Notes under the pieces: model-generated
Told to the model about the DNA's origin: nothing
Database searches by the model: none
The model's input: only the letters and a program-made list of their open reading frames with translations
Shown: one piece after another, positions 1-64,000 of the stretch
Position numbering within the stretch: the stretch's first letter is position 1
Layout: each line of letters opens with the position of its first letter
Assembly (NCBI GenBank): GCA_030673845.1
Contig: JAUTCQ010000024.1
Span: 1-64,000, forward strand
Reading direction: 5' to 3'
DNA from: Verrucomicrobiota bacterium JB022
GTDB lineage: Bacteria > Verrucomicrobiota > Verrucomicrobiia > Opitutales > Oceanipulchritudinaceae
DNA: 64,000 bases
Program-made: the position numbers and the translations under genes

Positions 1-276
1 CGCCTCGTGGTGCGCCCGCCAGTCCCAACGATCTTCCGGGATGTCCGTCACCGCATCGTGGCCCGCCCAGAGGTTGTGCCAGAAATGGCCCAAGGCGCGC
101 TGATTTTCGCGGCCTGGCTCCCCATCCTCCAGCGCCAGCAAGCCACTCGCGCCCGGCCCGGGAAAACGCCCCGCCAGCCCGATAATCGCAACCGCACCAG
201 AAGGCGCGGATCCGGCAGGAGCACGCAGCGATTCGATCAAACGGATCAGCTTTTCGCGTTTTTCGGCGGCGGTCAT
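1..276 (-). CDS. trans-AT PKS protein, N-terminus with ketosynthase start (partial)
   Basis: This is the first 92 codons of the next assembly-line protein; the gene runs off the left edge. The ATG at 274-276 overlaps the stop of the upstream PKS gene as ATGA, so the two are probably translationally coupled. Residues 1-20 (MTAAEKREKLIRLIESLR) form a charged helix of the kind that serves as an N-terminal docking element in multi-protein PKS lines. A ketosynthase then begins (AVAIIGLAGRFPG) and reaches the conserved DIPEDRWDW motif. Between the FPG and FWxNL motifs there are about 18 extra residues (GASGLLALEDGEPGRENQRA) that the five ketosynthases of the upstream protein lack. The catalytic residues lie outside the window, so activity and clade cannot be judged. 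The identity as a KS-starting PKS is firm. Confidence 0.9.
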   Translation of the reverse strand, partial: MTAAEKREKLIRLIESLRAPAGSAPSGAVAIIGLAGRFPGPGASGLLALEDGEPGRENQRALGHFWHNLWAGHDAVTDIPEDRWDWRAHHEA

Positions 277-3200
277 GAATTACCCTGCGGTTCGAGGTGA
301 GAGAGTTGCGCCAGCAGTGCATCGATCGTTCCCTCGTCGAGCTGCTCTACCCGCCCACGCAGTTCACCGTTGGAGCGAAAGAGCGATTCGAGACTGGGAG
401 GAGGAGGCGGTGTTGCTGGAGGGGTCTTGCGGGAGACGGCGAACTGTTGCGGATAATGCTCCGTCAGATAAGCGGCGAGGCTGGCGAGCGTGGGACACTC
501 AAAAAACAGCGTCGACGGTAGGCCGGGGCAGCGCTGCTGCAGCTCGCGGTTGAGGTTGAGGATGACGAGAGAGTCGACCCCATATTCCTCGACCGGCGTC
601 AGATCGTCGAACTCGTGGGCTGGGATCCGCAGCGCGCGCGACAACATCTCGCGCAAGTAGCGTTGCGCCGAATCTACCGCAGGCGAGTCGGCAGGCGCTC
701 TGGGTGTGGGCGGCAAGGCAGCGGGGGCCTTGCGCGGCTGAGGTATCACAATCCAGCCGTTGGACACGCCAAGAACGAGACGGTGGTCGGCCTGCGCCAG
801 TCCGGCTGCATCCAGTTGGGCCGTGCTGAAGCCGTTTTTCTGCAACAGCTTTTGCCACTGCTGATCTGTGATCAGCGGGCCGCCCGACGCCCGGTGCCAA
901 GGATCGCGAAAGGCCCACCAGCCAGGGGTAAAGCCAAAGGTGTAAGTCGCGAAATCGCGCAGGCGTGTCACCTCCTGTCCGACCATCAGGCCACCGCGCT
1001 TCAGCAGCAAGTGCAGGTGGCAGAGCGTCGCCTCGATGGCAGGAGTGGCATGAAGGACGTTGCTGGCCACGACGAGATCGAAGCTGCCGGCATCAAAGCC
1101 TTGGGCGACGGGAGAGCGCGTAATATCGCAGATTCGGTAAGCGATACCGCGTCCACCAAAGACCTGGCACCCGTGGTCGAGAAACGCCTCCGATACGTCG
1201 GTATAGGTGTAGTCGATCCGGCCGCGCAAGGGCTCCAGCGCCCGCAGAATGGCTTGGGTCGTGCCGCCCGTGCCCGCACCAATCTCAAGGATCCGTACCT
1301 GCCCGGAGCATTGGCGGGCAAAGGCCAGCACCGTCTGCGCCACCGCCTCCTGATAGTGGTCGGAGAGCAGATTGCCGCGATACACCGCCTCGACCAGCTC
1401 CATCGAGCCGCCAGGGAAGAGCACGTCTACGGCACGTTTTTCGCCGCGCAAGATCGGCAGGGCCTCGCGCAGGCAGGCTTCGAGCAGCCGGCCTTGAGCT
1501 TCAAGGGCTTGCGGCCGGTTGACCGGAGCAAAACCGGCAGGTTCGAAGCCGTCCTTGGTCACACGAAGCAAGCCAACCCGGACGAGGCTTTGCACGAGCT
1601 CACGGAAATGTGAGCGCGAGGCAGGCACCACCTTCAGGCGGTCGGCTAAAGTCTCGACTCCCACGGGGCCATGCGCCCATGCACCGGAGGCCTTGAGCAT
1701 ATCAAAAAGTTGCTGACGCCCCCAGGCTTCCCAAGCCGCAAAGGCCTCGTCGTAGCGCGCCAGTTCAATTTCGTCCGGCAGAGTCAGGATGCGCTGGTTC
1801 AAAACCGCCGATAAAGGCACCGCCACCTCTGCCGATGCACGGCGAACTTCATTTGATACGGGGCATCCCAACTCTGTCAGTATACTCAAATCGGCCTTCA
1901 AATACACCGTTTGCGTGCCATGGCCGGCGAGGACACAGCGGAGCGTTTCACGCCCTTCGGCTGGGCTGATCGGCAGGATGCCGGCGGTTGCGAGGCGTTT
2001 TTGGTAGCCCGGCCCGGCCACGGAGCCCACGTCGCCCCACAGCCCCCAGTTGACAATCCGCACCGGCAAGCCCGTCTCGGCAGCAAGGGCTTCCGTCAGG
2101 GCGTCCTGAAAACGACTGCCAGCAGCGTAGTTGGCCTGGCCAGCGGTGCCGGCAAAGCTCTGGGCGGAGGAATGCACGAGGAACCAGTCCAGTGCCAGCC
2201 CGCGCACCGCTTGGGCCAAAGCCGCCGTCCCAGCCAGTTTTGCCTGCAGCGAAGTGAGCAGGCGCGCTTCATCCATGCGTGCCAACGTCTCGTCGGCGAG
2301 CACAAAGGCGGCCTGCACTACGCCGTGCAGCGCCCCAAATTCTCGCTGGCAGCGCTCCACGGCCTGAGCGCAGTCGACAGCGCAGGCCACATCACCACTG
2401 ATATAGATCGCCCGCGCGCCAAGGGCCTCAAGTTCAGCCAGTTGGGCGCGTATAGTAGCATCTTCCGGGCGCCGCCCCAGCAAAACCAGACGTGCGGCGG
2501 CCTCTTGTGCCAGCAGGCGAGCGGTTTCGAACCCTACCCCACCCGTGCCGCCGGCAATCAGATAAACGCCTTGGCGACGCAGAGGCCGGGCGGGTGGAAC
2601 CAGCGGCTGAGCGCTCAACTGGCGCGTCCAGATGCCTGTGCTACGTGTCAGCACCTCCGCCGGCATATCGAGCGCCAGCAGCGGCTGCACCACTCTCGCC
2701 GGTTCGTCGAAATTGGCATCGACCGCACGGATCCGCCACTGCGGATATTCGCGGGCAGTCGAACGGATGAACCCCAACAGTGCCGCAGTCGCCGGTCGGG
2801 GAGTTTCGCTGGGGAAGAGTGGCTGCGCACGGTCCACGACGAGACGGAGATCGAGCGGACGCTCCGCCCAGCCCGTCGCGAGCAGGCGTTTGATCAAGCG
2901 GAAAAGCGCAAGGGTCATCGCCTGCGCTTCGGCCGCACACGCCAGATCGGAGGCAGCCGACTCCCCGCTCGCGACGATCATGAGGCGGGCGGTGTCGGTC
3001 GGCAGACTTAGTTGCTCCAGGGAGATGGGCGTCGTCTGCGGGAACAGTTGACGCGCAAAGGCTTCGCCTGCGCCCAGATAGGCTACCGTAGCAGGGCCGA
3101 TCGACCCTATGGGTTGCGGAAGCCGTTCCAGTGCTTGCCACGTGGGCTTGAAGCCGCACTGCGGCAGTTCGGGGCCAGTAGGCTTGGGCGGGCGCAAGGT

Positions 3201-6200
3201 CAGCTCGTCGATTTGCAGGCAACAGCCACCTTCGGGGGTATAGAGGGCCAGCGCATAACGGTCTACGCCCAGACGGCGAACATGGGTCGACACTCGCGCT
3301 GGCATCGCAGTCAACAATCGGAAGCCACGCGCGGCGAACGGCATCCTTACCGCGCCCGAACCCTCCAGCAGTGCCACGAGCTGGAATGCGCCATCGAGCA
3401 GTTCCGGGCGGAAATCACCGGAGGAAGTCGAGGAAGTTTGCAGCTGTCCAAGCACCTCGCCCTGCCCCTTCGTTGCCCCCTGGACAACCTGCAGGCTGGG
3501 CCCGAAAACGAGGCCACTCACGGCAAAGTCGCGATAGAGGCTCGCGACCACCAGGGTTTGCAAGCAACGAGACTGGATGGCGCTCAACGCCTCGGGCGAC
3601 GGATGGGCCGTGTTCTCTGCGCGTCGTAGTTCAAAGAGGGTCTCGTCGTCGCGTCGCAGGGCAAGGACGTCGCCGATTTCCACGCGTTCGAGCGGGACTG
3701 GTCCTTTGACCGCCAGCGGGCGCAGCCAGGCTACTTCGGCCCAGGCGGTGGGGCCCTTCACCACCAAGCCCAAAAAGCCGACGCCGGGGAGGATCGGAGT
3801 GCCGTCGATTACGTGGTCGCGCACGAGCGGATCGCTGGCGTGAACGATCAGCGGCTCATCCTTGACGGGGACGATCCAGCAGCGTTCGCGGGCAAAGGCG
3901 TAGCCCGGCAGACTGACGATGCGGCCCAGCTTCGGCCAAGTGATGGGCGCGCCGTGCACCCACGCCCGAGCCTGCCCTTCAACCGTGTTCGCGGCGGCAG
4001 CTGAGCCAGGTTGCACTTGGCCACGGTGGCAGTTCGACGATTGGCCCGCTAGCCACGCATGCAGTTGCTGGCGCAAGGCATCAGGATTGGCGGCCACTAC
4101 CGCAAGGCGTTCGCGGAAATGCTGGCGCCCGTGCTGGAGCGTATGCACGAGGTCGGCAAACGGCACCTCGTTTATGTCCAGAAAACGGGCCACCTCGCGC
4201 ACGAAATCGCGCAGGCTCGCCTCAGTGCGGGCGGAGAACAGGCAGGCTTGCGAGCTTTGCACCGAGGCGCTCCGGGAAGCTTTGGGAGCCTCTTCCAGCA
4301 CAAGGTGGCAATTCGTGCCACTAAAGCCGAAAGAGCTGATTGCCGCCCGGCGTAGCTCGCTACCTTGTGCCCATGGCGTGAGCACCGCTGGCACGTAGAA
4401 AGGCGTCTCGGCAAGGGGCGCGTGCGGGTTGTCGCGCTCGTAGTGTAATGAGGGCGGGATCTTCCCATGGTGCAGACAGAGCAGCGCCTTGATGAGGCCG
4501 CAGACTCCGGCGGCGGCGCTGGTATGGCCGAGGTTACTCTTGATCGAGCCGAGGGCGCAGAAGCGACGGTCGTGGGTCGCAGGCGAAAAGGCTTCGGTCA
4601 ATGCCGCCACCTCGATCGGATCGCCGAGAGCGGTGCCGGTGCCGTGGGCCTCGATCAGGCCGATGGAACGCGGCGATATGCCCGCGCGTGTATAGACTTC
4701 GCGGAGCAACTCGGCCTGGGACGCTGCGCTGGGGGCTGTGATGCCGTTGGTCTTGCCGTCCTGATTCATGCCGCTCGCACGGATCACGCCGTGGATGCGG
4801 TCGCCGTCGGCCAGCGCGTCCTGCAAGCGCTTGAGCACCACCACGCCCACCGCCTCACCCGGTACGATGCCATCTGCCCGGGCATCAAACGGGCGACAGC
4901 GTCCACCAGGGGCCAGCATGCCAGCTGCGCTCATGGAAAGGAACGGAACCTCGTCGAGGTAGAGCGTGACGCCGCCGGCCAAAGCCATGCGACTTTCGCC
5001 AGTCAACAAGCTGCGGCAGGCGAGGTGGATTGCGACCAGCGATGACGAGCAGGCGGTATCGACCGTGAGCGCCGCCCCTTTCAGGTTAAGGAAATAGGCG
5101 ATGCGGGCGGCGAGGATAGACTGTGCGACCCCCAACATGCTTTGGTTGCGTCGGTCGTCACCGGCGCGTTCGATCAGGCGCTGATAGTCGTTATTGAGCA
5201 CCCCTGCAAAAACGCCGCAACGCTCATGAGCCAGGCGCTCTCCTGGCAGGCCCGCATCTTCCAACGCGTGCCACGCAGTCTGCAGAAAAAGTCTCTGCTG
5301 CGGGTCCATCACCTCTGCCTCGGCAGGCGAGATGTGGAAGAAAAGCGGGTCGAAATGCTCCACGCCTTCAAGGAAGCCGCCCCATTTACCGATTGTTTTC
5401 CCGGGCTGTGGCTGCGGTGAAAAGAAGCGTTGGGCATCCCAGCGACTCGCGGGCACCTCCGTCACGGAGTCGACCCCTGCGCACAGGTTTTCCCACAGGC
5501 ATGCGACATTGTGAGCACCGGGGAAGCGCCCGGCCATGCCGATCACTGCCACCGCGTCATCCGAGGCTTCCGCCATCGGCGCGGCACGCTCCGCCACGAC
5601 GGTGGCTGGTTTGACCTGCAGAGGGCCGGCTGGTGCGGGCTTTTGGGAGGCGAATGCGGTCGGGTGCTGTTTGAGCAGATGAGCCGCAAGATCGCGCAGG
5701 CTGGAGTGGTCGTAAACGACGCGCATCGGCAGCTTGAGGCCCAGCGCGCGGTTGACCTCTTCGACAAACAGCAGCCCCATCAGCGAATCTACCCCGTAAT
5801 CTACAAAGCGGGCGTCGGCGTCGATCCGGGCAGGGTCCATCTCGAATGCCTTGGCCGCCAGCGCATGCAGCTGTTCCAACGCGGATCCGGTGTCAACGAC
5901 CTGCGCCGGGGTGTCATGCACGAACTCGGGATGCTGGGCGATCCACTGCGAATAGGTCAGCGAGCGGGCAAACGCAGCTTGGTTGCGCGCGAAAAGTTCG
6001 TTTTCGGTCCCATAGGCGCGGCGCACGGTCAGCAGCGAATAGCGCATCAGACCGCGGTCGAGCAGCAGGCCAAAGCGGTGCCAGCCTCGATGCTCCACTT
6101 CCGCGCCGCACATCTCCGGCTGCAGGCGGCTCAGCTCGTCGAGGTTATCCTCAAAGGCCGGGTCGTGCATGAAGTTGCCCAGCTCTTTGCCGGCCTCGAC

Positions 6201-9200
6201 GCAGCAGGCCAGCTCCAGCCCATGACGGGCTAGAATGCGGCTGTATTGCTCCTGCGTATTGGTATATTGGCCGAGGTGCGCGGCGTCGACTTCGGCGGCA
6301 GTGTTGCTGATCACGTCGGCCAGTACCATCCAGCCGCCTTCGCTCAGGTGTCGGGCGGCGTTGCCGAAGACTCCGTCCTTATTTGCGATATGGACCGTTA
6401 CTTCGAAGGCGATGATCAGATCGTAAACCGCTGGCAGTTCGTCTTTCGAGCTGTCGCGGCAGAAGACCTGGAAGCGCTCACCGAGTCCCGCCTTGGCGAT
6501 CCGCTGGTTCGCCAACTGGGCCTGGCGTGAGGACAAGGTGTAGCCATTGCCAATCGTTTGCGGATGGTGACGACCGATCTGGATGAGGTCGGTCGCGAAG
6601 CCGCAACCGAGATCCATCACGCCACCCACTTGGCTAAAATCGACATGGCGGAAGAGCACGCGCCGCATCTCCTTTTGCTTCTCGTGCATCATGGCCACGG
6701 CCTCCGGGCAAGTCTCGGGCTGGAAGGAAGCCTTGAGCCAGGCAAAGCCAGGGCGACGCTCCGCAAACGGCGCAAACGTCAGGTAAATCTCCTTGTCGCT
6801 GATCGTGCGCTCGGCATCGGTCGCGACAATGTTGTAATAGCTGCCGACGTCACCCTCCTTAGGCTCTACGACCTCAGCCAAAGCGGCTTCGGCGGCGGGC
6901 GTTTCATCGGTCCAGCAGCGGATGCGCTCAAAAACGGGTGGGGCCAAGGGCGCGCGAACCTGCTCGGTCGGGCGAGGGTCGATGAAGCGCTCCAGCACCA
7001 CGGCGGCTTCGCTGCCACCCGCACCAAAGCTGGCGAGCAGCGCGTGGGCGCGGTTCGTCGGCCACGGTTGGACCGCCGAAGCTATTTCGAACGGTCCGTT
7101 CGCCAAGTCGAGAGCCGGGTTTGCATCCCGAGCCAAGGCAGTCGGGAAAATTACATTTTCAGCAAACTGAGCGAGGATTTTTGCGACTTGCGCCAGCCCG
7201 GAAGCAGCCTCGGCATGGCCAATCCGCGGCTTGAGCGAGCCCAATGTAACGGGCTGATTCACTTCGCCGAAGACCTTGCGCAGCGCCGTCCATTCCGCCT
7301 CGTCAGCCAATTCGGAACCGATGGCCTGTGCTTCGATATAGCCAATCGCGTCCGCCTCAAGTCGGGCTTCGGCCAATACTTCGCGTAGCAAGGCGGCCTG
7401 CCCCTCCGGTGAGGGCAAAACGAAGGCGTTGCCTCCCCTGCCCTTGTGCGCCGTCGCGGTCGCCCGCACGACGCCCAGCACGCGGTCGCCATCGCGCAGC
7501 GCAGCCGAAAGTGGTTTGAGCAGCAGTGCGCCGACGGCCTCCCCTGGCATGAAGCCGGTGCCACCGCGCCCGAAAATACCGTCCGCCGCCGTCGTTGCGA
7601 TCATGCGGTGCTGGCACATGAGGGCGTATTTGGCGGGGTGCAGGTAAAGATTGGCCGCACCGACCAGTGCCGCAGGGCATTCGCCGCGCTGCAGGCTGCG
7701 ACAGGCAAGGTCGAGGGCGACGAGGGTCGAAGAGCACGCCGTATCGACGTTCAGGCTCGGCCCCCGCCAGTCCCAGAACCACGAAATACGGTTGGCGAGG
7801 CGGTAGGTCGAGGGGTCGGTATGCCCGCCACGCAGTGAATAGGTGTTCGTCGTCTGGCCGGTAAAGACGCCGACCTTTTGGCCGCGCCAATCGTCCGGGC
7901 TGTAACCGGCATGGGCGATGGCTTCGGCTGCTTTTTCCAGCAGCAGACGCTCCTCGGGCGGCATGCGGCGCGCCTCGGCGGGCGTCAGCTTGAAGAAATA
8001 CGGGTCGAACAGCTCGACGCCGTCCACGAAACCACCCTGGCGGCAGTAGACGCTTTCACCCTGTGCGGCAGCGTCCCAACGCAACATGGGAACGTCGCTG
8101 ATCGCGTGCGTTCCGGCACGAAGATTCGCGGCAAAGGCTTCGAGGTTGACCGCGCCGGGGAACATGCCCGCCATGCCGATGATGGCGACACGGTCGTCTT
8201 GGGTGGGCTCTGGCGGCGTGACTGCCGCGGGTGCCGATCCTGGCGGCATCGAAGCGTTGGGCGTCAACAGGGCGAGCAGCTCGCGCGGCGTGGCGGCTTC
8301 GAGGAAGGCGCTCTTCGTCAGGCCCTCGAACTGGCCCGTCAATCGGTCTTGCAGCTCGACGAGCATGATCGAATCGAGGCCGAACTCTTCGAACGAGGCA
8401 TCCAGATCGACCGCCTCTGCTTCCAGATAGGCGACCTCGGCCAAGGCGGCGCAGAGCGCTGCTTCGGCATTGGCAGCGGGGGCGATGGCTGGCTTGGTCT
8501 CCACGACCGGCAAAGGCGCGGGCATGGAGGGCGTAGGCGTTGAGCCACTCACCCAGCAGCGAACCTTTTCTAGCGGGTGCCCGGGTAAGGAGATTCGGCG
8601 GAAGCTGCCGCGCACAAAGAGGCTATCCCACGCAACCGATCCGCCAGCAGCGAAATGAGCGGCTACCGCACGCGCAGCAACCTCGGCGGAGGCCGTCGTC
8701 CGCGCGGCTTTCAACTCGGCCAGGTAGCGTGTGACCTGAGCCTTCGAAAGCGCATCACCTGCGGCAATGCCAGTGCTTTGGCGTAGTTGGGCAACGAGAT
8801 CAGCCAAATCGCACGCGACGAAAGCGCGGCGATGAGCGAATGGCTGGCGACCGAGCGCAAGCGTGCCCGCTACATCGGCCAACGAAGCAGTCGTCGTTTG
8901 CAAGGCTTCGGCCAGCGAGCGGCAAAGCGCCTCCAACGCGGCGGGCGTCTTGGCCGAAACGACAACTGGGTAAACCGCCGACCGGGAAGCTGTCGAGCGC
9001 AGCGCAGGTGCCTCGGCCAGCACGACGTGGGCATTCGTGCCACTAAAGCCAAACGAGCTGACCCCGGCCAAGCGCGGCTGGTCTGCGCGCGCCGGCCACG
9101 CCCGCAGCTCACGGCTCATAAAGAAGGGGCTGTCGGCAAAGTCGATGTGCGGATTTTCGCGCGCGCAATGCAACGAAGGTGGCAGCTGGCTGTGCTCTAG

Positions 9201-12200
9201 GGCGAGCAGCACCTTGAGCACGCCCGCGACCCCGGCGGCGGCGCTGGTGTGCCCGATGTTGGTTTTGATCGAGCCGAGCGCGCAAAACTGGCGGTCGCGG
9301 GTATCGGCAGCAAAGGCTTGGTTGAGGCCTTCGACCTCGATCGGATCGCCCAGTTCGGTGCCGGTGCCATGCGCCTCGATATAGGAGAGCTGGCGTGCGT
9401 CGATCCCGGCTCGTTCGTAGGCCAGCCGTTCGACGGCGGCTTGGGAGCGCGCGCTGGGAGCCGTGATGCCGTTGGTGCGGCCGTCCTGATTGATCGCACT
9501 GCCTTTGACGACGCCGTAAATCGTATCCCCAGCGCGACGGGCGTCGGCCAGCGGCTTGAGCACGAGCACGCCTACACCCTCCCCGGGCACAAAGCCAGCG
9601 GCATCGGCTCCAAAGGCGCGGCACTCCGGCCCAGCGGCGATCATGCCCGCATTGCTGCAGAGGATGTAGAAATGCTCAGTGGTGCGCACAAACACGCCCC
9701 CGGCCAGCGCCATTTCGCAATCGCCCGTGCGCAGGCTCTGACAAGCCTGATGGAGCGCGACGAGCGAGGAAGAGCAGGCTGTGTCGATAGAGACTGCCGG
9801 ACCCTTCAGGTCGAGGAAATAGGCGATACGCGAGGCCAGGATGCTGTCGTCGTTACCCCAGAAGCTTTGGGCCTCACGCGGAATGCCATGCTGGCGCAGC
9901 AACCGCTCGTAATCACCGCCGCAGGTGCCTGCAAACACGCCACAGACAGGCCGCTCGATACCCGCATAGCCCGCATGCTCCAGTGCCTTCCAGCTATGCT
10001 CGAGGAAGAGACGCTGCTGGGGGTCGGACAGGCTGGCCTCCTTCATCGAGAGGTTGAAGAACTTCGGGTCGAACTGGTCGATACCGTCGAGGAAGCCGCC
10101 CCACTTGCTGTGTGTCTTGTCGAGGCGATGCGGGTCGGGATCGTAGTGCGAGAGATCCCAGCGGCCCGCCGGGACTTCGGTGATCGACGATTTGCCCGCC
10201 GCGAGGTTGGCCCAGAATTCCGTCGCATCGGCCGCGCCCGGGAATTGAGCCGAGTAACCGACGATGGCCACCTCGAAGCGCTCGGGCTCCTGCACCGTCA
10301 CCGACTGCGATGTCACGCGCACAACCGCTTTGCCGATACTCTGGCGCGACTCCAACCAGCGGTAGGCCGAGCGCAGCTCGCTCCAGGCAAAGCTCTTGCC
10401 CACCGTCGCCCGCACTTTGCCTCGCTCCAGTGCCGCAACCATCTCGTCGAGGTAGCGCGCGAGCAACTCCGGTTGGCGGGCGATCAGGGTCGCGATATTG
10501 ATGCTGTGGAACTCCTGGTTTTCGAGCCAGCGTGAGAGGTCAAGGCCCTTCGCCCCTTTCAGCCCCGCGAGCGCGATTTCCAGATAGCGACCGCCCGGGC
10601 GCAGGAGGTTGAGCCCCTGCTGGATCGCCCCGCCGCTCAGCGTGTTCAACACCACGTCGACGCCCTCGCCGCCAGTCAATTCGCGTATGCGGGCGGCGAA
10701 GTCTTCCGTGCGGTAATTGATGACGTATGGTACGCCTAAACGACGGAGATATTCGAGCTTCTCCGCGCTGCCAGCGGTGGCGAAAATCTCTGCGCCTGCG
10801 GCCTGGGCCAATTGCACTGCCAGCAGCCCAACCCCGCCTGCGGCGGTCTGGATCAGCACGCGCTCGCCTGCGCCCAAACGGGCAGCTGAAAAAGCATGAT
10901 GCGCAGTGAGGAACGCGACCGGCAAGGCAACGGCTTCTTCGGCGGAAATGCCATCAGGCAAAAGGCGCAGCAGGCGAGCCTCCGTCACCACATGGGTTGC
11001 GTGGCCGCCGAGGTGGCTGGAAGTGAGTCCAAACACGCGGTCGCCGGGTGAAAAATCGCTGACTGCCGAGCCCACGGCCTCCACCTCGCCCGCGACTTCA
11101 AAGCCGGGCGTGAAGGGATAGGCGGGCATGGCGGGGTAAAGACCTTTCGTGGCCAGCAAGTCGCCGAAGTTGAGCGCGCAGGCCGTTACGCGCACCCGCA
11201 CTTCGTGGTCTGCCGGCGGGTGCAGTTCTAGCGGTTCGAGCGCGAGGCCGTCGACACCACCGGGGCCATGGATTCGCCAAGCCGCCGGACGAGCGCCTGT
11301 CAGCAGTATCGGATCGTCGAAAATGGGCGTGGACCGACTCGCGACCACCGGGGTAGCCGGCGCCGCCAATGGCACGGCGACCGCCTGGGGCACGGGGGTT
11401 GGCGCTTGCGGTGCACGCGGCGATTTCTCGGCCACGTGGGTTGTCAGTGCGGCCAGGTTGGGATAGTCGAAGAGGACCGTCGTCTTGAGCTTGAGACCGA
11501 AGGTATCGTTGAGGCGGTAGACCAGTGACACGCCGCTGATGGAATCCACCCCGTATTCCGAGAATGCCGTTTGCGCGTCGACGGTAGCGGCTTCGGGCCC
11601 GAGGAGTTCGGCCAAGGCGGCCCGGATTTCGGCTTCGATCTGGTTCATGGCGTTCTCTTCGGAAAGTTCGGAGGTAGCGGCGACGGTCGGCGACGGCGCA
11701 GCAGTCAGAGTGGTCGAGGCGTCGCGCAGGCCATCGGCACGTGCCGCAAAAACGGTCTGCCCATAAGCTTCGCCACCCAAGGAATGGGCCTCGAAACCTC
11801 GGGCGGCCAAGAGACGCTGCCAGAGTTGGGAAGAGGCGATGGGCGCATCGGGCAGGCGCCTATCTTCAAAGCGCCACCAGCCGCCGAGCAGCCCAAAGGT
11901 GAGTGTGTCGTAGGCATGAGCCTGCGTCAGCTCGTTGAGCAAGAGCCAACCGCCGGAGCGCAACAGGGCGTGCACGTGCTCGAGCGTTTCGTCGAGGCGG
12001 CGTGTGGCGTGCAGGACATTGGTCGCCACCACAAGGTCGTAGCGCGCAAGGTGCTCTGGAGGGATCGGCTCCTCAATGTTCAGGCGGCAGCAACGCAACC
12101 CAGCGTAATGGCCGAACGTGCGGCGGCCATACTCCAGGAAGGCGGGCGAAAGGTCGGTATAGACATATTCGGCCTCGATGCCCAAGCGCTCCAGCAGCGG

Positions 12201-15200
12201 AAGGAGCGTATCCGTAGTGCCTCCTGAGCCGGCTCCGACTTCCAGGATACGCAGTGAAGGACGGCCTTTCGGGACGAGCGCAGTCAGGGCAGTCGCGAGG
12301 CGATCGTTGCACCAGCGAGCGCGTGGATGCTCGCGATAGATCGCCTCCACGAGATCGAGCTTGCCCTCGGGGAATATGACATCCGTCGCGCGCTCTTCGC
12401 CGCGCAGAATGGCCGGCAGGGCCTCGACGCAGCGCTCCAGCAGTCGGGCAGCCGGGCGTAAGGCGGGGTAATCGGCCAGCAGGGCTTTGAGATCACCACC
12501 GGCCAGCGTGTCGCCCACCGTCAGACGTGAAAGGGCGGCATGCAGGCGGCGTTGCTCCGGAGCTACCGCGACGAGATCGACATTCCGGATATCAGCTTGT
12601 GCGCGAGCCACTCCCCATGTTTCCAGGCGCGAGAAAGCTTGCAGGTAATCCGTCAGTGCACGATCTGCGGAGGCGAGCGGGAAAGCTGCGGAGGCGGGCA
12701 AAGTCGCGATGTCGCCCAGCTGGACCAGCTTCCGGTCGGGCAGCACACCAATGGCGGCCCGTGCAGCCTCGTTACCAGCGTAGACAGCCACCGCAGGGAG
12801 CCGGGAAGCCAGTACTCGCTCCAGGGCGACCATACCGGCATGGTTGGTGATCGGCTCGACTCCTTGGGCGGTGAGTCGGCGGCGGTAATCGGTGGTCGCC
12901 ACCGCGCCAGCTTCGCCCCAATAGCCCCAGTGGATCGTCTGCACCGGATAGGCCATCTGCTCGCGGAGGCTGGCGGCAACGGCGTCTTGGGCGCGGCTCG
13001 CAGCCACGTAGTTACCCTGCCCCGCACCGCTGGTAAACGACTGCACGGTGGAGAAAAAGGCGAGGAAATCGAGGCCTTGCGCCGGCAGAATCTGGGCCAG
13101 TACGCGCGCACCTTGCAGCTTGGGCCGCAGCACGCGGTCGAGTGCTTCAAAAGACAGGTTGCGCATGGCCCCATCTGCCAGCACGAGCGGCGCGTGGAAG
13201 ACGCCATGCATGGCACCCCAGTCGGCAACTATTTGCCCGTGAATGGCCGTCATCGCTTCGAGGTCGTCGGCTGCCGCCTGGCGATAACGGACTTCGCCTC
13301 CGGTGGCGCGAGCCAACTCCCGCCACTCGGCTTGGAGATCGCCCGGCAATTCCTGCTCCGCGCGACGCCCGGTCACCACCACTTGCGCCCGATGGTGCTC
13401 CAGCAGGTGGCGGGTGAGAACGCGCCCCAGCCCACCGGCTCCGCCGACAATCCAGTAGATGCCTCGTTCGCGATAAGCAGAGTCCGTAGCAGCCGGCAAC
13501 TCGGCTTCAATCAGGCGCGCACGCATGCCGCCCTCGGGGGCCAGCAGGCCCGACCTCGTATCGGCCTCTAAGATTTGGGCGGCCAAACCAGCGGCATCTC
13601 CATCGGTTGCCAATACCCAGGTGCCGCCGTGCAGGAAGGGATTTTCCGCGACGGCTGCGTCCAGCAACGCACCCCAAATTGCCGAGACAACCGGAGCGGA
13701 TTCACTGGCCAGCAGGCAGACGTGCGCGGGTTCTTCGCGGGCGATCAACGTCTGTAGGTCGTGCCCCCACCGCTCGGTCAAGGCGTCTGATTCTACGGCT
13801 GGCGCAAAGGCAAAGATGTCGCATTCGGGGTGAAGATCTGCCGTCAGCGAGGCAGTTTCGCTCACCGCAATATTCCGCGCTCGCAAGGCCTGGCGCACCG
13901 CTTCGGCCATTGCCGGCTGAGCCTCCGGGTATAGCAGGACGGCTTCTGCAGCGAGGCGACGCGGAGCCGTCTCTATCGGATGCGGGCGCGGGACAAAAAA
14001 GCGTGGAACAGGGGTCGGTTTTTGCGGGCGCACCGCAACGCCTTCCAACCGTGCGCGGACGTTGCCTTCGCGGTCGGCAATGCGGATCGTGAAGTGCGGC
14101 GTCGTGCCTTCGGTCGTCTCGCGTTGCACGTGCACATAGGCTTCGCGCAAAGGTTCACCCGACCACTGGAAGTGCTCGATCGAGAACGGAACCAAGGCAC
14201 CGCCCTCGGCCGCATGCACGCCTGCAATCGCCTGCAGCGCGCCGTCGAAAATGGCGGGTGGCAAGGTAGCTTCAGCAGCAAACGCGGCGGGCGGCGAAAT
14301 GAGTTGGGCGAGGCATTCGTCTCGACTGCGCCAGACGCGTCTTACGCTGCGTAAACCAGGCCCATAGTGCATGCCGGCCGAGGAGAGCTGGGCATAGAAG
14401 GCCTCGGCTTCGAGCTGCTCGCTCGCACGCACCAGCAGGGGCTCCAAATCGAGGCGCTCCGGCGTGAAAGCAGTGTCGCTGGCCATTGCCCGAACCCCGG
14501 TTTCGCGCTCCGCCTCAACCGTAAAACCATCGTCGTGCAGGGCAACGGAGATATCCAGCCCGGTGGCACCGGCAATGAGCGGACGCAGGAAGGCAATCCG
14601 ACGAAGCGAGTGCACCGGATGCTCGGTCTCGCGCAGGGCTTCGACCGCCAAACCGAGAGAGGCCATACCTGGCAGCAACCGTTGCCCGCCGATCTCGTGG
14701 TCGCGCAGAAAGGGGTGATCGCCATGCAAGTGCAGCTGAAAAACATTACCCTGGCGGCTCGCCCCGGCCAGCAGACCGACCGGGCGCGTGGGCGGTGTCG
14801 CCTTGGCCTCGGGCAGCCAGAAGCGAGTGGCGTCAAACACATACCCGGGCAGCGCGATCCTTCGCCATGTGCCCTGCTCGTCGGGCCAGTTGCTGAAGCG
14901 GCCTTCGGTCCAATCACGCGCGAGCGATTCCAATGTCTCGTGGGTAGGAATCTTCGGCCAATTGGCGGTGCTCTTCGAGGGCTTTGCCACCGTGCCGCGC
15001 AGGAGGCCCTGTTGCGTGCGCAGGCGGCGGCTAAAATCGGCAACATCAACGGCGACGAGGGCCGCGCGACACGCGAAAACGTCGCGACCTTGGCGCAAAG
15101 TGGCCGCAGCATCCGCGAAAGCGAAACGCTCTTCCAGTGCTTCGAGGTGGTCTGCAAACGCTGCAAGCTGGGCTTCGAGAGCCGTTTCGGTGCGGGCCGA

Positions 15201-18200
15201 CCAGACGAACAGCTCCGGGCCCGCGACAGGCGTTGGCATTGGCTCTGCATCGTAAGATTCCAGCACGACATGCGCGTTGACGCCACCGGCCCCGAAGGAG
15301 CTGACACCTGCGCGGCGAGGTTGCTCCAGCCGCGGCCAAGGGGTCGCCTGACGCGGCAGGTAAAACGGGCTGCCCGCGAGCTGGAGGTGCGGGTTTTCGT
15401 GCTCCAGATGCAGGTTGGGCGGGATCACTCCGTGCTGCAGGGCCAGGATCGTCTTGATCACACCCGCAATCCCGGCGGCGGCTTCCAAGTGCCCCATGTT
15501 GGTCTTGAGTGCGCCCAGCGCACAGTAACCGGCGGGCAGCGGGCCTTGCGCGGACTGGGCAAAGGCCTTTTTCAGGCCGTTGACCTCGATCGGATCGCCC
15601 AGCGCCGTCCCGGTGCCGTGGGTTTCGACGTAGCCAATGGTGGCCGGATCTACTTGGGCTCGGCGGTAGGCATCCACAAGCAAATCGCGTTGCGCCTGCG
15701 CGTTGGGAGTGGTGAGCGAGGCCGTGTTTCCGCCATGATTGACGGCAGTACCCCGGATCACCGCCAGCACAGGGTCGCCATCGCGCAGCGCCTGGGCCAA
15801 GGGCTTGAGCAGCAACACCCCCGCGCCTTCGCCCCGCACAAAACCATCCGCGTGCGCATCGAAAGTCTTGCAGCGGCCATCGGAGGCCAGCATCTGTGCG
15901 CTGCCAAAGCTGACGTTGAGGCGCGGGCTCGCAATGACACTTACGCCGCCCGCCAGCGCCATCTCACATTCGCCACGTAGCAAGTTATTAACCGCGCGGT
16001 GGATCGCGACCAACGAACTGGAGCAAAGGGTGTCGACCGGTTCGCTCGGGCCCCGCAGGTCGAGCCGGTGCGAGATCCGGTTGGCCAGGAAGGCGTGGCC
16101 ATTGCCCGTGTCGTAAAGGAACTCCATCCGCTCGCCCAGACGCGTCCGCAACTCGTCGGTGTAGTCGGTATTGGTTACGCCAAGATAGAGGCCGGTGCGG
16201 CTGCCCCGCAGGCTCGAAGGGCGGTAACCCGCGTTTTCGATCGCATGCCAGACGCATTCCAGCGCCAGACGCTGTTGCGGATCCATCAACTGGGCTTCAC
16301 GGGCCGAGATCCCGAAGAAGGCGGCGTCGAAACGGGCGGCATCTGGTAGAAATGCGCCCCAGTGCGAGGCCGCACGGCCCGGCTCGCGCACTGGATCACC
16401 ATGAATCGAACGCCAGTCCCAACGGTCCGATGGGATATCCGTGATCAGATCGTCGCCATGGAGAAGGTGCTGCCAGAACGCTTCCAGAGAATCGGATTGC
16501 GGCAGTCGTGCGGCCATCCCGATCACCGCCACGGCCTGCTCCGGCCACGCGGCGGTAGGAGGCCGCGTTTCCGGCGCGGCATGGTTTGACTGGACCGCAG
16601 CGGTTTCCGGAGCGGAGACCGGCGCAAAATGGGCCGCGAGAGCCGCACGATGATCTTGCCAAAGAGCCTCGCCGACGGCTTGCAGCGTTGCGTATTCGAA
16701 GAAGAGCACGGGGGTCACTTCCAGCCCAAAACGCTCGTTGAGCCAGTTGGCAAATTCGACGTTGGTGATCGAGTCGAAGCCCAATTCACCCAGGTTGTCT
16801 TCCAGCGCGACCTCCGCTTCGTCGATACGTAAAACCTCGGCGGCCTGGCTCTTCAACGCAGCAAAAAAGGCCATTGGCACCGTGGGGGGAGTCGATGGCG
16901 TTGGCGTTTCGAGTGCGACGGTTTTCGCCGTAGCTGCCTTGGCTTCAGGCAGGTGCGGATCGGGCCCTTCGAGCACGAGCGCAACGGGCTGCGTGCTGGC
17001 CATGAGGGTCTTGAAGGCGCGCAAGCCACCGGTCGTCGTAAGGGGTGCGATGCCCATGGTGGTCGCGAGCAGCTTTTGCTGCGCGGGGGGCAGAGACATG
17101 CCGCCTTCGGCCCACAACGGCCATTGCAGCGACCGGGTTTTTCCGGCGCGGCGGCCAGCCTCGACCTGCTCGTTGCGCGCGATGGAGAAAGCATCGAGGA
17201 ATCCGTTGGCAAAGGCGTAATCGCACTGCCCGGCGGCCCCACGCGCGGAAGATACCGAAGAGAACAGGACGAACGCCTCCAATGGGTCTTTGCGCGTCTG
17301 GCGGTCGAGAGCGAGGGCGCCTTGCACCTTCGGACGCAACACCGCAAGGGTCGCTTCCGGCGCCTTGTCGTGCAGCAGGGCATCGTCGATGCGACCGGCC
17401 GCGTGTATCACGCCATGGAGGGGCCCGAATTCGGCCCGCGCGGCAGCTAAAGCGGTCGCCAAGGCAGCATCGTCGGCAACATCGGCCACCCTGTAGGCGG
17501 CGGCAGCGTGCTCGTCCACAAGAGCTTGCGTGGCGGCCGAAGCGGTGGAACGGCCGAGCAGGCTCACCCGCGCGCTATGGGCCAGCGCCTCGCGGGCAAA
17601 GATATGCGCTAGCTTGCCGTTACCGCCGGTGATGAGCCAGTGCTGCCCGGCACGGAAGCTGGGCGACGGGTCGGCGCTTGGCGTGAACGCTTCGAGCCCT
17701 GCGATGAAGCGTTCCCCTTTACGATAGGCGACTTCCACCGATTCCTTATCCGCAAGCTCGGCAGGGAGTAATCCGGCGAGGGCGGAGGATTTGAAATCCC
17801 CTGTGCGGCAGAGTGAGGCCTGCAAGCCTGGGTGCTCCTGACGCAGCGAGCGGGCGAACGCAGCCAAGGCATGAGAGGCGGGCACGGAGGCGTCTGGCGC
17901 AAGGGTCAGGAGGCGGATCGGCCGGACTTTGGCGGCTTCCCAACAGGCTTGAGCCGCAGCAAAAAGCGCGGCATAGCCGACATCCAACTGCTCATCGATA
18001 CCGGTGCCGATGGGCGTTTCCAACGGCAGCAGGCTGACCAGTGCGGCAGGCTGTGCTCGCAGCGCGGCAAAGAGTTGTCGCCACTGTTCGCACGAAGTCG
18101 GGTCGAGGGTAAACGCGTTGGGCGCCCTCTGCGCAAAGGCCGCCGCTGGCCGGAGGTGGATGCCATCAGGCAGCACTGGAGCCGGCTCGCCACTGAGGAC

Positions 18201-21200
18201 TAAAACAGGCCCGTCAAGCTCCCCTGCCCTCGCCGCCAGAGCCCGCCAGACGGGCCCGAAATACACTTGCCGCAACGATGCGGAAGCGGTGGCGGAGCGG
18301 ATGGGGCGCACGAGATAGTCGCGCAGCTCGACCAGGACGCGCCCCGCTTCGTCACAGACAGTGATCTGGAGGCGACGCAGGCCGTTGCTGTCGCTGGCGG
18401 GCGGGCACTGCACATGAGCCCACGCACGCGGGGCAAACAGGCGAGCATGCAAGCGCAGCTCACCCAGCGAATACGGCAGGTAAGAGTCTTCACGACGGTG
18501 CCCCAGCGGGCCGAGCGCGGCCTGCAGCGCCCCTTCAAGTAACGCCGGGTGCAGGACATAGGCATCGCCATCGTCTGCGCGAGAAGCCGGCAGGTGCAGC
18601 TCGGCGAGGGCTTCCGTTTCGCTGTAATAGAGCGCCTCGATGGGGCGGAAAGTCGGCCCATAGCCGAAGCCGCGAGCTGTGAATGTCGCTTCGACCTTGG
18701 CGCGGGTCAGGCCGTGTTTGCAGCGGGTGCGGATCGCCGCTAGATCGAGCGCGGGAACGGTCTCTACGGCACCAAAAATGGCACGGCCTTGGGCGTGGCG
18801 GAGACCATTGGCGGTTTCAACGGTAAATGCGCCTGCGCGCTCACCAGCAGGGCGTTGAAACCGGATCTGCACCGTTTGTGCCTGCCCAGGCTGGATCTCT
18901 ATTGGTTGCATCCATACGACATTGCGCAAGCCGGTGGGTATACTATCAGGCTCAGCCAACGACGCGGCTTGGCGCACCATCTCCAAGCCGACCACGCCCG
19001 GCAATACCGCGACCTCGTGCACCAGGTGCTCGGCGAGGAAAAACTCGTCGGCCCTCAACGTGCGGTGGAAGGTGATCACATCGCGCTCCTCGGTGCGGGA
19101 GTCGATCAGCGCGGCAAGGGAGGATCCTGCTTTGTTGCGGATGAGGCGTGGCAACGGGAATGCGCTGGGGGCAAAGGCATAACCCGGCAAACGCACTCGA
19201 CGAGGCGGCTGCACGTAGAGCTGCGCCCAGTCGACCTTGGAACCGGAGGCCCAGGCGCGTGCCAGGGCCGACCCAGCGCGGTTTTCCAAGGCGGTTTTTA
19301 GTTTCTGGTCGGCGATCGTGGCCGCTGCGCCCGAGACGAAGCACTTGCCATTCCCCCGCCCTGCCAGCTGGGCACGCAGCGCGGCGATCAGTTCGCTCTT
19401 GTCGGCGGCGACCAGCGCGAGCCGGGAGGCCATCGCTTCGCGACCGCATTGCAAGGTCCAGGCCACACGGTCGAGCGGGACTTCGTTACGTTCGAGCCAG
19501 GCCACAAAGGTCGCCAGCCACTCGCTCAGGCGCTCTTCCTTCTGCGCTGAAAAGACAAAGACAAATGGCCCCGAAACACTATGCGTGGCATGCTCGACTG
19601 GCGGCTCCTCCAGAATGACGTGCGCGTTATTTCCTCCAAAACCGAACGAACTCAGCCCTGCCCGACGGGGTTCGGAACCGCGAGGCCAAGGCTGAGCATC
19701 TTGTAGCAGGGCAAACGGGCCCTCTCCCAAAGGCAGCATCGGGTTGGGTTCGCCTGCGTGGAGGGTCGCGGGCAGGCGCTCGTGCTGGAAAGAGAGCAGG
19801 ATCTTGGTGAGCCCGGCGATGCCAGCGGCGGCTTCCAGGTGTCCGATGTTGGACTTGACGGAACCGAGCCAGCAGAACGGCTCCGCTGGCAGCATTTCAC
19901 CGCGTGTTTTGGCCGTTTCGGCAAAGGCGGTATGAAGGGCGTTTAGCTCGACCGGGTCGCCCAGCGAAGTGCCCGTGCCGTGGGCTTCGAGATAGCTGAT
20001 GGTGCGCGGTGAAAGCTCCGCTGCCTGGAGCGCACGGCGGACGAGGGAGGCCTGTGCGGCGGCGTTGGGAGCTGTCAACGAATGCATGCGCCCGCCATGG
20101 TTCTCGGCCGTCGCGCGAATCACGCCGTGGATCAGGTCGCCGTCGCGCAACGCCGCCGCAAGAGGCTTCAGCAAGACCAGCCCGGCACCTTCTCCGCGCG
20201 CATAACCGTCTGCGCCTTGGCCAAAGGCTTTGCAACGGCCATCAGGCGCGAGCATGCCATTTTTGCTCAGCGCCATCGAGGTGAGGGGGCTCAGGATCAG
20301 GTTGACGCCCCCTGCGAGCGCGACCGGGCATTGCCCCTGCCGGATCGCCTCAACTGCACGGTGAATGGACACGAGCGAGCTGGAGCAAGCCGTATCCACC
20401 ACCACGCTGGGCCCATGCAGATCGTAAAAATACGAGAGGCGGTTGGGCAGCATGGTGTGCGCCTGGCCCGAAAGCGTATGGCCTTCCACTTCGCGGCCCG
20501 CGAGGCGCTGCAGGTCGACAAAGTCCATTCCCGTGGTGCCGATGAAGACGCCCGCCTCGCTGCCAGCGAAGTGAGAAGGGGCGTAACCGGCGTCTTCGAA
20601 AACGTGCCAGGCCAGCTGCAGGAGCAGACGCTGCTGTGGGTCCATTGCTTCGGCCTCGCGCCGCGATATGCCGAAGAAGCGATAGTCGAAGTGGTCTACG
20701 TCTTCGATGAAGTTGCCCCAGCGCGCGGCCGGTTGATCGGGATAATCCCGCCAGTCCCAACGCTCGGGCGGAACCTCCCGGCGGGTCTCGCCCCGCTCCA
20801 GCAGCAGCTGCCAGAAGGCCTCCAGATTACCGCCCGGGAGTTGGGCGGCGAGGCCGATAATGGCCACCGCATCGCCTTCGGGCGCTTCAGGTTGGGGCTG
20901 GGAGAAAACAACGGGAACCTCCAGCGGGCGCAAATGGTGCGCGAGGGCGTCCAAGGTGCCAAACTGGTAGAACAGTGAGGCGTTGGTCCGCAGCCCAAGC
21001 TCTTTATTCAGCAGCTGACTGAACTGCGTGAAGCGCAACGAATTGAAGCCGTATTGGCCGAGCGGCTCCTGCGGGTCGAGCGTATGGGCCGGTTGCTCAA
21101 GCACCCGCGCGGCCAGTTGACGCAGCGAGTCCAGAAATCCATCGGTGGGCGCAGCGGTGCTGGCTTGGGCCGCGGGGGCTTCCGCTGCGCCATAGCGGGC

Positions 21201-24200
21201 CAACAGCGTGTTCAGCGGCAGGTCGGTCAACGACTTACGGTCGACCTTGCGGTTGAGCGTCTCCGGGTAGGCCTGGAGGCGATGGATGCGGTTGGGCACC
21301 ATGTAGTCGGGCAGCCATTGGGCGAGCGATTCGCGCCAGGCAGTTACGTCGCGCTCGGTTGACAAGGGGGCGACGACAAATGCCGCCAGGTGGGCATCGC
21401 CTTCGAAGCGAAGGACCACGACTGCACGTTCGACCCGGGGCAGCTTTTCCAGGGTAGCTTCGATCTCGCCCAGTTCGATGCGGTAGCCCCGCAGCTTGAT
21501 TTGCGAATCAATGCGACCGCGAAACTCGATGCGCCCATCGGCGAGGCGGCGCACGGCATCCCCGGTGCGATAGATGCGCTCGCCTGGGCGGAAGGGATCG
21601 GGCAGAAAGCGCTCTGCCGTCAACTCAGAGCGGCCCCGGTAGCCTTGCGCCACCCCATCTCCGCCGATGAATAGCTCGCCCTCGACCCCTACCGGTACGG
21701 GCTCCAGTGCGGCATCAAGGACATACAGGGTCGTATTGGCGAGCGGATGCCCGACGGTGATCTTTTCGCCGCGCTGCACTCGGCAAAGGCTCGACCAGAT
21801 GGTGGTTTCGGTGGGGCCGTAGACATTCCAGAGTTCGCCGCACCGGTCGAGTAGCGCATCGGCCAGTTGCGAGCCCAGCGCCTCACCGCCGCAGAGAATC
21901 TTCAAAGCCGAGTCGCCCTCCCAATCCGCCGCCAGCAGCATTTCCCACGTGGCGGGCGTCGCCTGCATCACCGTCGTATGGCCTTCGCCCAGTATCTCCG
22001 TCAGGCGGATGCCATCGCGGGCGGTTTCGCTGGAGACGATTTCGAGTGAACCGCCGGTGACGAGCGGGAGGAACATCTCGAGCCCGCAGATATCGAAGCT
22101 GACAGTGGTGACGGCGAGGATGCGATCTTGCGCGGTAAAGCCGGGCTCGCGTGCCATGCTGCACAGGAAGTTGGTCAGCGCGCGGTGCCCGATTTCGACG
22201 CCCTTGGGTTTGCCGGTCGAACCGGAGGTGTAGATGACATAGGCCAGCGCCGTGGGGGCACCCTGCTCCACCAGTTCGCCTGCTGGCTCGCCTGCCGTCT
22301 GGTCGACCAGCACTTCCGCGACGCCCGGCAGCTGGAGACGCCCTTGCAGCCTTGCCTCGGTCACAATGAGGCGCAGGCCGCTGCTCTCTGCCGTGTAGGT
22401 CAGGCGCTCCACCGGGTGGGTGGGGTCGAGCGGGACGTAGGCCGCACCGGTGCGGAGGATCGCCAGCAACACGACCGGCAAGCGTTCGCTGCGCTCGACC
22501 AGACATGCCGCAAGGTCGCCGGGGCCGAGACCTCGCGCCTGTAGACGCTGGGCCAGATGGCGCGATTGGGCCTCCAACTCGCCATAAGTCAGCGTGCGGC
22601 CCTCGAAATGCACGGCCGGAGCATCGGGGTGCTGGTAGGCTTGGTCGAGAAAGAGCTGGTGGGCACAACGCTCACGCGGGTAATCGGCGGCGGTATCGTT
22701 CCAACGGTACAGCAAATCGTGGCGCTCTGTGGCGGCAACCATGGCGAGCTGCGACACGCTGCAGGCAGTCGATTCGGCAAGGCTGGTGACGAGGGTGGCC
22801 AGTTGGCTCGCCATCGCGGCAATCGTGCCGACGGAAAAGAGCGAGGGGCGGAACTTCCAGTATAGCGCGTAGCTGCCCTCCGTCTCGACCACATCCAGCA
22901 CGAGGTCGAACTCCCCTGTCTGGCGCAATTCGCGGACCGGAACCAGCCCGAGCGTCTGCAGCGCTCCGGTGGGGAGCGGCGGCTGGACATAAAAGGCCGC
23001 CTGAAAGAGCGAGGACTGCCGAAGCACGCGCAGCACCTCGCCAAATGGCAGGTGCTCGTGCTCCAGAGCCGCATCGGCCACCTGTTGCACGCGTTGCAGC
23101 CAGGCCTTGCCCATTTCCTGTGCATCCGGCGACAAGCGCAGCGCCGCGAGGTTGAAAAGCGCGCCAAGCGTACGGTCGAAGCAGGCTTCCGGTCGACCGG
23201 CCAAGGGCAGGCCGAGGCACAAATCATTCTGCTGGCTGTGGCGGCTCAAGACCAGCGCGTAGGCCGCCAGCAAGACGGTATAGGGCCGCACGCCTGCGTC
23301 CCGAGCCAACTGACGCAGCCGCTCGGAAAAAGCCGCATCCAACTCCTGCGCATGGATTTGCCCTTCGAAGACCGGCGCGGGGGGGCGCGGAAAATCGGTC
23401 GGCAAATCGAGCACCGGATTCGCATCACGGAGCTGCCGACTCCAGTAATCGCGGGCGGCCTCGGAGTCTTCGGTATCGAGCGATTGCTGTTGCCAGGTCG
23501 CGAAATCGGCCAAGGTGCCTTCCACGGGCGGCAAGGATTCGCCGCGTATGGCCCGGGCGAGGTCTTCGAGAAAGATGCCAAGTGAGACGCCGTCGAAAAT
23601 CAGGTGGTGGAAGACGCAGAGCAACATGCCCGCCTCTGCAAAGTATACCACCCGCCACGGCAGCTCCTGCGCGAGGTCGAAAGGTCGACGTGCGGCAGCT
23701 TCGAGGGCGTCGGCGGTGGCCTCGCCGGGTACCTGTTGCCAAGGTAGCTCGGGGAGCGGGAAGGCGATGCGCTGGACGACTTCCCTACCCGCCTCGAACC
23801 TTGCGCGCAACGCAGGATGGGCCGCGACCACTTGGGCCAGTGCCGCCCGTAGTTTCACTTCATCGCGCAAGGGCGAATCGGGTGTCAGGCGAAAGGCGAA
23901 AGGCAGGTTGTAGGCGACCGCCGCCGGGTTCAGCTCATGAAGTTGCCAGAGAATGCGCTGACCGGCATTGAGCGGCACCAGCGTATCCAGCTTGGGGGCG
24001 GCCCCCTGTCCCGTGATCTCGGCATGTAGCGCGCGCAGGGTGCGGCAGCGAAAAAACACGGCTGCGCTCAGCTTCAAGCCAAGGCGCTTGTTCAGGCGCA
24101 CACTGAGGCGGGTAAAGTGGATCGAATCGCATCCGGCGGCCTCCAAATCGGTATCCTCGTCGATGGTGAGCGCAGGCAGGACTTCCCGCGCCACCACGAG

Positions 24201-25220
24201 AAGCTTCGCCCGCAGGCCGTCTCCGGTTGCTTCCTTCGCGATGGCCAAGGTTGCTTCGAGGTCGGCCAACGTCAGCTCGCGAGGTTCCTGACCCAGCGCG
24301 TCGAGCGCGTCGCGTTGGGCGGCGGTGAGAATGGGGAAAGGCTGGCCCGCAAGGCGCGTGGCGTCAAAGGGCTGCCCGTGGGCATCGGCCAAGCCGTCGA
24401 AGCGTAACGTGCCACCATGCGCGACGATCTCGACAAAACCGGGACCGGCCGTGCGGATTTCGCCCGCTTTACCCCCTGCCCCGGGCACGAGTCGGTATCG
24501 GGTAAAGGTCAGCAGGCGGCCGTCGGCCGTGAGGAGACTGGCGGGGCCTAAAGGCGAGGGAGGCTTGCCGTGGTCGAGTGCACGGCAATGCCTGAGCAGT
24601 GTAGGCAGGTCTTGGGAAAGGTCGATAATGCCAAGCTGAGGGAAGCGGTGCCAGCGGCCAAAATATGTGCGCTCACCCTGCTGTGCCTGCCACGCGGACT
24701 CCCCTGTTTCGAGTGCTTGCATAACCTCTTGAAAGCCTTCCAGCGCGTGCTCGAAGCACTTGCGGTTGAGGCTGCGCAGGGTCTCGTCGGGAGCGACCGG
24801 GAAGAGCCTCTGCACGAGGATTTCGCCCGCGTCGACCTCCGGGAGCATGCGGTGCCAAGTGATGCCGTGGATCTTCTCATCGTGCAGAATGGCCCAGGCC
24901 GGAGCGTTGAGACCGGCATAGCGCGGCAGCGGGCCGTCGTGAAAGTTGATCGCCATCTTTGCGGGCAAGGCCAACACCTCTGGCGGCAAGACCCGCAAGT
25001 TGGCGATGCTGAAGAGCACATCTGCGGCGCCAGCGGCTTGCAAGCACTCGGCCAGGCCCAGGCCGGGGGCTACGACTGGAATGGCTCGCTCTCCTGCCCA
25101 GCCGCACAGGGCTTCGTCGACGGTGCTGATCGCGCTGATCCCGTGCCCGCGTTCCAACCACGCTTCCGCACATGCGAGCGCATGGGCGTTTTCGCCTAAC
25201 AAATAAGACGACAGTTTCAC
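273..25220 (-). CDS. hybrid NRPS / trans-AT polyketide synthase megaprotein
   Basis: About 8,315 residues. Domain order from motifs: formyltransferase-like FT (1-310), carrier (320-410), condensation (415-850), adenylation (857-1340), carrier (1360-1430), KS1-DH-KR-ACP (1448-2850), KS2-DH-KR-MT-ACP-ER (2895-4980), KS3-ACP (4987-5650), KS4-OMT-ACP (5680-6520), KS5-DH-KR-MT-ACP (6560-8250), C-terminal docking helix (8285-8315). No acyltransferase domain lies in any module and KS domains are followed by short trans-AT-type flanks, so malonyl units must come in trans, presumably from the AT-ER protein encoded divergently. A GTG start at 25220 is chosen because FT relatives begin at the equivalent of MKLSSYLxG; an in-frame TTG at 25265 would add 15 residues. 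The stop overlaps the next PKS start (ATGA). Product unknown; modules are described separately. Confidence 0.95.
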   Translation of the reverse strand: MKLSSYLLGENAHALACAEAWLERGHGISAISTVDEALCGWAGERAIPVVAPGLGLAECLQAAGAADVLFSIANLRVLPPEVLALPAKMAINFHDGPLPRYAGLNAPAWAILHDEKIHGITWHRMLPEVDAGEILVQRLFPVAPDETLRSLNRKCFEHALEGFQEVMQALETGESAWQAQQGERTYFGRWHRFPQLGIIDLSQDLPTLLRHCRALDHGKPPSPLGPASLLTADGRLLTFTRYRLVPGAGGKAGEIRTAGPGFVEIVAHGGTLRFDGLADAHGQPFDATRLAGQPFPILTAAQRDALDALGQEPRELTLADLEATLAIAKEATGDGLRAKLLVVAREVLPALTIDEDTDLEAAGCDSIHFTRLSVRLNKRLGLKLSAAVFFRCRTLRALHAEITGQGAAPKLDTLVPLNAGQRILWQLHELNPAAVAYNLPFAFRLTPDSPLRDEVKLRAALAQVVAAHPALRARFEAGREVVQRIAFPLPELPWQQVPGEATADALEAAARRPFDLAQELPWRVVYFAEAGMLLCVFHHLIFDGVSLGIFLEDLARAIRGESLPPVEGTLADFATWQQQSLDTEDSEAARDYWSRQLRDANPVLDLPTDFPRPPAPVFEGQIHAQELDAAFSERLRQLARDAGVRPYTVLLAAYALVLSRHSQQNDLCLGLPLAGRPEACFDRTLGALFNLAALRLSPDAQEMGKAWLQRVQQVADAALEHEHLPFGEVLRVLRQSSLFQAAFYVQPPLPTGALQTLGLVPVRELRQTGEFDLVLDVVETEGSYALYWKFRPSLFSVGTIAAMASQLATLVTSLAESTACSVSQLAMVAATERHDLLYRWNDTAADYPRERCAHQLFLDQAYQHPDAPAVHFEGRTLTYGELEAQSRHLAQRLQARGLGPGDLAACLVERSERLPVVLLAILRTGAAYVPLDPTHPVERLTYTAESSGLRLIVTEARLQGRLQLPGVAEVLVDQTAGEPAGELVEQGAPTALAYVIYTSGSTGKPKGVEIGHRALTNFLCSMAREPGFTAQDRILAVTTVSFDICGLEMFLPLVTGGSLEIVSSETARDGIRLTEILGEGHTTVMQATPATWEMLLAADWEGDSALKILCGGEALGSQLADALLDRCGELWNVYGPTETTIWSSLCRVQRGEKITVGHPLANTTLYVLDAALEPVPVGVEGELFIGGDGVAQGYRGRSELTAERFLPDPFRPGERIYRTGDAVRRLADGRIEFRGRIDSQIKLRGYRIELGEIEATLEKLPRVERAVVVLRFEGDAHLAAFVVAPLSTERDVTAWRESLAQWLPDYMVPNRIHRLQAYPETLNRKVDRKSLTDLPLNTLLARYGAAEAPAAQASTAAPTDGFLDSLRQLAARVLEQPAHTLDPQEPLGQYGFNSLRFTQFSQLLNKELGLRTNASLFYQFGTLDALAHHLRPLEVPVVFSQPQPEAPEGDAVAIIGLAAQLPGGNLEAFWQLLLERGETRREVPPERWDWRDYPDQPAARWGNFIEDVDHFDYRFFGISRREAEAMDPQQRLLLQLAWHVFEDAGYAPSHFAGSEAGVFIGTTGMDFVDLQRLAGREVEGHTLSGQAHTMLPNRLSYFYDLHGPSVVVDTACSSSLVSIHRAVEAIRQGQCPVALAGGVNLILSPLTSMALSKNGMLAPDGRCKAFGQGADGYARGEGAGLVLLKPLAAALRDGDLIHGVIRATAENHGGRMHSLTAPNAAAQASLVRRALQAAELSPRTISYLEAHGTGTSLGDPVELNALHTAFAETAKTRGEMLPAEPFCWLGSVKSNIGHLEAAAGIAGLTKILLSFQHERLPATLHAGEPNPMLPLGEGPFALLQDAQPWPRGSEPRRAGLSSFGFGGNNAHVILEEPPVEHATHSVSGPFVFVFSAQKEERLSEWLATFVAWLERNEVPLDRVAWTLQCGREAMASRLALVAADKSELIAALRAQLAGRGNGKCFVSGAAATIADQKLKTALENRAGSALARAWASGSKVDWAQLYVQPPRRVRLPGYAFAPSAFPLPRLIRNKAGSSLAALIDSRTEERDVITFHRTLRADEFFLAEHLVHEVAVLPGVVGLEMVRQAASLAEPDSIPTGLRNVVWMQPIEIQPGQAQTVQIRFQRPAGERAGAFTVETANGLRHAQGRAIFGAVETVPALDLAAIRTRCKHGLTRAKVEATFTARGFGYGPTFRPIEALYYSETEALAELHLPASRADDGDAYVLHPALLEGALQAALGPLGHRREDSYLPYSLGELRLHARLFAPRAWAHVQCPPASDSNGLRRLQITVCDEAGRVLVELRDYLVRPIRSATASASLRQVYFGPVWRALAARAGELDGPVLVLSGEPAPVLPDGIHLRPAAAFAQRAPNAFTLDPTSCEQWRQLFAALRAQPAALVSLLPLETPIGTGIDEQLDVGYAALFAAAQACWEAAKVRPIRLLTLAPDASVPASHALAAFARSLRQEHPGLQASLCRTGDFKSSALAGLLPAELADKESVEVAYRKGERFIAGLEAFTPSADPSPSFRAGQHWLITGGNGKLAHIFAREALAHSARVSLLGRSTASAATQALVDEHAAAAYRVADVADDAALATALAAARAEFGPLHGVIHAAGRIDDALLHDKAPEATLAVLRPKVQGALALDRQTRKDPLEAFVLFSSVSSARGAAGQCDYAFANGFLDAFSIARNEQVEAGRRAGKTRSLQWPLWAEGGMSLPPAQQKLLATTMGIAPLTTTGGLRAFKTLMASTQPVALVLEGPDPHLPEAKAATAKTVALETPTPSTPPTVPMAFFAALKSQAAEVLRIDEAEVALEDNLGELGFDSITNVEFANWLNERFGLEVTPVLFFEYATLQAVGEALWQDHRAALAAHFAPVSAPETAAVQSNHAAPETRPPTAAWPEQAVAVIGMAARLPQSDSLEAFWQHLLHGDDLITDIPSDRWDWRSIHGDPVREPGRAASHWGAFLPDAARFDAAFFGISAREAQLMDPQQRLALECVWHAIENAGYRPSSLRGSRTGLYLGVTNTDYTDELRTRLGERMEFLYDTGNGHAFLANRISHRLDLRGPSEPVDTLCSSSLVAIHRAVNNLLRGECEMALAGGVSVIASPRLNVSFGSAQMLASDGRCKTFDAHADGFVRGEGAGVLLLKPLAQALRDGDPVLAVIRGTAVNHGGNTASLTTPNAQAQRDLLVDAYRRAQVDPATIGYVETHGTGTALGDPIEVNGLKKAFAQSAQGPLPAGYCALGALKTNMGHLEAAAGIAGVIKTILALQHGVIPPNLHLEHENPHLQLAGSPFYLPRQATPWPRLEQPRRAGVSSFGAGGVNAHVVLESYDAEPMPTPVAGPELFVWSARTETALEAQLAAFADHLEALEERFAFADAAATLRQGRDVFACRAALVAVDVADFSRRLRTQQGLLRGTVAKPSKSTANWPKIPTHETLESLARDWTEGRFSNWPDEQGTWRRIALPGYVFDATRFWLPEAKATPPTRPVGLLAGASRQGNVFQLHLHGDHPFLRDHEIGGQRLLPGMASLGLAVEALRETEHPVHSLRRIAFLRPLIAGATGLDISVALHDDGFTVEAERETGVRAMASDTAFTPERLDLEPLLVRASEQLEAEAFYAQLSSAGMHYGPGLRSVRRVWRSRDECLAQLISPPAAFAAEATLPPAIFDGALQAIAGVHAAEGGALVPFSIEHFQWSGEPLREAYVHVQRETTEGTTPHFTIRIADREGNVRARLEGVAVRPQKPTPVPRFFVPRPHPIETAPRRLAAEAVLLYPEAQPAMAEAVRQALRARNIAVSETASLTADLHPECDIFAFAPAVESDALTERWGHDLQTLIAREEPAHVCLLASESAPVVSAIWGALLDAAVAENPFLHGGTWVLATDGDAAGLAAQILEADTRSGLLAPEGGMRARLIEAELPAATDSAYRERGIYWIVGGAGGLGRVLTRHLLEHHRAQVVVTGRRAEQELPGDLQAEWRELARATGGEVRYRQAAADDLEAMTAIHGQIVADWGAMHGVFHAPLVLADGAMRNLSFEALDRVLRPKLQGARVLAQILPAQGLDFLAFFSTVQSFTSGAGQGNYVAASRAQDAVAASLREQMAYPVQTIHWGYWGEAGAVATTDYRRRLTAQGVEPITNHAGMVALERVLASRLPAVAVYAGNEAARAAIGVLPDRKLVQLGDIATLPASAAFPLASADRALTDYLQAFSRLETWGVARAQADIRNVDLVAVAPEQRRLHAALSRLTVGDTLAGGDLKALLADYPALRPAARLLERCVEALPAILRGEERATDVIFPEGKLDLVEAIYREHPRARWCNDRLATALTALVPKGRPSLRILEVGAGSGGTTDTLLPLLERLGIEAEYVYTDLSPAFLEYGRRTFGHYAGLRCCRLNIEEPIPPEHLARYDLVVATNVLHATRRLDETLEHVHALLRSGGWLLLNELTQAHAYDTLTFGLLGGWWRFEDRRLPDAPIASSQLWQRLLAARGFEAHSLGGEAYGQTVFAARADGLRDASTTLTAAPSPTVAATSELSEENAMNQIEAEIRAALAELLGPEAATVDAQTAFSEYGVDSISGVSLVYRLNDTFGLKLKTTVLFDYPNLAALTTHVAEKSPRAPQAPTPVPQAVAVPLAAPATPVVASRSTPIFDDPILLTGARPAAWRIHGPGGVDGLALEPLELHPPADHEVRVRVTACALNFGDLLATKGLYPAMPAYPFTPGFEVAGEVEAVGSAVSDFSPGDRVFGLTSSHLGGHATHVVTEARLLRLLPDGISAEEAVALPVAFLTAHHAFSAARLGAGERVLIQTAAGGVGLLAVQLAQAAGAEIFATAGSAEKLEYLRRLGVPYVINYRTEDFAARIRELTGGEGVDVVLNTLSGGAIQQGLNLLRPGGRYLEIALAGLKGAKGLDLSRWLENQEFHSINIATLIARQPELLARYLDEMVAALERGKVRATVGKSFAWSELRSAYRWLESRQSIGKAVVRVTSQSVTVQEPERFEVAIVGYSAQFPGAADATEFWANLAAGKSSITEVPAGRWDLSHYDPDPHRLDKTHSKWGGFLDGIDQFDPKFFNLSMKEASLSDPQQRLFLEHSWKALEHAGYAGIERPVCGVFAGTCGGDYERLLRQHGIPREAQSFWGNDDSILASRIAYFLDLKGPAVSIDTACSSSLVALHQACQSLRTGDCEMALAGGVFVRTTEHFYILCSNAGMIAAGPECRAFGADAAGFVPGEGVGVLVLKPLADARRAGDTIYGVVKGSAINQDGRTNGITAPSARSQAAVERLAYERAGIDARQLSYIEAHGTGTELGDPIEVEGLNQAFAADTRDRQFCALGSIKTNIGHTSAAAGVAGVLKVLLALEHSQLPPSLHCARENPHIDFADSPFFMSRELRAWPARADQPRLAGVSSFGFSGTNAHVVLAEAPALRSTASRSAVYPVVVSAKTPAALEALCRSLAEALQTTTASLADVAGTLALGRQPFAHRRAFVACDLADLVAQLRQSTGIAAGDALSKAQVTRYLAELKAARTTASAEVAARAVAAHFAAGGSVAWDSLFVRGSFRRISLPGHPLEKVRCWVSGSTPTPSMPAPLPVVETKPAIAPAANAEAALCAALAEVAYLEAEAVDLDASFEEFGLDSIMLVELQDRLTGQFEGLTKSAFLEAATPRELLALLTPNASMPPGSAPAAVTPPEPTQDDRVAIIGMAGMFPGAVNLEAFAANLRAGTHAISDVPMLRWDAAAQGESVYCRQGGFVDGVELFDPYFFKLTPAEARRMPPEERLLLEKAAEAIAHAGYSPDDWRGQKVGVFTGQTTNTYSLRGGHTDPSTYRLANRISWFWDWRGPSLNVDTACSSTLVALDLACRSLQRGECPAALVGAANLYLHPAKYALMCQHRMIATTAADGIFGRGGTGFMPGEAVGALLLKPLSAALRDGDRVLGVVRATATAHKGRGGNAFVLPSPEGQAALLREVLAEARLEADAIGYIEAQAIGSELADEAEWTALRKVFGEVNQPVTLGSLKPRIGHAEAASGLAQVAKILAQFAENVIFPTALARDANPALDLANGPFEIASAVQPWPTNRAHALLASFGAGGSEAAVVLERFIDPRPTEQVRAPLAPPVFERIRCWTDETPAAEAALAEVVEPKEGDVGSYYNIVATDAERTISDKEIYLTFAPFAERRPGFAWLKASFQPETCPEAVAMMHEKQKEMRRVLFRHVDFSQVGGVMDLGCGFATDLIQIGRHHPQTIGNGYTLSSRQAQLANQRIAKAGLGERFQVFCRDSSKDELPAVYDLIIAFEVTVHIANKDGVFGNAARHLSEGGWMVLADVISNTAAEVDAAHLGQYTNTQEQYSRILARHGLELACCVEAGKELGNFMHDPAFEDNLDELSRLQPEMCGAEVEHRGWHRFGLLLDRGLMRYSLLTVRRAYGTENELFARNQAAFARSLTYSQWIAQHPEFVHDTPAQVVDTGSALEQLHALAAKAFEMDPARIDADARFVDYGVDSLMGLLFVEEVNRALGLKLPMRVVYDHSSLRDLAAHLLKQHPTAFASQKPAPAGPLQVKPATVVAERAAPMAEASDDAVAVIGMAGRFPGAHNVACLWENLCAGVDSVTEVPASRWDAQRFFSPQPQPGKTIGKWGGFLEGVEHFDPLFFHISPAEAEVMDPQQRLFLQTAWHALEDAGLPGERLAHERCGVFAGVLNNDYQRLIERAGDDRRNQSMLGVAQSILAARIAYFLNLKGAALTVDTACSSSLVAIHLACRSLLTGESRMALAGGVTLYLDEVPFLSMSAAGMLAPGGRCRPFDARADGIVPGEAVGVVVLKRLQDALADGDRIHGVIRASGMNQDGKTNGITAPSAASQAELLREVYTRAGISPRSIGLIEAHGTGTALGDPIEVAALTEAFSPATHDRRFCALGSIKSNLGHTSAAAGVCGLIKALLCLHHGKIPPSLHYERDNPHAPLAETPFYVPAVLTPWAQGSELRRAAISSFGFSGTNCHLVLEEAPKASRSASVQSSQACLFSARTEASLRDFVREVARFLDINEVPFADLVHTLQHGRQHFRERLAVVAANPDALRQQLHAWLAGQSSNCHRGQVQPGSAAAANTVEGQARAWVHGAPITWPKLGRIVSLPGYAFARERCWIVPVKDEPLIVHASDPLVRDHVIDGTPILPGVGFLGLVVKGPTAWAEVAWLRPLAVKGPVPLERVEIGDVLALRRDDETLFELRRAENTAHPSPEALSAIQSRCLQTLVVASLYRDFAVSGLVFGPSLQVVQGATKGQGEVLGQLQTSSTSSGDFRPELLDGAFQLVALLEGSGAVRMPFAARGFRLLTAMPARVSTHVRRLGVDRYALALYTPEGGCCLQIDELTLRPPKPTGPELPQCGFKPTWQALERLPQPIGSIGPATVAYLGAGEAFARQLFPQTTPISLEQLSLPTDTARLMIVASGESAASDLACAAEAQAMTLALFRLIKRLLATGWAERPLDLRLVVDRAQPLFPSETPRPATAALLGFIRSTAREYPQWRIRAVDANFDEPARVVQPLLALDMPAEVLTRSTGIWTRQLSAQPLVPPARPLRRQGVYLIAGGTGGVGFETARLLAQEAAARLVLLGRRPEDATIRAQLAELEALGARAIYISGDVACAVDCAQAVERCQREFGALHGVVQAAFVLADETLARMDEARLLTSLQAKLAGTAALAQAVRGLALDWFLVHSSAQSFAGTAGQANYAAGSRFQDALTEALAAETGLPVRIVNWGLWGDVGSVAGPGYQKRLATAGILPISPAEGRETLRCVLAGHGTQTVYLKADLSILTELGCPVSNEVRRASAEVAVPLSAVLNQRILTLPDEIELARYDEAFAAWEAWGRQQLFDMLKASGAWAHGPVGVETLADRLKVVPASRSHFRELVQSLVRVGLLRVTKDGFEPAGFAPVNRPQALEAQGRLLEACLREALPILRGEKRAVDVLFPGGSMELVEAVYRGNLLSDHYQEAVAQTVLAFARQCSGQVRILEIGAGTGGTTQAILRALEPLRGRIDYTYTDVSEAFLDHGCQVFGGRGIAYRICDITRSPVAQGFDAGSFDLVVASNVLHATPAIEATLCHLHLLLKRGGLMVGQEVTRLRDFATYTFGFTPGWWAFRDPWHRASGGPLITDQQWQKLLQKNGFSTAQLDAAGLAQADHRLVLGVSNGWIVIPQPRKAPAALPPTPRAPADSPAVDSAQRYLREMLSRALRIPAHEFDDLTPVEEYGVDSLVILNLNRELQQRCPGLPSTLFFECPTLASLAAYLTEHYPQQFAVSRKTPPATPPPPPSLESLFRSNGELRGRVEQLDEGTIDALLAQLSHLEPQGNS
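390..5580 (-). other. PKS module KS5-DH-KR-cMT-ACP plus C-terminal docking helix
   Basis: KS5 is active by motif (VDTACSSS near 6725, EAHGTGT, SNLGHTSAAAG). The DH is intact (DHVIDGTPILPG near 7140, LLDGAFQ near 7277). The KR has AGGTGGVG near 7557 and HSSAQSF...GQANYAAG near 7697. The C-methyltransferase has LEIGAGTGGTT near 7985. The ACP has GVDSLV near 8214. This predicts an alpha-methyl, alpha-beta-unsaturated unit. A proline-rich linker and a final helix (EQLDEGTIDALLAQLS) precede the stop; such a helix is a likely C-terminal docking partner for the helix that opens the next PKS protein. Confidence 0.88.
5660..8205 (-). other. PKS module KS4(KS0)-O-methyltransferase-ACP
   Basis: KS4 keeps the nucleophile (VDTACSST near 5830) and the second His (RIGHAEAASG). 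The first catalytic His is lost: the usual EAHGTGT reads EAQAIGS (Gln near 5965). This is the hallmark of a non-elongating KS0 that only passes the chain along. It is followed by a methyltransferase of the trans-AT O-MT type (EIYLTFAPF and PGFAWL leader, SAM motif MDLGCGFATD near 6205) and an ACP (GVDSL near 6476). KS0-OMT-ACP is a known non-elongating unit of trans-AT lines. Here the preceding module has no KR, so the acceptor may be an enolised beta-ketone. Confidence 0.85.
8270..10270 (-). other. PKS module KS3-ACP (no ketoreductase)
   Basis: KS3 has all catalytic residues (IDTACSSS near 5148, EAHGTGT, TNIGHTSAAAG). After the usual post-KS flank the next domain is directly an ACP (GLDSIML near 5615), so the module has no KR, DH or MT of its own. 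The beta-keto group made here should persist unless an enzyme acts in trans. The ACP lacks the tryptophan a few residues after the serine that marks beta-branching ACPs, so beta-branching is not indicated. Confidence 0.85.
10275..16545 (-). other. PKS module KS2-DH-KR-cMT-ACP-ER (fully reducing, alpha-methylating)
   Basis: KS2 is active by motif (DTLCSSS with Cys near 3066, ETHGTGT, TNMGHLEAAAG). The DH is intact (DHEIGGQRLLPG near 3510 and IFDGALQ near 3660). The KR has VGGAGGLG near 3930 and FSTVQ...GQGNYVAAS near 4070. A C-methyltransferase has LEVGAGSGGTT near 4330. The ACP has GVDSI near 4560. An NADPH-binding enoyl reductase of the MDR type follows the ACP (AAGGVGLLAVQLA near 4800). Together these would give a saturated unit with an alpha-methyl branch. 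A cis-ER placed after the carrier, rather than between DH and KR, is atypical compared with cis-AT PKS. Confidence 0.88.
16670..20885 (-). other. PKS module KS1-DH(atypical)-KR-ACP
   Basis: KS1 is complete: VDTACSSS (Cys about 1612), EAHGTGT and SNIGHLEAAAG. The dehydratase-type domain keeps the first His (EHLVHEVAVLPG, near 2064), but the glycine of HxxxGxxxxP is Glu, and the catalytic Asp of HPALLDxALQ is Glu (about 2229). The ketoreductase has TGGNGKLA near 2530 and the Ser/Tyr/Asn set in SSVSSARGAAGQCDYAFAN near 2660. The ACP has GFDSI near 2815. Because this module extends the glycyl unit, an altered DH could be inactive, a pyran synthase or double-bond shifter, or could place the alkene next to nitrogen. 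All of these are inferences from two residues. Confidence 0.85.
20950..23985 (-). other. NRPS module C-A(Gly)-PCP
   Basis: The condensation domain carries an intact HHLIFDG (HHxxxDG) at about 538-544. The adenylation domain has YTSGSTGKPKG near 995, FDICGLEMF, NVYGPTETTIW, YRTGD and the NRKVDRK lysine. Aligned by eye to GrsA PheA, the specificity residues read D-I-L-Q-L-G-V-I-W-K, which differs from the standard glycine code DILQLGLIWK at one position, so glycine is predicted. The carrier near residue 1394 reads GFNSL instead of GxDSL, with the usual Asp before the phosphopantetheine Ser replaced by Asn. The module sits between the FT-carrier start and KS1, so glycine enters at or near the start of the chain. 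Confidence 0.85.
23990..25220 (-). other. PKS loading segment: formyltransferase domain plus carrier protein
   Basis: Residues 1-310 resemble methionyl-tRNA/GART formyltransferases in the form fused to NRPS and PKS proteins. The formyltransferase N-H-D triad is visible as N92 and H94 (INFHDGPLPRYAGLN) and D130 (EVDAGEI). A carrier follows with phosphopantetheine serine 366 in AAGCDSI. There is no adenylation domain between FT and this carrier, unlike FT-A-PCP loaders such as linear gramicidin LgrA. The carrier must therefore be charged in trans, or be bypassed. Either the FT formylates an amino acid brought to this carrier, or it acts on the glycine of the following module; the sequence does not decide. 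Confidence 0.8.
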
Positions 25221-25434
25221 AGCGGGCAGGAAGAGGTGAGTTTTAGGACACAGACGGACGATCAAACAAAGACGGAAGCGATCAAAAGCGAGAACAGGTC
25301 GTTAGCCAAGCTGATTTGTGTCAAAAAAAGTGCTTCTTGGCAACCACTACAAACTTGAAAATAGAAGGTATCTCGTGCCTTAATCTCATACGGTTTCTTT
25401 TGTTGCAGGTCCAAACCTTCTCCTTGCTTGTCTC
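25221..25434. promoter_or_regulatory. divergent intergenic region between PKS and P450 genes
   Basis: This 214-base AT-richer gap separates the leftward PKS from the rightward P450/AT-ER pair and must hold both promoters. On the minus strand a TTGACA box lies at 25319-25324 toward the PKS start, but no convincing -10 sits 16-18 bases further on. No Shine-Dalgarno sequence precedes either start. No regulator gene adjoins it in the window. Confidence 0.4.
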
Positions 25435-26727
25435 ATGTCTCAACCTGCCGGCCCCTCACTGACGTCCGAAGAGGCAATTCATGCCTATTTCTCCACACCC
25501 TTCGATTTGTTAGATCGGTGTGCCCTTCTTTACCCCGACTGCTTTACCTTACGCCTCGGCACTTTCGGGACCGAACATCTGGGCGCCAACGGCGATTGGG
25601 TGTTTGTCTACGAGCCCACGCTTTTGGGCGAACTCTACCGCGCCAATACGGATGCGATCCGGGCCGGAGAGGCCAACCGTGTGCTGTTCGGGGAGGTTCT
25701 GCGCCCTCATTGCATCCTCGCCCTCGACGGTGAGGCCCACCAGCAGAGACGGCGGATCGTGATGGCAGGGCTCGGCAAGTCGCAGGTGGCCAGCGCAACG
25801 CAGCACGTGCGGGGCTTCGCGCAACAGCGCCTGGCGCGCCTGCCGCACGGCGAGCCGATTTCCCTGCTGCCGGTAATGCAGGAAATCGCGTTGGAAGCCA
25901 ACCTCGCGGCCCTTTTCGGTTCCCCGAATGAGGCCTTGCGCCAGCGATACAGCGGCGCGATCGAAACTCAACAAGCGACGGCTACCGCCGAGTCCAGCAA
26001 CCGGATGCTGGCTCATCTCAGCGCCCTGTTAAGGGAGGAAATCGCCCGACGGAGGCGGATGCCCATACGCCTCGACGAGCAGGCAAGCCTTTGCGAGCAC
26101 TTGATGCACGCTACGGACCCTAGCGGCACGCCATTGAGCGACGACGACTTGCTTGACGAGCTGCTGCTGATCCTGATCGCCGGCTTTCATACCACAGCGG
26201 TCAGTCTGGCCTGGGCGGTCGCGTGGATCCTCTCCCACCCGGAGGTGCACGCCCGGCTGCGGCTGGAACTGGCTGCGGCTGGCTCCGAGGCGGAGACTTT
26301 GCCTTACCTGGCCGCAGTGGTGCAAGAGTCTCTGCGGCTCAGCCCCATCATGGTGACCGCAGGCGTGCGACTGGTGAAGGAGGACTTTGATTTAGGGCCT
26401 TACACGCTGGCCGCCGGCACAATGGTAGCCAACTGCCCCTACCTCCTGCATCGCCGCGAAGACCTCTTTCCCCAAGCCCGAACGTTTTTGCCAGACCGTT
26501 TTTTGGGTGGCAGCAGCAAAGCTTCAGGCTTTACGCCGTTTGGTGGAGGCAATCGTAAATGCGTCGGCACACTTTTCGCGATCCGCGAAATGGAGACGGT
26601 CCTGGCGACATTGTTTCGTCAGGTAAACATGGAACTCGCCAGCCCTGCCCTTGCCCCTATCCTGGAAGGCGTCTTCTATGCCCCTCAGGGTGGCCCTCAG
26701 GTTTACCTCAGCTCCTTCCAAGCATGA
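25435..26727 (+). CDS. cytochrome P450
   Basis: A 430-residue soluble bacterial cytochrome P450, most likely an oxygenase tailoring the polyketide since it shares an operon with the trans-AT protein. The I-helix motif AGFHTT is at 249-254, the K-helix ESLR starts at E298, and the haem loop FGGGNRKCVG places the Cys ligand at 376. The acid that normally precedes the I-helix threonine pair (AGxD/ETT) is His252, so proton delivery may differ from the standard. The ATG at 25435 follows the divergent promoter region. The stop overlaps the start of the AT-ER gene (ATGA), indicating translational coupling. Substrate and site of oxidation cannot be read from the sequence. No ferredoxin or reductase gene is seen nearby. 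Confidence 0.93.
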   Translation: MSQPAGPSLTSEEAIHAYFSTPFDLLDRCALLYPDCFTLRLGTFGTEHLGANGDWVFVYEPTLLGELYRANTDAIRAGEANRVLFGEVLRPHCILALDGEAHQQRRRIVMAGLGKSQVASATQHVRGFAQQRLARLPHGEPISLLPVMQEIALEANLAALFGSPNEALRQRYSGAIETQQATATAESSNRMLAHLSALLREEIARRRRMPIRLDEQASLCEHLMHATDPSGTPLSDDDLLDELLLILIAGFHTTAVSLAWAVAWILSHPEVHARLRLELAAAGSEAETLPYLAAVVQESLRLSPIMVTAGVRLVKEDFDLGPYTLAAGTMVANCPYLLHRREDLFPQARTFLPDRFLGGSSKASGFTPFGGGNRKCVGTLFAIREMETVLATLFRQVNMELASPALAPILEGVFYAPQGGPQVYLSSFQA

Positions 26728-29039
26728 TCACCGCTCGCATCGCTCATCTCTTCCCCGGTCAAGGTTCCCAGCAAAAGGGCATGGGGGCCGACTTGTTCGA
26801 TGCCTTTCCCCGCGAGGTGGCCATTGCCGACGAGGTGCTCGGCTACTCGATCCGCGAGCTGTGCCTGGAGGACCCGCGCCGCGAACTGGGGCAGACGCAG
26901 TTTACGCAGCCTGCGCTCTTTGTCGTATCGGCGCTCAACTACCTGGCGCGTCGGGGCAAAGGCGAACCGGCCCCGGAAGTCGTAGCCGGGCATAGCCTGG
27001 GCGAATACACCGCCCTCTTTGCTGCAGATGTTTTCGACTTTCGCACGGGGGTCGAGCTGACCCAGCGGCGGGGGCGCCTGATGGCCGCTGCGAGCGGCGG
27101 CGGGATGGCCGCCATCGTGGGCCTCGATGCCGAACGAGTGCAGGCGATCTTGAGCGAGGAGGGGCTGGATGCGCTCGACCTCGCCAACCTGAATTCGCCT
27201 GACCAGGCGGTAATCTCAGGGCCGCGCGAAGCCATTGCCACGGCAGAAGCACCGTTTAGCCGGGCAGGGGCGCGCTACATCCCTCTGCGCGTCAGTGCTC
27301 CCTTTCACTCGCGTTACATGGAGCCGGCACGGTTGGAGTTTGCGGACTTCCTCGCCACAAAGGAATTGCGTGAGCCTCGGATCCCGGTAATCGCCAATCG
27401 CACCGCCCGCCCCTACGAGTCGGGCCAACTGGCGGAGACCTTGGCCGGGCAGATCACCGATCGCGTGCGCTGGACCGAGACGGTGCAGGTGCTGATGGGC
27501 TTGGGCGTGGAACAATTTGAAGAGGTCGGTCCGGGAAACGTGCTGACGGGGCTGGTCGGCAAGATCCGCCGCCACGCGCCGCCCATCGTATTGACGTCGC
27601 CTAAACCTGTCATCCGCCCCACCCCTTCCTCCGCTCTCGCGAGGGTAAACGGCCTGCAGCCCGAGCAACTGGGCAGTGCGGAATTTCGCAGCGCCTACGG
27701 CTGTCGCCTCGCCTACGTGGCGGGTGCAATGTATAAGGGAATTGCGTCGGTGGCGCTGGTTTCGCGGATGGCCCGGGCCGGCTTGCTCAGCTTCTTTGGG
27801 GCGGGCGGGGTCGACTTTTCGACGCTCGAACAGACCATCCAGACCTTGCAGCGCGACTTGGGCCCGAATCGCCCGTGGGGCGTCAACCTGATTTGCCACC
27901 CCGACCACCCGGCGCTGGAAGAGCAGACGGTCGACCTGCTTTTGCGGCATGGCGTGCGACGCGTAGAGGCGGCGGCGTTTTTCCAGATCACGCCTGCCCT
28001 TGCCCGCTACCGCCTGCAGGGAATCACACGCGGCGCAGACGGCAAGGTGGTCGTGCCCAACCGGGTGCTGGCCAAGGTTTCGCGACCGGAGGTGGCGGAA
28101 GCCTTTACCAGCCCCGTGCCGGAAAAGCTGCTGGAGCGCCTGCGAGCAAGCGGTGTCATTACGGCGGAGCAGGCGGAATTGGCCCGCCGCATCCCCGTGG
28201 CAGACGACTTGTGCGCCGAGGCAGACTCGGGAGGCCATACCGACATGGGATCGCCCTATGCGCTGCTTCCGGCCATCCAGGCGGTCCGCGACGCGGCAAT
28301 GGCGCGCCACCGCTACCCGCAGGCGATCCGCGTAGGTGCAGCGGGCGGCATCGGCACTCCTCAGGCAGCCGCAGCGGCTTTTGTGCTGGGCGCCGATTTT
28401 GTACTGACCGGGTCGATCAATCAATGCACCCCGGAAGCCGGCACCAGCGACGCGGTAAAAGACCTGTTGCAGACCCTTAACGTGCAGGACACGGCGTATG
28501 CCCCGGCAGGCGACATGTTTGAGCTGGGCGCGAAGGTGCAGGTGGTGAAGAAGAGCCTGTTTTTCCCGGCGCGCGCCAACAAGCTGCACGACCTTTACCG
28601 CCATTACGACTCACTGGACGATCTGCCGCCCAAACTGCGCGAACAGATCCAGGAGCGCTTTTTCCGTCGCAGCTTCGACGAGGTGTGGGAGGAGACGCGT
28701 GCCTATTACGCCCGCAGTCGACCGGATGCGCTGACCCGGGCGGAGGCCAACCCGAAGCAAAAGATGGCGTTGATCTTCCGCTGGTATTTCATCCACAGCA
28801 TGCGCCTCGCTCTGTGCGGCGACACCAGCCAACGGGTAGACTACCAGATCCACTGCGGCCCGGCGTTGGGGGCGTTTAACCAGTGGGCAAAAGGAACCGA
28901 GCTGGAGCACTGGAGGCAGCGCCATGTCGATGTGATTGGCCAGCGCCTGATGGAGGCTACCGCCGAGCTGCTGACTCAGCGCATGGCCTCATGGAGCCAG
29001 CCGCCCGCAACGCATTCCACCCCGCCGGAGTATCGCTAG
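26724..29039 (+). CDS. trans-acting acyltransferase-enoylreductase fusion (FabD-PfaD)
   Basis: A 771-residue fusion. Residues 1-290 are a malonyl-CoA:ACP transacylase: FPGQGSQ, nucleophile Ser91 in GHSLGE, and the His motif SAPFHS with the Phe typical of malonyl specificity. Residues 310-771 are a PfaD/FabK-type FMN-dependent enoyl reductase (SFFGAGGVDF, PWGVNLICHP, GAAGGIGTPQAAAAAF, FVLTGSINQCTPEAGTS). Such AT-ER tandems serve trans-AT lines, for example leinamycin LnmG. This is the only AT in the window and should load the AT-less modules of the neighbouring megaprotein, while the ER may reduce selected enoyl units. The chosen ATG (26724) overlaps the P450 stop. A longer open frame upstream lies inside the P450 and is rejected because the FabD family begins at this point. 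Confidence 0.95.
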   Translation: MITARIAHLFPGQGSQQKGMGADLFDAFPREVAIADEVLGYSIRELCLEDPRRELGQTQFTQPALFVVSALNYLARRGKGEPAPEVVAGHSLGEYTALFAADVFDFRTGVELTQRRGRLMAAASGGGMAAIVGLDAERVQAILSEEGLDALDLANLNSPDQAVISGPREAIATAEAPFSRAGARYIPLRVSAPFHSRYMEPARLEFADFLATKELREPRIPVIANRTARPYESGQLAETLAGQITDRVRWTETVQVLMGLGVEQFEEVGPGNVLTGLVGKIRRHAPPIVLTSPKPVIRPTPSSALARVNGLQPEQLGSAEFRSAYGCRLAYVAGAMYKGIASVALVSRMARAGLLSFFGAGGVDFSTLEQTIQTLQRDLGPNRPWGVNLICHPDHPALEEQTVDLLLRHGVRRVEAAAFFQITPALARYRLQGITRGADGKVVVPNRVLAKVSRPEVAEAFTSPVPEKLLERLRASGVITAEQAELARRIPVADDLCAEADSGGHTDMGSPYALLPAIQAVRDAAMARHRYPQAIRVGAAGGIGTPQAAAAAFVLGADFVLTGSINQCTPEAGTSDAVKDLLQTLNVQDTAYAPAGDMFELGAKVQVVKKSLFFPARANKLHDLYRHYDSLDDLPPKLREQIQERFFRRSFDEVWEETRAYYARSRPDALTRAEANPKQKMALIFRWYFIHSMRLALCGDTSQRVDYQIHCGPALGAFNQWAKGTELEHWRQRHVDVIGQRLMEATAELLTQRMASWSQPPATHSTPPEYR

Positions 29040-29105
29040 GGGTTTAGGCTTATTTCGTTGACGTTGCAGTTGGTGATTGTGCGACTAAGCTGGCCGCTTC
29101 CTGCC

Positions 29106-29594
29106 ATGCTTTCCGAGATCCTGACCAAGGCCCACGCGATGGACGATGCCACTTGGCGTCGCCATGCAAACCCCTGGAGCGTCTGGACGCGCTTTGCGAT
29201 CCTGCCTGCACTCAGCCTGGCCATCTGGAGCCGCGTCTGGATCGGCGCCTGGTGCTGGGTGCCGATTGTGGTGCTGGTCCTATGGGTGTGGATCAATCCC
29301 CGGGCCTTTCCGCCGCCGCGCAGCACTCGCAGCTGGGCCTCCCGGGCTGTCCTGGGCGAACGTATCTGGACGGAATCGCCCCGCAATTCACTCGCGCCCC
29401 GGCATCGAATCGCCCCCTACGTGCTCTCGGTCGTCGCGAGCCTCGGTATGCCATACGTGGCGTGGGGGTTGTTTGCCCTCCACGAATGGAGCCTCATGCT
29501 AGGATTGGTCCTCGTAATCCTGGGCAAGCTCTGGTTCCTCGACCGGATGGTATGGCTCTATGAGGATTCGCAGCGCAACTCCTCGAATCGCTAA
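29106..29594 (+). CDS. DUF6653 family membrane protein
   Basis: A 162-residue protein matching the DUF6653 pattern (DDATWxRHANPWSVWTRF, FPPPRSTRSWASRAVLGERIW, LGKLWFLDRMVWLYED), for which I know no function. Hydrophobic stretches at about 30-64 and 107-150 suggest four membrane passes. The ATG at 29106 places this motif near the N-terminus; a TTG at 29058 would add 16 unconserved residues. It follows the AT-ER gene by 66 bases on the same strand but shows no link to polyketide chemistry, and I take it as the first gene outside the cluster. Its stop overlaps the stop of the convergent AMP ligase by 3 bases, leaving no room for a terminator. Confidence 0.8.
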   Translation: MLSEILTKAHAMDDATWRRHANPWSVWTRFAILPALSLAIWSRVWIGAWCWVPIVVLVLWVWINPRAFPPPRSTRSWASRAVLGERIWTESPRNSLAPRHRIAPYVLSVVASLGMPYVAWGLFALHEWSLMLGLVLVILGKLWFLDRMVWLYEDSQRNSSNR

Positions 29595-31222
29595 CGCTGC
29601 TCGAAGCGTTTCTGCAGCGTAAGGCGGTGGATCTTGGCGTTGTGACGCACGTCCACCGGGAAGGGCTTGAAGAAGAAAACCTTGTGGATCATGCGCGTCT
29701 TCTCGTGGCTTGCGGCCCAGGCGAGCAGATCCGTCTCCAGCCGCTCTTGCAAAACGGGAGTCAGCTTGTCGTAAGGCTCGATCACGATGGCCGGGACCTG
29801 CAGAGGCCGCGCACCCAGGCCGATCAGGGCACTGCGGAAGACAAGCGGATGCTGGTTGAAGATGGCCTCGATGGGGTCCGTGTACAGCGTGCCGTGCTCG
29901 GTCTCCACCCGCTCAGCCATGCGCCCGCAGAACCACAGTCGCCCGTCGACGTCGCGGTAGCCGAGATCGCCCATGCGGTGCCAGATGCGCTGGCCATCCC
30001 GGATCTTCGCTGCGGCCGTCTTTTCGGGCAGGCGGTCGTAGCTCTCGGTTACGCTCGGGCCAGTCACGACTATTTCACCGATCTGCCCGGGACGCAGCAC
30101 GCGCACGGTGGACCAGTCCGCCAGCGGTCCTTCGTGCAAATCAATAATGCGTGCCTCAACTTCCGGGAGCGGTCTGCCCACGCAAGTGCCCGCGCCGGTT
30201 GCCGTTTGCGTTGCCGTTTCTTCCAGCACCTCCGTGCCGCTGATGGATGCGACCGGCAGGCACTCAGTGGCTCCATAGGGGGTGTGAATTTCGCCATTGG
30301 GCAGGAAGCGCTTCAGCCGCTGGATCAGGCCGGGAGGGACAGGCGCACCCGCCATCAGAATACGGCGCAGGCTGGGCAGCGTATCACCGGTCTGCTCCAG
30401 ATGCCGCACCACCTTGGTCCAGAGGGCAGGCGAACCGAACGAATTGGTGACCTGATCCTGTTGAATAGCCCGCACGATCACGGCCGGGTCGACCGTCGCG
30501 GGGCGGCTAGGATTCATCAGCGGCACGATCGTCGTCATGCCAAACGCTGGATTAAAAAGAGCAAAGACGGGCAGCATGGGCAGGTCGACCTCGCCGGGCT
30601 GGATCGCGTATTGCCGCCCGATCAACCGCACCTGCGCGTCGAACATGGCATGCGTGTAGCAGACCCCCTTGGCGGGGCCGGTCGAGCCGCTGGTGAAGAG
30701 GATCGCGGCCAGCTCATCGGGTCGGGCCTCGACCGGGTGGTAATCGGCTTGTCGTCCGGCTTGCTGTTGCACGTGCTTTTGAAAACTGCCGCCGACCGTC
30801 AAGCCGCGCTTCACGCTCTTGAAACTGCCGCGAAAGACCTGCCTTACGGCCTGCGCGAGCGGGATGCCGACGATTGCCTCGGGCTGGGTGTGGCGCACGC
30901 AGCGCAGGAAGTGTTTGAGCCCAAGGCCCGGGTCGATCACTACCGGGACCGCGCCGACCTTGAAGAGTGCGAAAGTGAGCTGGATCAGGTCCAGCCCCGG
31001 CTTGACCATCAACAGCGTGCGGGTGCCGCGCCGGATGCCACGCTGCTCAAGTAAATGGGCGACCGCGTTGCTCTCGCGCTCAAGCTCGGCGAAGCTGCGC
31101 TCCCGGTACCGGATGGTGCCGTCGCTCCCCTGCCCCAGTGGCACTTTTACCGCGCAATGCTCAGGCACCTGAGCAGCCATGCGGGGAAGAAAGCGAGCGA
31201 CATTGGCAGAGGGAGCGGTCAT
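29591..31222 (-). CDS. AMP-dependent fatty-acid ligase, OleC-like
   Basis: A 543-residue member of the ANL adenylating superfamily. It has the phosphate loop LFTSGSTGPAKG, the aromatic/ATP motif YGATECLP and the hinge region MGDLGYRDVDGRLWFCGR. Overall it looks like the fatty acyl-CoA ligase family that includes OleC, the beta-lactone synthetase of long-chain olefin biosynthesis. OleA, OleB and OleD are not in the window, so a general fatty-acyl or acyl-ACP ligase role is equally possible. The ATG at 31222 is chosen because the open frame upstream of it runs into the neighbouring acyltransferase gene. It is the last gene of a leftward group DUF4254 - PlsC-like - ligase, 97 bases after the acyltransferase stop. 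Confidence 0.85.
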   Translation of the reverse strand: MTAPSANVARFLPRMAAQVPEHCAVKVPLGQGSDGTIRYRERSFAELERESNAVAHLLEQRGIRRGTRTLLMVKPGLDLIQLTFALFKVGAVPVVIDPGLGLKHFLRCVRHTQPEAIVGIPLAQAVRQVFRGSFKSVKRGLTVGGSFQKHVQQQAGRQADYHPVEARPDELAAILFTSGSTGPAKGVCYTHAMFDAQVRLIGRQYAIQPGEVDLPMLPVFALFNPAFGMTTIVPLMNPSRPATVDPAVIVRAIQQDQVTNSFGSPALWTKVVRHLEQTGDTLPSLRRILMAGAPVPPGLIQRLKRFLPNGEIHTPYGATECLPVASISGTEVLEETATQTATGAGTCVGRPLPEVEARIIDLHEGPLADWSTVRVLRPGQIGEIVVTGPSVTESYDRLPEKTAAAKIRDGQRIWHRMGDLGYRDVDGRLWFCGRMAERVETEHGTLYTDPIEAIFNQHPLVFRSALIGLGARPLQVPAIVIEPYDKLTPVLQERLETDLLAWAASHEKTRMIHKVFFFKPFPVDVRHNAKIHRLTLQKRFEQR

Positions 31223-31319
31223 GGAGAGAATCTTAGCAGAGGAGAATGAAGAAAAGGAAGCAGAAGCTGCACGAGGGTTGAGCTTGGACAGCGTTGACGG
31301 CTCCACTGCGTTCTGCCGC

Positions 31320-32141
31320 CTACTTTTTTCTCTCACGCCAGGCGGCGTCTTCCAACTCCCACTCGGCGAGCTTTTGCTGGATAAAGGCAATGACCGTTTC
31401 GTTGGCTTCCTTGCCGGTGCCTGTGACTTGCAGAGGCTCGCCGAAGGCCACGTGCACGGGCTTGCTGGCGTCGAAGGGCCCGAAGTCTTTGAGCTTGGTG
31501 CCGTTGCCCCAGGCGTCGGTCTTGACCGCAACCGGGATCACGGTGGCGCCAGCGCGCTTGGCCAGCTTGACCCCGATGCTATTGAATTCTGCGGGGTTGA
31601 AGTCGACCGTACGGGTCCGCTGCGGGAAGACGATCAGCGAACGCCCTCGTTTCAGGCGCTCCTCACCGCCTTCAAGCACGATCTTGAGGTCGTCCCGCGC
31701 ATTTTCGCGGCCCACCACGATAGGGTCTCGTGAACGCATGACGGGGCCGAAGAGCGGGTAAGTCACCAGGCTCTTCTTCACCACGAAAGTCACCGGCTTG
31801 TGTGGGCCGATCAGGGAGCCGAGCATAAACGTCTCCGCCGTGCTCATATGGTTGCCGATAAACACAAGCGGACCCGGAAGATCCCGGAAGTGCTCGACAC
31901 CTTCGATGTGGAGCGGTGCGCCACACTTCTCGAACTGACGGCAGACATACCAGGAGGCCTCGATCCAGCGCTCATCGCCATATTCCCCATGGCAGGCCAA
32001 ATCCTTGGACCACTGCACGATGCGGAAGACACCCGCGTAGAAGGCGAGCGTGGGAAAGGGACGCGCCCACCAGCGGGGCTTGAGGTCGGCCGGCGAATGG
32101 TAGTCGCCAGTCGGGAAATCGCGGGTCGGAACGAGGGACAT
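31320..32141 (-). CDS. PlsC-like 1-acylglycerol-phosphate acyltransferase family protein
   Basis: A 273-residue lysophospholipid acyltransferase-type protein. Motif I reads NHMSTAE (the usual NHxxxxD with Glu for Asp), and the FPEGTR-like motif reads FPQRTRT with Gln for the glycerol-phosphate-binding Glu. A later VIPVAVKT block matches motif IV. The family transfers acyl groups to lysophosphatidic acid or related acceptors at the inner membrane; the substitutions make the acceptor uncertain. It lies 7 bases after the DUF4254 gene and 97 before the OleC-like ligase, suggesting an acyl-activation and acyl-transfer operon. Confidence 0.83.
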   Translation of the reverse strand: MSLVPTRDFPTGDYHSPADLKPRWWARPFPTLAFYAGVFRIVQWSKDLACHGEYGDERWIEASWYVCRQFEKCGAPLHIEGVEHFRDLPGPLVFIGNHMSTAETFMLGSLIGPHKPVTFVVKKSLVTYPLFGPVMRSRDPIVVGRENARDDLKIVLEGGEERLKRGRSLIVFPQRTRTVDFNPAEFNSIGVKLAKRAGATVIPVAVKTDAWGNGTKLKDFGPFDASKPVHVAFGEPLQVTGTGKEANETVIAFIQQKLAEWELEDAAWRERKK

Positions 32142-32148
32142 GCGCGGG

Positions 32149-32745
32149 CTACGACTGAGGAGCTTTGCGGTAGAGTTCGGGGTTCAACGAAGGATCGTTG
32201 TACATCTTGAACTGGTAGTAAACGCGGAAGCTGCGCTGCTTTTCGCGCACCTCGCGCACCAGCTCGCGCAAGGCCTGCCCCAGGTCGGCCTGCTGGCGGC
32301 GGATCACGGCGAGGCGGTGCGTGCACTTCTCGATGTGCTCGGGCGAAGCGTCAGATCGCTGCGTCTGCTCCTCCATATGGAATTCCTTGAGGGCCAGGAT
32401 GGAAAGGCGGTCGCACATCATGCCGGGCGTTTCGGAGTTGAAGGGCACGCCCTCGGTCACCGGCTGGAGCACGTCGACAAAATGCTGGTCGATCTTCTCC
32501 ATGAAGTCGTTGCGCTGCTGGTTGTAGCCATCGATGGCCCGCTTGGCCTTGTAGACGGCTTCGGCCCCGAGGTCGTCGCGACGAGCCACATCTTCCTCGT
32601 GCCAGAGCAGGAAGTTACGCAGGTGGTTTTGTTCCACCAGCGCGAGCAGCCCCTCCTGCAGGCTGGCCTGCGGTTTTTCTTCGTGCCATCGCACGGTCCG
32701 TTCCCGCTGCAGCTCCACGAGCGCATCCACGACTTTCGCTTGCAT
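32149..32745 (-). CDS. DUF4254 family protein
   Basis: A 198-residue helical soluble protein with the DUF4254 pattern: NFLLWHEEDVAR, AKRAIDGYNQQRND, MEKIDQHF, NSETPGMMCDRLSILALKEFHM. The biochemical function is not established; in Bacteroidetes and Verrucomicrobia it often adjoins lipopolysaccharide-type glycosyltransferases, and two glycosyltransferase genes start divergently 62 bases away here. It heads the leftward DUF4254 - acyltransferase - AMP ligase group. Confidence 0.85.
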   Translation of the reverse strand: MQAKVVDALVELQRERTVRWHEEKPQASLQEGLLALVEQNHLRNFLLWHEEDVARRDDLGAEAVYKAKRAIDGYNQQRNDFMEKIDQHFVDVLQPVTEGVPFNSETPGMMCDRLSILALKEFHMEEQTQRSDASPEHIEKCTHRLAVIRRQQADLGQALRELVREVREKQRSFRVYYQFKMYNDPSLNPELYRKAPQS

Positions 32746-32806
32746 CCTCCCATGCGAAACGGCTTTCGGCGTAAAAGCCAGTCAAAAACGCTGGGTAAGG
32801 TGGCGT

Positions 32807-33862
32807 ATGAACAGAGTCTTGACGCCATCAGTTCCATCCGGTGTGTATCAAGATTGTCCTAGTTGTCGAATGAAGATTTCCCAGAATCCCGCATATCCGG
32901 CTGCCGAAGCAACTCTCCCTTTGATTGTTGCTGCCGATCGGAACTACGTTACAGGTCTCGTCGTAACGGTCGTTTCAGCCATCCGCAACCTCGATCCAGG
33001 CTGGAAGTTGGACATTCGTGTGCTCGATTCGGGCATCGGCTCCGACTATCAGCAACAGCTTCAGAAAAGCCTCGCTCCCATTTTAGGCGACCGACATGCG
33101 TTAAGCTTCCATCCGATCTGCGGAGACTTGCTGTCAAGCTTCCCTATCACCAACACCTATTTGAGCCCTGCGGCTTACGCTCGGTTTCAGATCTCGGAAC
33201 TGTTTCCTGATTTAAAGAAGGCGATCTACAGCGATACGGATATCATCATCAACAAAGATCTGGCCTCGGTTTTCAAGCAGGAGCTATCGACCTCGATTGC
33301 GGCTTGTGCCGATGTCCGCGGCACGCTTGGGAATACGAAAGACGCGCTCCTATACAACGATCTCGGTTTCAACGCTAAAGCTCCGTATTTTAATTCGGGC
33401 TTTCTCATACTCGACCTGGAGCGTATCAGGAGCCTGAAGACATCCGAACGGATCGCTCAGCTCTGCAGCCGTGCCGCATTTAACCCGCAGCAGGAAGACC
33501 AAACGATCCTGAACGTCGTTCATTACCAAGACTGGACAAAACTGGACCCGAGCTGGAACCGGCTTATCATTCTTTCCGAAAACCGTCCACGTATACCTTA
33601 TCGGGAAGCGGTGAATTACCATGCTATCTTAAAGTTCAAGCCATGGTTTTACCACCGCAACGGTAGCTATGGCATCATTCAGCAGTTTTATCGCTATCTC
33701 GACATGACCGACTGGGAAAAACGCCATGTGGACGAAAAACGTTACAACGTGAATTTCACCCGGGGGGCCTACATGCGCCGCGCCATTCGGATGTGGGCGA
33801 CCGAATACGTTTACCAGGCCTATGGGGCGATTTCTGGTAAACGCATTTTGCGCAGAGCTTAG
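32807..33862 (+). CDS. family 8 (GT8) glycosyltransferase
   Basis: A 351-residue GT-A fold enzyme of the GT8 family (LPS galactosyl/glucosyltransferase and glycogenin-like). The metal-binding DxD is D143-T-D145 in IYSDTDIII, with the conserved YFNSGFLILDL and DQTILN motifs downstream. It should transfer a hexose from a nucleotide sugar to a surface glycan; donor and acceptor are unknown. The ATG at 32807 has a fair AAGGTGG ribosome-binding sequence; an internal ATG at 32870 would also keep the whole domain. Base composition is clearly lower in G+C than the flanks (about 45% in one line counted), consistent with transfer together with the next gene. Confidence 0.88.
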   Translation: MNRVLTPSVPSGVYQDCPSCRMKISQNPAYPAAEATLPLIVAADRNYVTGLVVTVVSAIRNLDPGWKLDIRVLDSGIGSDYQQQLQKSLAPILGDRHALSFHPICGDLLSSFPITNTYLSPAAYARFQISELFPDLKKAIYSDTDIIINKDLASVFKQELSTSIAACADVRGTLGNTKDALLYNDLGFNAKAPYFNSGFLILDLERIRSLKTSERIAQLCSRAAFNPQQEDQTILNVVHYQDWTKLDPSWNRLIILSENRPRIPYREAVNYHAILKFKPWFYHRNGSYGIIQQFYRYLDMTDWEKRHVDEKRYNVNFTRGAYMRRAIRMWATEYVYQAYGAISGKRILRRA

Positions 33863-33876
33863 TGGCGGTTCGAGCC

Positions 33877-34974
33877 ATGAAGATACTGCATTTCATCGTC
33901 TCGCGCCATTTCGCGGGCTCGGAACAACTAGCGTTGACGCTGGCGCTCCAGCAGCAGGCATGGGGGCATGAGACGTGGATGGCGGGACGCGGCGGGGGTG
34001 AGCTGTCGGGAATCGTTGCGCAGTCGGGTCTACGCAATGCCCAAGTGAAGATTTCGCGTTTCTGGCCGCAATGGAATCTTCGACGGTTCGTGCGCGAGGT
34101 GGGTGTTGATATCGTCCACCTGCATTTAACTGGGGCGGTGAAGCTGGCCCCTTTTTTCTGCCAACTGGGAGTGCCGACGGTTGCCCACCTGCACATCCAT
34201 AAAGACCATCCGGCTTATCATAAAGCCGTGCAGAGCGGGCATCTGATCAGCATTTCTCAGGCGACACATCGTTATTACCTTGAGGCAGGGCTGCCAGCAG
34301 AGCGCGTCCACCTCATCCCGAACGGCAGTGGTGCACATCTTGGCCCTTGGCGGCAACAGCCCAAAGAGGCACTACAGGTGGAGCTGAGGCAAGAGCTTGG
34401 GCTGCCCTTAGTTGGTCCGCTCTGGCTACATGCCGGGCGGCTAAGTGCAGCCAAGGGACAGGATTTGTCTATTGAAGCTTTGGCTAAGCTGGCTTCGCGC
34501 TGGCCTGATACTCGTCTTTTAATCGCGGGTGCGACAAATGCCTATCAGCAAGAGCTGGAAGCCTTGGCGCAAAGGTGGAAGGTCTCCGATCAAGTGCGCT
34601 TCCTTGGGTTTCGGCCCGATATACAGCGTCTGATGCGCGCGGCCGACCTGCTGTTGGTGCCATCGCGTCAGGAGCCGTTTGGATTGGTGGTAATTGAGGG
34701 TATGTTGCTCGGCACCCCTGTCGTAACTACTGGCGTAGGAGGCATTGCGGATATCTTGCGCGAACCCGGGATGGCTTCCGTCGTCTGCAGTGGAGATGCC
34801 GAAGATATGGCCGACACCATTGCCGCTCTTCAAGCGGACTGCGCTCGCCGCCAAACGATTGCTACCCAAGCCGAAAAGGTGGCGCTGGAGTATTTTTCCA
34901 GCGAAGCGATGACCCGGCAGGTCATGCAAGTATACGAGCAGACGCTACTAGAACATCATGCCTCTAAGCCGTAA
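33877..34974 (+). CDS. family 4 (GT4) glycosyltransferase
   Basis: A 365-residue GT-B fold enzyme of the GT4 type. The N-terminal domain opens with MKILHFIVSRHFAGSEQLA. The C-terminal nucleotide-sugar site shows HLIPNGSG, LHAGRLSAAKG and the ExxxxxxxE-type motif QEPFGLVVIEGM. It probably acts with the adjacent GT8 enzyme on a lipopolysaccharide or exopolysaccharide acceptor. The ATG at 33877 is preferred because family members start at MKILH; a GTG at 33862 overlapping the GT8 stop is an alternative. The gene ends 7 bases from the convergent HAD gene. G+C is near 50% in a counted line, below the neighbours. Confidence 0.9.
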   Translation: MKILHFIVSRHFAGSEQLALTLALQQQAWGHETWMAGRGGGELSGIVAQSGLRNAQVKISRFWPQWNLRRFVREVGVDIVHLHLTGAVKLAPFFCQLGVPTVAHLHIHKDHPAYHKAVQSGHLISISQATHRYYLEAGLPAERVHLIPNGSGAHLGPWRQQPKEALQVELRQELGLPLVGPLWLHAGRLSAAKGQDLSIEALAKLASRWPDTRLLIAGATNAYQQELEALAQRWKVSDQVRFLGFRPDIQRLMRAADLLLVPSRQEPFGLVVIEGMLLGTPVVTTGVGGIADILREPGMASVVCSGDAEDMADTIAALQADCARRQTIATQAEKVALEYFSSEAMTRQVMQVYEQTLLEHHASKP

Positions 34975-34981
34975 GCCACCC

Positions 34982-35650
34982 CTACCGCTGCCGCTCCAGC
35001 TCAGCGAGTAGACAGGCGCGGGCGGCGTCGAGGTGGTCGACGCGTTGCCAGCAGAGGGCTTCGACTTCCTGCATGATTGCCGCCATATCGGGGATAAGGA
35101 TCACGCGCATGCCAGCGGCGTGGGCCGCACGGACGCCGTTGGGGCTGTCTTCGACCGCGATGCAGGCTTCGGGCGGCAGCTTGAGCAATTCCGCCGCCTT
35201 GAGGTACGGCTCGGGATGCGGCTTGCCGTGCGCCACCTCATCGCCGCACACGAGCCCTTGGAAGTAGTCGAGCAGGCCGTTGGAGCCCAGCTTGTGCTCG
35301 GCCTCGAAGCGGTTGGTGGAGGTGCAGATCGCCAATGGGATGTCGAGGCTGGAAAGCCAGCGCAACATGCCTTCGGCCCCGGGCTTGAGCGGCACCGGTT
35401 CGTCGTGCAGCAGGCGGTGGTAAGTCTGGCGGGCTTCTTCGAAGTACGCTTCGGGGTCGAAGCCTTCTGGCGTCACCTCGTGCAGGCGCTGGCGGATGAG
35501 GGTCGCGTTTTGCCCAATGATGCTGTCGACAAAGTCCTCCGGCAGCGGGTAGTTGAGGGCTTTGGCGGCAAGGTGCCAGCTACGGAGGCTCGTCGGCTCG
35601 GTATCTACCAGGGTGCCGTCGAGGTCAAAGACGATGGCTTGCGGCTTCAT
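34982..35650 (-). CDS. HAD-superfamily hydrolase, beta-phosphoglucomutase-like
   Basis: A 222-residue HAD subfamily IA protein. Motif I is FDLDGTLVDTE (nucleophile D9, acid D11), motif II is the Ser/Thr in ICTSTN, motif III the Lys in HGKPHPEPY, and motif IV is EDSPNGVRAA. A helical cap lies between motifs I and II. Family members dephosphorylate sugar phosphates or act as beta-phosphoglucomutase; the substrate cannot be assigned. It lies 43 bases downstream of the protease gene on the same strand, with no evident functional link. Confidence 0.9.
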   Translation of the reverse strand: MKPQAIVFDLDGTLVDTEPTSLRSWHLAAKALNYPLPEDFVDSIIGQNATLIRQRLHEVTPEGFDPEAYFEEARQTYHRLLHDEPVPLKPGAEGMLRWLSSLDIPLAICTSTNRFEAEHKLGSNGLLDYFQGLVCGDEVAHGKPHPEPYLKAAELLKLPPEACIAVEDSPNGVRAAHAAGMRVILIPDMAAIMQEVEALCWQRVDHLDAARACLLAELERQR

Positions 35651-35693
35651 CGCCTTTCACCATGCAGCGAACGGGCGGCGGTGCACGCCAAAT

Positions 35694-36497
35694 CTACGGT
35701 GCGGATACCGCGATGAAGGTATCGAGGTTGTCCGCCAGATAAGACCAGGAGATAAAGCCGAAGCCGTTCACGCCCCAGTGGCGGCCCCAGCTATTGCGAA
35801 AAATGAAGACGGTGTCTTCCAGCTTGCCTGTTTCATTCTGGTAGCCGACGAGGGCGACGGCGTGGTGGCCTGGGCCGGGCGGCTGCGTGTCGATCAGCAC
35901 GGCACGGCTCAGCCCGGCAGAGGCGGGCCATTTCGCTGACATCACAACGGGTTGGCCTTCCTGCAGGGCCTTCATCGCTGCGAGCATGGCGGCCTTGGGG
36001 TCTTCGGAGTTGCCCAGAAGCTTGTAATGCAGCTTTTGGCGCTGCCGGGCGTCGCGGAGCGCAGCGGCGTCGGGCTTGACGAGATCGGCCGAGCTGGCAC
36101 CGACGGTAGTCGGCATACGCTCATAAGTGCAGATGCCATGCTGGCGGATCGTGCCGTAGATCTCGGAAAAGTTGAACCCGGCGTCGCGCGCGCCCAGCTC
36201 CTGCACCGCCTTGAAGGGGTCTTCATTACGGTCGAGATAGGCGTGGTAGAGCACGTAATCTTCCGATAACTGCAACTGCTGACCGGTTTTCTGGTAGTGC
36301 TGGAATTCCAGACAGGTAACGACGGCAAAGATCAAACAGGAGGGGCGCATGCCTTGATTTTCGAGCCCGTAGATCAGCTCGGCATACTTGGCGCGGTGGT
36401 CGACCTCTTTTGGCATCCCACGCGGGAATGCCTCCGCCCAGCCTTGCGAGACAGAGATCAGGGCTAAAATGGAGAGGGCGACCAAGCGGAGCGGCAT
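35694..36497 (-). CDS. secreted papain-like (C1) cysteine peptidase
   Basis: A 267-residue protein with a signal peptide (MPLRLVALSILALISVSQGWAEA without a lipobox), so exported. The papain triad is visible: Cys54 in NQGMRPSCLIF, His212 in GHHAVALVGY and Asn235 in FRNSWGRHWG. The tryptophan usually following the catalytic Cys is Leu. There is no propeptide of the usual papain length, so regulation may differ. The ATG at 36497 is chosen because it begins the signal peptide; the frame continues upstream into the divergent promoter region and the NIF3 gene. Confidence 0.82.
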   Translation of the reverse strand: MPLRLVALSILALISVSQGWAEAFPRGMPKEVDHRAKYAELIYGLENQGMRPSCLIFAVVTCLEFQHYQKTGQQLQLSEDYVLYHAYLDRNEDPFKAVQELGARDAGFNFSEIYGTIRQHGICTYERMPTTVGASSADLVKPDAAALRDARQRQKLHYKLLGNSEDPKAAMLAAMKALQEGQPVVMSAKWPASAGLSRAVLIDTQPPGPGHHAVALVGYQNETGKLEDTVFIFRNSWGRHWGVNGFGFISWSYLADNLDTFIAVSAP

Positions 36498-36628
36498 GCC
36501 TCTTCTATCTTCGGTCAAACCGTCGCTTGCAATCGCTTTCAGCCGCAGAAATGAATTTTTAACCTCACCTCTTTCTGCAGATGCGGGAATCGCGTTGCAT
36601 TGGAGCACAGGCGTGCAAGGTTGGTGGC

Positions 36629-37384
36629 ATGGCAAAGCTCAGCGAAGTCCTCGCCTTTTGTGATCAACGCACCCGCCGACTCGAGATCCGCGATTTCCCG
36701 GGCGCTGAAAACGGTCTGCAGATCGAAAACAACGGCACTGTTACCAAGATCGGTGCCGCCGTCGACGGCGGGCTGGTTCCGATCCAGCGTGCCGCCGAAC
36801 AGGGGGTCGATTTCCTGATCGTGCACCACGGGATGTTCTGGAGCGGGATCAAGAGCATCTCGGGCAAGCATTACCGCAAGATCAAGACGGCGTTCGACGC
36901 CAACCTCGCGCTCTACGGGAGCCATCTGCCTCTCGACGCGCACCCGGAAATCGGCAACAACGCCCTGCTGGCCAAAGATTTGGGGCTGGAGCCCGACGAG
37001 CGCTTCCTGCCGCACGAGGGTGAGCCGATCGGGCTGCTGGCGCGCTGCCCATATGACCGCAACGAGCTGGCGCGCCGGTTGCAGCAGCTCTTTCCGGGGC
37101 CGTTCAAGCAGATCCTCTACGGTAGTGAAAACCCGGGGCGCGTGGCGATCCTGACCGGAAGCGGACGCAGTGCCCTGCCCTACCTCAAGCAGCACGGCGT
37201 CGATACCTTGGTGACGGGTGAGCTGCGGCAGGAGCACTTCACCCTCGCACAGGAGGAGGGCTTCAACCTGTTGATCGGCGGCCACTACCACACCGAGACC
37301 TATGGCGTGCGCGCTCTCGCGGCCGAAGTGGCGGCCAAATTTGGGCTCGAATGGACCTTCATTGAGACGGAGTGCCCGCTCTGA
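36629..37384 (+). CDS. Nif3-like dinuclear metal-centre protein
   Basis: A 251-residue Nif3/YbgI/DUF34 family protein. The metal-binding motifs are IVHHGMFW, SHLPLDAHPEIGNN and GGHYHTE, which together form the dinuclear site in the family. It is sometimes annotated as GTP cyclohydrolase I type 2, but the cellular role is not settled. The ATG at 36629 fits the family start (MAKLSEVLAF); upstream codons in frame lie in the divergent promoter region. It is followed after 43 bases by aroQ on the same strand. Confidence 0.9.
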   Translation: MAKLSEVLAFCDQRTRRLEIRDFPGAENGLQIENNGTVTKIGAAVDGGLVPIQRAAEQGVDFLIVHHGMFWSGIKSISGKHYRKIKTAFDANLALYGSHLPLDAHPEIGNNALLAKDLGLEPDERFLPHEGEPIGLLARCPYDRNELARRLQQLFPGPFKQILYGSENPGRVAILTGSGRSALPYLKQHGVDTLVTGELRQEHFTLAQEEGFNLLIGGHYHTETYGVRALAAEVAAKFGLEWTFIETECPL

Positions 37385-37427
37385 GTTGACTTGCCAGCGG
37401 AGCCTCCAGCCGCTTAAGGTGCTCGCC

Positions 37428-37853
37428 ATGAAGACCATCGCCATTGTCAACGGACCCAACCTGCACCGCCTCGGCCAACGCGAGCCGGGCGTCTACGGCG
37501 CAGGCACCCTGACCGATCTCGAGCGTCAACTGCGCTCCGAGGCCGAGGGGCTGGGCGTGGCGGTGCGCTTCTTCCAGAGCAATCACGAAGGCGCGCTGGT
37601 CGACCACTTGTGGGAACTGGCCGACGCGGGCGTAGCGGGCGTTGTCCTCAACCCTGCGGCCTACACTCACACTAGCGTGGCCCTGCGCGATGCGATCAAG
37701 GGCAGTGGCCTCAGGGTGATCGAGGTGCATATCTCCAACGTGCACCAGCGCGAGGAGTTTCGCCACCACTCCTACATCTCGGCGGTTGCAGCAGGCGTGA
37801 TCTGCGGCCTGGGCCTGCAGGGTTACTCGCTCGCGCTACGCGCATTGGCGTAA
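37428..37853 (+). CDS. aroQ: type II 3-dehydroquinate dehydratase
   Basis: A 141-residue enzyme of the shikimate pathway that dehydrates 3-dehydroquinate to 3-dehydroshikimate as a cytosolic dodecamer. The active-site lid contains GPNLHRLGQREPGVYG with catalytic Tyr23; the usual NLN reads NLH. Further motifs are FFQSNHEGALVDHL, NPAAYTHTSVALRDA and VEVHISNVHQREEFRHHS with the catalytic His. Length is typical. A weak AAGGTG ribosome-binding sequence precedes the ATG. Confidence 0.95.
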   Translation: MKTIAIVNGPNLHRLGQREPGVYGAGTLTDLERQLRSEAEGLGVAVRFFQSNHEGALVDHLWELADAGVAGVVLNPAAYTHTSVALRDAIKGSGLRVIEVHISNVHQREEFRHHSYISAVAAGVICGLGLQGYSLALRALA

Positions 37854-37910
37854 TAGATCCCCCAGGGGGGCGTTTAAGGCTCGCCCAATAAAAAAGACTG
37901 ATGAGAGCGT

Positions 37911-37926
37911 GGAGGGGAAGCCCTCC
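37911..37926 (-). terminator. hairpin downstream of the FecR gene, possible terminator
   Basis: GGAGGG-GAAG-CCCTCC is a perfect 6-base-pair stem with a 4-base loop in the 113-base gap between the convergent aroQ and FecR genes. Read on the minus strand it lies 40 bases after the FecR stop, and a TTTTTT run follows only after about 15 further bases, so it is a weak candidate. No other terminator is seen in the gap. Confidence 0.35.
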
Positions 37927-37966
37927 GGCTCGATCAGCCTTGGTAGAGTCAATATGCTCGCGCGAT

Positions 37967-39007
37967 CTAGCTCTCGATATCAGCCTGCGTTATGTCTTCC
38001 AGATCTCCCGGCAGGTCCGGCAAGTCGATGTCTTCGAATTCGTCATCGGTGCCGCTGGATGGACTCTGGACCTCCGTATCGTCTCCTCCTTCATTCCCGC
38101 CATCATCCGGGAGCAACGGATCCGAGAAGCTGGTATCAGGGTTGGTCTCGACCACAATATTACGGGACTGCTGCGCCTGGAATTGGATCTCCTGCCCGAT
38201 GCTGTTCGGCGTATAGGTGAGCGTTACATTCAGCGGCCCGGGGTTATTGCCCTGCTGAGTAGGAGTAAAGAACCCCGATTGGCCGCCGGAAATGTTAACC
38301 GTCTGATTATTGCCCCCTTGGGTGATGGTCCCATAGGGCCCGACATTATAAGTCACTCCGCCAGTAAATACATGGATGGATAGAGATCCGATCCTGTTCT
38401 GGAGGGCATTTACTCGCGCCTCGAGAAGACGAGCAATATTCGAATCGAAGTTGGCCAGGATGGATGGCGTGAAGGACGTATTTCGCACCAAATTGCCCGG
38501 CTGGAGCTGCACCGGGTTGATGATCGGAGTTATGTAAATCGTCTGAAAAAGAGTACCCCGGACGCCTGCGGTGCCAAGTGGGGTGTGGATTTGGTAGGTG
38601 GAGTCCCCGCGGAGCTTTTTGACGTCGGAGATGACGCTACCGTTGTACAGCTTGATCTGAACATCGCTAGGGGTCGTCTCTTGGGCGGCTTTCAATGATG
38701 CCGCCTCGTCGACGGTCTCTTGACGATTACGAACGATCTCGATCGTCGTCTCAGGCCGCAGGGTGGCGACCGTGCCGGTCGAGAAGAGGATGACGCCGGT
38801 GCTGTCTTCACCGGTCTGGAGGACTTCGCCCTCGTAAAGTTGACGCGACCCATCCAGCTGACGCTCCTCGCCCTCGGGGTTGAGCAATATGTAATCGCCC
38901 GAGACTTTGAGAAGGCGAGCGATGGCCGGCTGATCGGCGGCCGCAAAAAGCCCGGAAACAAGCCAGGCGAACAGGAAAACAGGCAGGATTGAACGGTTAA
39001 ATCTCAT
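37967..39007 (-). CDS. secreted FecR-domain protein with acidic C-terminus
   Basis: A 346-residue exported protein: signal peptide MRFNRSILPVFLFAWLVSGLFAA, then a FecR-like beta-domain at about 25-150 (SGDYILLNPEGEERQL, STGVILFSTGTVATLRP, STYQIHTPLGTAGVRGT). A longer beta-rich region follows, and the last 50 residues are strongly acidic (Asp/Glu, with Gly, Ser and Pro). It lacks the inner-membrane anchor and N-terminal anti-sigma region of true FecR, and no sigma factor or TonB receptor gene is adjacent. It is more likely a periplasmic or surface protein using the FecR fold. The ATG at 39007 begins the signal peptide. Function unknown. Confidence 0.75.
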   Translation of the reverse strand: MRFNRSILPVFLFAWLVSGLFAAADQPAIARLLKVSGDYILLNPEGEERQLDGSRQLYEGEVLQTGEDSTGVILFSTGTVATLRPETTIEIVRNRQETVDEAASLKAAQETTPSDVQIKLYNGSVISDVKKLRGDSTYQIHTPLGTAGVRGTLFQTIYITPIINPVQLQPGNLVRNTSFTPSILANFDSNIARLLEARVNALQNRIGSLSIHVFTGGVTYNVGPYGTITQGGNNQTVNISGGQSGFFTPTQQGNNPGPLNVTLTYTPNSIGQEIQFQAQQSRNIVVETNPDTSFSDPLLPDDGGNEGGDDTEVQSPSSGTDDEFEDIDLPDLPGDLEDITQADIES

Positions 39008-39137
39008 CGGCTGGGGACTTAATAGATTACCTGCAATTACAAACGATAGCAGCCGTCGCAGCAAGGCGAAAGCCTTGGTTTGCGCGTAAATCCATTGTAA
39101 GATTGCTCCGAATGTCGCATGTTGCGTAGTTTATCTC
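39008..39137. promoter_or_regulatory. divergent promoter region FecR / rsuA
   Basis: A 130-base gap between two divergent genes. On the minus strand TTGCTG, 17 bases, TGTAAT is a plausible sigma-70 pair for the FecR gene. A perfect hairpin CAAGGC-GAAA-GCCTTG lies at 39062-39077. No ribosome-binding sequence is seen before rsuA. Low confidence for the exact sites. Confidence 0.3.
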
Positions 39138-39866
39138 ATGCAAGAGTCCGTCCGTCTTCAGAAATACCTTGCCGAACAAGGGGTTGCCTCCCGTCGCAAT
39201 GCCGACCGCATGATCCTGGAAGGTCGAGTGGAAGTGGACGGCGAGGTGGCCGAACCAGGCACGAAGGTGATCCCCGGCAAGTCGGTGGTGAAACTCGATG
39301 GCCGCCGCGTGCTCGCCAAGCAACGCACCCACGTCACCTTGGCGCTGCACAAGCCCAAGGGCTACCTCTGCAGTCACCACGACCCTCACCACCAGCGCAC
39401 GGTATTTGAACTGCTGCCTCTGCCCCTGCAAAAGGAGCGCCTGCTGATCGCCGGTCGCCTGGACTTGGAGAGCGAGGGCTTGTTGATCCTGACCAACGAT
39501 GGCGACCTGGCCCAGCGCCTGACCCACCCAACCAATCGGGTGATCAAGCGCTACCGGGTGGAGCTCGACCGGACCTTCTCCGATGAGGACCGCGGTAAGC
39601 TGCTCAACGGCATCAGCTGGGAAGGGGAACGCCTCAAGGTAGAGCGGGTGATCACCAACACGGCGAAGGGCCCTGAAAGCGGCAAGCGGCTGGAGGTGCA
39701 CCTCGATCACGGTAAAAAACGTGAAATTCGCCGTCTTTTTTATGCACTGGGCTACGATGTGCGCTATCTTCAACGGTTTCAGATCGGCCAGTACTCCCTC
39801 AAGGGCCTCAGCGCCGGTGCTTTCCAAGTGCTCGGTCGCAACGAAATTCGCCGTTTGTTGAGCTGA
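39138..39866 (+). CDS. RsuA/RluB-family rRNA pseudouridine synthase
   Basis: A 242-residue enzyme with an N-terminal S4 RNA-binding domain (RLQKYLAEQGVASRRNADRMI, about 6-55) and the RsuA-type catalytic domain. The catalytic Asp109 lies in AGRLDLESEGLL, followed by LTNDGDLAQRLTHP and the C-terminal KREIRRLFYALG motif. It isomerises uridine in ribosomal RNA. I cannot separate RsuA (16S), RluB and RluE/F (23S) from motifs alone, so no symbol is given. Confidence 0.92.
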   Translation: MQESVRLQKYLAEQGVASRRNADRMILEGRVEVDGEVAEPGTKVIPGKSVVKLDGRRVLAKQRTHVTLALHKPKGYLCSHHDPHHQRTVFELLPLPLQKERLLIAGRLDLESEGLLILTNDGDLAQRLTHPTNRVIKRYRVELDRTFSDEDRGKLLNGISWEGERLKVERVITNTAKGPESGKRLEVHLDHGKKREIRRLFYALGYDVRYLQRFQIGQYSLKGLSAGAFQVLGRNEIRRLLS

Positions 39867-39901
39867 ACGCCTCAGGGGAATAACCTACTTATTGAATCGC
39901 G

Positions 39902-41509
39902 ATGATGGCAAAACGGCTCGCGCTCGCTGCAACCGTATTCCTTGGTATCGCCGGCTCGCTCCCCGGCGTCACCCTCTATATCGAACCCCGTACAGACAGC
40001 CCGGAGGTGATCGACGTCAGCCTGCCCAGCCGGCAGGTGCGCTTGACCGACGACTCTCCGCTCGACGTGCCGCGCGGTTGGGTGGGCGCCGTTTATGAAG
40101 GCCCCTGGTACGGATATATCAGCGCTACGACTCTAAATACGACGACAGGCATGCCCCGGCCCGGGACTCGAGTGCAACTGGAGCCCAACTCCCAGCTGCC
40201 CCCCATCGCTACGGTGCTGGAGGGCGATCAGGTTGAGGTGATCGACGGCAACCAGTGGTGGACACGCATCAAGCTGAGCAAGCCCGTTTACGTCTACTAC
40301 CCCGCGCAGGAAGAGGCAGAGGCCCAGAAGGAAGGGCGCAAACTGGCGTTCTTCAGCCTCCCCTGGGGGAAAAAGGAAGAGCAGGCGCCCGCCCGTGAAG
40401 CCCGCCCGGAGCCGAAGAAAGTCACGATCATGGTCGATGGCGTGCAAAAGGAAGTCGCTCCCGGCCAGTCCATCGGCTACAACCCACGCGGGGTGGCGGA
40501 AGAGATTGCCGAAATGCGTGGTACTTCCAACGGCAGCGGCGCCCCGCGCAGCCCGGATGGCAGCGGCCCCAGCTTCAACCTCAACCCCAACCAGCCGGAC
40601 GAGCCGCTGCTGGTCTATAATTCGCCCCTCAACGAGGAGCCCGCGCCGCAACCCGCTCCAGTGACGCCCCGCGCCACGCCTGCCCCGGTCGCATCCCCTA
40701 CGCCCGCCAGCCCATCGCGTCAACAGGTGCAACCGGCGCGCGACGACTTTTTTGTGCTGCCTGCTTCGACCGTCGAGGAAGCGTCGGCCACCACACCAGC
40801 CCGCCCGCCCCGCGCTCAAGTGGTCGAGGTGACGGAGCCGGTGATGGACGAAAACAACACGACCCCGCCCCCGGCTTCGATCACTGCGCTGGATGCGCCT
40901 CCGCCCTCCGCCCCGCGTAGCACGACCCGGAGCAGCACCTTCCAGCCGCAGCAGCCACAACCGGCCACGGCTTCCCGCCCGGCGCCCGCAGCCCCCGCTC
41001 CGCAGCCCGTTACGCCGGTGGCTCAGCCCTCTCGCCAACCTCAGGCGGCTCCGGCCCCCGTCGCACAACCGGAGCCCCGCCCGGCGGCAGGCGAAGTCCA
41101 GCGCGTGCGCGAAATCCAGCCGCGAATTTTTGCCTCGCCTGCCCCGCAATCGGGCCCCATCGCGCGCAACCAAAAAGTGCGGGTCGCCCCGCCGGTGCCG
41201 GATCCCTACCCCGTCAACCGCGAAGAGCCCCGGCTCCAGCCGGCCACGGGCGAAATCCACGACACCTTCCATGGCAAGCTCGTCCCCAGCTCGCGCAAAT
41301 GGTATGCCTTGCGCTACCCGAAGTATGCCTTCGAGCTGCAGAGCGAATCCGGAAAGCGCATCGCCTTTGTCGACATCTCGGGCGTGCTCATCCAGGGCAC
41401 CGTTAATGAGTATACCAACCAGCCGGTGGAAGTCTATGGCCTGTGGGATACAACAGATGAGGAAGGTATTGTGATCCGGGCTCGCAACATGCGCTTGATG
41501 GCTCCATAG
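39902..41509 (+). CDS. exported SH3-like, proline-rich hypothetical protein
   Basis: A 535-residue protein. An N-terminal signal segment (KRLALAATVFLGIAGSLPG) is followed by two bacterial SH3-like stretches (about 45-75 with RGWVGAVYEGPWYGYI, and 95-130 with ATVLEGDQVEVIDGNQWW). A low-complexity Pro/Ala/Gln-rich linker runs from about 240 to 440. The last 80 residues form a conserved-looking beta domain (GKLVPSSRKWYALRYPKYAFEL, IAFVDISGVLIQGTVNEYTNQPVEVYGLWD). The linker could span the periplasm or cell wall. I recognise no known family for the whole protein. The gene starts 35 bases after rsuA and 50 bases before folD, so a shared transcript is likely. Confidence 0.75.
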   Translation: MMAKRLALAATVFLGIAGSLPGVTLYIEPRTDSPEVIDVSLPSRQVRLTDDSPLDVPRGWVGAVYEGPWYGYISATTLNTTTGMPRPGTRVQLEPNSQLPPIATVLEGDQVEVIDGNQWWTRIKLSKPVYVYYPAQEEAEAQKEGRKLAFFSLPWGKKEEQAPAREARPEPKKVTIMVDGVQKEVAPGQSIGYNPRGVAEEIAEMRGTSNGSGAPRSPDGSGPSFNLNPNQPDEPLLVYNSPLNEEPAPQPAPVTPRATPAPVASPTPASPSRQQVQPARDDFFVLPASTVEEASATTPARPPRAQVVEVTEPVMDENNTTPPPASITALDAPPPSAPRSTTRSSTFQPQQPQPATASRPAPAAPAPQPVTPVAQPSRQPQAAPAPVAQPEPRPAAGEVQRVREIQPRIFASPAPQSGPIARNQKVRVAPPVPDPYPVNREEPRLQPATGEIHDTFHGKLVPSSRKWYALRYPKYAFELQSESGKRIAFVDISGVLIQGTVNEYTNQPVEVYGLWDTTDEEGIVIRARNMRLMAP

Positions 41510-41559
41510 AAGTCTCAACTAAAGTTATCTTTCGTTTATTCGATTCTACTGAATAGTTC

Positions 41560-42441
41560 ATGGCCCAACTGATCGACGGAAACGCCATCGCGGCACAAAT
41601 TGTGGAAGAATTGACGGTAGAGGTCTCCGCCTTGCCTGCTGATAGCCGCCCCTGTGTGGTTTTTATCCGGGTGGGTGAAGACCCCGCCTCGGTCTTCTAT
41701 GTCCGCAAAAAGGAAAAGACAGCTGCCCAGATCGGCATGACCAGCCGCGTGCAGGTCTACGAGCCCACGATCTCGGAAAAAGACCTGCTGGCCGAGATCG
41801 ACCAGCTGAACGCCGATCCGGACGTCCATGGCATTCTGGTCCAAGCTCCCCTGCCCGCCCACATGGACGAGCGCACGGTCTTCAACCGCGTGAGCCCCGA
41901 CAAGGACGTAGATGGCTTCAGCGTCGCGAACCTCGGGCGCCTCGTGCAGGAAGACCCGAACGCCTTCGTCGCCTGCACCCCTGCGGGCGTCGTGGAATTG
42001 CTGGCCCGCACCAATATCGAAACCCAGGGCAAGCACGTCGTTGTGCTCGGCCGCAGCCTGATCGTGGGCAAGCCCGCCGCCCTGTTGATGATGCGCAAGG
42101 GCCCGCTGGCGAACGCCACCGTGACCGTCTGCCATTCGCGCACCAACGACCTCCCGAGCATCACCCGCCAGGCGGACATTTTGATCGCCGCTATCGGCAA
42201 GGCGGAGTTTGTGACCGGCAACATGGTGAAGCCCGGCGCTACGGTGATCGATGTGGGGATCAACCGGGTCGAAGATGCGACCCAGAAGAAGGGCTACCGC
42301 ATCGCTGGGGACGTGAATTTTGCCGAAGTGGAGCCCAAGGTGGCCGCCATCACTCCCGTGCCCGGCGGTGTCGGGCCGATGACGGTTGCCATGTTGATGC
42401 GCAACACTTACAAAGCGTTCCAACTCTCGAAGCGCGCCTGA
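41560..42441 (+). CDS. folD: bifunctional methylenetetrahydrofolate dehydrogenase/cyclohydrolase
   Basis: A 293-residue cytosolic enzyme of one-carbon metabolism converting 5,10-methylene-THF to 10-formyl-THF. The catalytic Lys51 is in [12 protein letters not shown] (YxxxK). Further signatures are [26 protein letters not shown], the NADP-binding [18 protein letters not shown] and the C-terminal [20 protein letters not shown]. Its product is the formyl donor that the PKS formyltransferase domain would need, although proximity here is probably chance. No Shine-Dalgarno sequence precedes the ATG. Confidence 0.96.
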
Positions 42442-42453
42442 AATACCTGAGCG

Positions 42454-43626
42454 ATGAAGCCCCCGCTTGTCCTGGTCGTCGATGACCAACCGATCAACGT
42501 TCGCCTCCTTGAGCGCAAGCTCGATCGGGTGGGCATGCGGGTGCACTCTGCCTTCAGCGGCGTCGAGGCTCTGGAACAAGTCCGGCAGGAGCGGCCCGAC
42601 GTGATCCTGCTCGACATCATGATGCCGATGATGGACGGCATCGAAGTGTGCCGACGGGTGAAAGAAGACCCGCAGACGCGCGATATCCCGGTTATCTTCA
42701 TCACTGCCAAGACCTCCAAGGAGGGCAAACTCGAAGGCCTCAACGTAGGTGCGGCGGACTATATCACCAAACCGATCGACCTCGACGAGACGGTGGCGCG
42801 GATCAGCACACAGCTGCGCATCCAGGAGAATTACCGCCAGAATCTCGAGTTGAGCAATCGCTTGGCCGAATCGCGCCGGCACGCCGCCGTCGCGCATGTG
42901 ACGGAGGGCATTGCCCACAACCTCAACAACCTGTTGGGCGTCGTGGTCGGCTACCTCGACCTGATGCGTGCGTCGCTCGACCACCGCGAACGTCTAGTGC
43001 GCACCAGCGACAAGCTGGACCAGGCCGTCAAACGCATGGTGGGGATCGTGCGCGAGCTGACGACGATCGCGGAGTTTGACCGGGTGCGAAAATCCGCCAT
43101 TCCGGTCCCTGCCGTGCTCCACAACGCGATCCAGCGTTTCAAGGCCGAGTATCAGGTGCCGGAAGCCGTGGTGGTGGTCAACAACCCGGTGGGCGATCTC
43201 TCGATCGACACCAACCAGGAGATGCTCGAAGACATTATCGGGCGGCTGTTGATCAACGCCTACGAGAGCTACGCCGATGGCACCCCGCCTACCGAACGCG
43301 GCCTCTGGCTGGAGACGAGCACCGAAAAGGGTGAATTTTGCGAATACCTGCGCGTGGTGGTGAGCGACCATGGCATGGGCGTCAAGGAAAGCATGGCCGA
43401 TACCGTGTTTGAGCCCTTCGTCTCGCGGCACCCAGCAGTGGGCCGCGGCATGGGCCTGACCATTGTCCGCCACGCGACCAACAGCCTTGGTGGCACGGTG
43501 AAGTTGGAAAAGCACCATGATGGGCAGGCTGGCACGCAAGCCGTCTTGCTGCACCCGATTCGCGATCCGCTGACCGATGAGTTCGATGTGCTGGCCAGCC
43601 AGCCCGACGATGCAAACGAGGCTTAA
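42454..43626 (+). CDS. response regulator receiver - histidine kinase fusion
   Basis: A 390-residue two-component protein. Residues 1-122 form a receiver domain with phospho-acceptor Asp54 (VILLDIMMPMMDG) and Lys107 (YITKPID). A short coiled segment leads to a HisKA-like helix with His155 in EGIAHNLNNLLG. The HATPase domain follows, with N box NAYESYADG, G1 SDHGMG and G2 GRGMGLTIV. It has no membrane segment, so it is a cytosolic REC-HK that may be fed by another kinase. No separate output regulator is adjacent. It starts 12 bases after folD. Confidence 0.9.
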   Translation: MKPPLVLVVDDQPINVRLLERKLDRVGMRVHSAFSGVEALEQVRQERPDVILLDIMMPMMDGIEVCRRVKEDPQTRDIPVIFITAKTSKEGKLEGLNVGAADYITKPIDLDETVARISTQLRIQENYRQNLELSNRLAESRRHAAVAHVTEGIAHNLNNLLGVVVGYLDLMRASLDHRERLVRTSDKLDQAVKRMVGIVRELTTIAEFDRVRKSAIPVPAVLHNAIQRFKAEYQVPEAVVVVNNPVGDLSIDTNQEMLEDIIGRLLINAYESYADGTPPTERGLWLETSTEKGEFCEYLRVVVSDHGMGVKESMADTVFEPFVSRHPAVGRGMGLTIVRHATNSLGGTVKLEKHHDGQAGTQAVLLHPIRDPLTDEFDVLASQPDDANEA

Positions 43627-43697
43627 CGCGCGATTTACGGCAGATTTGTTGCGTCCGTAGTTGCGGTCGTAGCCCAAAAGGCATTACCCCTTTGCGC

Positions 43698-44501
43698 ATG
43701 GCGAAGATCGCTTTCATTGGGGCCGGACGCATGGCAAGTGCCATCGTAGCCGGGTTGTTGCGTCACCGCGTGGCCGCGCCGGAGCAGATCATCTGCACCA
43801 GCGCAGCCGACAATACCGGGCCGGAGTTGGCGGAAAAGACCGGCATCGGCTACACCGAGAGCCTCGACGAATTGTTTGGCGATGCCGATACCGTAGTTCT
43901 CGCCTGCAAGCCCCAGCAGCTGGGCCAGCTGCCAGACAATGTGGCTGAGCTGGGCCGTAAGCGCCTGATCATCTCGATCCTGGCCGGCACCCCCATTGCC
44001 AAGCTGCAAAGCGTCTTCCCCACCGCTCGCAACATCGTGCGTGCCATGCCCAACACCCCCGGCCAGATCGGCGCGGGCATTACCGCCTACGCGGCCAGCA
44101 GCGAGCTCGACCATGAAGACGACCAGATGGTAAAGAGCATCCTCGATGCGCTCGGCGAAACCGTGACGGTGACGGAAGACCAGATCGACGCGGTTACGGG
44201 CGTCAGCGGCAGCGGCCCGGCGTACGTTTTTGAATTTGTAGCCGCCCTGCGCGATGCGGGCGTGGCGGCAGGTCTCGACGCCGAGCTGAGCTACCGTCTG
44301 GCGCTGCAGACCGTGCGCGGGGCCGGCGAACTCCTCAATGTGGTGCCGGAGACCCCGGAAACGCATCGCAATTGGGTATCGTCACCCGGCGGCACGACCC
44401 TCGCGGGCCTCGCCGTGATGGAACAGGCTGGCTTTCGCGAGCTGATGAAGCGCACCGTGCTGGCCGCCAAGCATCGGGCGGAAGAACTGGCCCAGGGCTA
44501 G
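43698..44501 (+). CDS. proC: pyrroline-5-carboxylate reductase
   Basis: A 267-residue enzyme performing the last step of proline synthesis, reducing pyrroline-5-carboxylate with NAD(P)H. Rossmann motif IAFIGAGRMASAIVAGLL lies at the N-terminus, followed by VVLACKPQQL and RAMPNTPGQIGAG. The ProC signature around VSGSGPAYVFEFVAALRDAGV and SSPGGTTLAGLAVME completes the family pattern. The ATG at 43698 is chosen over a TTG six bases upstream. Length is typical. Confidence 0.95.
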   Translation: MAKIAFIGAGRMASAIVAGLLRHRVAAPEQIICTSAADNTGPELAEKTGIGYTESLDELFGDADTVVLACKPQQLGQLPDNVAELGRKRLIISILAGTPIAKLQSVFPTARNIVRAMPNTPGQIGAGITAYAASSELDHEDDQMVKSILDALGETVTVTEDQIDAVTGVSGSGPAYVFEFVAALRDAGVAAGLDAELSYRLALQTVRGAGELLNVVPETPETHRNWVSSPGGTTLAGLAVMEQAGFRELMKRTVLAAKHRAEELAQG

Positions 44502-44524
44502 AGCGATTACAACCGTTACGACTT

Positions 44525-44555
44525 GCGGAGCAAAGGGACCGCCCCCAAGCTCCGC
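44525..44555. repeat. inverted repeat between proC and the ExoD gene
   Basis: A perfect 7-base inverted repeat GCGGAGC ... GCTCCGC with a 17-base loop that itself holds GGG and CCC, ending 9 bases before the ExoD start. No T-run follows, so it is not a classical terminator; it could be an mRNA structure shielding the downstream start. Confidence 0.35.
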
Positions 44556-44564
44556 CTCTGACTT

Positions 44565-45290
44565 ATGGCCGCTCACAGCCTCTCGGAAGACTTTCGCAAG
44601 CTGCTCGCGGGCAGCGAAAACCAGGAACTCAAGCTCGGTATGCTCGTAGACCGGGTGGGTGAAAAGGGCTTCGGCATGTTGCTCGTGCTGCTGGCCCTGC
44701 CCAGCGCCCTGCCCATCCCCGCGCCCGGCTACAGCACCCCGTTTGGCATCATGCTGGCCCTGTTGGCCGTGCAGATGATCGGGGGTCGCCACGTGCCAAT
44801 CTTCCCGGAGCGCTTCCGCAAGATGAAGATCAACCGGAAGCTGGCGGACAACATGCTGAAATTTGCCGCCTCGTTCTTCCAGCGGATCGAGTTCATGATC
44901 AAGCCGCGCATGAAGTGGATCGGCGGTAAAGTGGGCAAGAGCCTCATGGGCTGGCTCGTCCTGATCATGGCCTGTCTCATGATCCTTCCCATCCCGTATA
45001 CCAACACCTTCCCGGCGATGGTGATCTTCCTCCTCGGCATCGGGCTGATGGAAGAAGATGGTCTGTTTTCCCTCTTCGCCTGCGTGATCGGCTTCTTTGC
45101 CCTTTGCCTCTACGGCTTCATCATCTACGTGGTCATCGCCTACGGCCCGCACGTTGTCACCCAAGGCGTGGAAGCGGCCAAGGAATGGATCAAGGGCATG
45201 ATGGGCATCGCGCCCGAACCTGACCCTGCCGCACCCCCCATCGAAGCGCCCAGCACGCTGTTGCGCGGCTGGCTGTTTCGCCGGTGGTAG
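44565..45290 (+). CDS. ExoD-type exopolysaccharide synthesis membrane protein
   Basis: A 241-residue inner-membrane protein of the ExoD family (GFGMLLVLLALPSALPIPAPG near the start, then PIPYTNTFPAMVIFLLGIGLMEEDGL). The PIPxPG/PIPYTNTFPA repeats are the family mark. Hydrophobic segments at about 37-70, 127-155 and 160-205 suggest four to five passes. ExoD affects exopolysaccharide production in rhizobia; the mechanism is not known. The gene converges on rdgB with a 12-base gap. Confidence 0.85.
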   Translation: MAAHSLSEDFRKLLAGSENQELKLGMLVDRVGEKGFGMLLVLLALPSALPIPAPGYSTPFGIMLALLAVQMIGGRHVPIFPERFRKMKINRKLADNMLKFAASFFQRIEFMIKPRMKWIGGKVGKSLMGWLVLIMACLMILPIPYTNTFPAMVIFLLGIGLMEEDGLFSLFACVIGFFALCLYGFIIYVVIAYGPHVVTQGVEAAKEWIKGMMGIAPEPDPAAPPIEAPSTLLRGWLFRRW

Positions 45291-45302
45291 AACTCAGAGC
45301 GG

Positions 45303-45908
45303 CTACCACTTCTGCTTTGCCAGCCACTCCCGCATCTTACGGAGGGCTTGCGAGCGGTGGGAGATCTCGTTTTTGACCTCCTCGGGCAGCACACCGAAGC
45401 TCGTATCGTAGCCCACCGGGCGGAAGAGCGGGTCGTAGCCGAAGCCGTGGTCGCCGTGGCGCTCAAAGAGGATGTGCCCCTCCACCTTGCCTTCGAAGAT
45501 GTGGCTCTTGCCCTCGGAGTCGATCAAGGCAAGGGCACAGACAAAGCGGCCCGTCCGCTTCTCCAGGGGCGTCTCGCCCAATTCGGCCAGCAGCTTGTCG
45601 TTGTTGGCCTCGTCGGCGCCGTGGGTGCCGGCATAGCGGGCGGAGTGGATGCCGGGCTGGCCGTCGAGTGCGTCGACCACGATGCCGCTGTCGTCAGCCA
45701 ACGCCCACTGCCCCGGTTGGAGCAGAGGCAGTAACGCGCGCGCCTTCAGCTCGGCATTGGCGGCAAAGGTGTCGCCATTTTCATCCACTTCCGGCATGCC
45801 GCCGACCGCGTGTGCGCCGTAGATGTTCACGTCGAGCTGCGACTCGCGCATCATGGTGTCGATCTCCTCCAATTTGTGGCGGTTCCCCGTGGCGACAAAA
45901 ATATCCAT
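45303..45908 (-). CDS. rdgB: XTP/dITP diphosphatase (Ham1/RdgB)
   Basis: A 201-residue cytosolic house-cleaning pyrophosphatase that removes dITP and XTP from nucleotide pools. Motifs: FVATGNRHKLEEI at the start, DTFAANAELKARAL, ADDSGIVVDALDGQPGIHSARY, and the C-terminal GFGYDPLFRP, EEVKNEISHRSQAL. Length is standard. It lies 80 bases downstream of the UdgX-type gene on the same strand. Confidence 0.95.
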   Translation of the reverse strand: MDIFVATGNRHKLEEIDTMMRESQLDVNIYGAHAVGGMPEVDENGDTFAANAELKARALLPLLQPGQWALADDSGIVVDALDGQPGIHSARYAGTHGADEANNDKLLAELGETPLEKRTGRFVCALALIDSEGKSHIFEGKVEGHILFERHGDHGFGYDPLFRPVGYDTSFGVLPEEVKNEISHRSQALRKMREWLAKQKW

Positions 45909-45988
45909 AGGTGCAGTCTAGTTCATGAATGGCAGTTAAAAAGAGCAAAAAAGCCGTTCTGATCCAAAAGATGGCGAAGCTCTCTTTC

Positions 45989-47488
45989 TTACTCAGGCGG
46001 AGCCACCATCGTATCCAGCAAGGCCTTGGCAGCGCGCAGATCGGCAATGAAACCCTGCATGGCGTGCTCTCGGTCCGCTTCCGGCAAGCGTAGCAAGTAA
46101 GACGGATGCACGGTAGCGAAGAATACCGCCCCGAGGTCCTTGATCTGCGACCGTTCATGCATGCCCCGCATCGTCAAGATCTTGAAATCCGGGCGGATGA
46201 GCGACTGAGCCGGAGTGTTGCCCAAGGTTACGATCACTTTGGGCTGCACGTTCAGGATCTCACCCCAGAGCCAAGGGCGACAGGCCTCGATCTCGCTCGT
46301 GCTGGCCTTGTCGTGCAGGCGGCGCTTCACATCGTGCCCCGCCTTCCACTTGAAGTGCTTGACTGCATTGGTTACGTAAAGCTCCTCGCGGTCGATCCCA
46401 GCGCTGGCCAAGGCGGCATTCAGCAACTGCCCGGCAGGGCCTACAAATGCGCGGCCAGACAGGTCTTCCTGATCGCCGGGCTGCTCGCCCACCAACATGA
46501 TGCCGGCCCTCTCGTTGCCCTCTCCGAAGACGGTTTGCGTGCTGCGCTCCCAAAGCGTACAGGCCTGGCAGCGTTCGGCCTCACGCCTCAGTTCTGAAAG
46601 AGTCGGCGTGCTGGCGGCGACTTGACCGGTGTCGGTCACCGGGCTTGCCTCGTTCAGTGCATGGAGCTGATGGAGGTAAGCATTGCGTGGCGCCGGGCGG
46701 GGAGCTTCGGGCTGCCGGGCAAGCATCTGGTGGGTGCGTTGGCCGGACTCGCGGGTCAGCGTTTCGATCAGCGCCGCCTCGGGCAGGTTTTGCCAATACT
46801 TACGAGGCATTTCGGCCTGCATGGCCTTCAGCCGGAGGCGCGCGGGGTTGAAGGTGCTCCGGTAATAGCTACGCCAAAGCTCGTCCTGAGCATCCTCCGC
46901 CGGCACCGCAGAACGATCCGCCCCCTTGCCGACGGTCAAGATCTCGCCATCCCAATGGATCGACTCTTCGGGAGTAAAGATCGACCAGTTCATCGCGGCG
47001 AAACGCTTGACAAAAAAATCTGCCGAGAAGGCGGCGATGCGATGTTCCGGCTCGAACCAAGCTACAAACTGTTCTTGACCATCTACTTCGCCTACCTTTC
47101 GAAAGCGCACGAACGCATGCATCTTGTGGCAATCGCGCCGCACGTTTTTGGCGCAAGCCGTCAGTCGGTGTACATCGTCGTCGGTCGTTTTCTCCAGCAA
47201 GTGTCGGTCTCCACCCAGCGTCAACCGCCAGAGCACGCGGTAGAGCAGCGGCCAGACCGCCGGACGATGGCAGGCCGCTGTCTGCGCCAACTCGACAAAC
47301 GCCTTGGGCACCGGAATCCGCCCGGCCCCCGCAAGGGCGGTCTGCGGCTCCGCGTCTGCAAACAAAGACGCCTGCGCCTCCCCTTGCTCCCGCCAGTCGA
47401 CGTGTTCCGGCAATACTCCGGCCTGCAGCAGGCGCAGAGCCTGTTGACGCCACGCCGGGTAAGTCGGCTCAATCGTCACCACTTCCAT
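45989..47488 (-). CDS. TIGR03915-UdgX fusion, uracil-DNA-binding repair protein
   Basis: A 499-residue two-domain protein. Residues 1-270 match the TIGR03915/DUF4130 family linked to DNA repair (DDDVHRLTACAKNVRRDCHKMHAFVRF, EQFVAWFEPEHRI, EESIHWDG). Residues 305-499 are a UdgX-type uracil-DNA glycosylase: MLVGEQPGDQEDLSGRAFVGPAG, a VKHFKWKAGHDVKRRLHDK stretch with the KRRxH loop special to UdgX, LGNTPAQSL and TVHPSYLLR. UdgX binds uracil in DNA covalently through the loop His. Four Cys residues between the domains (CQAC and others) could support the Fe-S cluster of the family. The gene lies 7 bases after the TIGR03916 radical-SAM gene, its usual partner. Confidence 0.9.
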   Translation of the reverse strand: MEVVTIEPTYPAWRQQALRLLQAGVLPEHVDWREQGEAQASLFADAEPQTALAGAGRIPVPKAFVELAQTAACHRPAVWPLLYRVLWRLTLGGDRHLLEKTTDDDVHRLTACAKNVRRDCHKMHAFVRFRKVGEVDGQEQFVAWFEPEHRIAAFSADFFVKRFAAMNWSIFTPEESIHWDGEILTVGKGADRSAVPAEDAQDELWRSYYRSTFNPARLRLKAMQAEMPRKYWQNLPEAALIETLTRESGQRTHQMLARQPEAPRPAPRNAYLHQLHALNEASPVTDTGQVAASTPTLSELRREAERCQACTLWERSTQTVFGEGNERAGIMLVGEQPGDQEDLSGRAFVGPAGQLLNAALASAGIDREELYVTNAVKHFKWKAGHDVKRRLHDKASTSEIEACRPWLWGEILNVQPKVIVTLGNTPAQSLIRPDFKILTMRGMHERSQIKDLGAVFFATVHPSYLLRLPEADREHAMQGFIADLRAAKALLDTMVAPPE

Positions 47489-47495
47489 TTGGCGC

Positions 47496-48782
47496 TCAGA
47501 GCTCCCCCGTCGTAGCGGTCACTCGGGCCTCGAACAATGCCAGCTCGGTTTGCTGGGGGCGAGGTGCCAGTTCCCGGCGCAGGTCTCGTTGATCCAGCCC
47601 GGCGCGACCCGGGTGGTGGTCGGCGGTGATGATGAAAGGCAGGCACTTTTTGAGGCTCACCCTCAGCTTCAGCAGGTCTGCCAGCCGGATGGCGGACAAG
47701 CGGCGCAGCATCAGCAGTCGGTTGACGTTGCGCACCCCCAGGCCGGGCACCCGCAGCAGCAGCTCGCGCGAAGCCCGGTTGAGGTCGAGCGGGAACAGGT
47801 GACGGTTGCGCAGCGCCCATGCGAGCTTTGGGTCGACGCCCAGATCCAGATTCGCCTGATGGCCTTGGGCCTCGGTTAGTTCGTCAGCCCGGTAGCCATA
47901 GAAGCGCATCAGCCAATCAGCCTGATACAGGCGATGCTCTCGCACCAGCGGCGGGGACTGGGCCGGGAGCAGCGTGGAGGTGGACGGAATCGGGCTGAAA
48001 GCAGAAAAATAGACGCGCCGGAGCCGGTAATTGGTGTAGAGCAGGCTAGAACGCTGCAGGATGTCGTGATCGCTCGACTCATCCGCCCCAACGATCAGTT
48101 GCGTGCTTTGGCCGGTGGCAAAGGGCGGGGGCTGGGCGGCGTGCGCACGCTGGGCCGCCGCCTGTTTTTCCTCCGTCGCCGCCTCGATACGCTGGCGGAT
48201 CCCAGCCATGGCCTGCTGAGTGCGCTGCAGGTTTTTCTCCGGGGCCAGCCGCCGCAGGCTCGCTTCGGAAGGCAGCTCCACGTTGATGCTGATCCGGTCG
48301 GCGTAGCGCCCGGCCTGGGCAATCAACTCCGCCGAGGCTTCGGGGATCGTCTTGAGGTGGATATAGCCGCGAAAGCCATGCTCCTCTCGCAGCTTGCGCG
48401 CCACCGCCACCACCTGCTCCATCGTATAGTCGGCGCTGCGGATGATCCCGCTGCTAAGGAAGAGGCCCTCGATGTAGTTGCGTTTATAAAAGTCGAGGGT
48501 CAGCCGCACCACCTCGTTGACCGACATGCGGGCACGCTCCACGCTGGACGAGCGACGATTGATGCAGAAGTGACAGTCGTAGATACAGACGTTGGTCAGC
48601 AGGATCTTGAGCAGCGAGATGCAGCGCCCATCGGGGGCATAGGAATGGCAGATCCCTACCCTGGTCGCCGAGCCGATGCCCTTGCCATCACGTGAATCCC
48701 GAGGCTTCGCACCCGAACTGGCGCAAGAAGCGTCGTATTTGGCGGCATCGGCCAGGATCTCCAGTTTGCGCACAAATTCCAC
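47496..48782 (-). CDS. putative DNA modification/repair radical SAM protein (TIGR03916)
   Basis: A 428-residue radical SAM protein. The SAM [4Fe-4S] cluster motif CxxxCxxC is in NVCIYDCHFC. The start region KLEILADAAKYDASCASSG and GICHSYAPDGRCISLLKILLTN is typical of TIGR03916. A helix-hairpin-helix DNA-binding segment occurs near the C-terminus (RVPGLGVRNVNRLLMLRR). It presumably acts on DNA together with the co-transcribed UdgX fusion; the reaction is not known. The GTG at 48782 is preferred because homologues begin just before KLEILADAAKYD; a TTG at 48800 would add 6 residues. Confidence 0.9.
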   Translation of the reverse strand: MEFVRKLEILADAAKYDASCASSGAKPRDSRDGKGIGSATRVGICHSYAPDGRCISLLKILLTNVCIYDCHFCINRRSSSVERARMSVNEVVRLTLDFYKRNYIEGLFLSSGIIRSADYTMEQVVAVARKLREEHGFRGYIHLKTIPEASAELIAQAGRYADRISINVELPSEASLRRLAPEKNLQRTQQAMAGIRQRIEAATEEKQAAAQRAHAAQPPPFATGQSTQLIVGADESSDHDILQRSSLLYTNYRLRRVYFSAFSPIPSTSTLLPAQSPPLVREHRLYQADWLMRFYGYRADELTEAQGHQANLDLGVDPKLAWALRNRHLFPLDLNRASRELLLRVPGLGVRNVNRLLMLRRLSAIRLADLLKLRVSLKKCLPFIITADHHPGRAGLDQRDLRRELAPRPQQTELALFEARVTATTGEL

Positions 48783-48834
48783 CCGAGAAATAGTGCACAA
48801 ATGAACATCTAAAGCAAATTGGAAATCCTATACC

Positions 48835-49998
48835 TTATGCCTTCACCCATCCTCGGTAGAGCGTATCGGGTCCAAAATGCTCGACCTGCAGGGCCTTAAG
48901 CTCCAGCGCGTCGGCCATGCGATTGACCGGGAGGCCATGGAAAGGTGTCGGCGCCTGGGGATCGAGCACGAGCTTGGGCGCCTGGTAGACAAAAAGGTAA
49001 TCGACCTGGCGGTGCAGCCAGAGGTCGCGCGTGAGGTTGGAACCAGCCTCAAGGTAAAGCCCCGTCAGCCCCTTGACCAGCAACGCCTGCCGGAAGTGCC
49101 TCCAGAAGGCCGGCCCTTCGCCATGCACGAGCCAAAAGGTGCGGCTGCCCCCCGTGAGTGCGCGGACTTCATCGGTCAGGTGTTCGCTGGAGTCGAAGTG
49201 GCCCGCCCAGCGTTCGAGCCGTTCGCGATGGGCGCTCGGGATGACGGTGACGGTGAGGTCGGCGTAAGGGTCGCTGAAGAGCTGGAGGTCTCGACTGCTC
49301 TGGCCTAGGCTGCGCAGCGAGCGATCGAAAACGAAACGCGGGCGGGCTTCGGTGCCTTCGCGCAGACGGGCGGTGAGTTGCGGATCGTCGTGCAGCAGCG
49401 TCCCTGCCCCGGTGCCGATGGCCGGGAAGTAGTGCCGCCAGCGGTGGACGTCTTCCCGCGCCGCCGGGCCCGTGATCCATTTGGAATCACCCGTACGCGT
49501 CGCCGTATGGCCGTCGAGCGTCACCGCCACCTTCAGGGCCAGCAGCGGCTCCCCGGTGGCGATCCAGTGGTTGAAGACGAGGTTGAGGTCGTCGCATGCC
49601 TCGGCCAGCACGCCTTCGACCACTTCCACTCCCGCCTCGCGCAAGAGCGGATAGGCTCGCCCGGCGTGTTGGGGATTAGGATCGACCGAGCCTACCACCA
49701 CGCGCCGGATGCCGCTGGCAAGGATCGTGCCCGTGCAAGGCGGCGTGCGGCCATGCGTGCAACAGGGCTCCAGCGTCACCACGAGCGTCGTCGAGTCGTC
49801 GAGCGGCGCGCCGAGGGCCTGCCAGGCGGCAATCGCCTGCTTCTCCGCGTGCATGCCGGGCGGAGGCTGCGTGCGCCCGCGCGCCACGACTTGCCCCTGA
49901 TGCACCACGAGCGCACCCACCGCCGGGTTGGGGTGCGTGTGGCCGCGAGCCAGCCGGGCCTCCGCGATGGCCTCCCGCATAAACGGCGACCAGTCCAT
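48835..49998 (-). CDS. ribD: riboflavin biosynthesis deaminase/reductase
   Basis: A 387-residue bifunctional enzyme for two early riboflavin steps. The N-terminal cytidine-deaminase-like domain (1-145) has zinc ligands His50 (GMHAEKQAI, with E52), Cys79 and Cys88 (LEPCCTHGRTPPCTG). The C-terminal reductase domain begins at LALKVAVTLDGHTATRTGDSKWITG and ends with the family tail. Length is normal. It starts 3 bases after the stop of the metallo-beta-lactamase-fold gene, so the two are one transcript. No FMN riboswitch is seen upstream. Confidence 0.95.
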   Translation of the reverse strand: MDWSPFMREAIAEARLARGHTHPNPAVGALVVHQGQVVARGRTQPPPGMHAEKQAIAAWQALGAPLDDSTTLVVTLEPCCTHGRTPPCTGTILASGIRRVVVGSVDPNPQHAGRAYPLLREAGVEVVEGVLAEACDDLNLVFNHWIATGEPLLALKVAVTLDGHTATRTGDSKWITGPAAREDVHRWRHYFPAIGTGAGTLLHDDPQLTARLREGTEARPRFVFDRSLRSLGQSSRDLQLFSDPYADLTVTVIPSAHRERLERWAGHFDSSEHLTDEVRALTGGSRTFWLVHGEGPAFWRHFRQALLVKGLTGLYLEAGSNLTRDLWLHRQVDYLFVYQAPKLVLDPQAPTPFHGLPVNRMADALELKALQVEHFGPDTLYRGWVKA

Positions 49999-50001
49999 CG
50001 G

Positions 50002-50631
50002 CTAGGCGCGCACGTAGGGGTTGAGGCGGCTTTCCTCGTCCACCGTCGTCGCAGGACCGTGACCGGGCAGCAGTTGCGTCTCGGGCGGCAGGGTGAAAAT
50101 CTGCTCCTTGATCGAGCGCATCAGCGTGGCCTCATCCCCGCCGGGCAGGTCGTAGCGCCCCACCCCGCGTTTGAAGATCGCATCGCCCACCACCGCGATT
50201 GCCAGCTCTGGGAAGTAGATCAGGATGTTGCCGGGGCAATGGCCGGGCACGTGACGGATCTCCGCCTTTTGCCCCAGTATCTCCAGCGGGCCGGGCTCCA
50301 GCCAGCGGTCGACCTGGGCCGGTCGCAGCTCGATCCCGGGGATCGAAAACGCGGCCTGCACCTGCGCATCGGTGATGATCGCCTCGTCGTCCCGGTGCGC
50401 CCACACGGGAATGCCCGCGTAGTTGAAGTAGTGCGCGTCGAGCATGTGGTCCCAATGCCCGTGAGTGAGGATCAGCGCGTCGATCGAATAGCCCTCTTCC
50501 CGCAGCCGCTGCTCGCAGGCCTGCCAGGCCTGCTGCGGCGCATCGAACACGACCGCGTGCTGCGTCGTCTCGTCTTTCAGGATGTAGCAATGCGTGCCGA
50601 TCGGCGGCAACTCATGTCGCTCCAGTTGCAT
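50002..50631 (-). CDS. metallo-beta-lactamase-fold hydrolase (glyoxalase II-like)
   Basis: A 209-residue cytosolic MBL-fold hydrolase. Metal motifs: THGHWDH (H57, H59, D61, H62), HVPGHCPGN, VVGDAIF and LLPGHGP. Length and motif spacing fit the YcbL/GloB-like group that hydrolyses thioesters such as S-lactoylglutathione, but the substrate is not fixed by sequence. The ATG at 50631 is used; an in-frame TTG 36 bases upstream adds residues that do not resemble the family. It is the first gene of the leftward group with ribD. Confidence 0.9.
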   Translation of the reverse strand: MQLERHELPPIGTHCYILKDETTQHAVVFDAPQQAWQACEQRLREEGYSIDALILTHGHWDHMLDAHYFNYAGIPVWAHRDDEAIITDAQVQAAFSIPGIELRPAQVDRWLEPGPLEILGQKAEIRHVPGHCPGNILIYFPELAIAVVGDAIFKRGVGRYDLPGGDEATLMRSIKEQIFTLPPETQLLPGHGPATTVDEESRLNPYVRA

Positions 50632-50660
50632 GAAGGGCAGCGTGGGGAGTAAGCGAGCGG

Positions 50661-50698
50661 TTGGCAAGGAGGGAGGGGCGTTCCGACGGTCTTGCCAA
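50661..50698. promoter_or_regulatory. inverted repeat upstream of the toxin-antitoxin pair
   Basis: TTGGCAAG (50661-50668) and CTTGCCAA (50691-50698) form a perfect 8-base inverted repeat with a 22-base spacer in the 95-base gap between the MBL-fold gene and the divergent DUF433 antitoxin. Its position fits an operator for autoregulation by the antitoxin, which is inference; it could also be a hairpin. Confidence 0.4.
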
Positions 50699-50726
50699 TC
50701 CCGCCTGATTCTCTAAATTGAGATTC

Positions 50727-50954
50727 ATGGAAGCCTCTCAGCGTATCACCATTCGCCCCGGGCGGCGCAGCGGCAAACCGTGTATCCGCGACACCCGCAT
50801 CACGGTGTATGACGTCATGTCCTATTTTGCAGCCGGAATGACCGAGGAGGAAATCCTGCAGGACTTCCCGGATCTGGAGCACGAAGATATTCTGGCGTGC
50901 TTTGCCTACGCGGCTGACCGCGAAAGAAGGACATTCGTTATTTCCGCCGCGTGA
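50727..50954 (+). CDS. DUF433-family antitoxin
   Basis: A 75-residue protein with the DUF433 pattern: ITIRPGRRSGKPCIRDTRITVYDVMSYFAAGMTEEEILQDFPDLEHEDILACFAYAADRE, holding a winged-helix-like DNA-binding fold. DUF433 proteins are the usual antitoxin partners of DUF5615 PIN-like toxins, and that is the next gene, overlapping by four bases (GTGA). It probably neutralises the toxin and represses its own promoter. Confidence 0.9.
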   Translation: MEASQRITIRPGRRSGKPCIRDTRITVYDVMSYFAAGMTEEEILQDFPDLEHEDILACFAYAADRERRTFVISAA

Positions 50955-51283
50955 AGCTGCTTTTTGACGAAAACCTTTCCTCCCGATTGCCTGAAAAGCT
51001 GGTAGATCTCTTTCCAGCTTCAAAGCATGTTCGAGACTTCGACCTGCGGGGCGCGGACGATATCAACATCTGGTACCGGGCGAGGTCCCAAGGCTATGCG
51101 ATAGTATCCAAGGATGATGACTTTAGGGAAGCCGCCCTTATGCATGGCCCGCCCAGCAAGGTAGTCATCCTCGGCCTCGGCAACTGCTCCACCAAAGCGG
51201 TTGAAGAGTTGCTCCGGCATCGGGTGAAGGACATTGCTGCGTTTATCGCGGACCCTGAAGCGTCCCTCCTCGAGCTTCCATAG
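50951..51283 (+). CDS. DUF5615 PIN-like toxin
   Basis: A 110-residue PIN-like protein: KLLFDENLSSRLPEKL with the first acidic metal ligand Asp6, then HVRDFDLRGADD and YAIVSKDDDFRE with further acids. The DUF5615 family is predicted to be a Mg-dependent RNase toxin of type II modules. The GTG start overlaps the antitoxin stop as GTGA, as expected for a coupled pair. Toxicity is inferred from family context. Confidence 0.88.
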   Translation: MKLLFDENLSSRLPEKLVDLFPASKHVRDFDLRGADDINIWYRARSQGYAIVSKDDDFREAALMHGPPSKVVILGLGNCSTKAVEELLRHRVKDIAAFIADPEASLLELP

Positions 51284-51348
51284 CCTCCCCCTTTTCCCTT
51301 GCCTCGTGGGTGCATGATCCGCACGCTGAGCGGTTTCTGCACGTGCCC

Positions 51349-52452
51349 ATGGAAAATACGCTGAAATTTACGGTTCTGCCCGGCGACTATATCGGCCCCG
51401 AAGTGATGACGGTGGCCCTCGAAGTGCTCGAGAAGGTGACTTCGGCCGCTGGCCTGAAGCTCGACTACACCACGCACGATGTCGGCGGCGCCGGGATCGA
51501 CAATCACGGCAAGGCCCTGCCCGAGAGTACGCTGAAGGCCTGCGAACAGGCCGACGCCATCCTGTTTGGCTCCGTCGGTGGGCCTAAGTGGGAAAAGCTG
51601 CCCCCGGCCGAGCAGCCGGAGCGCGCGGCCCTGCTGCCCCTGCGCAAGCACTTTACGCTCTTCGCCAACGTGCGCCCCGGCCTGCTCTACCCGGAGCTGC
51701 TCGACGCCTCGCCGCTCAAGTCCGAGCGCATCCCCGACGGCATCGACATCGTCTGCATCCGCGAGCTGACGGGCGGCATCTACTTTGGCCAGCCCAAGAC
51801 CACCCGCGACCTCGAAGACGGCGACGTGGAAGCGATCGACACGATGGTCTACCGCAAGAGCGAGATCCTGCGCATTGCCGAAGTGGCCGCCCAGGCCGCT
51901 CTGACCCGCGGCAAGCGCGTGGTGAGCGTCGACAAGGCCAACGTGCTGACGACAAGCGTGCTGTGGCGCAAGACGGTGACCGAGTTCTTCGCCGAGAAGT
52001 ATCCGGAAATCCAGCTCAGCCACATGTATGTCGACAATGCCGCGATGCAGCTCGCGCGCAGCCCCAACCAGTTTGACGTGCTCTTCACCGAAAACATGTT
52101 TGGCGACATCTTGAGCGACGAGATGGCGATCATCTGCGGCAGCCTCGGCATGCTCTGCTCGGCCAGCCTCGGTGCCGGCCAAAACAGCCTCGGCAACCCC
52201 TTCGGCCTCTACGAGCCCGCTGGTGGCACGGCCCCCGACATTGCGGGTCAGGGCATCGCCAACCCCTGCGCGCAGATCCTCTCCGCCGCACTCATGCTGC
52301 GCTACTCCTTCGGCCGCGACGACCTCGCCAAGCAGATCGAGCAAGCCGTCAAGGCCACCGTCCAGGCCGGCATCCGCACAGGCGACATCGCCTACGGCAC
52401 CAAGGCCGTCAACACCCGCCAGATGGCCGACGCCATCGTCGAGCGCCTGTAA
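51349..52452 (+). CDS. leuB: 3-isopropylmalate dehydrogenase
   Basis: A 367-residue enzyme of leucine synthesis that oxidises and decarboxylates 3-isopropylmalate using NAD. Motifs: VLPGDYIGPEVM, FGSVGGPKWEKLP, the substrate arginines in PLRKHFTLFANVRP, the catalytic RELTGGIYFGQP, Lys in DKANVL, the metal acids in MFGDILSDE, and the NAD loop EPAGGTAPDIAGQ. The ATG at 51349 is preferred; a GTG at 51310 would add 13 residues outside the family. A strong intrinsic terminator follows 25 bases after the stop. leuA, C and D are not in the window. Confidence 0.95.
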   Translation: MENTLKFTVLPGDYIGPEVMTVALEVLEKVTSAAGLKLDYTTHDVGGAGIDNHGKALPESTLKACEQADAILFGSVGGPKWEKLPPAEQPERAALLPLRKHFTLFANVRPGLLYPELLDASPLKSERIPDGIDIVCIRELTGGIYFGQPKTTRDLEDGDVEAIDTMVYRKSEILRIAEVAAQAALTRGKRVVSVDKANVLTTSVLWRKTVTEFFAEKYPEIQLSHMYVDNAAMQLARSPNQFDVLFTENMFGDILSDEMAIICGSLGMLCSASLGAGQNSLGNPFGLYEPAGGTAPDIAGQGIANPCAQILSAALMLRYSFGRDDLAKQIEQAVKATVQAGIRTGDIAYGTKAVNTRQMADAIVERL

Positions 52453-52477
52453 GCCAGCGGCATCACGTTTTCCATCC

Positions 52478-52508
52478 AGCCGACGCGCGAAAAGTGCGTC
52501 GGCTTTTT
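52478..52508 (+). terminator. rho-independent terminator of leuB
   Basis: A perfect 9-base-pair stem AGCCGACGC / GCGTCGGCT (52478-52486 and 52496-52504) with a 9-base loop is followed by TTTTTATT. It acts on the plus strand only and ends right at the stop of the convergent signal-peptidase-like gene. Confidence 0.9.
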
Positions 52509-53007
52509 ATTGCTTGGCCTGCTTCGCCGCCTGAATCGCCTTGCCGAAGATCCTCGACTGCTCGATTGGACCGTAAAAGCGACTGTCCAAGGCAAATCGT
52601 GAGTTGTCACCCAAGACAAAGACGGTCCCCGCCGGGATCGTGTAATCCTCGTCATTGCCGTAGGTGTGCAATTGGGGATCGCTCGGCTCTCGGTAAAAGG
52701 GCCATTCATCGTCCACGCGCATTCCGTTGAGGAAAAGCTGCCCGCCCTCCATCCGCAGGGTTTCGCCGGGGAAAGCCACGGCGCGCATCATGAGTATGTA
52801 ACCTTCATCCGCCGGTGACTCGAACAGAATGATGTCCCAGCGCGAGATGTTCTGGAGGCTCTCTTCGCTGAAGCTCACCTGCACCATTTCGTTTTGTTTT
52901 ATGGTCGGCTCCATTGACTGGCCGAGCATCTTCATAGAGCGCTTTTCTGAGTCGCAGCCAGCAAGCGCGCCGAGGCTCAACAGGGCGACCAGCAGAAGCT
53001 TCTTCAT
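52507..53007 (-). CDS. signal-peptidase-I-like (S26) lipoprotein lacking the catalytic lysine
   Basis: A 166-residue protein with a lipoprotein signal (MKKLLLVALLSLGALAGC, lipobox LAGC) and an S26 fold. The serine motif is GQSMEPTI (Ser31) and the C-terminal motif is LGDNSRFALDSRFYGPI, both as in leader peptidases. The lysine of the KRxxGxPGD motif is Met74 (LMMRAVAFPGE), so the Ser-Lys dyad is broken. Eukaryotic signal peptidases use His here, but not Met. It is probably non-catalytic, or uses another base. The ATG overlaps the stop of a 58-residue ORF (ATGA). It is not the cell's general signal peptidase. Confidence 0.82.
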   Translation of the reverse strand: MKKLLLVALLSLGALAGCDSEKRSMKMLGQSMEPTIKQNEMVQVSFSEESLQNISRWDIILFESPADEGYILMMRAVAFPGETLRMEGGQLFLNGMRVDDEWPFYREPSDPQLHTYGNDEDYTIPAGTVFVLGDNSRFALDSRFYGPIEQSRIFGKAIQAAKQAKQ

Positions 53008-53180
53008 TGCTCCGCCTTTTTCGCCGCCTGAATTGCGGGCCAGGTCTCGCGCGTCACCGGGACGACCCCGGCCCGGGCGGCACGCTCCTTCACCTTGGCG
53101 ACCATGCGCTCCATCGCCGGTCGTGCCAGTTCGGCAAGGCAAACATCTCTGGGCGGCCCTTTAGGTGGTGGATTATCCAT
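53004..53180 (-). CDS. small hypothetical protein, 58 residues
   Basis: A short frame starting MDNPPPKGPPRDVCLAELAR and ending IQAAKKAEQ. Its TGA overlaps the ATG of the signal-peptidase-like lipoprotein (ATGA), and it begins 53 bases after the glutaredoxin-MauE gene. The product is basic, probably helical after the proline-rich start, with no signal peptide. The overlap and codon use (GC-rich third positions) argue that it is translated. I recognise no family. Confidence 0.6.
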   Translation of the reverse strand: MDNPPPKGPPRDVCLAELARPAMERMVAKVKERAARAGVVPVTRETWPAIQAAKKAEQ

Positions 53181-53233
53181 CGGGAATTGCTACGCTAGGA
53201 GAAAATGCGGCTGTAATCAATCTGCAAGCGCCC

Positions 53234-53971
53234 TCATACCGCCTTCACCATCATCCAGATTGCCATGGCCATCATCAAGAGATTTTCGGTCAGGGAGAGG
53301 AAGCCGAGGGGGACGCTGCTGTCGCCGCCGACGCAGGCGCAATGGAGGTCACGCTTTTCAACATAGACGGCTTTGATGACCGAGATTGCGCCCACCACGC
53401 TGATAAACAAGGCAAGCGGTGCGGCGACCCAAGTAAGCAGACCGGCGATCATGAGCACCCCTGCCCCGCCTTCGACGAAGGCATAGAAATAGGCGTAGGG
53501 CACGTAGCGTTGTGCGAGGATGTCGTATTGCACAAAGCCGGTCGCGTAAGACTGCAAGTCCTGTAGCTTCTGGATACTCAGCGCGCACATGCTGAAGGCG
53601 ATGAACAGCTCAGCCACGCGTATCACGTTCAGTGCACCCAGCATGGCCCAACAGGCCGTCAGCGCCATAAGGAACGTGACGGCAAAGATGGCGATGACGG
53701 GCTGGTAGGTCTCCCCTTCCTTTGGGTCGGGCCCCTTGCCCAAGTGCTCGCGCAGCTCGTCATAGCCGCCGAGGTGCTGACCCTCGATATAGATTTGCGG
53801 CGTCTCGTCCACCCCGTGCTCCTCCTTGAAAGCCTTGTTGGCTTCCATGCTCTCGAGGTGGTGGTCGTTGACGCTATAGCCGTTCCTTTTGAGCAAATCG
53901 AAGGCTTTGAGGCCCCACGGGCATAGGTGGTCGGGCGTGACCATGCGGTAAATGTCGGCTTTCTTCTTCAT
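53234..53971 (-). CDS. glutaredoxin-MauE membrane fusion
   Basis: A 245-residue protein. Residues 1-80 form a glutaredoxin domain with a monothiol-like active site HLCPWG (Cys-Pro-Trp-Gly instead of CPYC), the cis-Pro in VDETPQIYI and GGYDEL. Residues 90-245 are a MauE/DoxX-like membrane domain with about four passes and a CAC motif in a loop (LHCACVGGDSSVPLGFLSL). MauE proteins help disulfide formation in exported proteins. A combined electron-transfer or disulfide role across the membrane is plausible. The ATG at 53971 follows the hydrolase gene by 93 bases. Confidence 0.82.
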   Translation of the reverse strand: MKKKADIYRMVTPDHLCPWGLKAFDLLKRNGYSVNDHHLESMEANKAFKEEHGVDETPQIYIEGQHLGGYDELREHLGKGPDPKEGETYQPVIAIFAVTFLMALTACWAMLGALNVIRVAELFIAFSMCALSIQKLQDLQSYATGFVQYDILAQRYVPYAYFYAFVEGGAGVLMIAGLLTWVAAPLALFISVVGAISVIKAVYVEKRDLHCACVGGDSSVPLGFLSLTENLLMMAMAIWMMVKAV

Positions 53972-54064
53972 CGTTGCACTTCTCCTGTTCTGACGCGCTG
54001 CGTGACCCGCGCCGCCCATGCAGGTCGCAATTTTGGCTCTATTTGCCGGAGGTTATCTGAGCGA

Positions 54065-56236
54065 TCATGGCATGTTCTTCGTTCTTACCGTCCAGTTCGC
54101 ACTACGGCGGACCGGACTGTCCTCGTTTAGCAGCATATCCGATGCCGCGTCCTCACCTTTCAATTGCCAGTCGAGCCACGCCAGCGCCACGCCGGTGAAC
54201 TCGCCTCCGTGCGGCCGGTGGTAGGTACCGCCATGGCCCACATCGAGGCTGGCCAGCACGATCGGCACCTGATCGACCCGCTCGAAGTCATCCACTGCGT
54301 TTTCGTAGGCGATGTCGGAGGGCCCGCCGATGATGTAGAGCACCGGGGCGTGGAAGTCTTCGAGCACGTCCTTGGAGAGCGCGGGCATGCCGGGCAAGGG
54401 GGATGGGTTCGGAAGCACGCCGCTGTTGCAGATGACGCTGGTGCGGATACGTGGATCGCCCGAAATCTCGATTGCCTGCAGCCCACCGCAAGACATCCCC
54501 ATCGCGGCGACCTGCGACGTATCAACCTTGCCGTGATACTGGCTGTCGCGCGCGCCGTTCTGCTGAGTGATCCAGTCGAGCGCATCGAGCAACTGCTGCG
54601 AGGAGGTGGGCCCGCGGGAGGTCTCGTCGCGCACGTCGATCTTGTCCAGCCGACCGATGGCGAGGATCAGGTAACCGTGCGATGCGATCTCGTTGAGGAA
54701 GTTCTTATGCTCCTGCGTGGTGTTGGCACACGCGCCGTTGCCCCACAGCAGAATTGGGAGCTTTTGCTCGCCGCCGAAAGGCTCGAGATTCTCGGGACGA
54801 AAGATCGTCATCCCGGGTAGTCCCGGGTCCTCGGTCACGACAGCCGAGTGAGGGCCCGTGCCGCCTTCCTCGATGTAGACCGCCGCGTCACCGGACGTCT
54901 GCTTCGACTTGGGCTCGGCGGGATCAAACAGAGCGTAGGCCTTCGCCAAAAATTTGGGGTAAAGATCCTCCGCCTCAAACATGTTGGTGTAATACAGGAC
55001 GATCAGGTCCTTCTCGGGGTCGACGATATAGGCGGTCTTGAGCATCCCGCCCCAGGCAAAGGCGGAATCCGAAACCGCGGGCACGGGCTTTTTCTCGGGG
55101 TGCAACTCGAAGCCGAGGCCGAACTGGAAGCCCTTTTCTGCCCCGCTGTTCTCCGGCAGGCGGTTGATCGTCGTCATCAGCTCGACCGTCTCCGGCTTCA
55201 AAATACGGTGCCCGTTGAATTCGCCTTTATTGAGCAGCATCTGGCAAAACTTGGCGTAGTCTTCGATCGGCCCGTTCAAGCCGATGGCGCCCTCGGCATA
55301 GGTTTGCTCTTCGCTGAAGGTGCCTTCGCTATAAATATTCGTGCCGGGCAAGAGCTTTCCATCCACGGCGCGGTAGGCTTTCACAAAGCGCTCGCGATCC
55401 TCTTCGCCATAATACCAGTCGGTCTCGTCCATGCCGAGCGGGTCGAGGATCTTTTCCTTCACATATTCGCGCAGCGGCTGACCGGAAATGCGCTCGACCA
55501 TGTAGGCAAGCATGTTAGTGCTCACGTGGTAATTCCACTGCGTGCCGGGGTCGAAGCCGAGCGGATACTTCACCAGCGAAAGCATTTCTTCTTCGAGGTA
55601 TTTGGCCTCGTAATTTCCGCCGCCGCTATGCTGTCCGGCGGGAACCTTTTCCGGCGAAAAGCCGCCGAAGCCAGCCGGGGCCTCGCCCGCCTTGCGCTCC
55701 GCCATGCGGATCTCCCGGACGAGTCCGGCGCCGAGGCCGGAGGTGTGGCTCATGAGGTGGACAAACGTCACGGGCGTCTTGGCCGGGCGCGTCTCGTAGG
55801 TGCCGTCTGCATGCACCTCCGTCACCACCTGGTCGGGGAACTCCGGCAAATACTTGGAGACCGGGTCGTCGATCGACACCAGCCCCTGCTCCACCAGGGT
55901 CATGAAGGCCACCGTCGTGACGGCCTTCGTTTGCGAAAACAGCACGTAGTAGTCGTCCGTGGTCGCCGGGATTTCGTTCTCCACATCCTTCCAGCCAAAA
56001 GCCTTCTGGTAGACGACATCGCCACCGCGCGCGACAAAACCGACCACGCTGCTCAGCTTTTTCTCGTCCACGAACGACTCCAGCAGCGCGTCGATCTCCT
56101 CGATCTCGGCAGGGGTGACGCCCACCGCTTCCAGGTCGGGCTGATGGTTGAATTCCTGAGGCCCGGCAGCATAGGCGCTGCCGAACAAAAAGCCAACGGC
56201 ACAAGCCGCCGCAAGGCGCATGCTCGAAATCTTCAT
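54065..56236 (-). CDS. exported serine hydrolase: beta-lactamase-type domain fused to alpha/beta hydrolase
   Basis: A 723-residue protein with a signal peptide (MKISSMRLAAACAVGFLFGSAYA). Residues 40-440 are a class C beta-lactamase/esterase-like domain with Ser101-x-x-Lys104 (FSQTKAV), a Tyr motif in WNYHVSTNM, and WGGMLKT near the end. Residues 470-723 are an alpha/beta hydrolase with nucleophile motif GMSCGG, an oxyanion region LLWGNGACANT and a C-terminal His in DVGHGGTYHRPHGG. Two serine hydrolases in one chain suggest ester or amide hydrolysis in the periplasm; the substrate is unknown. The ATG at 56236 starts the signal peptide. Confidence 0.85.
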   Translation of the reverse strand: MKISSMRLAAACAVGFLFGSAYAAGPQEFNHQPDLEAVGVTPAEIEEIDALLESFVDEKKLSSVVGFVARGGDVVYQKAFGWKDVENEIPATTDDYYVLFSQTKAVTTVAFMTLVEQGLVSIDDPVSKYLPEFPDQVVTEVHADGTYETRPAKTPVTFVHLMSHTSGLGAGLVREIRMAERKAGEAPAGFGGFSPEKVPAGQHSGGGNYEAKYLEEEMLSLVKYPLGFDPGTQWNYHVSTNMLAYMVERISGQPLREYVKEKILDPLGMDETDWYYGEEDRERFVKAYRAVDGKLLPGTNIYSEGTFSEEQTYAEGAIGLNGPIEDYAKFCQMLLNKGEFNGHRILKPETVELMTTINRLPENSGAEKGFQFGLGFELHPEKKPVPAVSDSAFAWGGMLKTAYIVDPEKDLIVLYYTNMFEAEDLYPKFLAKAYALFDPAEPKSKQTSGDAAVYIEEGGTGPHSAVVTEDPGLPGMTIFRPENLEPFGGEQKLPILLWGNGACANTTQEHKNFLNEIASHGYLILAIGRLDKIDVRDETSRGPTSSQQLLDALDWITQQNGARDSQYHGKVDTSQVAAMGMSCGGLQAIEISGDPRIRTSVICNSGVLPNPSPLPGMPALSKDVLEDFHAPVLYIIGGPSDIAYENAVDDFERVDQVPIVLASLDVGHGGTYHRPHGGEFTGVALAWLDWQLKGEDAASDMLLNEDSPVRRSANWTVRTKNMP

Positions 56237-56267
56237 GCAAACGTGGGGTAAGGAGTGTTGGGGTGGT

Positions 56268-56314
56268 CGAGCAGACTGACCACAGGGCAAGGTTGGTGCA
56301 GATTAGTCTGCTCG
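56268..56314. repeat. 10-base inverted repeat upstream of the serine hydrolase
   Basis: CGAGCAGACT (56268-56277) and AGTCTGCTCG (56305-56314) pair perfectly around a 27-base spacer, in the 144-base gap between the hydrolase and the HEPN gene. A run of nine G lies further on at 56370-56378, next to the HEPN stop. The repeat may be an operator for the hydrolase, a terminator stem for the HEPN transcript (no T-run seen), or a trace of the insertion that brought in the HEPN/DUF262 pair. Confidence 0.4.
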
Positions 56315-56380
56315 CGAACAGCCTATCCTCCTACATGCGCCCTTTGCAAGGCCGACGCGCCAATGGTGAGGGGGGGGGAA

Positions 56381-57028
56381 CTATTGTCGTAAGAAGACGC
56401 CTTGTAGGACCATGTTCTCCAAATCCGTCGCATAACTGTCCATAGCTTTAATAACAAAATCAACACATTCTTGAGAAAAGTCCTCTTCGGGCTCGAAAAA
56501 CTCTCCATGTGCAATCTGACATCTGTAGCGAACGAGGTCATTCATAAACGGTCCCCATGTTGCCCATCGAGAAGCGAAATCTATACCAACACTGATACAA
56601 ATATCCGCAAACACTTCTGCATTAAGATTAGATTCTGTATCTATAAGCTGGCTAGCATCAGCACTACAATTAAAATCACGACAATCAACCAAGCGAGATA
56701 CGACTGCGAGATGGGGATTAATTCTTCGGGTCGCGCCTTGAGCAACAAGAAGTTCCTGGCGGCATACGAGCGCTTGGAGATTCGCTGCAAGAGAGGAAAA
56801 AGGTCGAGATTTTGAAAAAATGCACTTCAGGTATGCGATAGAAGCATTTTTCACAAAGCCTTCCCAGTGCGCATATGAAAATACTATTGCATTTCTTCTC
56901 TCACGTATTTTTGGATCTCGCGAAGAGATTTTTGCTAAAGCATTCGCAATAGAAGTTAGCTCGACACGCCTCCATGCGCGCTCGCCAGCGAGATAATCAA
57001 TCAACTCACTCGCTCCGCGAATCTTCAT
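56381..57028 (-). CDS. MAE_28990/MAE_18760-like HEPN nuclease
   Basis: A 215-residue protein with the features of the MAE_28990/MAE_18760 HEPN-like family: N-terminal helix ELIDYLAGERAWRRVELTSI, the conserved SYAHWEGFVKNA, and the HEPN catalytic motif R169-x4-H174 (RYRCQIAHGE). HEPN proteins of this kind are predicted or shown RNases in toxin and defence systems. The ATG at 57028 overlaps the DUF262 stop as ATGA and fits the family start; an ATG at 57040 would give a 16-base overlap. Base composition is much lower in G+C than the flanking genes. Target and trigger are unknown. Confidence 0.85.
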   Translation of the reverse strand: MKIRGASELIDYLAGERAWRRVELTSIANALAKISSRDPKIRERRNAIVFSYAHWEGFVKNASIAYLKCIFSKSRPFSSLAANLQALVCRQELLVAQGATRRINPHLAVVSRLVDCRDFNCSADASQLIDTESNLNAEVFADICISVGIDFASRWATWGPFMNDLVRYRCQIAHGEFFEPEEDFSQECVDFVIKAMDSYATDLENMVLQGVFLRQ

Positions 57029-58131
57029 TTTTGAATCCATTTACGACCAAACTCAATGGTTTCCGGTATGCGAGTTGAGGCACGGACCCCGGAACCCACA
57101 AAGGGCTGATTCTTCAACTCATCCCAAAGCGCTTTATGCTTATCTTTGAAGCGAGCACCATCTGGTAAACTTCTCCCTTGCAACAACTCGTAGCCCAAGC
57201 TCACTGCCACAACTTCAAATAACGATCTCAAAAGAGGACCCACGTACTTCCTCCTAGATGCATCATAGCGCCTGAAGGCGTTATCCCCCAGATGTTCAGC
57301 TAAAAACTCAAAGCTCTCATTAAACGCAAGTTGAACTGCTGTTCGTTTAAAGTGCGAGTCGTTTGCATGCCTAACCACTTCTTCATTTAAATAAGAGCCG
57401 AGCTCTGATATGCTCTGTAGCTCCGCTGGATCCCTCAGAAGAAACACCATGAAACGTGTGACGAGTTCGAGATCAAAAGCTTCCTCTTGAGCGCGATCCG
57501 TCAGGGTCAGCGTGCTCTGAAAATGCACATTCTCTCCTAAACTCTTAAACCATTCAAAAAATGCGGGGTCCGCCATCACAAGAAGGCAGTTGCGAACCTC
57601 TTGCTCCGTTGCCTGAGCACCCCCAGTGTTTAATCGCTGAAAGACTTCAAACTTAACATCCACCTCACTGGTGCTTCGAACAATGTTAACGTCAAGGCGT
57701 GCGCGCTTGATCTTAATTTTGACGGCCTCTGGCAAATCAAACAATGGGTCGTCAGCATCCCACTTTCGTCCCTCAAAGTCTGGTAGATAATGCGTTCGGG
57801 TCAACACTAAAGCTGGCCTCAGCACCCCATCCTTATCTTTAAGCTGCCCCATCACCTCCAATATTGTTGACAAGCGTTGCACTCCATCAATCACATCCCA
57901 CTTAGAGTCACCTCGTTCCGCTACAAACACTGGAGGGACAGGAATACCTAAGACTAATGACTCTATCAGGCGGGTTTTTTGTTCCGGGCTCCAGCGAAAA
58001 AAACGCTGGAAGGCTGGATGCAACTCTAGCTCTCCATCAGCATACATTGCAGCAGCTTCGCTGACTGACATCGAGTAAGACTGAGTGCTTACAACTTTCG
58101 AGTTCTGCCTAATCTGATCTTCAAGACTCAT
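57025..58131 (-). CDS. DUF262 (ParB/GmrS-like) domain protein
   Basis: A 368-residue protein whose N-terminal 110 residues match DUF262, a ParB-like NTPase/nuclease fold found in GmrSD type IV restriction enzymes: FQRFFRWSPEQKTRLIESLV, GIPVPPVFV and VIDGVQRLSTI (DGxQR at 82-86). The rest is helical without a recognisable DUF1524 HNH nuclease. It is followed by the HEPN gene in a four-base overlap, so the nuclease role of the missing DUF1524 may be taken by HEPN. Low G+C (38% and 47% in two lines counted, against 68% in alaS) suggests recent transfer. Confidence 0.88.
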   Translation of the reverse strand: MSLEDQIRQNSKVVSTQSYSMSVSEAAAMYADGELELHPAFQRFFRWSPEQKTRLIESLVLGIPVPPVFVAERGDSKWDVIDGVQRLSTILEVMGQLKDKDGVLRPALVLTRTHYLPDFEGRKWDADDPLFDLPEAVKIKIKRARLDVNIVRSTSEVDVKFEVFQRLNTGGAQATEQEVRNCLLVMADPAFFEWFKSLGENVHFQSTLTLTDRAQEEAFDLELVTRFMVFLLRDPAELQSISELGSYLNEEVVRHANDSHFKRTAVQLAFNESFEFLAEHLGDNAFRRYDASRRKYVGPLLRSLFEVVAVSLGYELLQGRSLPDGARFKDKHKALWDELKNQPFVGSGVRASTRIPETIEFGRKWIQK

Positions 58132-58242
58132 AGAGTCATTTTTTCCCTCCCACTATTAATCTGCAAGCCTATTTGGGTGCCCCTCCCCCACCTTTCCCCC
58201 TTGCCAACGAGCGCCCGGCTTGCCAGCCTGAGACCTTTTGCC
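58132..58242. promoter_or_regulatory. divergent gap between DUF262 and alaS
   Basis: A 111-base region that must hold the alaS promoter and that of the DUF262-HEPN pair. On the minus strand GGGAGGG lies 15 bases before the DUF262 start. The alaS side is a C-rich tract with no visible ribosome-binding sequence or clear -10. No T-box or other riboswitch is seen. Confidence 0.3.
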
Positions 58243-60981
58243 ATGACGTCTGCCGAAGTCCGCCAATCTTTCCTGGATTTCTTTGCCAGCAAGCAACACG
58301 AGATCGTGCCCTCGGCCTCGCTGCTGCCGACCGCGCCGAATCTGCTGTTTACGAACGCGGGGATGAACCAGTTCGTGCCCTACTTCCTGGGTGATCGCCA
58401 GGCCCCCTACAATCGGGCGGCGGACACGCAGAAGTGCATCCGCGCGGGCGGCAAGCACAACGACCTCGACGATGTGGGCTTCGACGCCTACCACCAGACG
58501 TTTTTCGAGATGCTGGGCAACTGGTCGTTTGGCGACTACTTCAAGAAGGAGGCGCTCGAATGGTCGTGGGAGCTGCTGACCAAGATTTGGGGCTTCCCGG
58601 CCGAGCGCCTGTATGCGACCGTCTACATGCCCAAGGATGGCGACCCGGCCGATTTCGACCAGGAGGCCTACGACGTGTGGGCGGGCATCTTTGAGCGCGC
58701 CGGGCTGGACCCGAAGAAGCACATCAAATACGGCGGCAAGAAGGACAATTTCTGGATGATGGGCGACACGGGCCCCTGCGGCCCCTGCTCCGAGATCCAC
58801 ATGGACCTGACGGCCGAAAACAAGGGCGAACAGGTCAACGCCGACAGCCCGTGGTGCATCGAGCTGTGGAACAACGTGTTCATCCAGTTCAACGCGACCG
58901 AAACGGGCGACTTTGTGCCGCTGAAGGCCAAGCACGTCGACACGGGCATGGGTTTTGAGCGCGTCGCCGGCATCATCGCGACGACCAAGGGTTTCAAGGA
59001 ATACAAGGTCCCGCCGAGCAATTACAATGCGGACCTGTTCGAGCCGATCTTCCGCAAGATCACCGAGCTGAGCGGTCGCACCTACGACCGCACGCTGCCG
59101 GTCGACCCGAAGCACCCGACGGAAGTGGAGATGAAGGACATCGTCTTCCGCGTGCTGGCCGACCACATCCGCTGCCTCTGCTGCGCCATCGCCGACGGCA
59201 TCCTGCCGGGCAACGAGGGTCGCAACTACGTGCTGCGCCGCATCTTGCGCCGCGCGGTGATGTATGGCCGTCGTCTGGAGTTGAAGGCCGGTTTCTTTAC
59301 GGAGCTGGTCGATCCGGTGGTGCAGACCCTTGGCGGCGTCTTCCCGGAGCTGAACGAGCGCCAGGACATGATCCGCAAGGTGATCGCGAGCGAGGAAACC
59401 GCCTTCGACCGCACGCTCGACCGCGGCATGGCCGAGTTTGCCAAGATGACCGAAGGCCAGAGCGAAGTCAGCGGCGTGCAGGCCTTTACACTTTACGACA
59501 CCTACGGCTTCCCGCTCGACCTGACCCAGATCATCGCGGGCGAGCGCGGCCTGAAGGTCGATACGTCAGGCTTTGAGGTGGAGATGGAGAAGCAGCGCGA
59601 GCGGGCCCGGGCCAACCAGAAGAAGGAAATCGTCCGCGTGACCGACGATTCGAGCGCCAAGGCCACGCCGTTCGTGGGTTACGACCCGCTGCAGTGGCGC
59701 CAGCTCGACGCCCAAGTGCTCGACGTAGTGAAAAACGGCGACCGCACCTTCCTCGTCTTTGCCCGCACCCCTTTCTATGCGGAAATGGGCGGCCAGGTCG
59801 GCGACCGTGGCGAGGCCCGCATCGGCGGCCAGACGGTCAAGATCCTCGATACGCAAAAGGACAGCGGCGGCACCTTCCTGCACGAGGTCGAACTCGACGC
59901 AGCGACGGCTGCGCAGGCGGAGTCCTGGATCGGCCAGTCGGCCCTGTTGAGCCTTGACCTGCCCAACCGCCACCAGATCCAGCGCCACCACAGCGCCACG
60001 CACATCCTGCACTGGGCCTTGCGCACGGTGTTGGGCGACCACGTGCACCAGGCGGGCTCTTACGTGGGCCCCGACCGCCTGCGTTTCGACTTTGCCCACT
60101 TCGAGGCGATCAAGCCGGAGCAACTGGCCGAGATCGAGCGCCTTTGCAACGAGAAGATCCTCAGCAACGACTCGGTGCGCTGGTACGAAATTGCGTTCGA
60201 CCAAAAGCCGGCGGACGTCGTGGCCTTCTTTGGCGACAAATACGGCGACCGCGTGCGCGTGGTCGAGATCGGCGGCACGGTGTCGGTCGAAGCGGCCGGC
60301 CAATCCTACGAGCTGACGGATCGTCCCGAAGGCGGCTGGTCGGCGGAGCTTTGCGGCGGCACGCACGTGCAGGCCACGGGCGAGATCGGTTTGCTGAAGG
60401 TCCTCGCCGACAGCGCAGTGAGCGCCGGCACGCGCCGGATTGAAGCCGTGGCCGGTGAAGCCGCGCTCCGGCTGGCCAACGACCGCTGGAATCTGGTCGA
60501 CGGCCTCGCCAAGCGTTTTTCGAGCAAGCCGAGCGAAGTCGAAGGCCGCGTGCTGGATCTGCAGGACCGCCTCGCCCAAACCGAGCGCGAGCTGAAGCAA
60601 CTGCGCGCCAAGGCCGCGGCCGGTCAAGCCGAAGAGCTGCTGAGCCTGGCCAAGGATAAGGACGGCCTGAGCGTGCTCGCGGTGGTGCTGGAAGTTGGCA
60701 ACCCGAACGAGCTGCGCGAGCTGGGCGCCAAGATCCACCAGAAGATGCAGAACGGCCTCCTCGTGGCGGCCAGCGTCTTCGGCCCCAAGGTGACCGTCTG
60801 TGCATTCGCCTCCGACGCCGCGATCAAGGCGGGCTTCAAGGCGGGCGACATCATCCGCGACTTGACGAACGAACTCGGTGGCAAGGGCGGCGGCAAGCCC
60901 GACTTTGCCATGGGCGGCGGCACCGAACCGGGTCAGCTCGGGGGAGTGCTTGCCAAGTGGCAGGCCAAGGTGGTCGACTAA
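58243..60981 (+). CDS. alaS: alanyl-tRNA synthetase
   Basis: A 912-residue class II aminoacyl-tRNA synthetase. The catalytic core starts at RQSFLDFFASKQHEIVPSASLLP, with the TNAGMNQFVPYFLG and GGKHNDLDDVGFDAYHQTFFEMLGNWSFGDYFK blocks. The editing domain zinc ligands are HHSATHILH and CGGTHVQATGEIG. A C-terminal coiled region and DHHA1 domain end in the family GGGxxxxAxGGG-like KGGGKPDFAMGGG. Length is slightly above the usual 875. The ATG at 58243 matches the family; upstream in-frame codons lie in the promoter gap. Its stop overlaps that of the convergent TetR gene by four bases. Confidence 0.97.
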   Translation: MTSAEVRQSFLDFFASKQHEIVPSASLLPTAPNLLFTNAGMNQFVPYFLGDRQAPYNRAADTQKCIRAGGKHNDLDDVGFDAYHQTFFEMLGNWSFGDYFKKEALEWSWELLTKIWGFPAERLYATVYMPKDGDPADFDQEAYDVWAGIFERAGLDPKKHIKYGGKKDNFWMMGDTGPCGPCSEIHMDLTAENKGEQVNADSPWCIELWNNVFIQFNATETGDFVPLKAKHVDTGMGFERVAGIIATTKGFKEYKVPPSNYNADLFEPIFRKITELSGRTYDRTLPVDPKHPTEVEMKDIVFRVLADHIRCLCCAIADGILPGNEGRNYVLRRILRRAVMYGRRLELKAGFFTELVDPVVQTLGGVFPELNERQDMIRKVIASEETAFDRTLDRGMAEFAKMTEGQSEVSGVQAFTLYDTYGFPLDLTQIIAGERGLKVDTSGFEVEMEKQRERARANQKKEIVRVTDDSSAKATPFVGYDPLQWRQLDAQVLDVVKNGDRTFLVFARTPFYAEMGGQVGDRGEARIGGQTVKILDTQKDSGGTFLHEVELDAATAAQAESWIGQSALLSLDLPNRHQIQRHHSATHILHWALRTVLGDHVHQAGSYVGPDRLRFDFAHFEAIKPEQLAEIERLCNEKILSNDSVRWYEIAFDQKPADVVAFFGDKYGDRVRVVEIGGTVSVEAAGQSYELTDRPEGGWSAELCGGTHVQATGEIGLLKVLADSAVSAGTRRIEAVAGEAALRLANDRWNLVDGLAKRFSSKPSEVEGRVLDLQDRLAQTERELKQLRAKAAAGQAEELLSLAKDKDGLSVLAVVLEVGNPNELRELGAKIHQKMQNGLLVAASVFGPKVTVCAFASDAAIKAGFKAGDIIRDLTNELGGKGGGKPDFAMGGGTEPGQLGGVLAKWQAKVVD

Positions 60982-61586
60982 TCGCGCGCCAGCAGGTCTT
61001 CAATGACTTGCTGCAATTCAGCTTTCGCTTCTTCGGGCGAAAGCTCCTTGTTTGCGGCGGCATGGGATAACCCCTCCGCCGCTCCCAGCATGGCATACAT
61101 TCCTGCCATGCCGACGGCACCGGCTTTTGCCACGGCGTCCAGCGCCCGCTTGCAGAGGTGCAAAAAGTCGTGGTCCGACTGGCGCTTGACCGCCTCCAGT
61201 TCCGGCGAGGTGCCGAGCGCGGCCACGAGGCCCGGAATTTCTTGGGCCTGCGCCATCACGCAATCGACGTAGCCGACCGCAATGACCTTCGCAACGCCCT
61301 TCGGTGTAGGGGCTCCCTGCTCGAGCGCGGTTTCGATCAAGCGGGTCTGCCGCACGTCGAATTCTCGATAGAGCTCGATCAACAAGCCGGTGCGGCTTTC
61401 GAAGTGGTTATAGGCCAGCGGCTTGGTCACTCCCGCTTCAGCCGCGACTTGCGCGAGGCTGAGGGCTTCCGTGCCTTGCTGGCGAATCAGGCGCCAGGCC
61501 ACATCGAGCAGTTGTCGATGGCGCTCATCCCAGGACAGGCGTTTCCGGGCCCCGGCTTCGTCGATGAAGTTGGAGTCGCTTGACAT
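60978..61586 (-). CDS. TetR-family transcriptional regulator
   Basis: A 202-residue repressor-type protein. The N-terminal HTH reads SLAQVAAEAGVTKPLAYNHFESRTGLL (about 43-69), and the rest is a helical ligand-binding domain with no diagnostic motif. It starts divergently to a flavodoxin-like NAD(P)H oxidoreductase, and two tandem palindromes begin two bases upstream of its own start. It likely represses itself and the oxidoreductase. The inducer is unknown, but a quinone or electrophile would fit the target. Confidence 0.92.
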   Translation of the reverse strand: MSSDSNFIDEAGARKRLSWDERHRQLLDVAWRLIRQQGTEALSLAQVAAEAGVTKPLAYNHFESRTGLLIELYREFDVRQTRLIETALEQGAPTPKGVAKVIAVGYVDCVMAQAQEIPGLVAALGTSPELEAVKRQSDHDFLHLCKRALDAVAKAGAVGMAGMYAMLGAAEGLSHAAANKELSPEEAKAELQQVIEDLLARD

Positions 61587-61587
61587 A

Positions 61588-61614
61588 TTACCGACGGTAA
61601 CTTACTTTAGGTAA
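61588..61614. promoter_or_regulatory. tandem palindromic operator, probable TetR binding site
   Basis: TTACCGACGGTAA (61588-61600) is a perfect 13-base palindrome. A second 13-base element TTACTTTAGGTAA (61602-61614) shares its outer TTAC/GTAA and follows after one base, so centres are 14 bases apart. They sit in the 66-base gap between the divergent TetR and oxidoreductase genes, where two regulator dimers could block both promoters. Confidence 0.7.
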
Positions 61615-61652
61615 CTTTATATCCACTTGAATCTTTTTCAAGCGCCCTATCC

Positions 61653-62240
61653 ATGCACGTTTTGATCGTATACTCTCACCCGAAGCCGACTTCATTGACC
61701 GCAAGCTTAGCCAAAACGCTCGCCAGCGCAATCGAATCATCTGAGGGATCCCATACTGCAGAAATTGCGGATCTTGCCAGCGAAGGCTTCGACCCTCGTT
61801 TCACCGAGCGCGACATCACCGTGCAGCATGGTAAATCGGATCAGCTACCCGAGATCGTGGCCGAGCAACAGCGGATCGACCGGGCGGACGCTCTGGTGCT
61901 GGTCTACCCGGTCTACTGGTGGTCGTTCCCTGCCCTGCTCAAGGGCTGGATCGATCGGGTGTTCATGAACGGGTGGGCTTATGATGATCGCACCGAACCG
62001 GGAAAGGTCAGGAAGCTACTCAGCCGCCTGCCTGTCCATACCATCGCGCTGGCCGGGGCCGACGAACGCACCTACGCCCGCCACGGCTATTTCGGCGCGA
62101 TGAAGCTGCAGATCAACCAAGGCATCTTCGACTACTGTGGGGCTACCGTCCGGACCTCGGAACTGGTTTTCGAGTTCGATCCGGAAGGCGCGCTGCAGAC
62201 AGCGAAGGATCTGGCCTCGCGGATCTGCGGAAAGCAGTGA
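61653..62240 (+). CDS. NAD(P)H quinone oxidoreductase, flavodoxin-like fold
   Basis: A 195-residue flavoprotein of the NQO1/KefF/MdaB group. It has the N-terminal flavin-binding VLIVYSHPKPTSLTASLAK, the central VLVYPVYWWSFPALLKGWIDRVF motif and the later ALAGADERTYARHGYF. It should reduce quinones by two electrons with FAD or FMN, detoxifying them or signalling to a transporter. It is transcribed away from the TetR gene with the palindromic operator between them. Confidence 0.9.
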   Translation: MHVLIVYSHPKPTSLTASLAKTLASAIESSEGSHTAEIADLASEGFDPRFTERDITVQHGKSDQLPEIVAEQQRIDRADALVLVYPVYWWSFPALLKGWIDRVFMNGWAYDDRTEPGKVRKLLSRLPVHTIALAGADERTYARHGYFGAMKLQINQGIFDYCGATVRTSELVFEFDPEGALQTAKDLASRICGKQ

Positions 62241-62278
62241 GGGATTGAGAAGCGGCTACGATGGGCTAATGTCTGCCC

Positions 62279-62836
62279 ATGCCAACGATGCGAGAGTTGA
62301 TGTTGTCCGGGCAGCCCTACCGGGCCGACGACCCGGAACTGGTGGAGCTGCGTATCCGCGCCCGACGAATCGCCCAGCGCTATGCCCAGCTTGATCCGGC
62401 GGACGACGCCGGCAAGACAGCGCTGCTGAGCGACCTGTTTCAGGCCGACGCGAGCCAGATCAAGATCGAGCCTCCTTTCAGCTTCGATTACGGCTGCCAC
62501 ACACACTTTGCGGGCGAGGCGTATTTTAATTTCGGCGCTGTCGTGCTGGACGTCGCGCCAGTGCGGATCGGCCACCGCTTTCAAGCCGCGCCTGGTGTGC
62601 AGATCCTCACCGCCACCCACCCACTTGATCCAGTCGAGCGCGCCAGCGGGTGGGAGAGCGGCCAGCCGATCACGATAGGCGACGACGTGTGGCTGGGCGG
62701 TGGTGTGATCGTGCTGCCGGGGGTGACGATTGGGCATCGCGTGGTCGTCGGCGCCGGTGCGGTCGTGACCAAAGACGTGCCCGACGATGTAGTCGTGGCA
62801 GGCAATCCGGCTCGGGTCATTCGCCGGTTGCGGTAA
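62279..62836 (+). CDS. maltose/galactoside O-acetyltransferase-like protein
   Basis: A 185-residue left-handed beta-helix acetyltransferase of the LacA/Maa/NodL group. The N-terminal Maa domain (SGQPYRADDPELVELRIRARR) is followed by FSFDYGCHTHFAGEAYFNFG, the catalytic His in TATHPLDPVER, and the hexapeptide end IGDDVWLGGGVIVLPGVTIG, VVGAGAVVTKDVPDDVVVAGNPARVIR. It transfers acetyl from acetyl-CoA to a sugar hydroxyl. It lies 38 bases after the oxidoreductase and its end overlaps the convergent DJ-1/PfpI gene by 20 bases. Confidence 0.92.
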   Translation: MPTMRELMLSGQPYRADDPELVELRIRARRIAQRYAQLDPADDAGKTALLSDLFQADASQIKIEPPFSFDYGCHTHFAGEAYFNFGAVVLDVAPVRIGHRFQAAPGVQILTATHPLDPVERASGWESGQPITIGDDVWLGGGVIVLPGVTIGHRVVVGAGAVVTKDVPDDVVVAGNPARVIRRLR

Positions 62837-63545
62837 CTTTCGTGTCAACTCCCAACCTGCGGGCGATCTTTTGTGCGGTGTTCAGGCGGGCTGCCGTCAG
62901 GTCCGCACTTGCGTCGCGGGCGGCTTGGAGAATTGATGCAGGCGCACGCTCCGGGGTCCCGCAATCAAAAGGCGGCTCCGGTTCGTATTGCATCCGCAGT
63001 TGAACTTGCTGAGCGACCGCCTCGCCCCGCAGCAGTGCAGCCAGGCGGAGAGCCCCGTCGATCCCCGCCGTAACGCCTCCAGCAAAGATCCACTTGCCGT
63101 CAGTAACGACGCGGTCACGCACTGGTACGGCGCCGAAATAAGGCAACAGGTCGATTGCCGTCCAATGCGTCGTCGCGCGTTTGCCAACCAGCAACCCAGC
63201 CGCGCCGCACAAAAGCGCACCTGTACAGACGGAAAGGATGTGGCGCGCCGCCCGGGTATGGCGACGGATGAAATCCAGCGTCTCATCGTCTTCCATCAGC
63301 GCTTCCTGCCCCGGCCCACCGGGAATGAGCAGCACATCGACCTCTGGCATCGCTGCCAGCGTGGTGGTCGGGCAGATACCCAGTCCGCGATAGTCGCATA
63401 CCGGCTCCAGCGTCTTGGCGGCCAAATGGAGCGATACGTTGGGGAGAGACGCCAGGACCTCGTAGGGCCCGGTCAAGTCGATCTGGTCGAGCCTCGGGAA
63501 AAGCAATATCCCGATCTGGAGGGGTTCGAAGTCCTGCGCCGTCAT
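62817..63545 (-). CDS. DJ-1/PfpI family protein
   Basis: A 242-residue protein of the DJ-1/PfpI superfamily. The nucleophile elbow Cys107 is in SVCTGALLCGAAG, with the partner acid Glu29 in TGPYEVL and the conserved LIPGGPGQEAL. The pattern resembles isonitrile hydratase-like and GlxA-like domains, but no AraC-type DNA-binding domain follows. Function uncertain. The ATG at 63545 is preferred; the frame stays open upstream into the start of the ABC transporter. Confidence 0.88.
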   Translation of the reverse strand: MTAQDFEPLQIGILLFPRLDQIDLTGPYEVLASLPNVSLHLAAKTLEPVCDYRGLGICPTTTLAAMPEVDVLLIPGGPGQEALMEDDETLDFIRRHTRAARHILSVCTGALLCGAAGLLVGKRATTHWTAIDLLPYFGAVPVRDRVVTDGKWIFAGGVTAGIDGALRLAALLRGEAVAQQVQLRMQYEPEPPFDCGTPERAPASILQAARDASADLTAARLNTAQKIARRLGVDTKVTATGE

Positions 63546-63645
63546 GGGCTTGATCCTGCAAAGCTCTTTGCTGCGGGTCAACTGCCGCCGCGCCTCTACG
63601 CTTGCCATCGGGGCGCGGGTATTTGAGGGTGTGGGTTTGCACAGC

Positions 63646-64000
63646 ATGGATTGGCGGCGATACCTCAACTACATCCGGGAGCAGCGTGGGCGGCTCCTGA
63701 TCGCGATTCCTTCGGGCGCGCTGGCCGGTGCCTTCAGCGGTTTCGGCGTCCCGTTCTTTATCCAGAAGGTCTTTAGTCGGCTGCTGGGCGAGGAAGGCCG
63801 CGACGTGGGCCTTTGGGTCGTCGTGGGCGTGGCCGCGCTGCTGCCGCTGGCGTTCCTCGGGCGTGCGGTGTTCATGTATCTGAGCACCGTCTATTCGTCG
63901 AAGGCGGCGGAGTCGCTGCTGCGCCACTTGCGGCATGATCTCTTTGCCAAGCTGCAGACGCTGCCCCTCGCGTTCTATGAGCGCCATCAAGTCGGCGACC
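63646..64000 (+). CDS. ABC transporter transmembrane domain, MsbA-like (partial)
   Basis: The first 118 codons of a gene that continues past the right edge. It begins MDWRRYLNYIREQRGRLL, followed by two hydrophobic segments at about 18-40 and 56-80, and the type I exporter pattern LRHLRHDLFAKLQTLPLAFYERHQVGD, which is the coupling region of MsbA/LmrA-like exporters. The ATP-binding domain lies outside. Substrate cannot be assigned; lipid A flippase or drug export are both possible. Confidence 0.88.
   Translation, partial: MDWRRYLNYIREQRGRLLIAIPSGALAGAFSGFGVPFFIQKVFSRLLGEEGRDVGLWVVVGVAALLPLAFLGRAVFMYLSTVYSSKAAESLLRHLRHDLFAKLQTLPLAFYERHQVGD

Follow-up and report, generated by a model that had tools for sequence, protein, structure and literature searches.

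A carrier and a condensation domain between formyltransferase and adenylation domain at the start of a trans-AT NRPS-PKS line: a possible formyl-Gly-Gly starter

A trans-AT NRPS-PKS of 8330 residues opens with a formyltransferase (FT), a first carrier (CP1), a condensation domain (C), an adenylation domain (A) with a glycine-like code, and a second carrier (CP2). The FT-CP1-C-A-CP2 architecture is real, and all parts described in an earlier sequence-only reading of this DNA were found. We tentatively propose, at somewhat below an even chance, that it is a formylating loading module in which a single glycine A domain serves both carriers and from which the line would start with formyl-Gly-Gly. 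The window, that is, the whole stretch of DNA analyzed, comprises bases 1-64000 of contig C24 (119,322 bases) in a genome of 4.35 Mb. The open reading frame (ORF) spans positions 273-25265 on the reverse strand, and its translation contained only the terminal stop. The GTG at 25220 (V16) is the likely start, judged by where the FT homology sets in. About 24 kb separate the FT-CP1 join from the closer contig end; this distance and the open frame ruled out a contig artefact at the join.

Within the first 1833 residues, Pfam detected Formyl_trans_N, Condensation, AMP-binding, two PP-binding stretches, and ketoacyl-synt. Combined with our own HMMs, the start of the ORF read FT-CP1-C-A-CP2-KS-DH-KR-CP and the full order FT-CP1-C-A-CP2, KS-DH-KR-CP, KS-DH-KR-MT-CP-ER, KS-CP, KS(EAQAIGS)-MT-CP, and KS-DH-KR-MT-CP. 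The FT covers residues 18-320 (24306-25214, reverse strand, as are all domains of the ORF), as supported by Pfam, alignments, and an AlphaFold2 model. CP1 (residues 351-420; 24006-24215; own HMMs and trees) follows it directly, 31 residues downstream, with no A domain ahead; it keeps the serine of its motif, which is GCDS where GFDS or GVDS is more common. The C domain (residues 426-852; 22710-23990; Pfam and own HMMs) carries HHLIFDG at residue 553. It is followed by the A domain (residues 868-1352; 21210-22664; own HMMs and alignment), with the code DILQLGVIWK, and by CP2 (residues 1377-1448; 20922-21137; own HMMs and trees), with GFNS. The first carrier without an A domain and the complete C-A-PCP module were thus found as the sequence-only reading had described them. 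By own HMMs and motifs, KS1 (residues 1465-1899; 19569-20873) harbors DTACSS and EAHGTGT, and the rest of the first PKS module (16653-19118) consists of a DH with aberrant motifs (residues 2050-2330), a KR (2536-2730), and a CP (2800-2871).

No acyltransferase was detected in the ORF by Pfam at E <= 1e-3, and an AT-ER (FabD-PfaD) gene encoding a trans-acting AT adjoins it (26559-29039, forward strand, listed from its first possible start, with the AT from about residue 60). The line is therefore of the trans-AT type, as had been stated. A second AT of the same line is encoded on contig C19. The cytochrome P450 gene at 25435-26727 (forward strand) is probably part of the cluster. Upstream of the cluster, the window also contains an OleC-like adenylate-forming gene and an acyltransferase gene (29591-32141).

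The line continues beyond the window, with more PKS modules on contig C25 (16,044 bases) and at the end of C19. The 60-base ends of C24 and C25, and of C25 and C19, are identical and lie inside KS-coding sequence; the order C24-C25-C19, with the cluster split across the three contigs, is therefore likely. The C19 part (L126:4223-17074, reverse strand) ends with C-A-CP-C-A-CP and a weak thioesterase match, and its A codes are DAYFLGATFK and DVENIGGVTK. After the last NRPS gene, L126:1325-4308 (reverse strand) encodes a PPTase, the second trans AT, and a LysA-like PLP decarboxylase. A higher-scoring LysA copy was found on C13, so the L126 copy may serve the pathway; neither copy reaches the curated cut-off. 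In the window ORF, residues 5691-6533 form a KS with EAQAIGS replacing HGTGT (non-elongating), followed by a methyltransferase and a carrier.

We gathered FT relatives from plasmids, from the phylum, from genome contigs (the best 80 of 487), from two other phyla and one order (377, 396, and 399 genomes), and from 19 genomes of one order. They were picked for likeness to the window FT, and the sample does not stand for all FTs. Matches scoring 150 or less were dropped, own-genome copies or hits (L001-L009, L124, and L128) were left out, C or MT matches in the FT-A interval were ignored below 60 bits, and removal of repeats reduced 155 rows to 136 distinct FTs. Among these, the next confidently matched domain was an A domain in 130, the fragment ended in five, and only the window FT was followed by a CP, which bears out the claim that the extra carrier and C domain are unusual against FT-A-PCP loaders. 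In 123 of the 130 FT-A cases, the FT came first in the ORF or fragment; a C domain preceded it in seven. The FT-to-A gap in these cases measured 174-403 residues (median 241), a monooxygenase was located nearby in 74, and 11 showed a weak C-domain match in the gap, which by eye resembles the C-terminal half of a C domain. Six NRPS fragments of the same phylum (L036, L037, L038, L039, L040, and L043) harbor an internal FT in the order A-CP-C-FT, followed by A where the fragment was long enough. At L103:9950-20272, two consecutive genes each open with FT and A and close with a CP and a weak TE match.

Other copies of the arrangement were not found in the sets searched. Among 17 family genomes, the only match to FT-CP1 was that of the own genome, with no close copy elsewhere, and of 374 genomes of the phylum, none but the own genome gave a match to the C query (residues 339-858) at E <= 1e-75. 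No FT match in the sets of 377, 396, 19, and 399 genomes extended past residue 314 of the 408-residue query, in which CP1 begins at 334, and viral contigs yielded no match. Searches of open-licence PMC text on formyl starters and FT lines likewise found no FT-CP-C-A starter.

The FT has the N-H-D residues that had been claimed for it: N107, H109, and D145 were invariant in a 10-row alignment and, numbered N90, H92, and D128, in a 31-row alignment. In the AlphaFold2 model of FT-CP1, block pLDDT was about 84-98 over the FT and about 45-68 from model residue 311 on, CP1 included. The best solved neighbors of the model were ArnA, Fmt, and other formyl-THF enzymes, and the FT of LgrA was matched by sequence search at E values of 2e-4 to 8e-4. 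In the FT tree, the window FT grouped with FTs of the monooxygenase (LLM) type, with 97/82 support for its pairing with L093, and stood outside the FTs of L166 and L168, the two lines nearest to the window from the A domain onward. Forcing it together with L166 cost 11.2 log units (AU p 0.056), and with L166 plus L168, 13.0 log units (AU p 0.041). As the FT groups with the LLM kind and not with L166 and L168, the starter module may be a chimera with pieces of differing source.

From the A domain onward, the window resembles two Acidobacteriota lines. L166 (G816) reads FT-MT-A(DILQLGLIWK)-CP-KS-DH-KR-CP-KS, and L168 (G411, Holophagae) reads FT-linker (about 220 residues)-A(DILQLGLIWK)-CP-KS-DH-KR-CP-KS. 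Both share the A-CP-KS-DH-KR-CP-KS order with the window and are collinear with it: window residues 870-2894 were 38.7% identical to L166 residues 909-2936 over 2102 columns, and residues 861-2950 were 34.1% identical to L168 residues 629-2876 over 2306 columns. However, both lack the CP-C pair and carry a methyltransferase (L166) or a linker (L168) in its place. Such collinear FT-x-A(Gly) relatives indicate that formyl-glycine is probably the start of the family and CP1-C an addition. On these comparisons, the window is predicted to encode a polyketide starter of the formyl-glycine type, its CP-C pair standing in the place that a linker or a methyltransferase takes in the relatives. The position of the L166 methyltransferase brings to mind the N-formyl-N-methylglycine start of tolytoxin-type compounds. 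The FT-MT-A(Gly) opening of L166 belongs to a 14,052-residue Acidobacteriota PKS ORF (G816:C40, also covered by L178-L180), several carriers of which pair with carriers of the window line; the KS motif EAQAIGS is also present there.

The A code, read from an alignment with anchors placed by hand, fits DILQLGxIWK, the consensus code of glycine-activating A domains. The same consensus was present in 4 of 21 other FT-linked A domains, namely L166, L168, L098 (Acidobacteria; FT-A, DILQLGVIWK), and L081 (Streptomyces; FT-A, DILQLGMIWK), and these four were among the five domains nearest to the window A out of 75 others. The A2 domain of LgrA, which we take to be glycine-specific, differs from the consensus in the alignment, so other glycine codes also exist. 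Candidate genes for separate loading of CP1 were considered as well. The AMP-binding gene at 29591-31531 was rejected as a fatty-acid-CoA ligase/OleC-like gene (PRK09274, 674.9 bits, cut-off 478), and the A-like genes on C12 and C17 because they resemble phospholipid or acyl-CoA ligases. On contig C9 (L004:92-3922), a GNAT-like protein, a stand-alone A-like protein, and a separate formyltransferase are encoded side by side. The A-like protein is DltA/A-domain-like, and we know of no amino acid that would match its code, ENFYLGVSIK.

The best matches of CP1 among the fetched carriers were the L166 carrier after A (47.0 bits) and CP2 (45.1 bits; 44% over 50 residues), and the next match scored 37.0 bits. 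In a 58-row carrier tree, CP1 and L166_1396 joined at 100/84 and then CP2 at 93/82; in a 43-row tree, the three formed one clade at 81/81, with CP2 and L166_1396 closer to each other. The support is moderate, since the trees comprised 72 columns, the bootstrap was not yet stable, and the two trees disagreed on the branching within the clade. The motif S[ILVM]xFT occurred in 4 of 227 distinct carriers, namely CP1, CP2, L166_1396, and L166_2845, the last of which is the carrier of the next PKS module and not a glycyl carrier. The carriers behind the glycine-coded A domains of L168, L098, and L081 were placed among ordinary PCPs in both trees, apart from CP1; the CP1 clade therefore rests on one relative, which weakens the kinship of CP1 with glycine carriers. 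With moderate confidence, CP1 appears to be a sister or a copy of a CP2-type carrier, and the kinship of the two suggests that one A(Gly) may load both, an option that the sequence-only reading had not considered.

The C domain looks like an elongation-type domain and is predicted not to be of the starter kind. Among solved structures, its nearest matches were elongation C domains (Txo2, TycC, and LgrA; E 1e-39 or better), and it was remote from C1 of the CDA synthetase (E about 1e-7), presumably a starter C domain. In a 54-row C tree, it joined the C19 C domain (94/87) and that of L042 (91/84), the two domains of the set that come after a PKS carrier or module, on a long branch (1.67).

Considering these parts together, the A domain would charge CP2 in the normal way and may charge CP1 as well. 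The FT, judged by its intact residues and close coupling, would transfer the formyl group of formyl-THF to the amine of glycyl-CP1, and the C domain, judged by its type and motif, would join formyl-glycyl-CP1 to glycyl-CP2; KS1 would then accept N-formyl-Gly-Gly. Given the likeness of CP1 to CP2, the tethering of the FT to CP1, and the elongation-type C domain, this is the simplest scheme that gives each intact domain a task. The sequence-only reading had left two options. Its first, in which C joins a formyl-aminoacyl unit on CP1 to glycine, fits better, with an intact, elongation-like C domain and CP1 close behind the FT; its second, in which the FT skips CP1, keeps some probability from the relatives, whose only carrier in this module comes after A. 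Several findings count against formyl-Gly-Gly: the CP1 clade based on one relative and moderately supported, the occurrence of its motif in the PKS-module carrier L166_2845, the FT placed apart from those of L166 and L168, the A-like gene on C9, and the less common GCDS of CP1. In the bypass just mentioned, the FT would formylate glycyl-CP2 as in FT-A-PCP loaders, CP1-C would be idle or the leftover of an inserted CP-C, and the chain would begin with N-formylglycine. We consider this unlikely, as both CP1 and C keep their catalytic motifs, albeit with the long branch of C, and the FT-CP1 linker is much shorter than the FT-to-A gap of the relatives. More improbable is a degraded FT-CP1 in a line that begins otherwise; the mixed descent of the FT and the lack of a close copy in the family genomes would agree with it, but the catalytic residues shared with the relatives, the open frame, and the confidently modeled FT fold make it quite improbable.

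A formyl-X-Gly start, in which CP1 receives another unit in trans (an amino acid or the amine left by a decarboxylase) that the FT formylates and C joins to glycine, also appears doubtful. Carrier-bound amino acids are the substrates of decarboxylases of the BtrK/VinO type. Next to the second AT and the PPTase of the line stands a LysA-like PLP decarboxylase; a higher-scoring LysA copy exists elsewhere in the genome. The stand-alone A-like gene on C9 could provide such loading, although it lies on a different contig, by its own formyltransferase, and has a code matching no known amino acid, while the contigs of the line showed no amino-acid A domain besides those of its own modules and the OleC-like gene. 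As described in part of the source, the palmerolide line likewise has an acyl carrier ahead of C-A(Gly) (PMC8739492), whereas the nearest relatives of CP1, CP2 and the L166 glycine carrier, speak against a different load. Least probable of all, and very much so, is a first formyl-S-carrier starter, in which the FT would attach formyl alone to the thiol of CP1, from which C would pass it to glycine. The FT does adjoin CP1, and C would have a one-carbon donor, but the matches of C speak against a starter domain, and the product would equal that of FT-A-PCP at a higher cost. Established FT domains act on amines, and we know of no formyl thioester formation in the FT family.

Downstream of the proposed formyl-Gly-Gly start, the first window DH reads HLVHEVAVLPG and HPALLEG, compared with RDHVVRG and HPGMIDG in L166. 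The motif glycine is replaced, and Glu stands in place of the catalytic Asp; considering the roles of these two residues, the DH may be inactive or altered. Oxazole formation as in conglobatin is unlikely because a KR is present.

An FT-A-PCP start is already known, and the FT-CP-C-A arrangement is a new variant of it; within the FT line set, the interval between FT and A can host a linker, a methyltransferase, or a CP-C pair. Should one A domain fill both carriers, two modules would share a single A in cis right where a line begins, and a predictor that assigns one residue to each A domain would overlook a glycine. With CP1-C bypassed, the starter would have been caught carrying a spare module, and if the FT makes a formyl thioester, the start chemistry would be new.

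The FT-A-PCP loaders of LgrA, CongA, PtxE, oxazolomycin, and rhizopodin resemble the window in the N-terminal FT with its N-H-D residues and, in the glycine cases, in a glycine-like A domain. They differ in having neither a carrier nor a complete C domain between FT and A; the window has their carrier after A (CP2) and does not have A directly after FT. In the MupA/Atu3671 family, FT-A proteins with a luciferase-like monooxygenase inside A, the FT is the closest to that of the window both by the tree and by the plasmid search, but it leads to A and the window FT to a CP; no match to the luciferase-like monooxygenase was found in the window ORF by Pfam or own HMMs. For one A domain serving two carriers, capreomycin and HMWP2 provide precedents. 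In the portions of the articles available, a trans-AT PKS follows FT-A-PCP in both ptx and ozm (PMC5764310, PMC4504003), and module 1 of ptx is called minimal (PMC5764310), compared with DH-KR in the first PKS module of the window. The palmerolide line of Ca. Synoicihabitans palmerolidicus has an acyl carrier, C, A(Gly), and a carrier in a trans-AT line; in the excerpted text, the word "formyl" is absent, and, unlike the window, a PKS-type module with three ACPs precedes the C domain (PMC8739492). The capreomycin case is a tested one: according to the excerpt of the source, CmnA-A1 loads CmnI, a T-C protein that lacks an A domain (PMC12400406). CmnI thus shares with the window a carrier-C pair without an A domain of its own; however, it is a separate protein with an extended T domain (PMC12400406), whereas CP1-C of the window lies in one chain with A.
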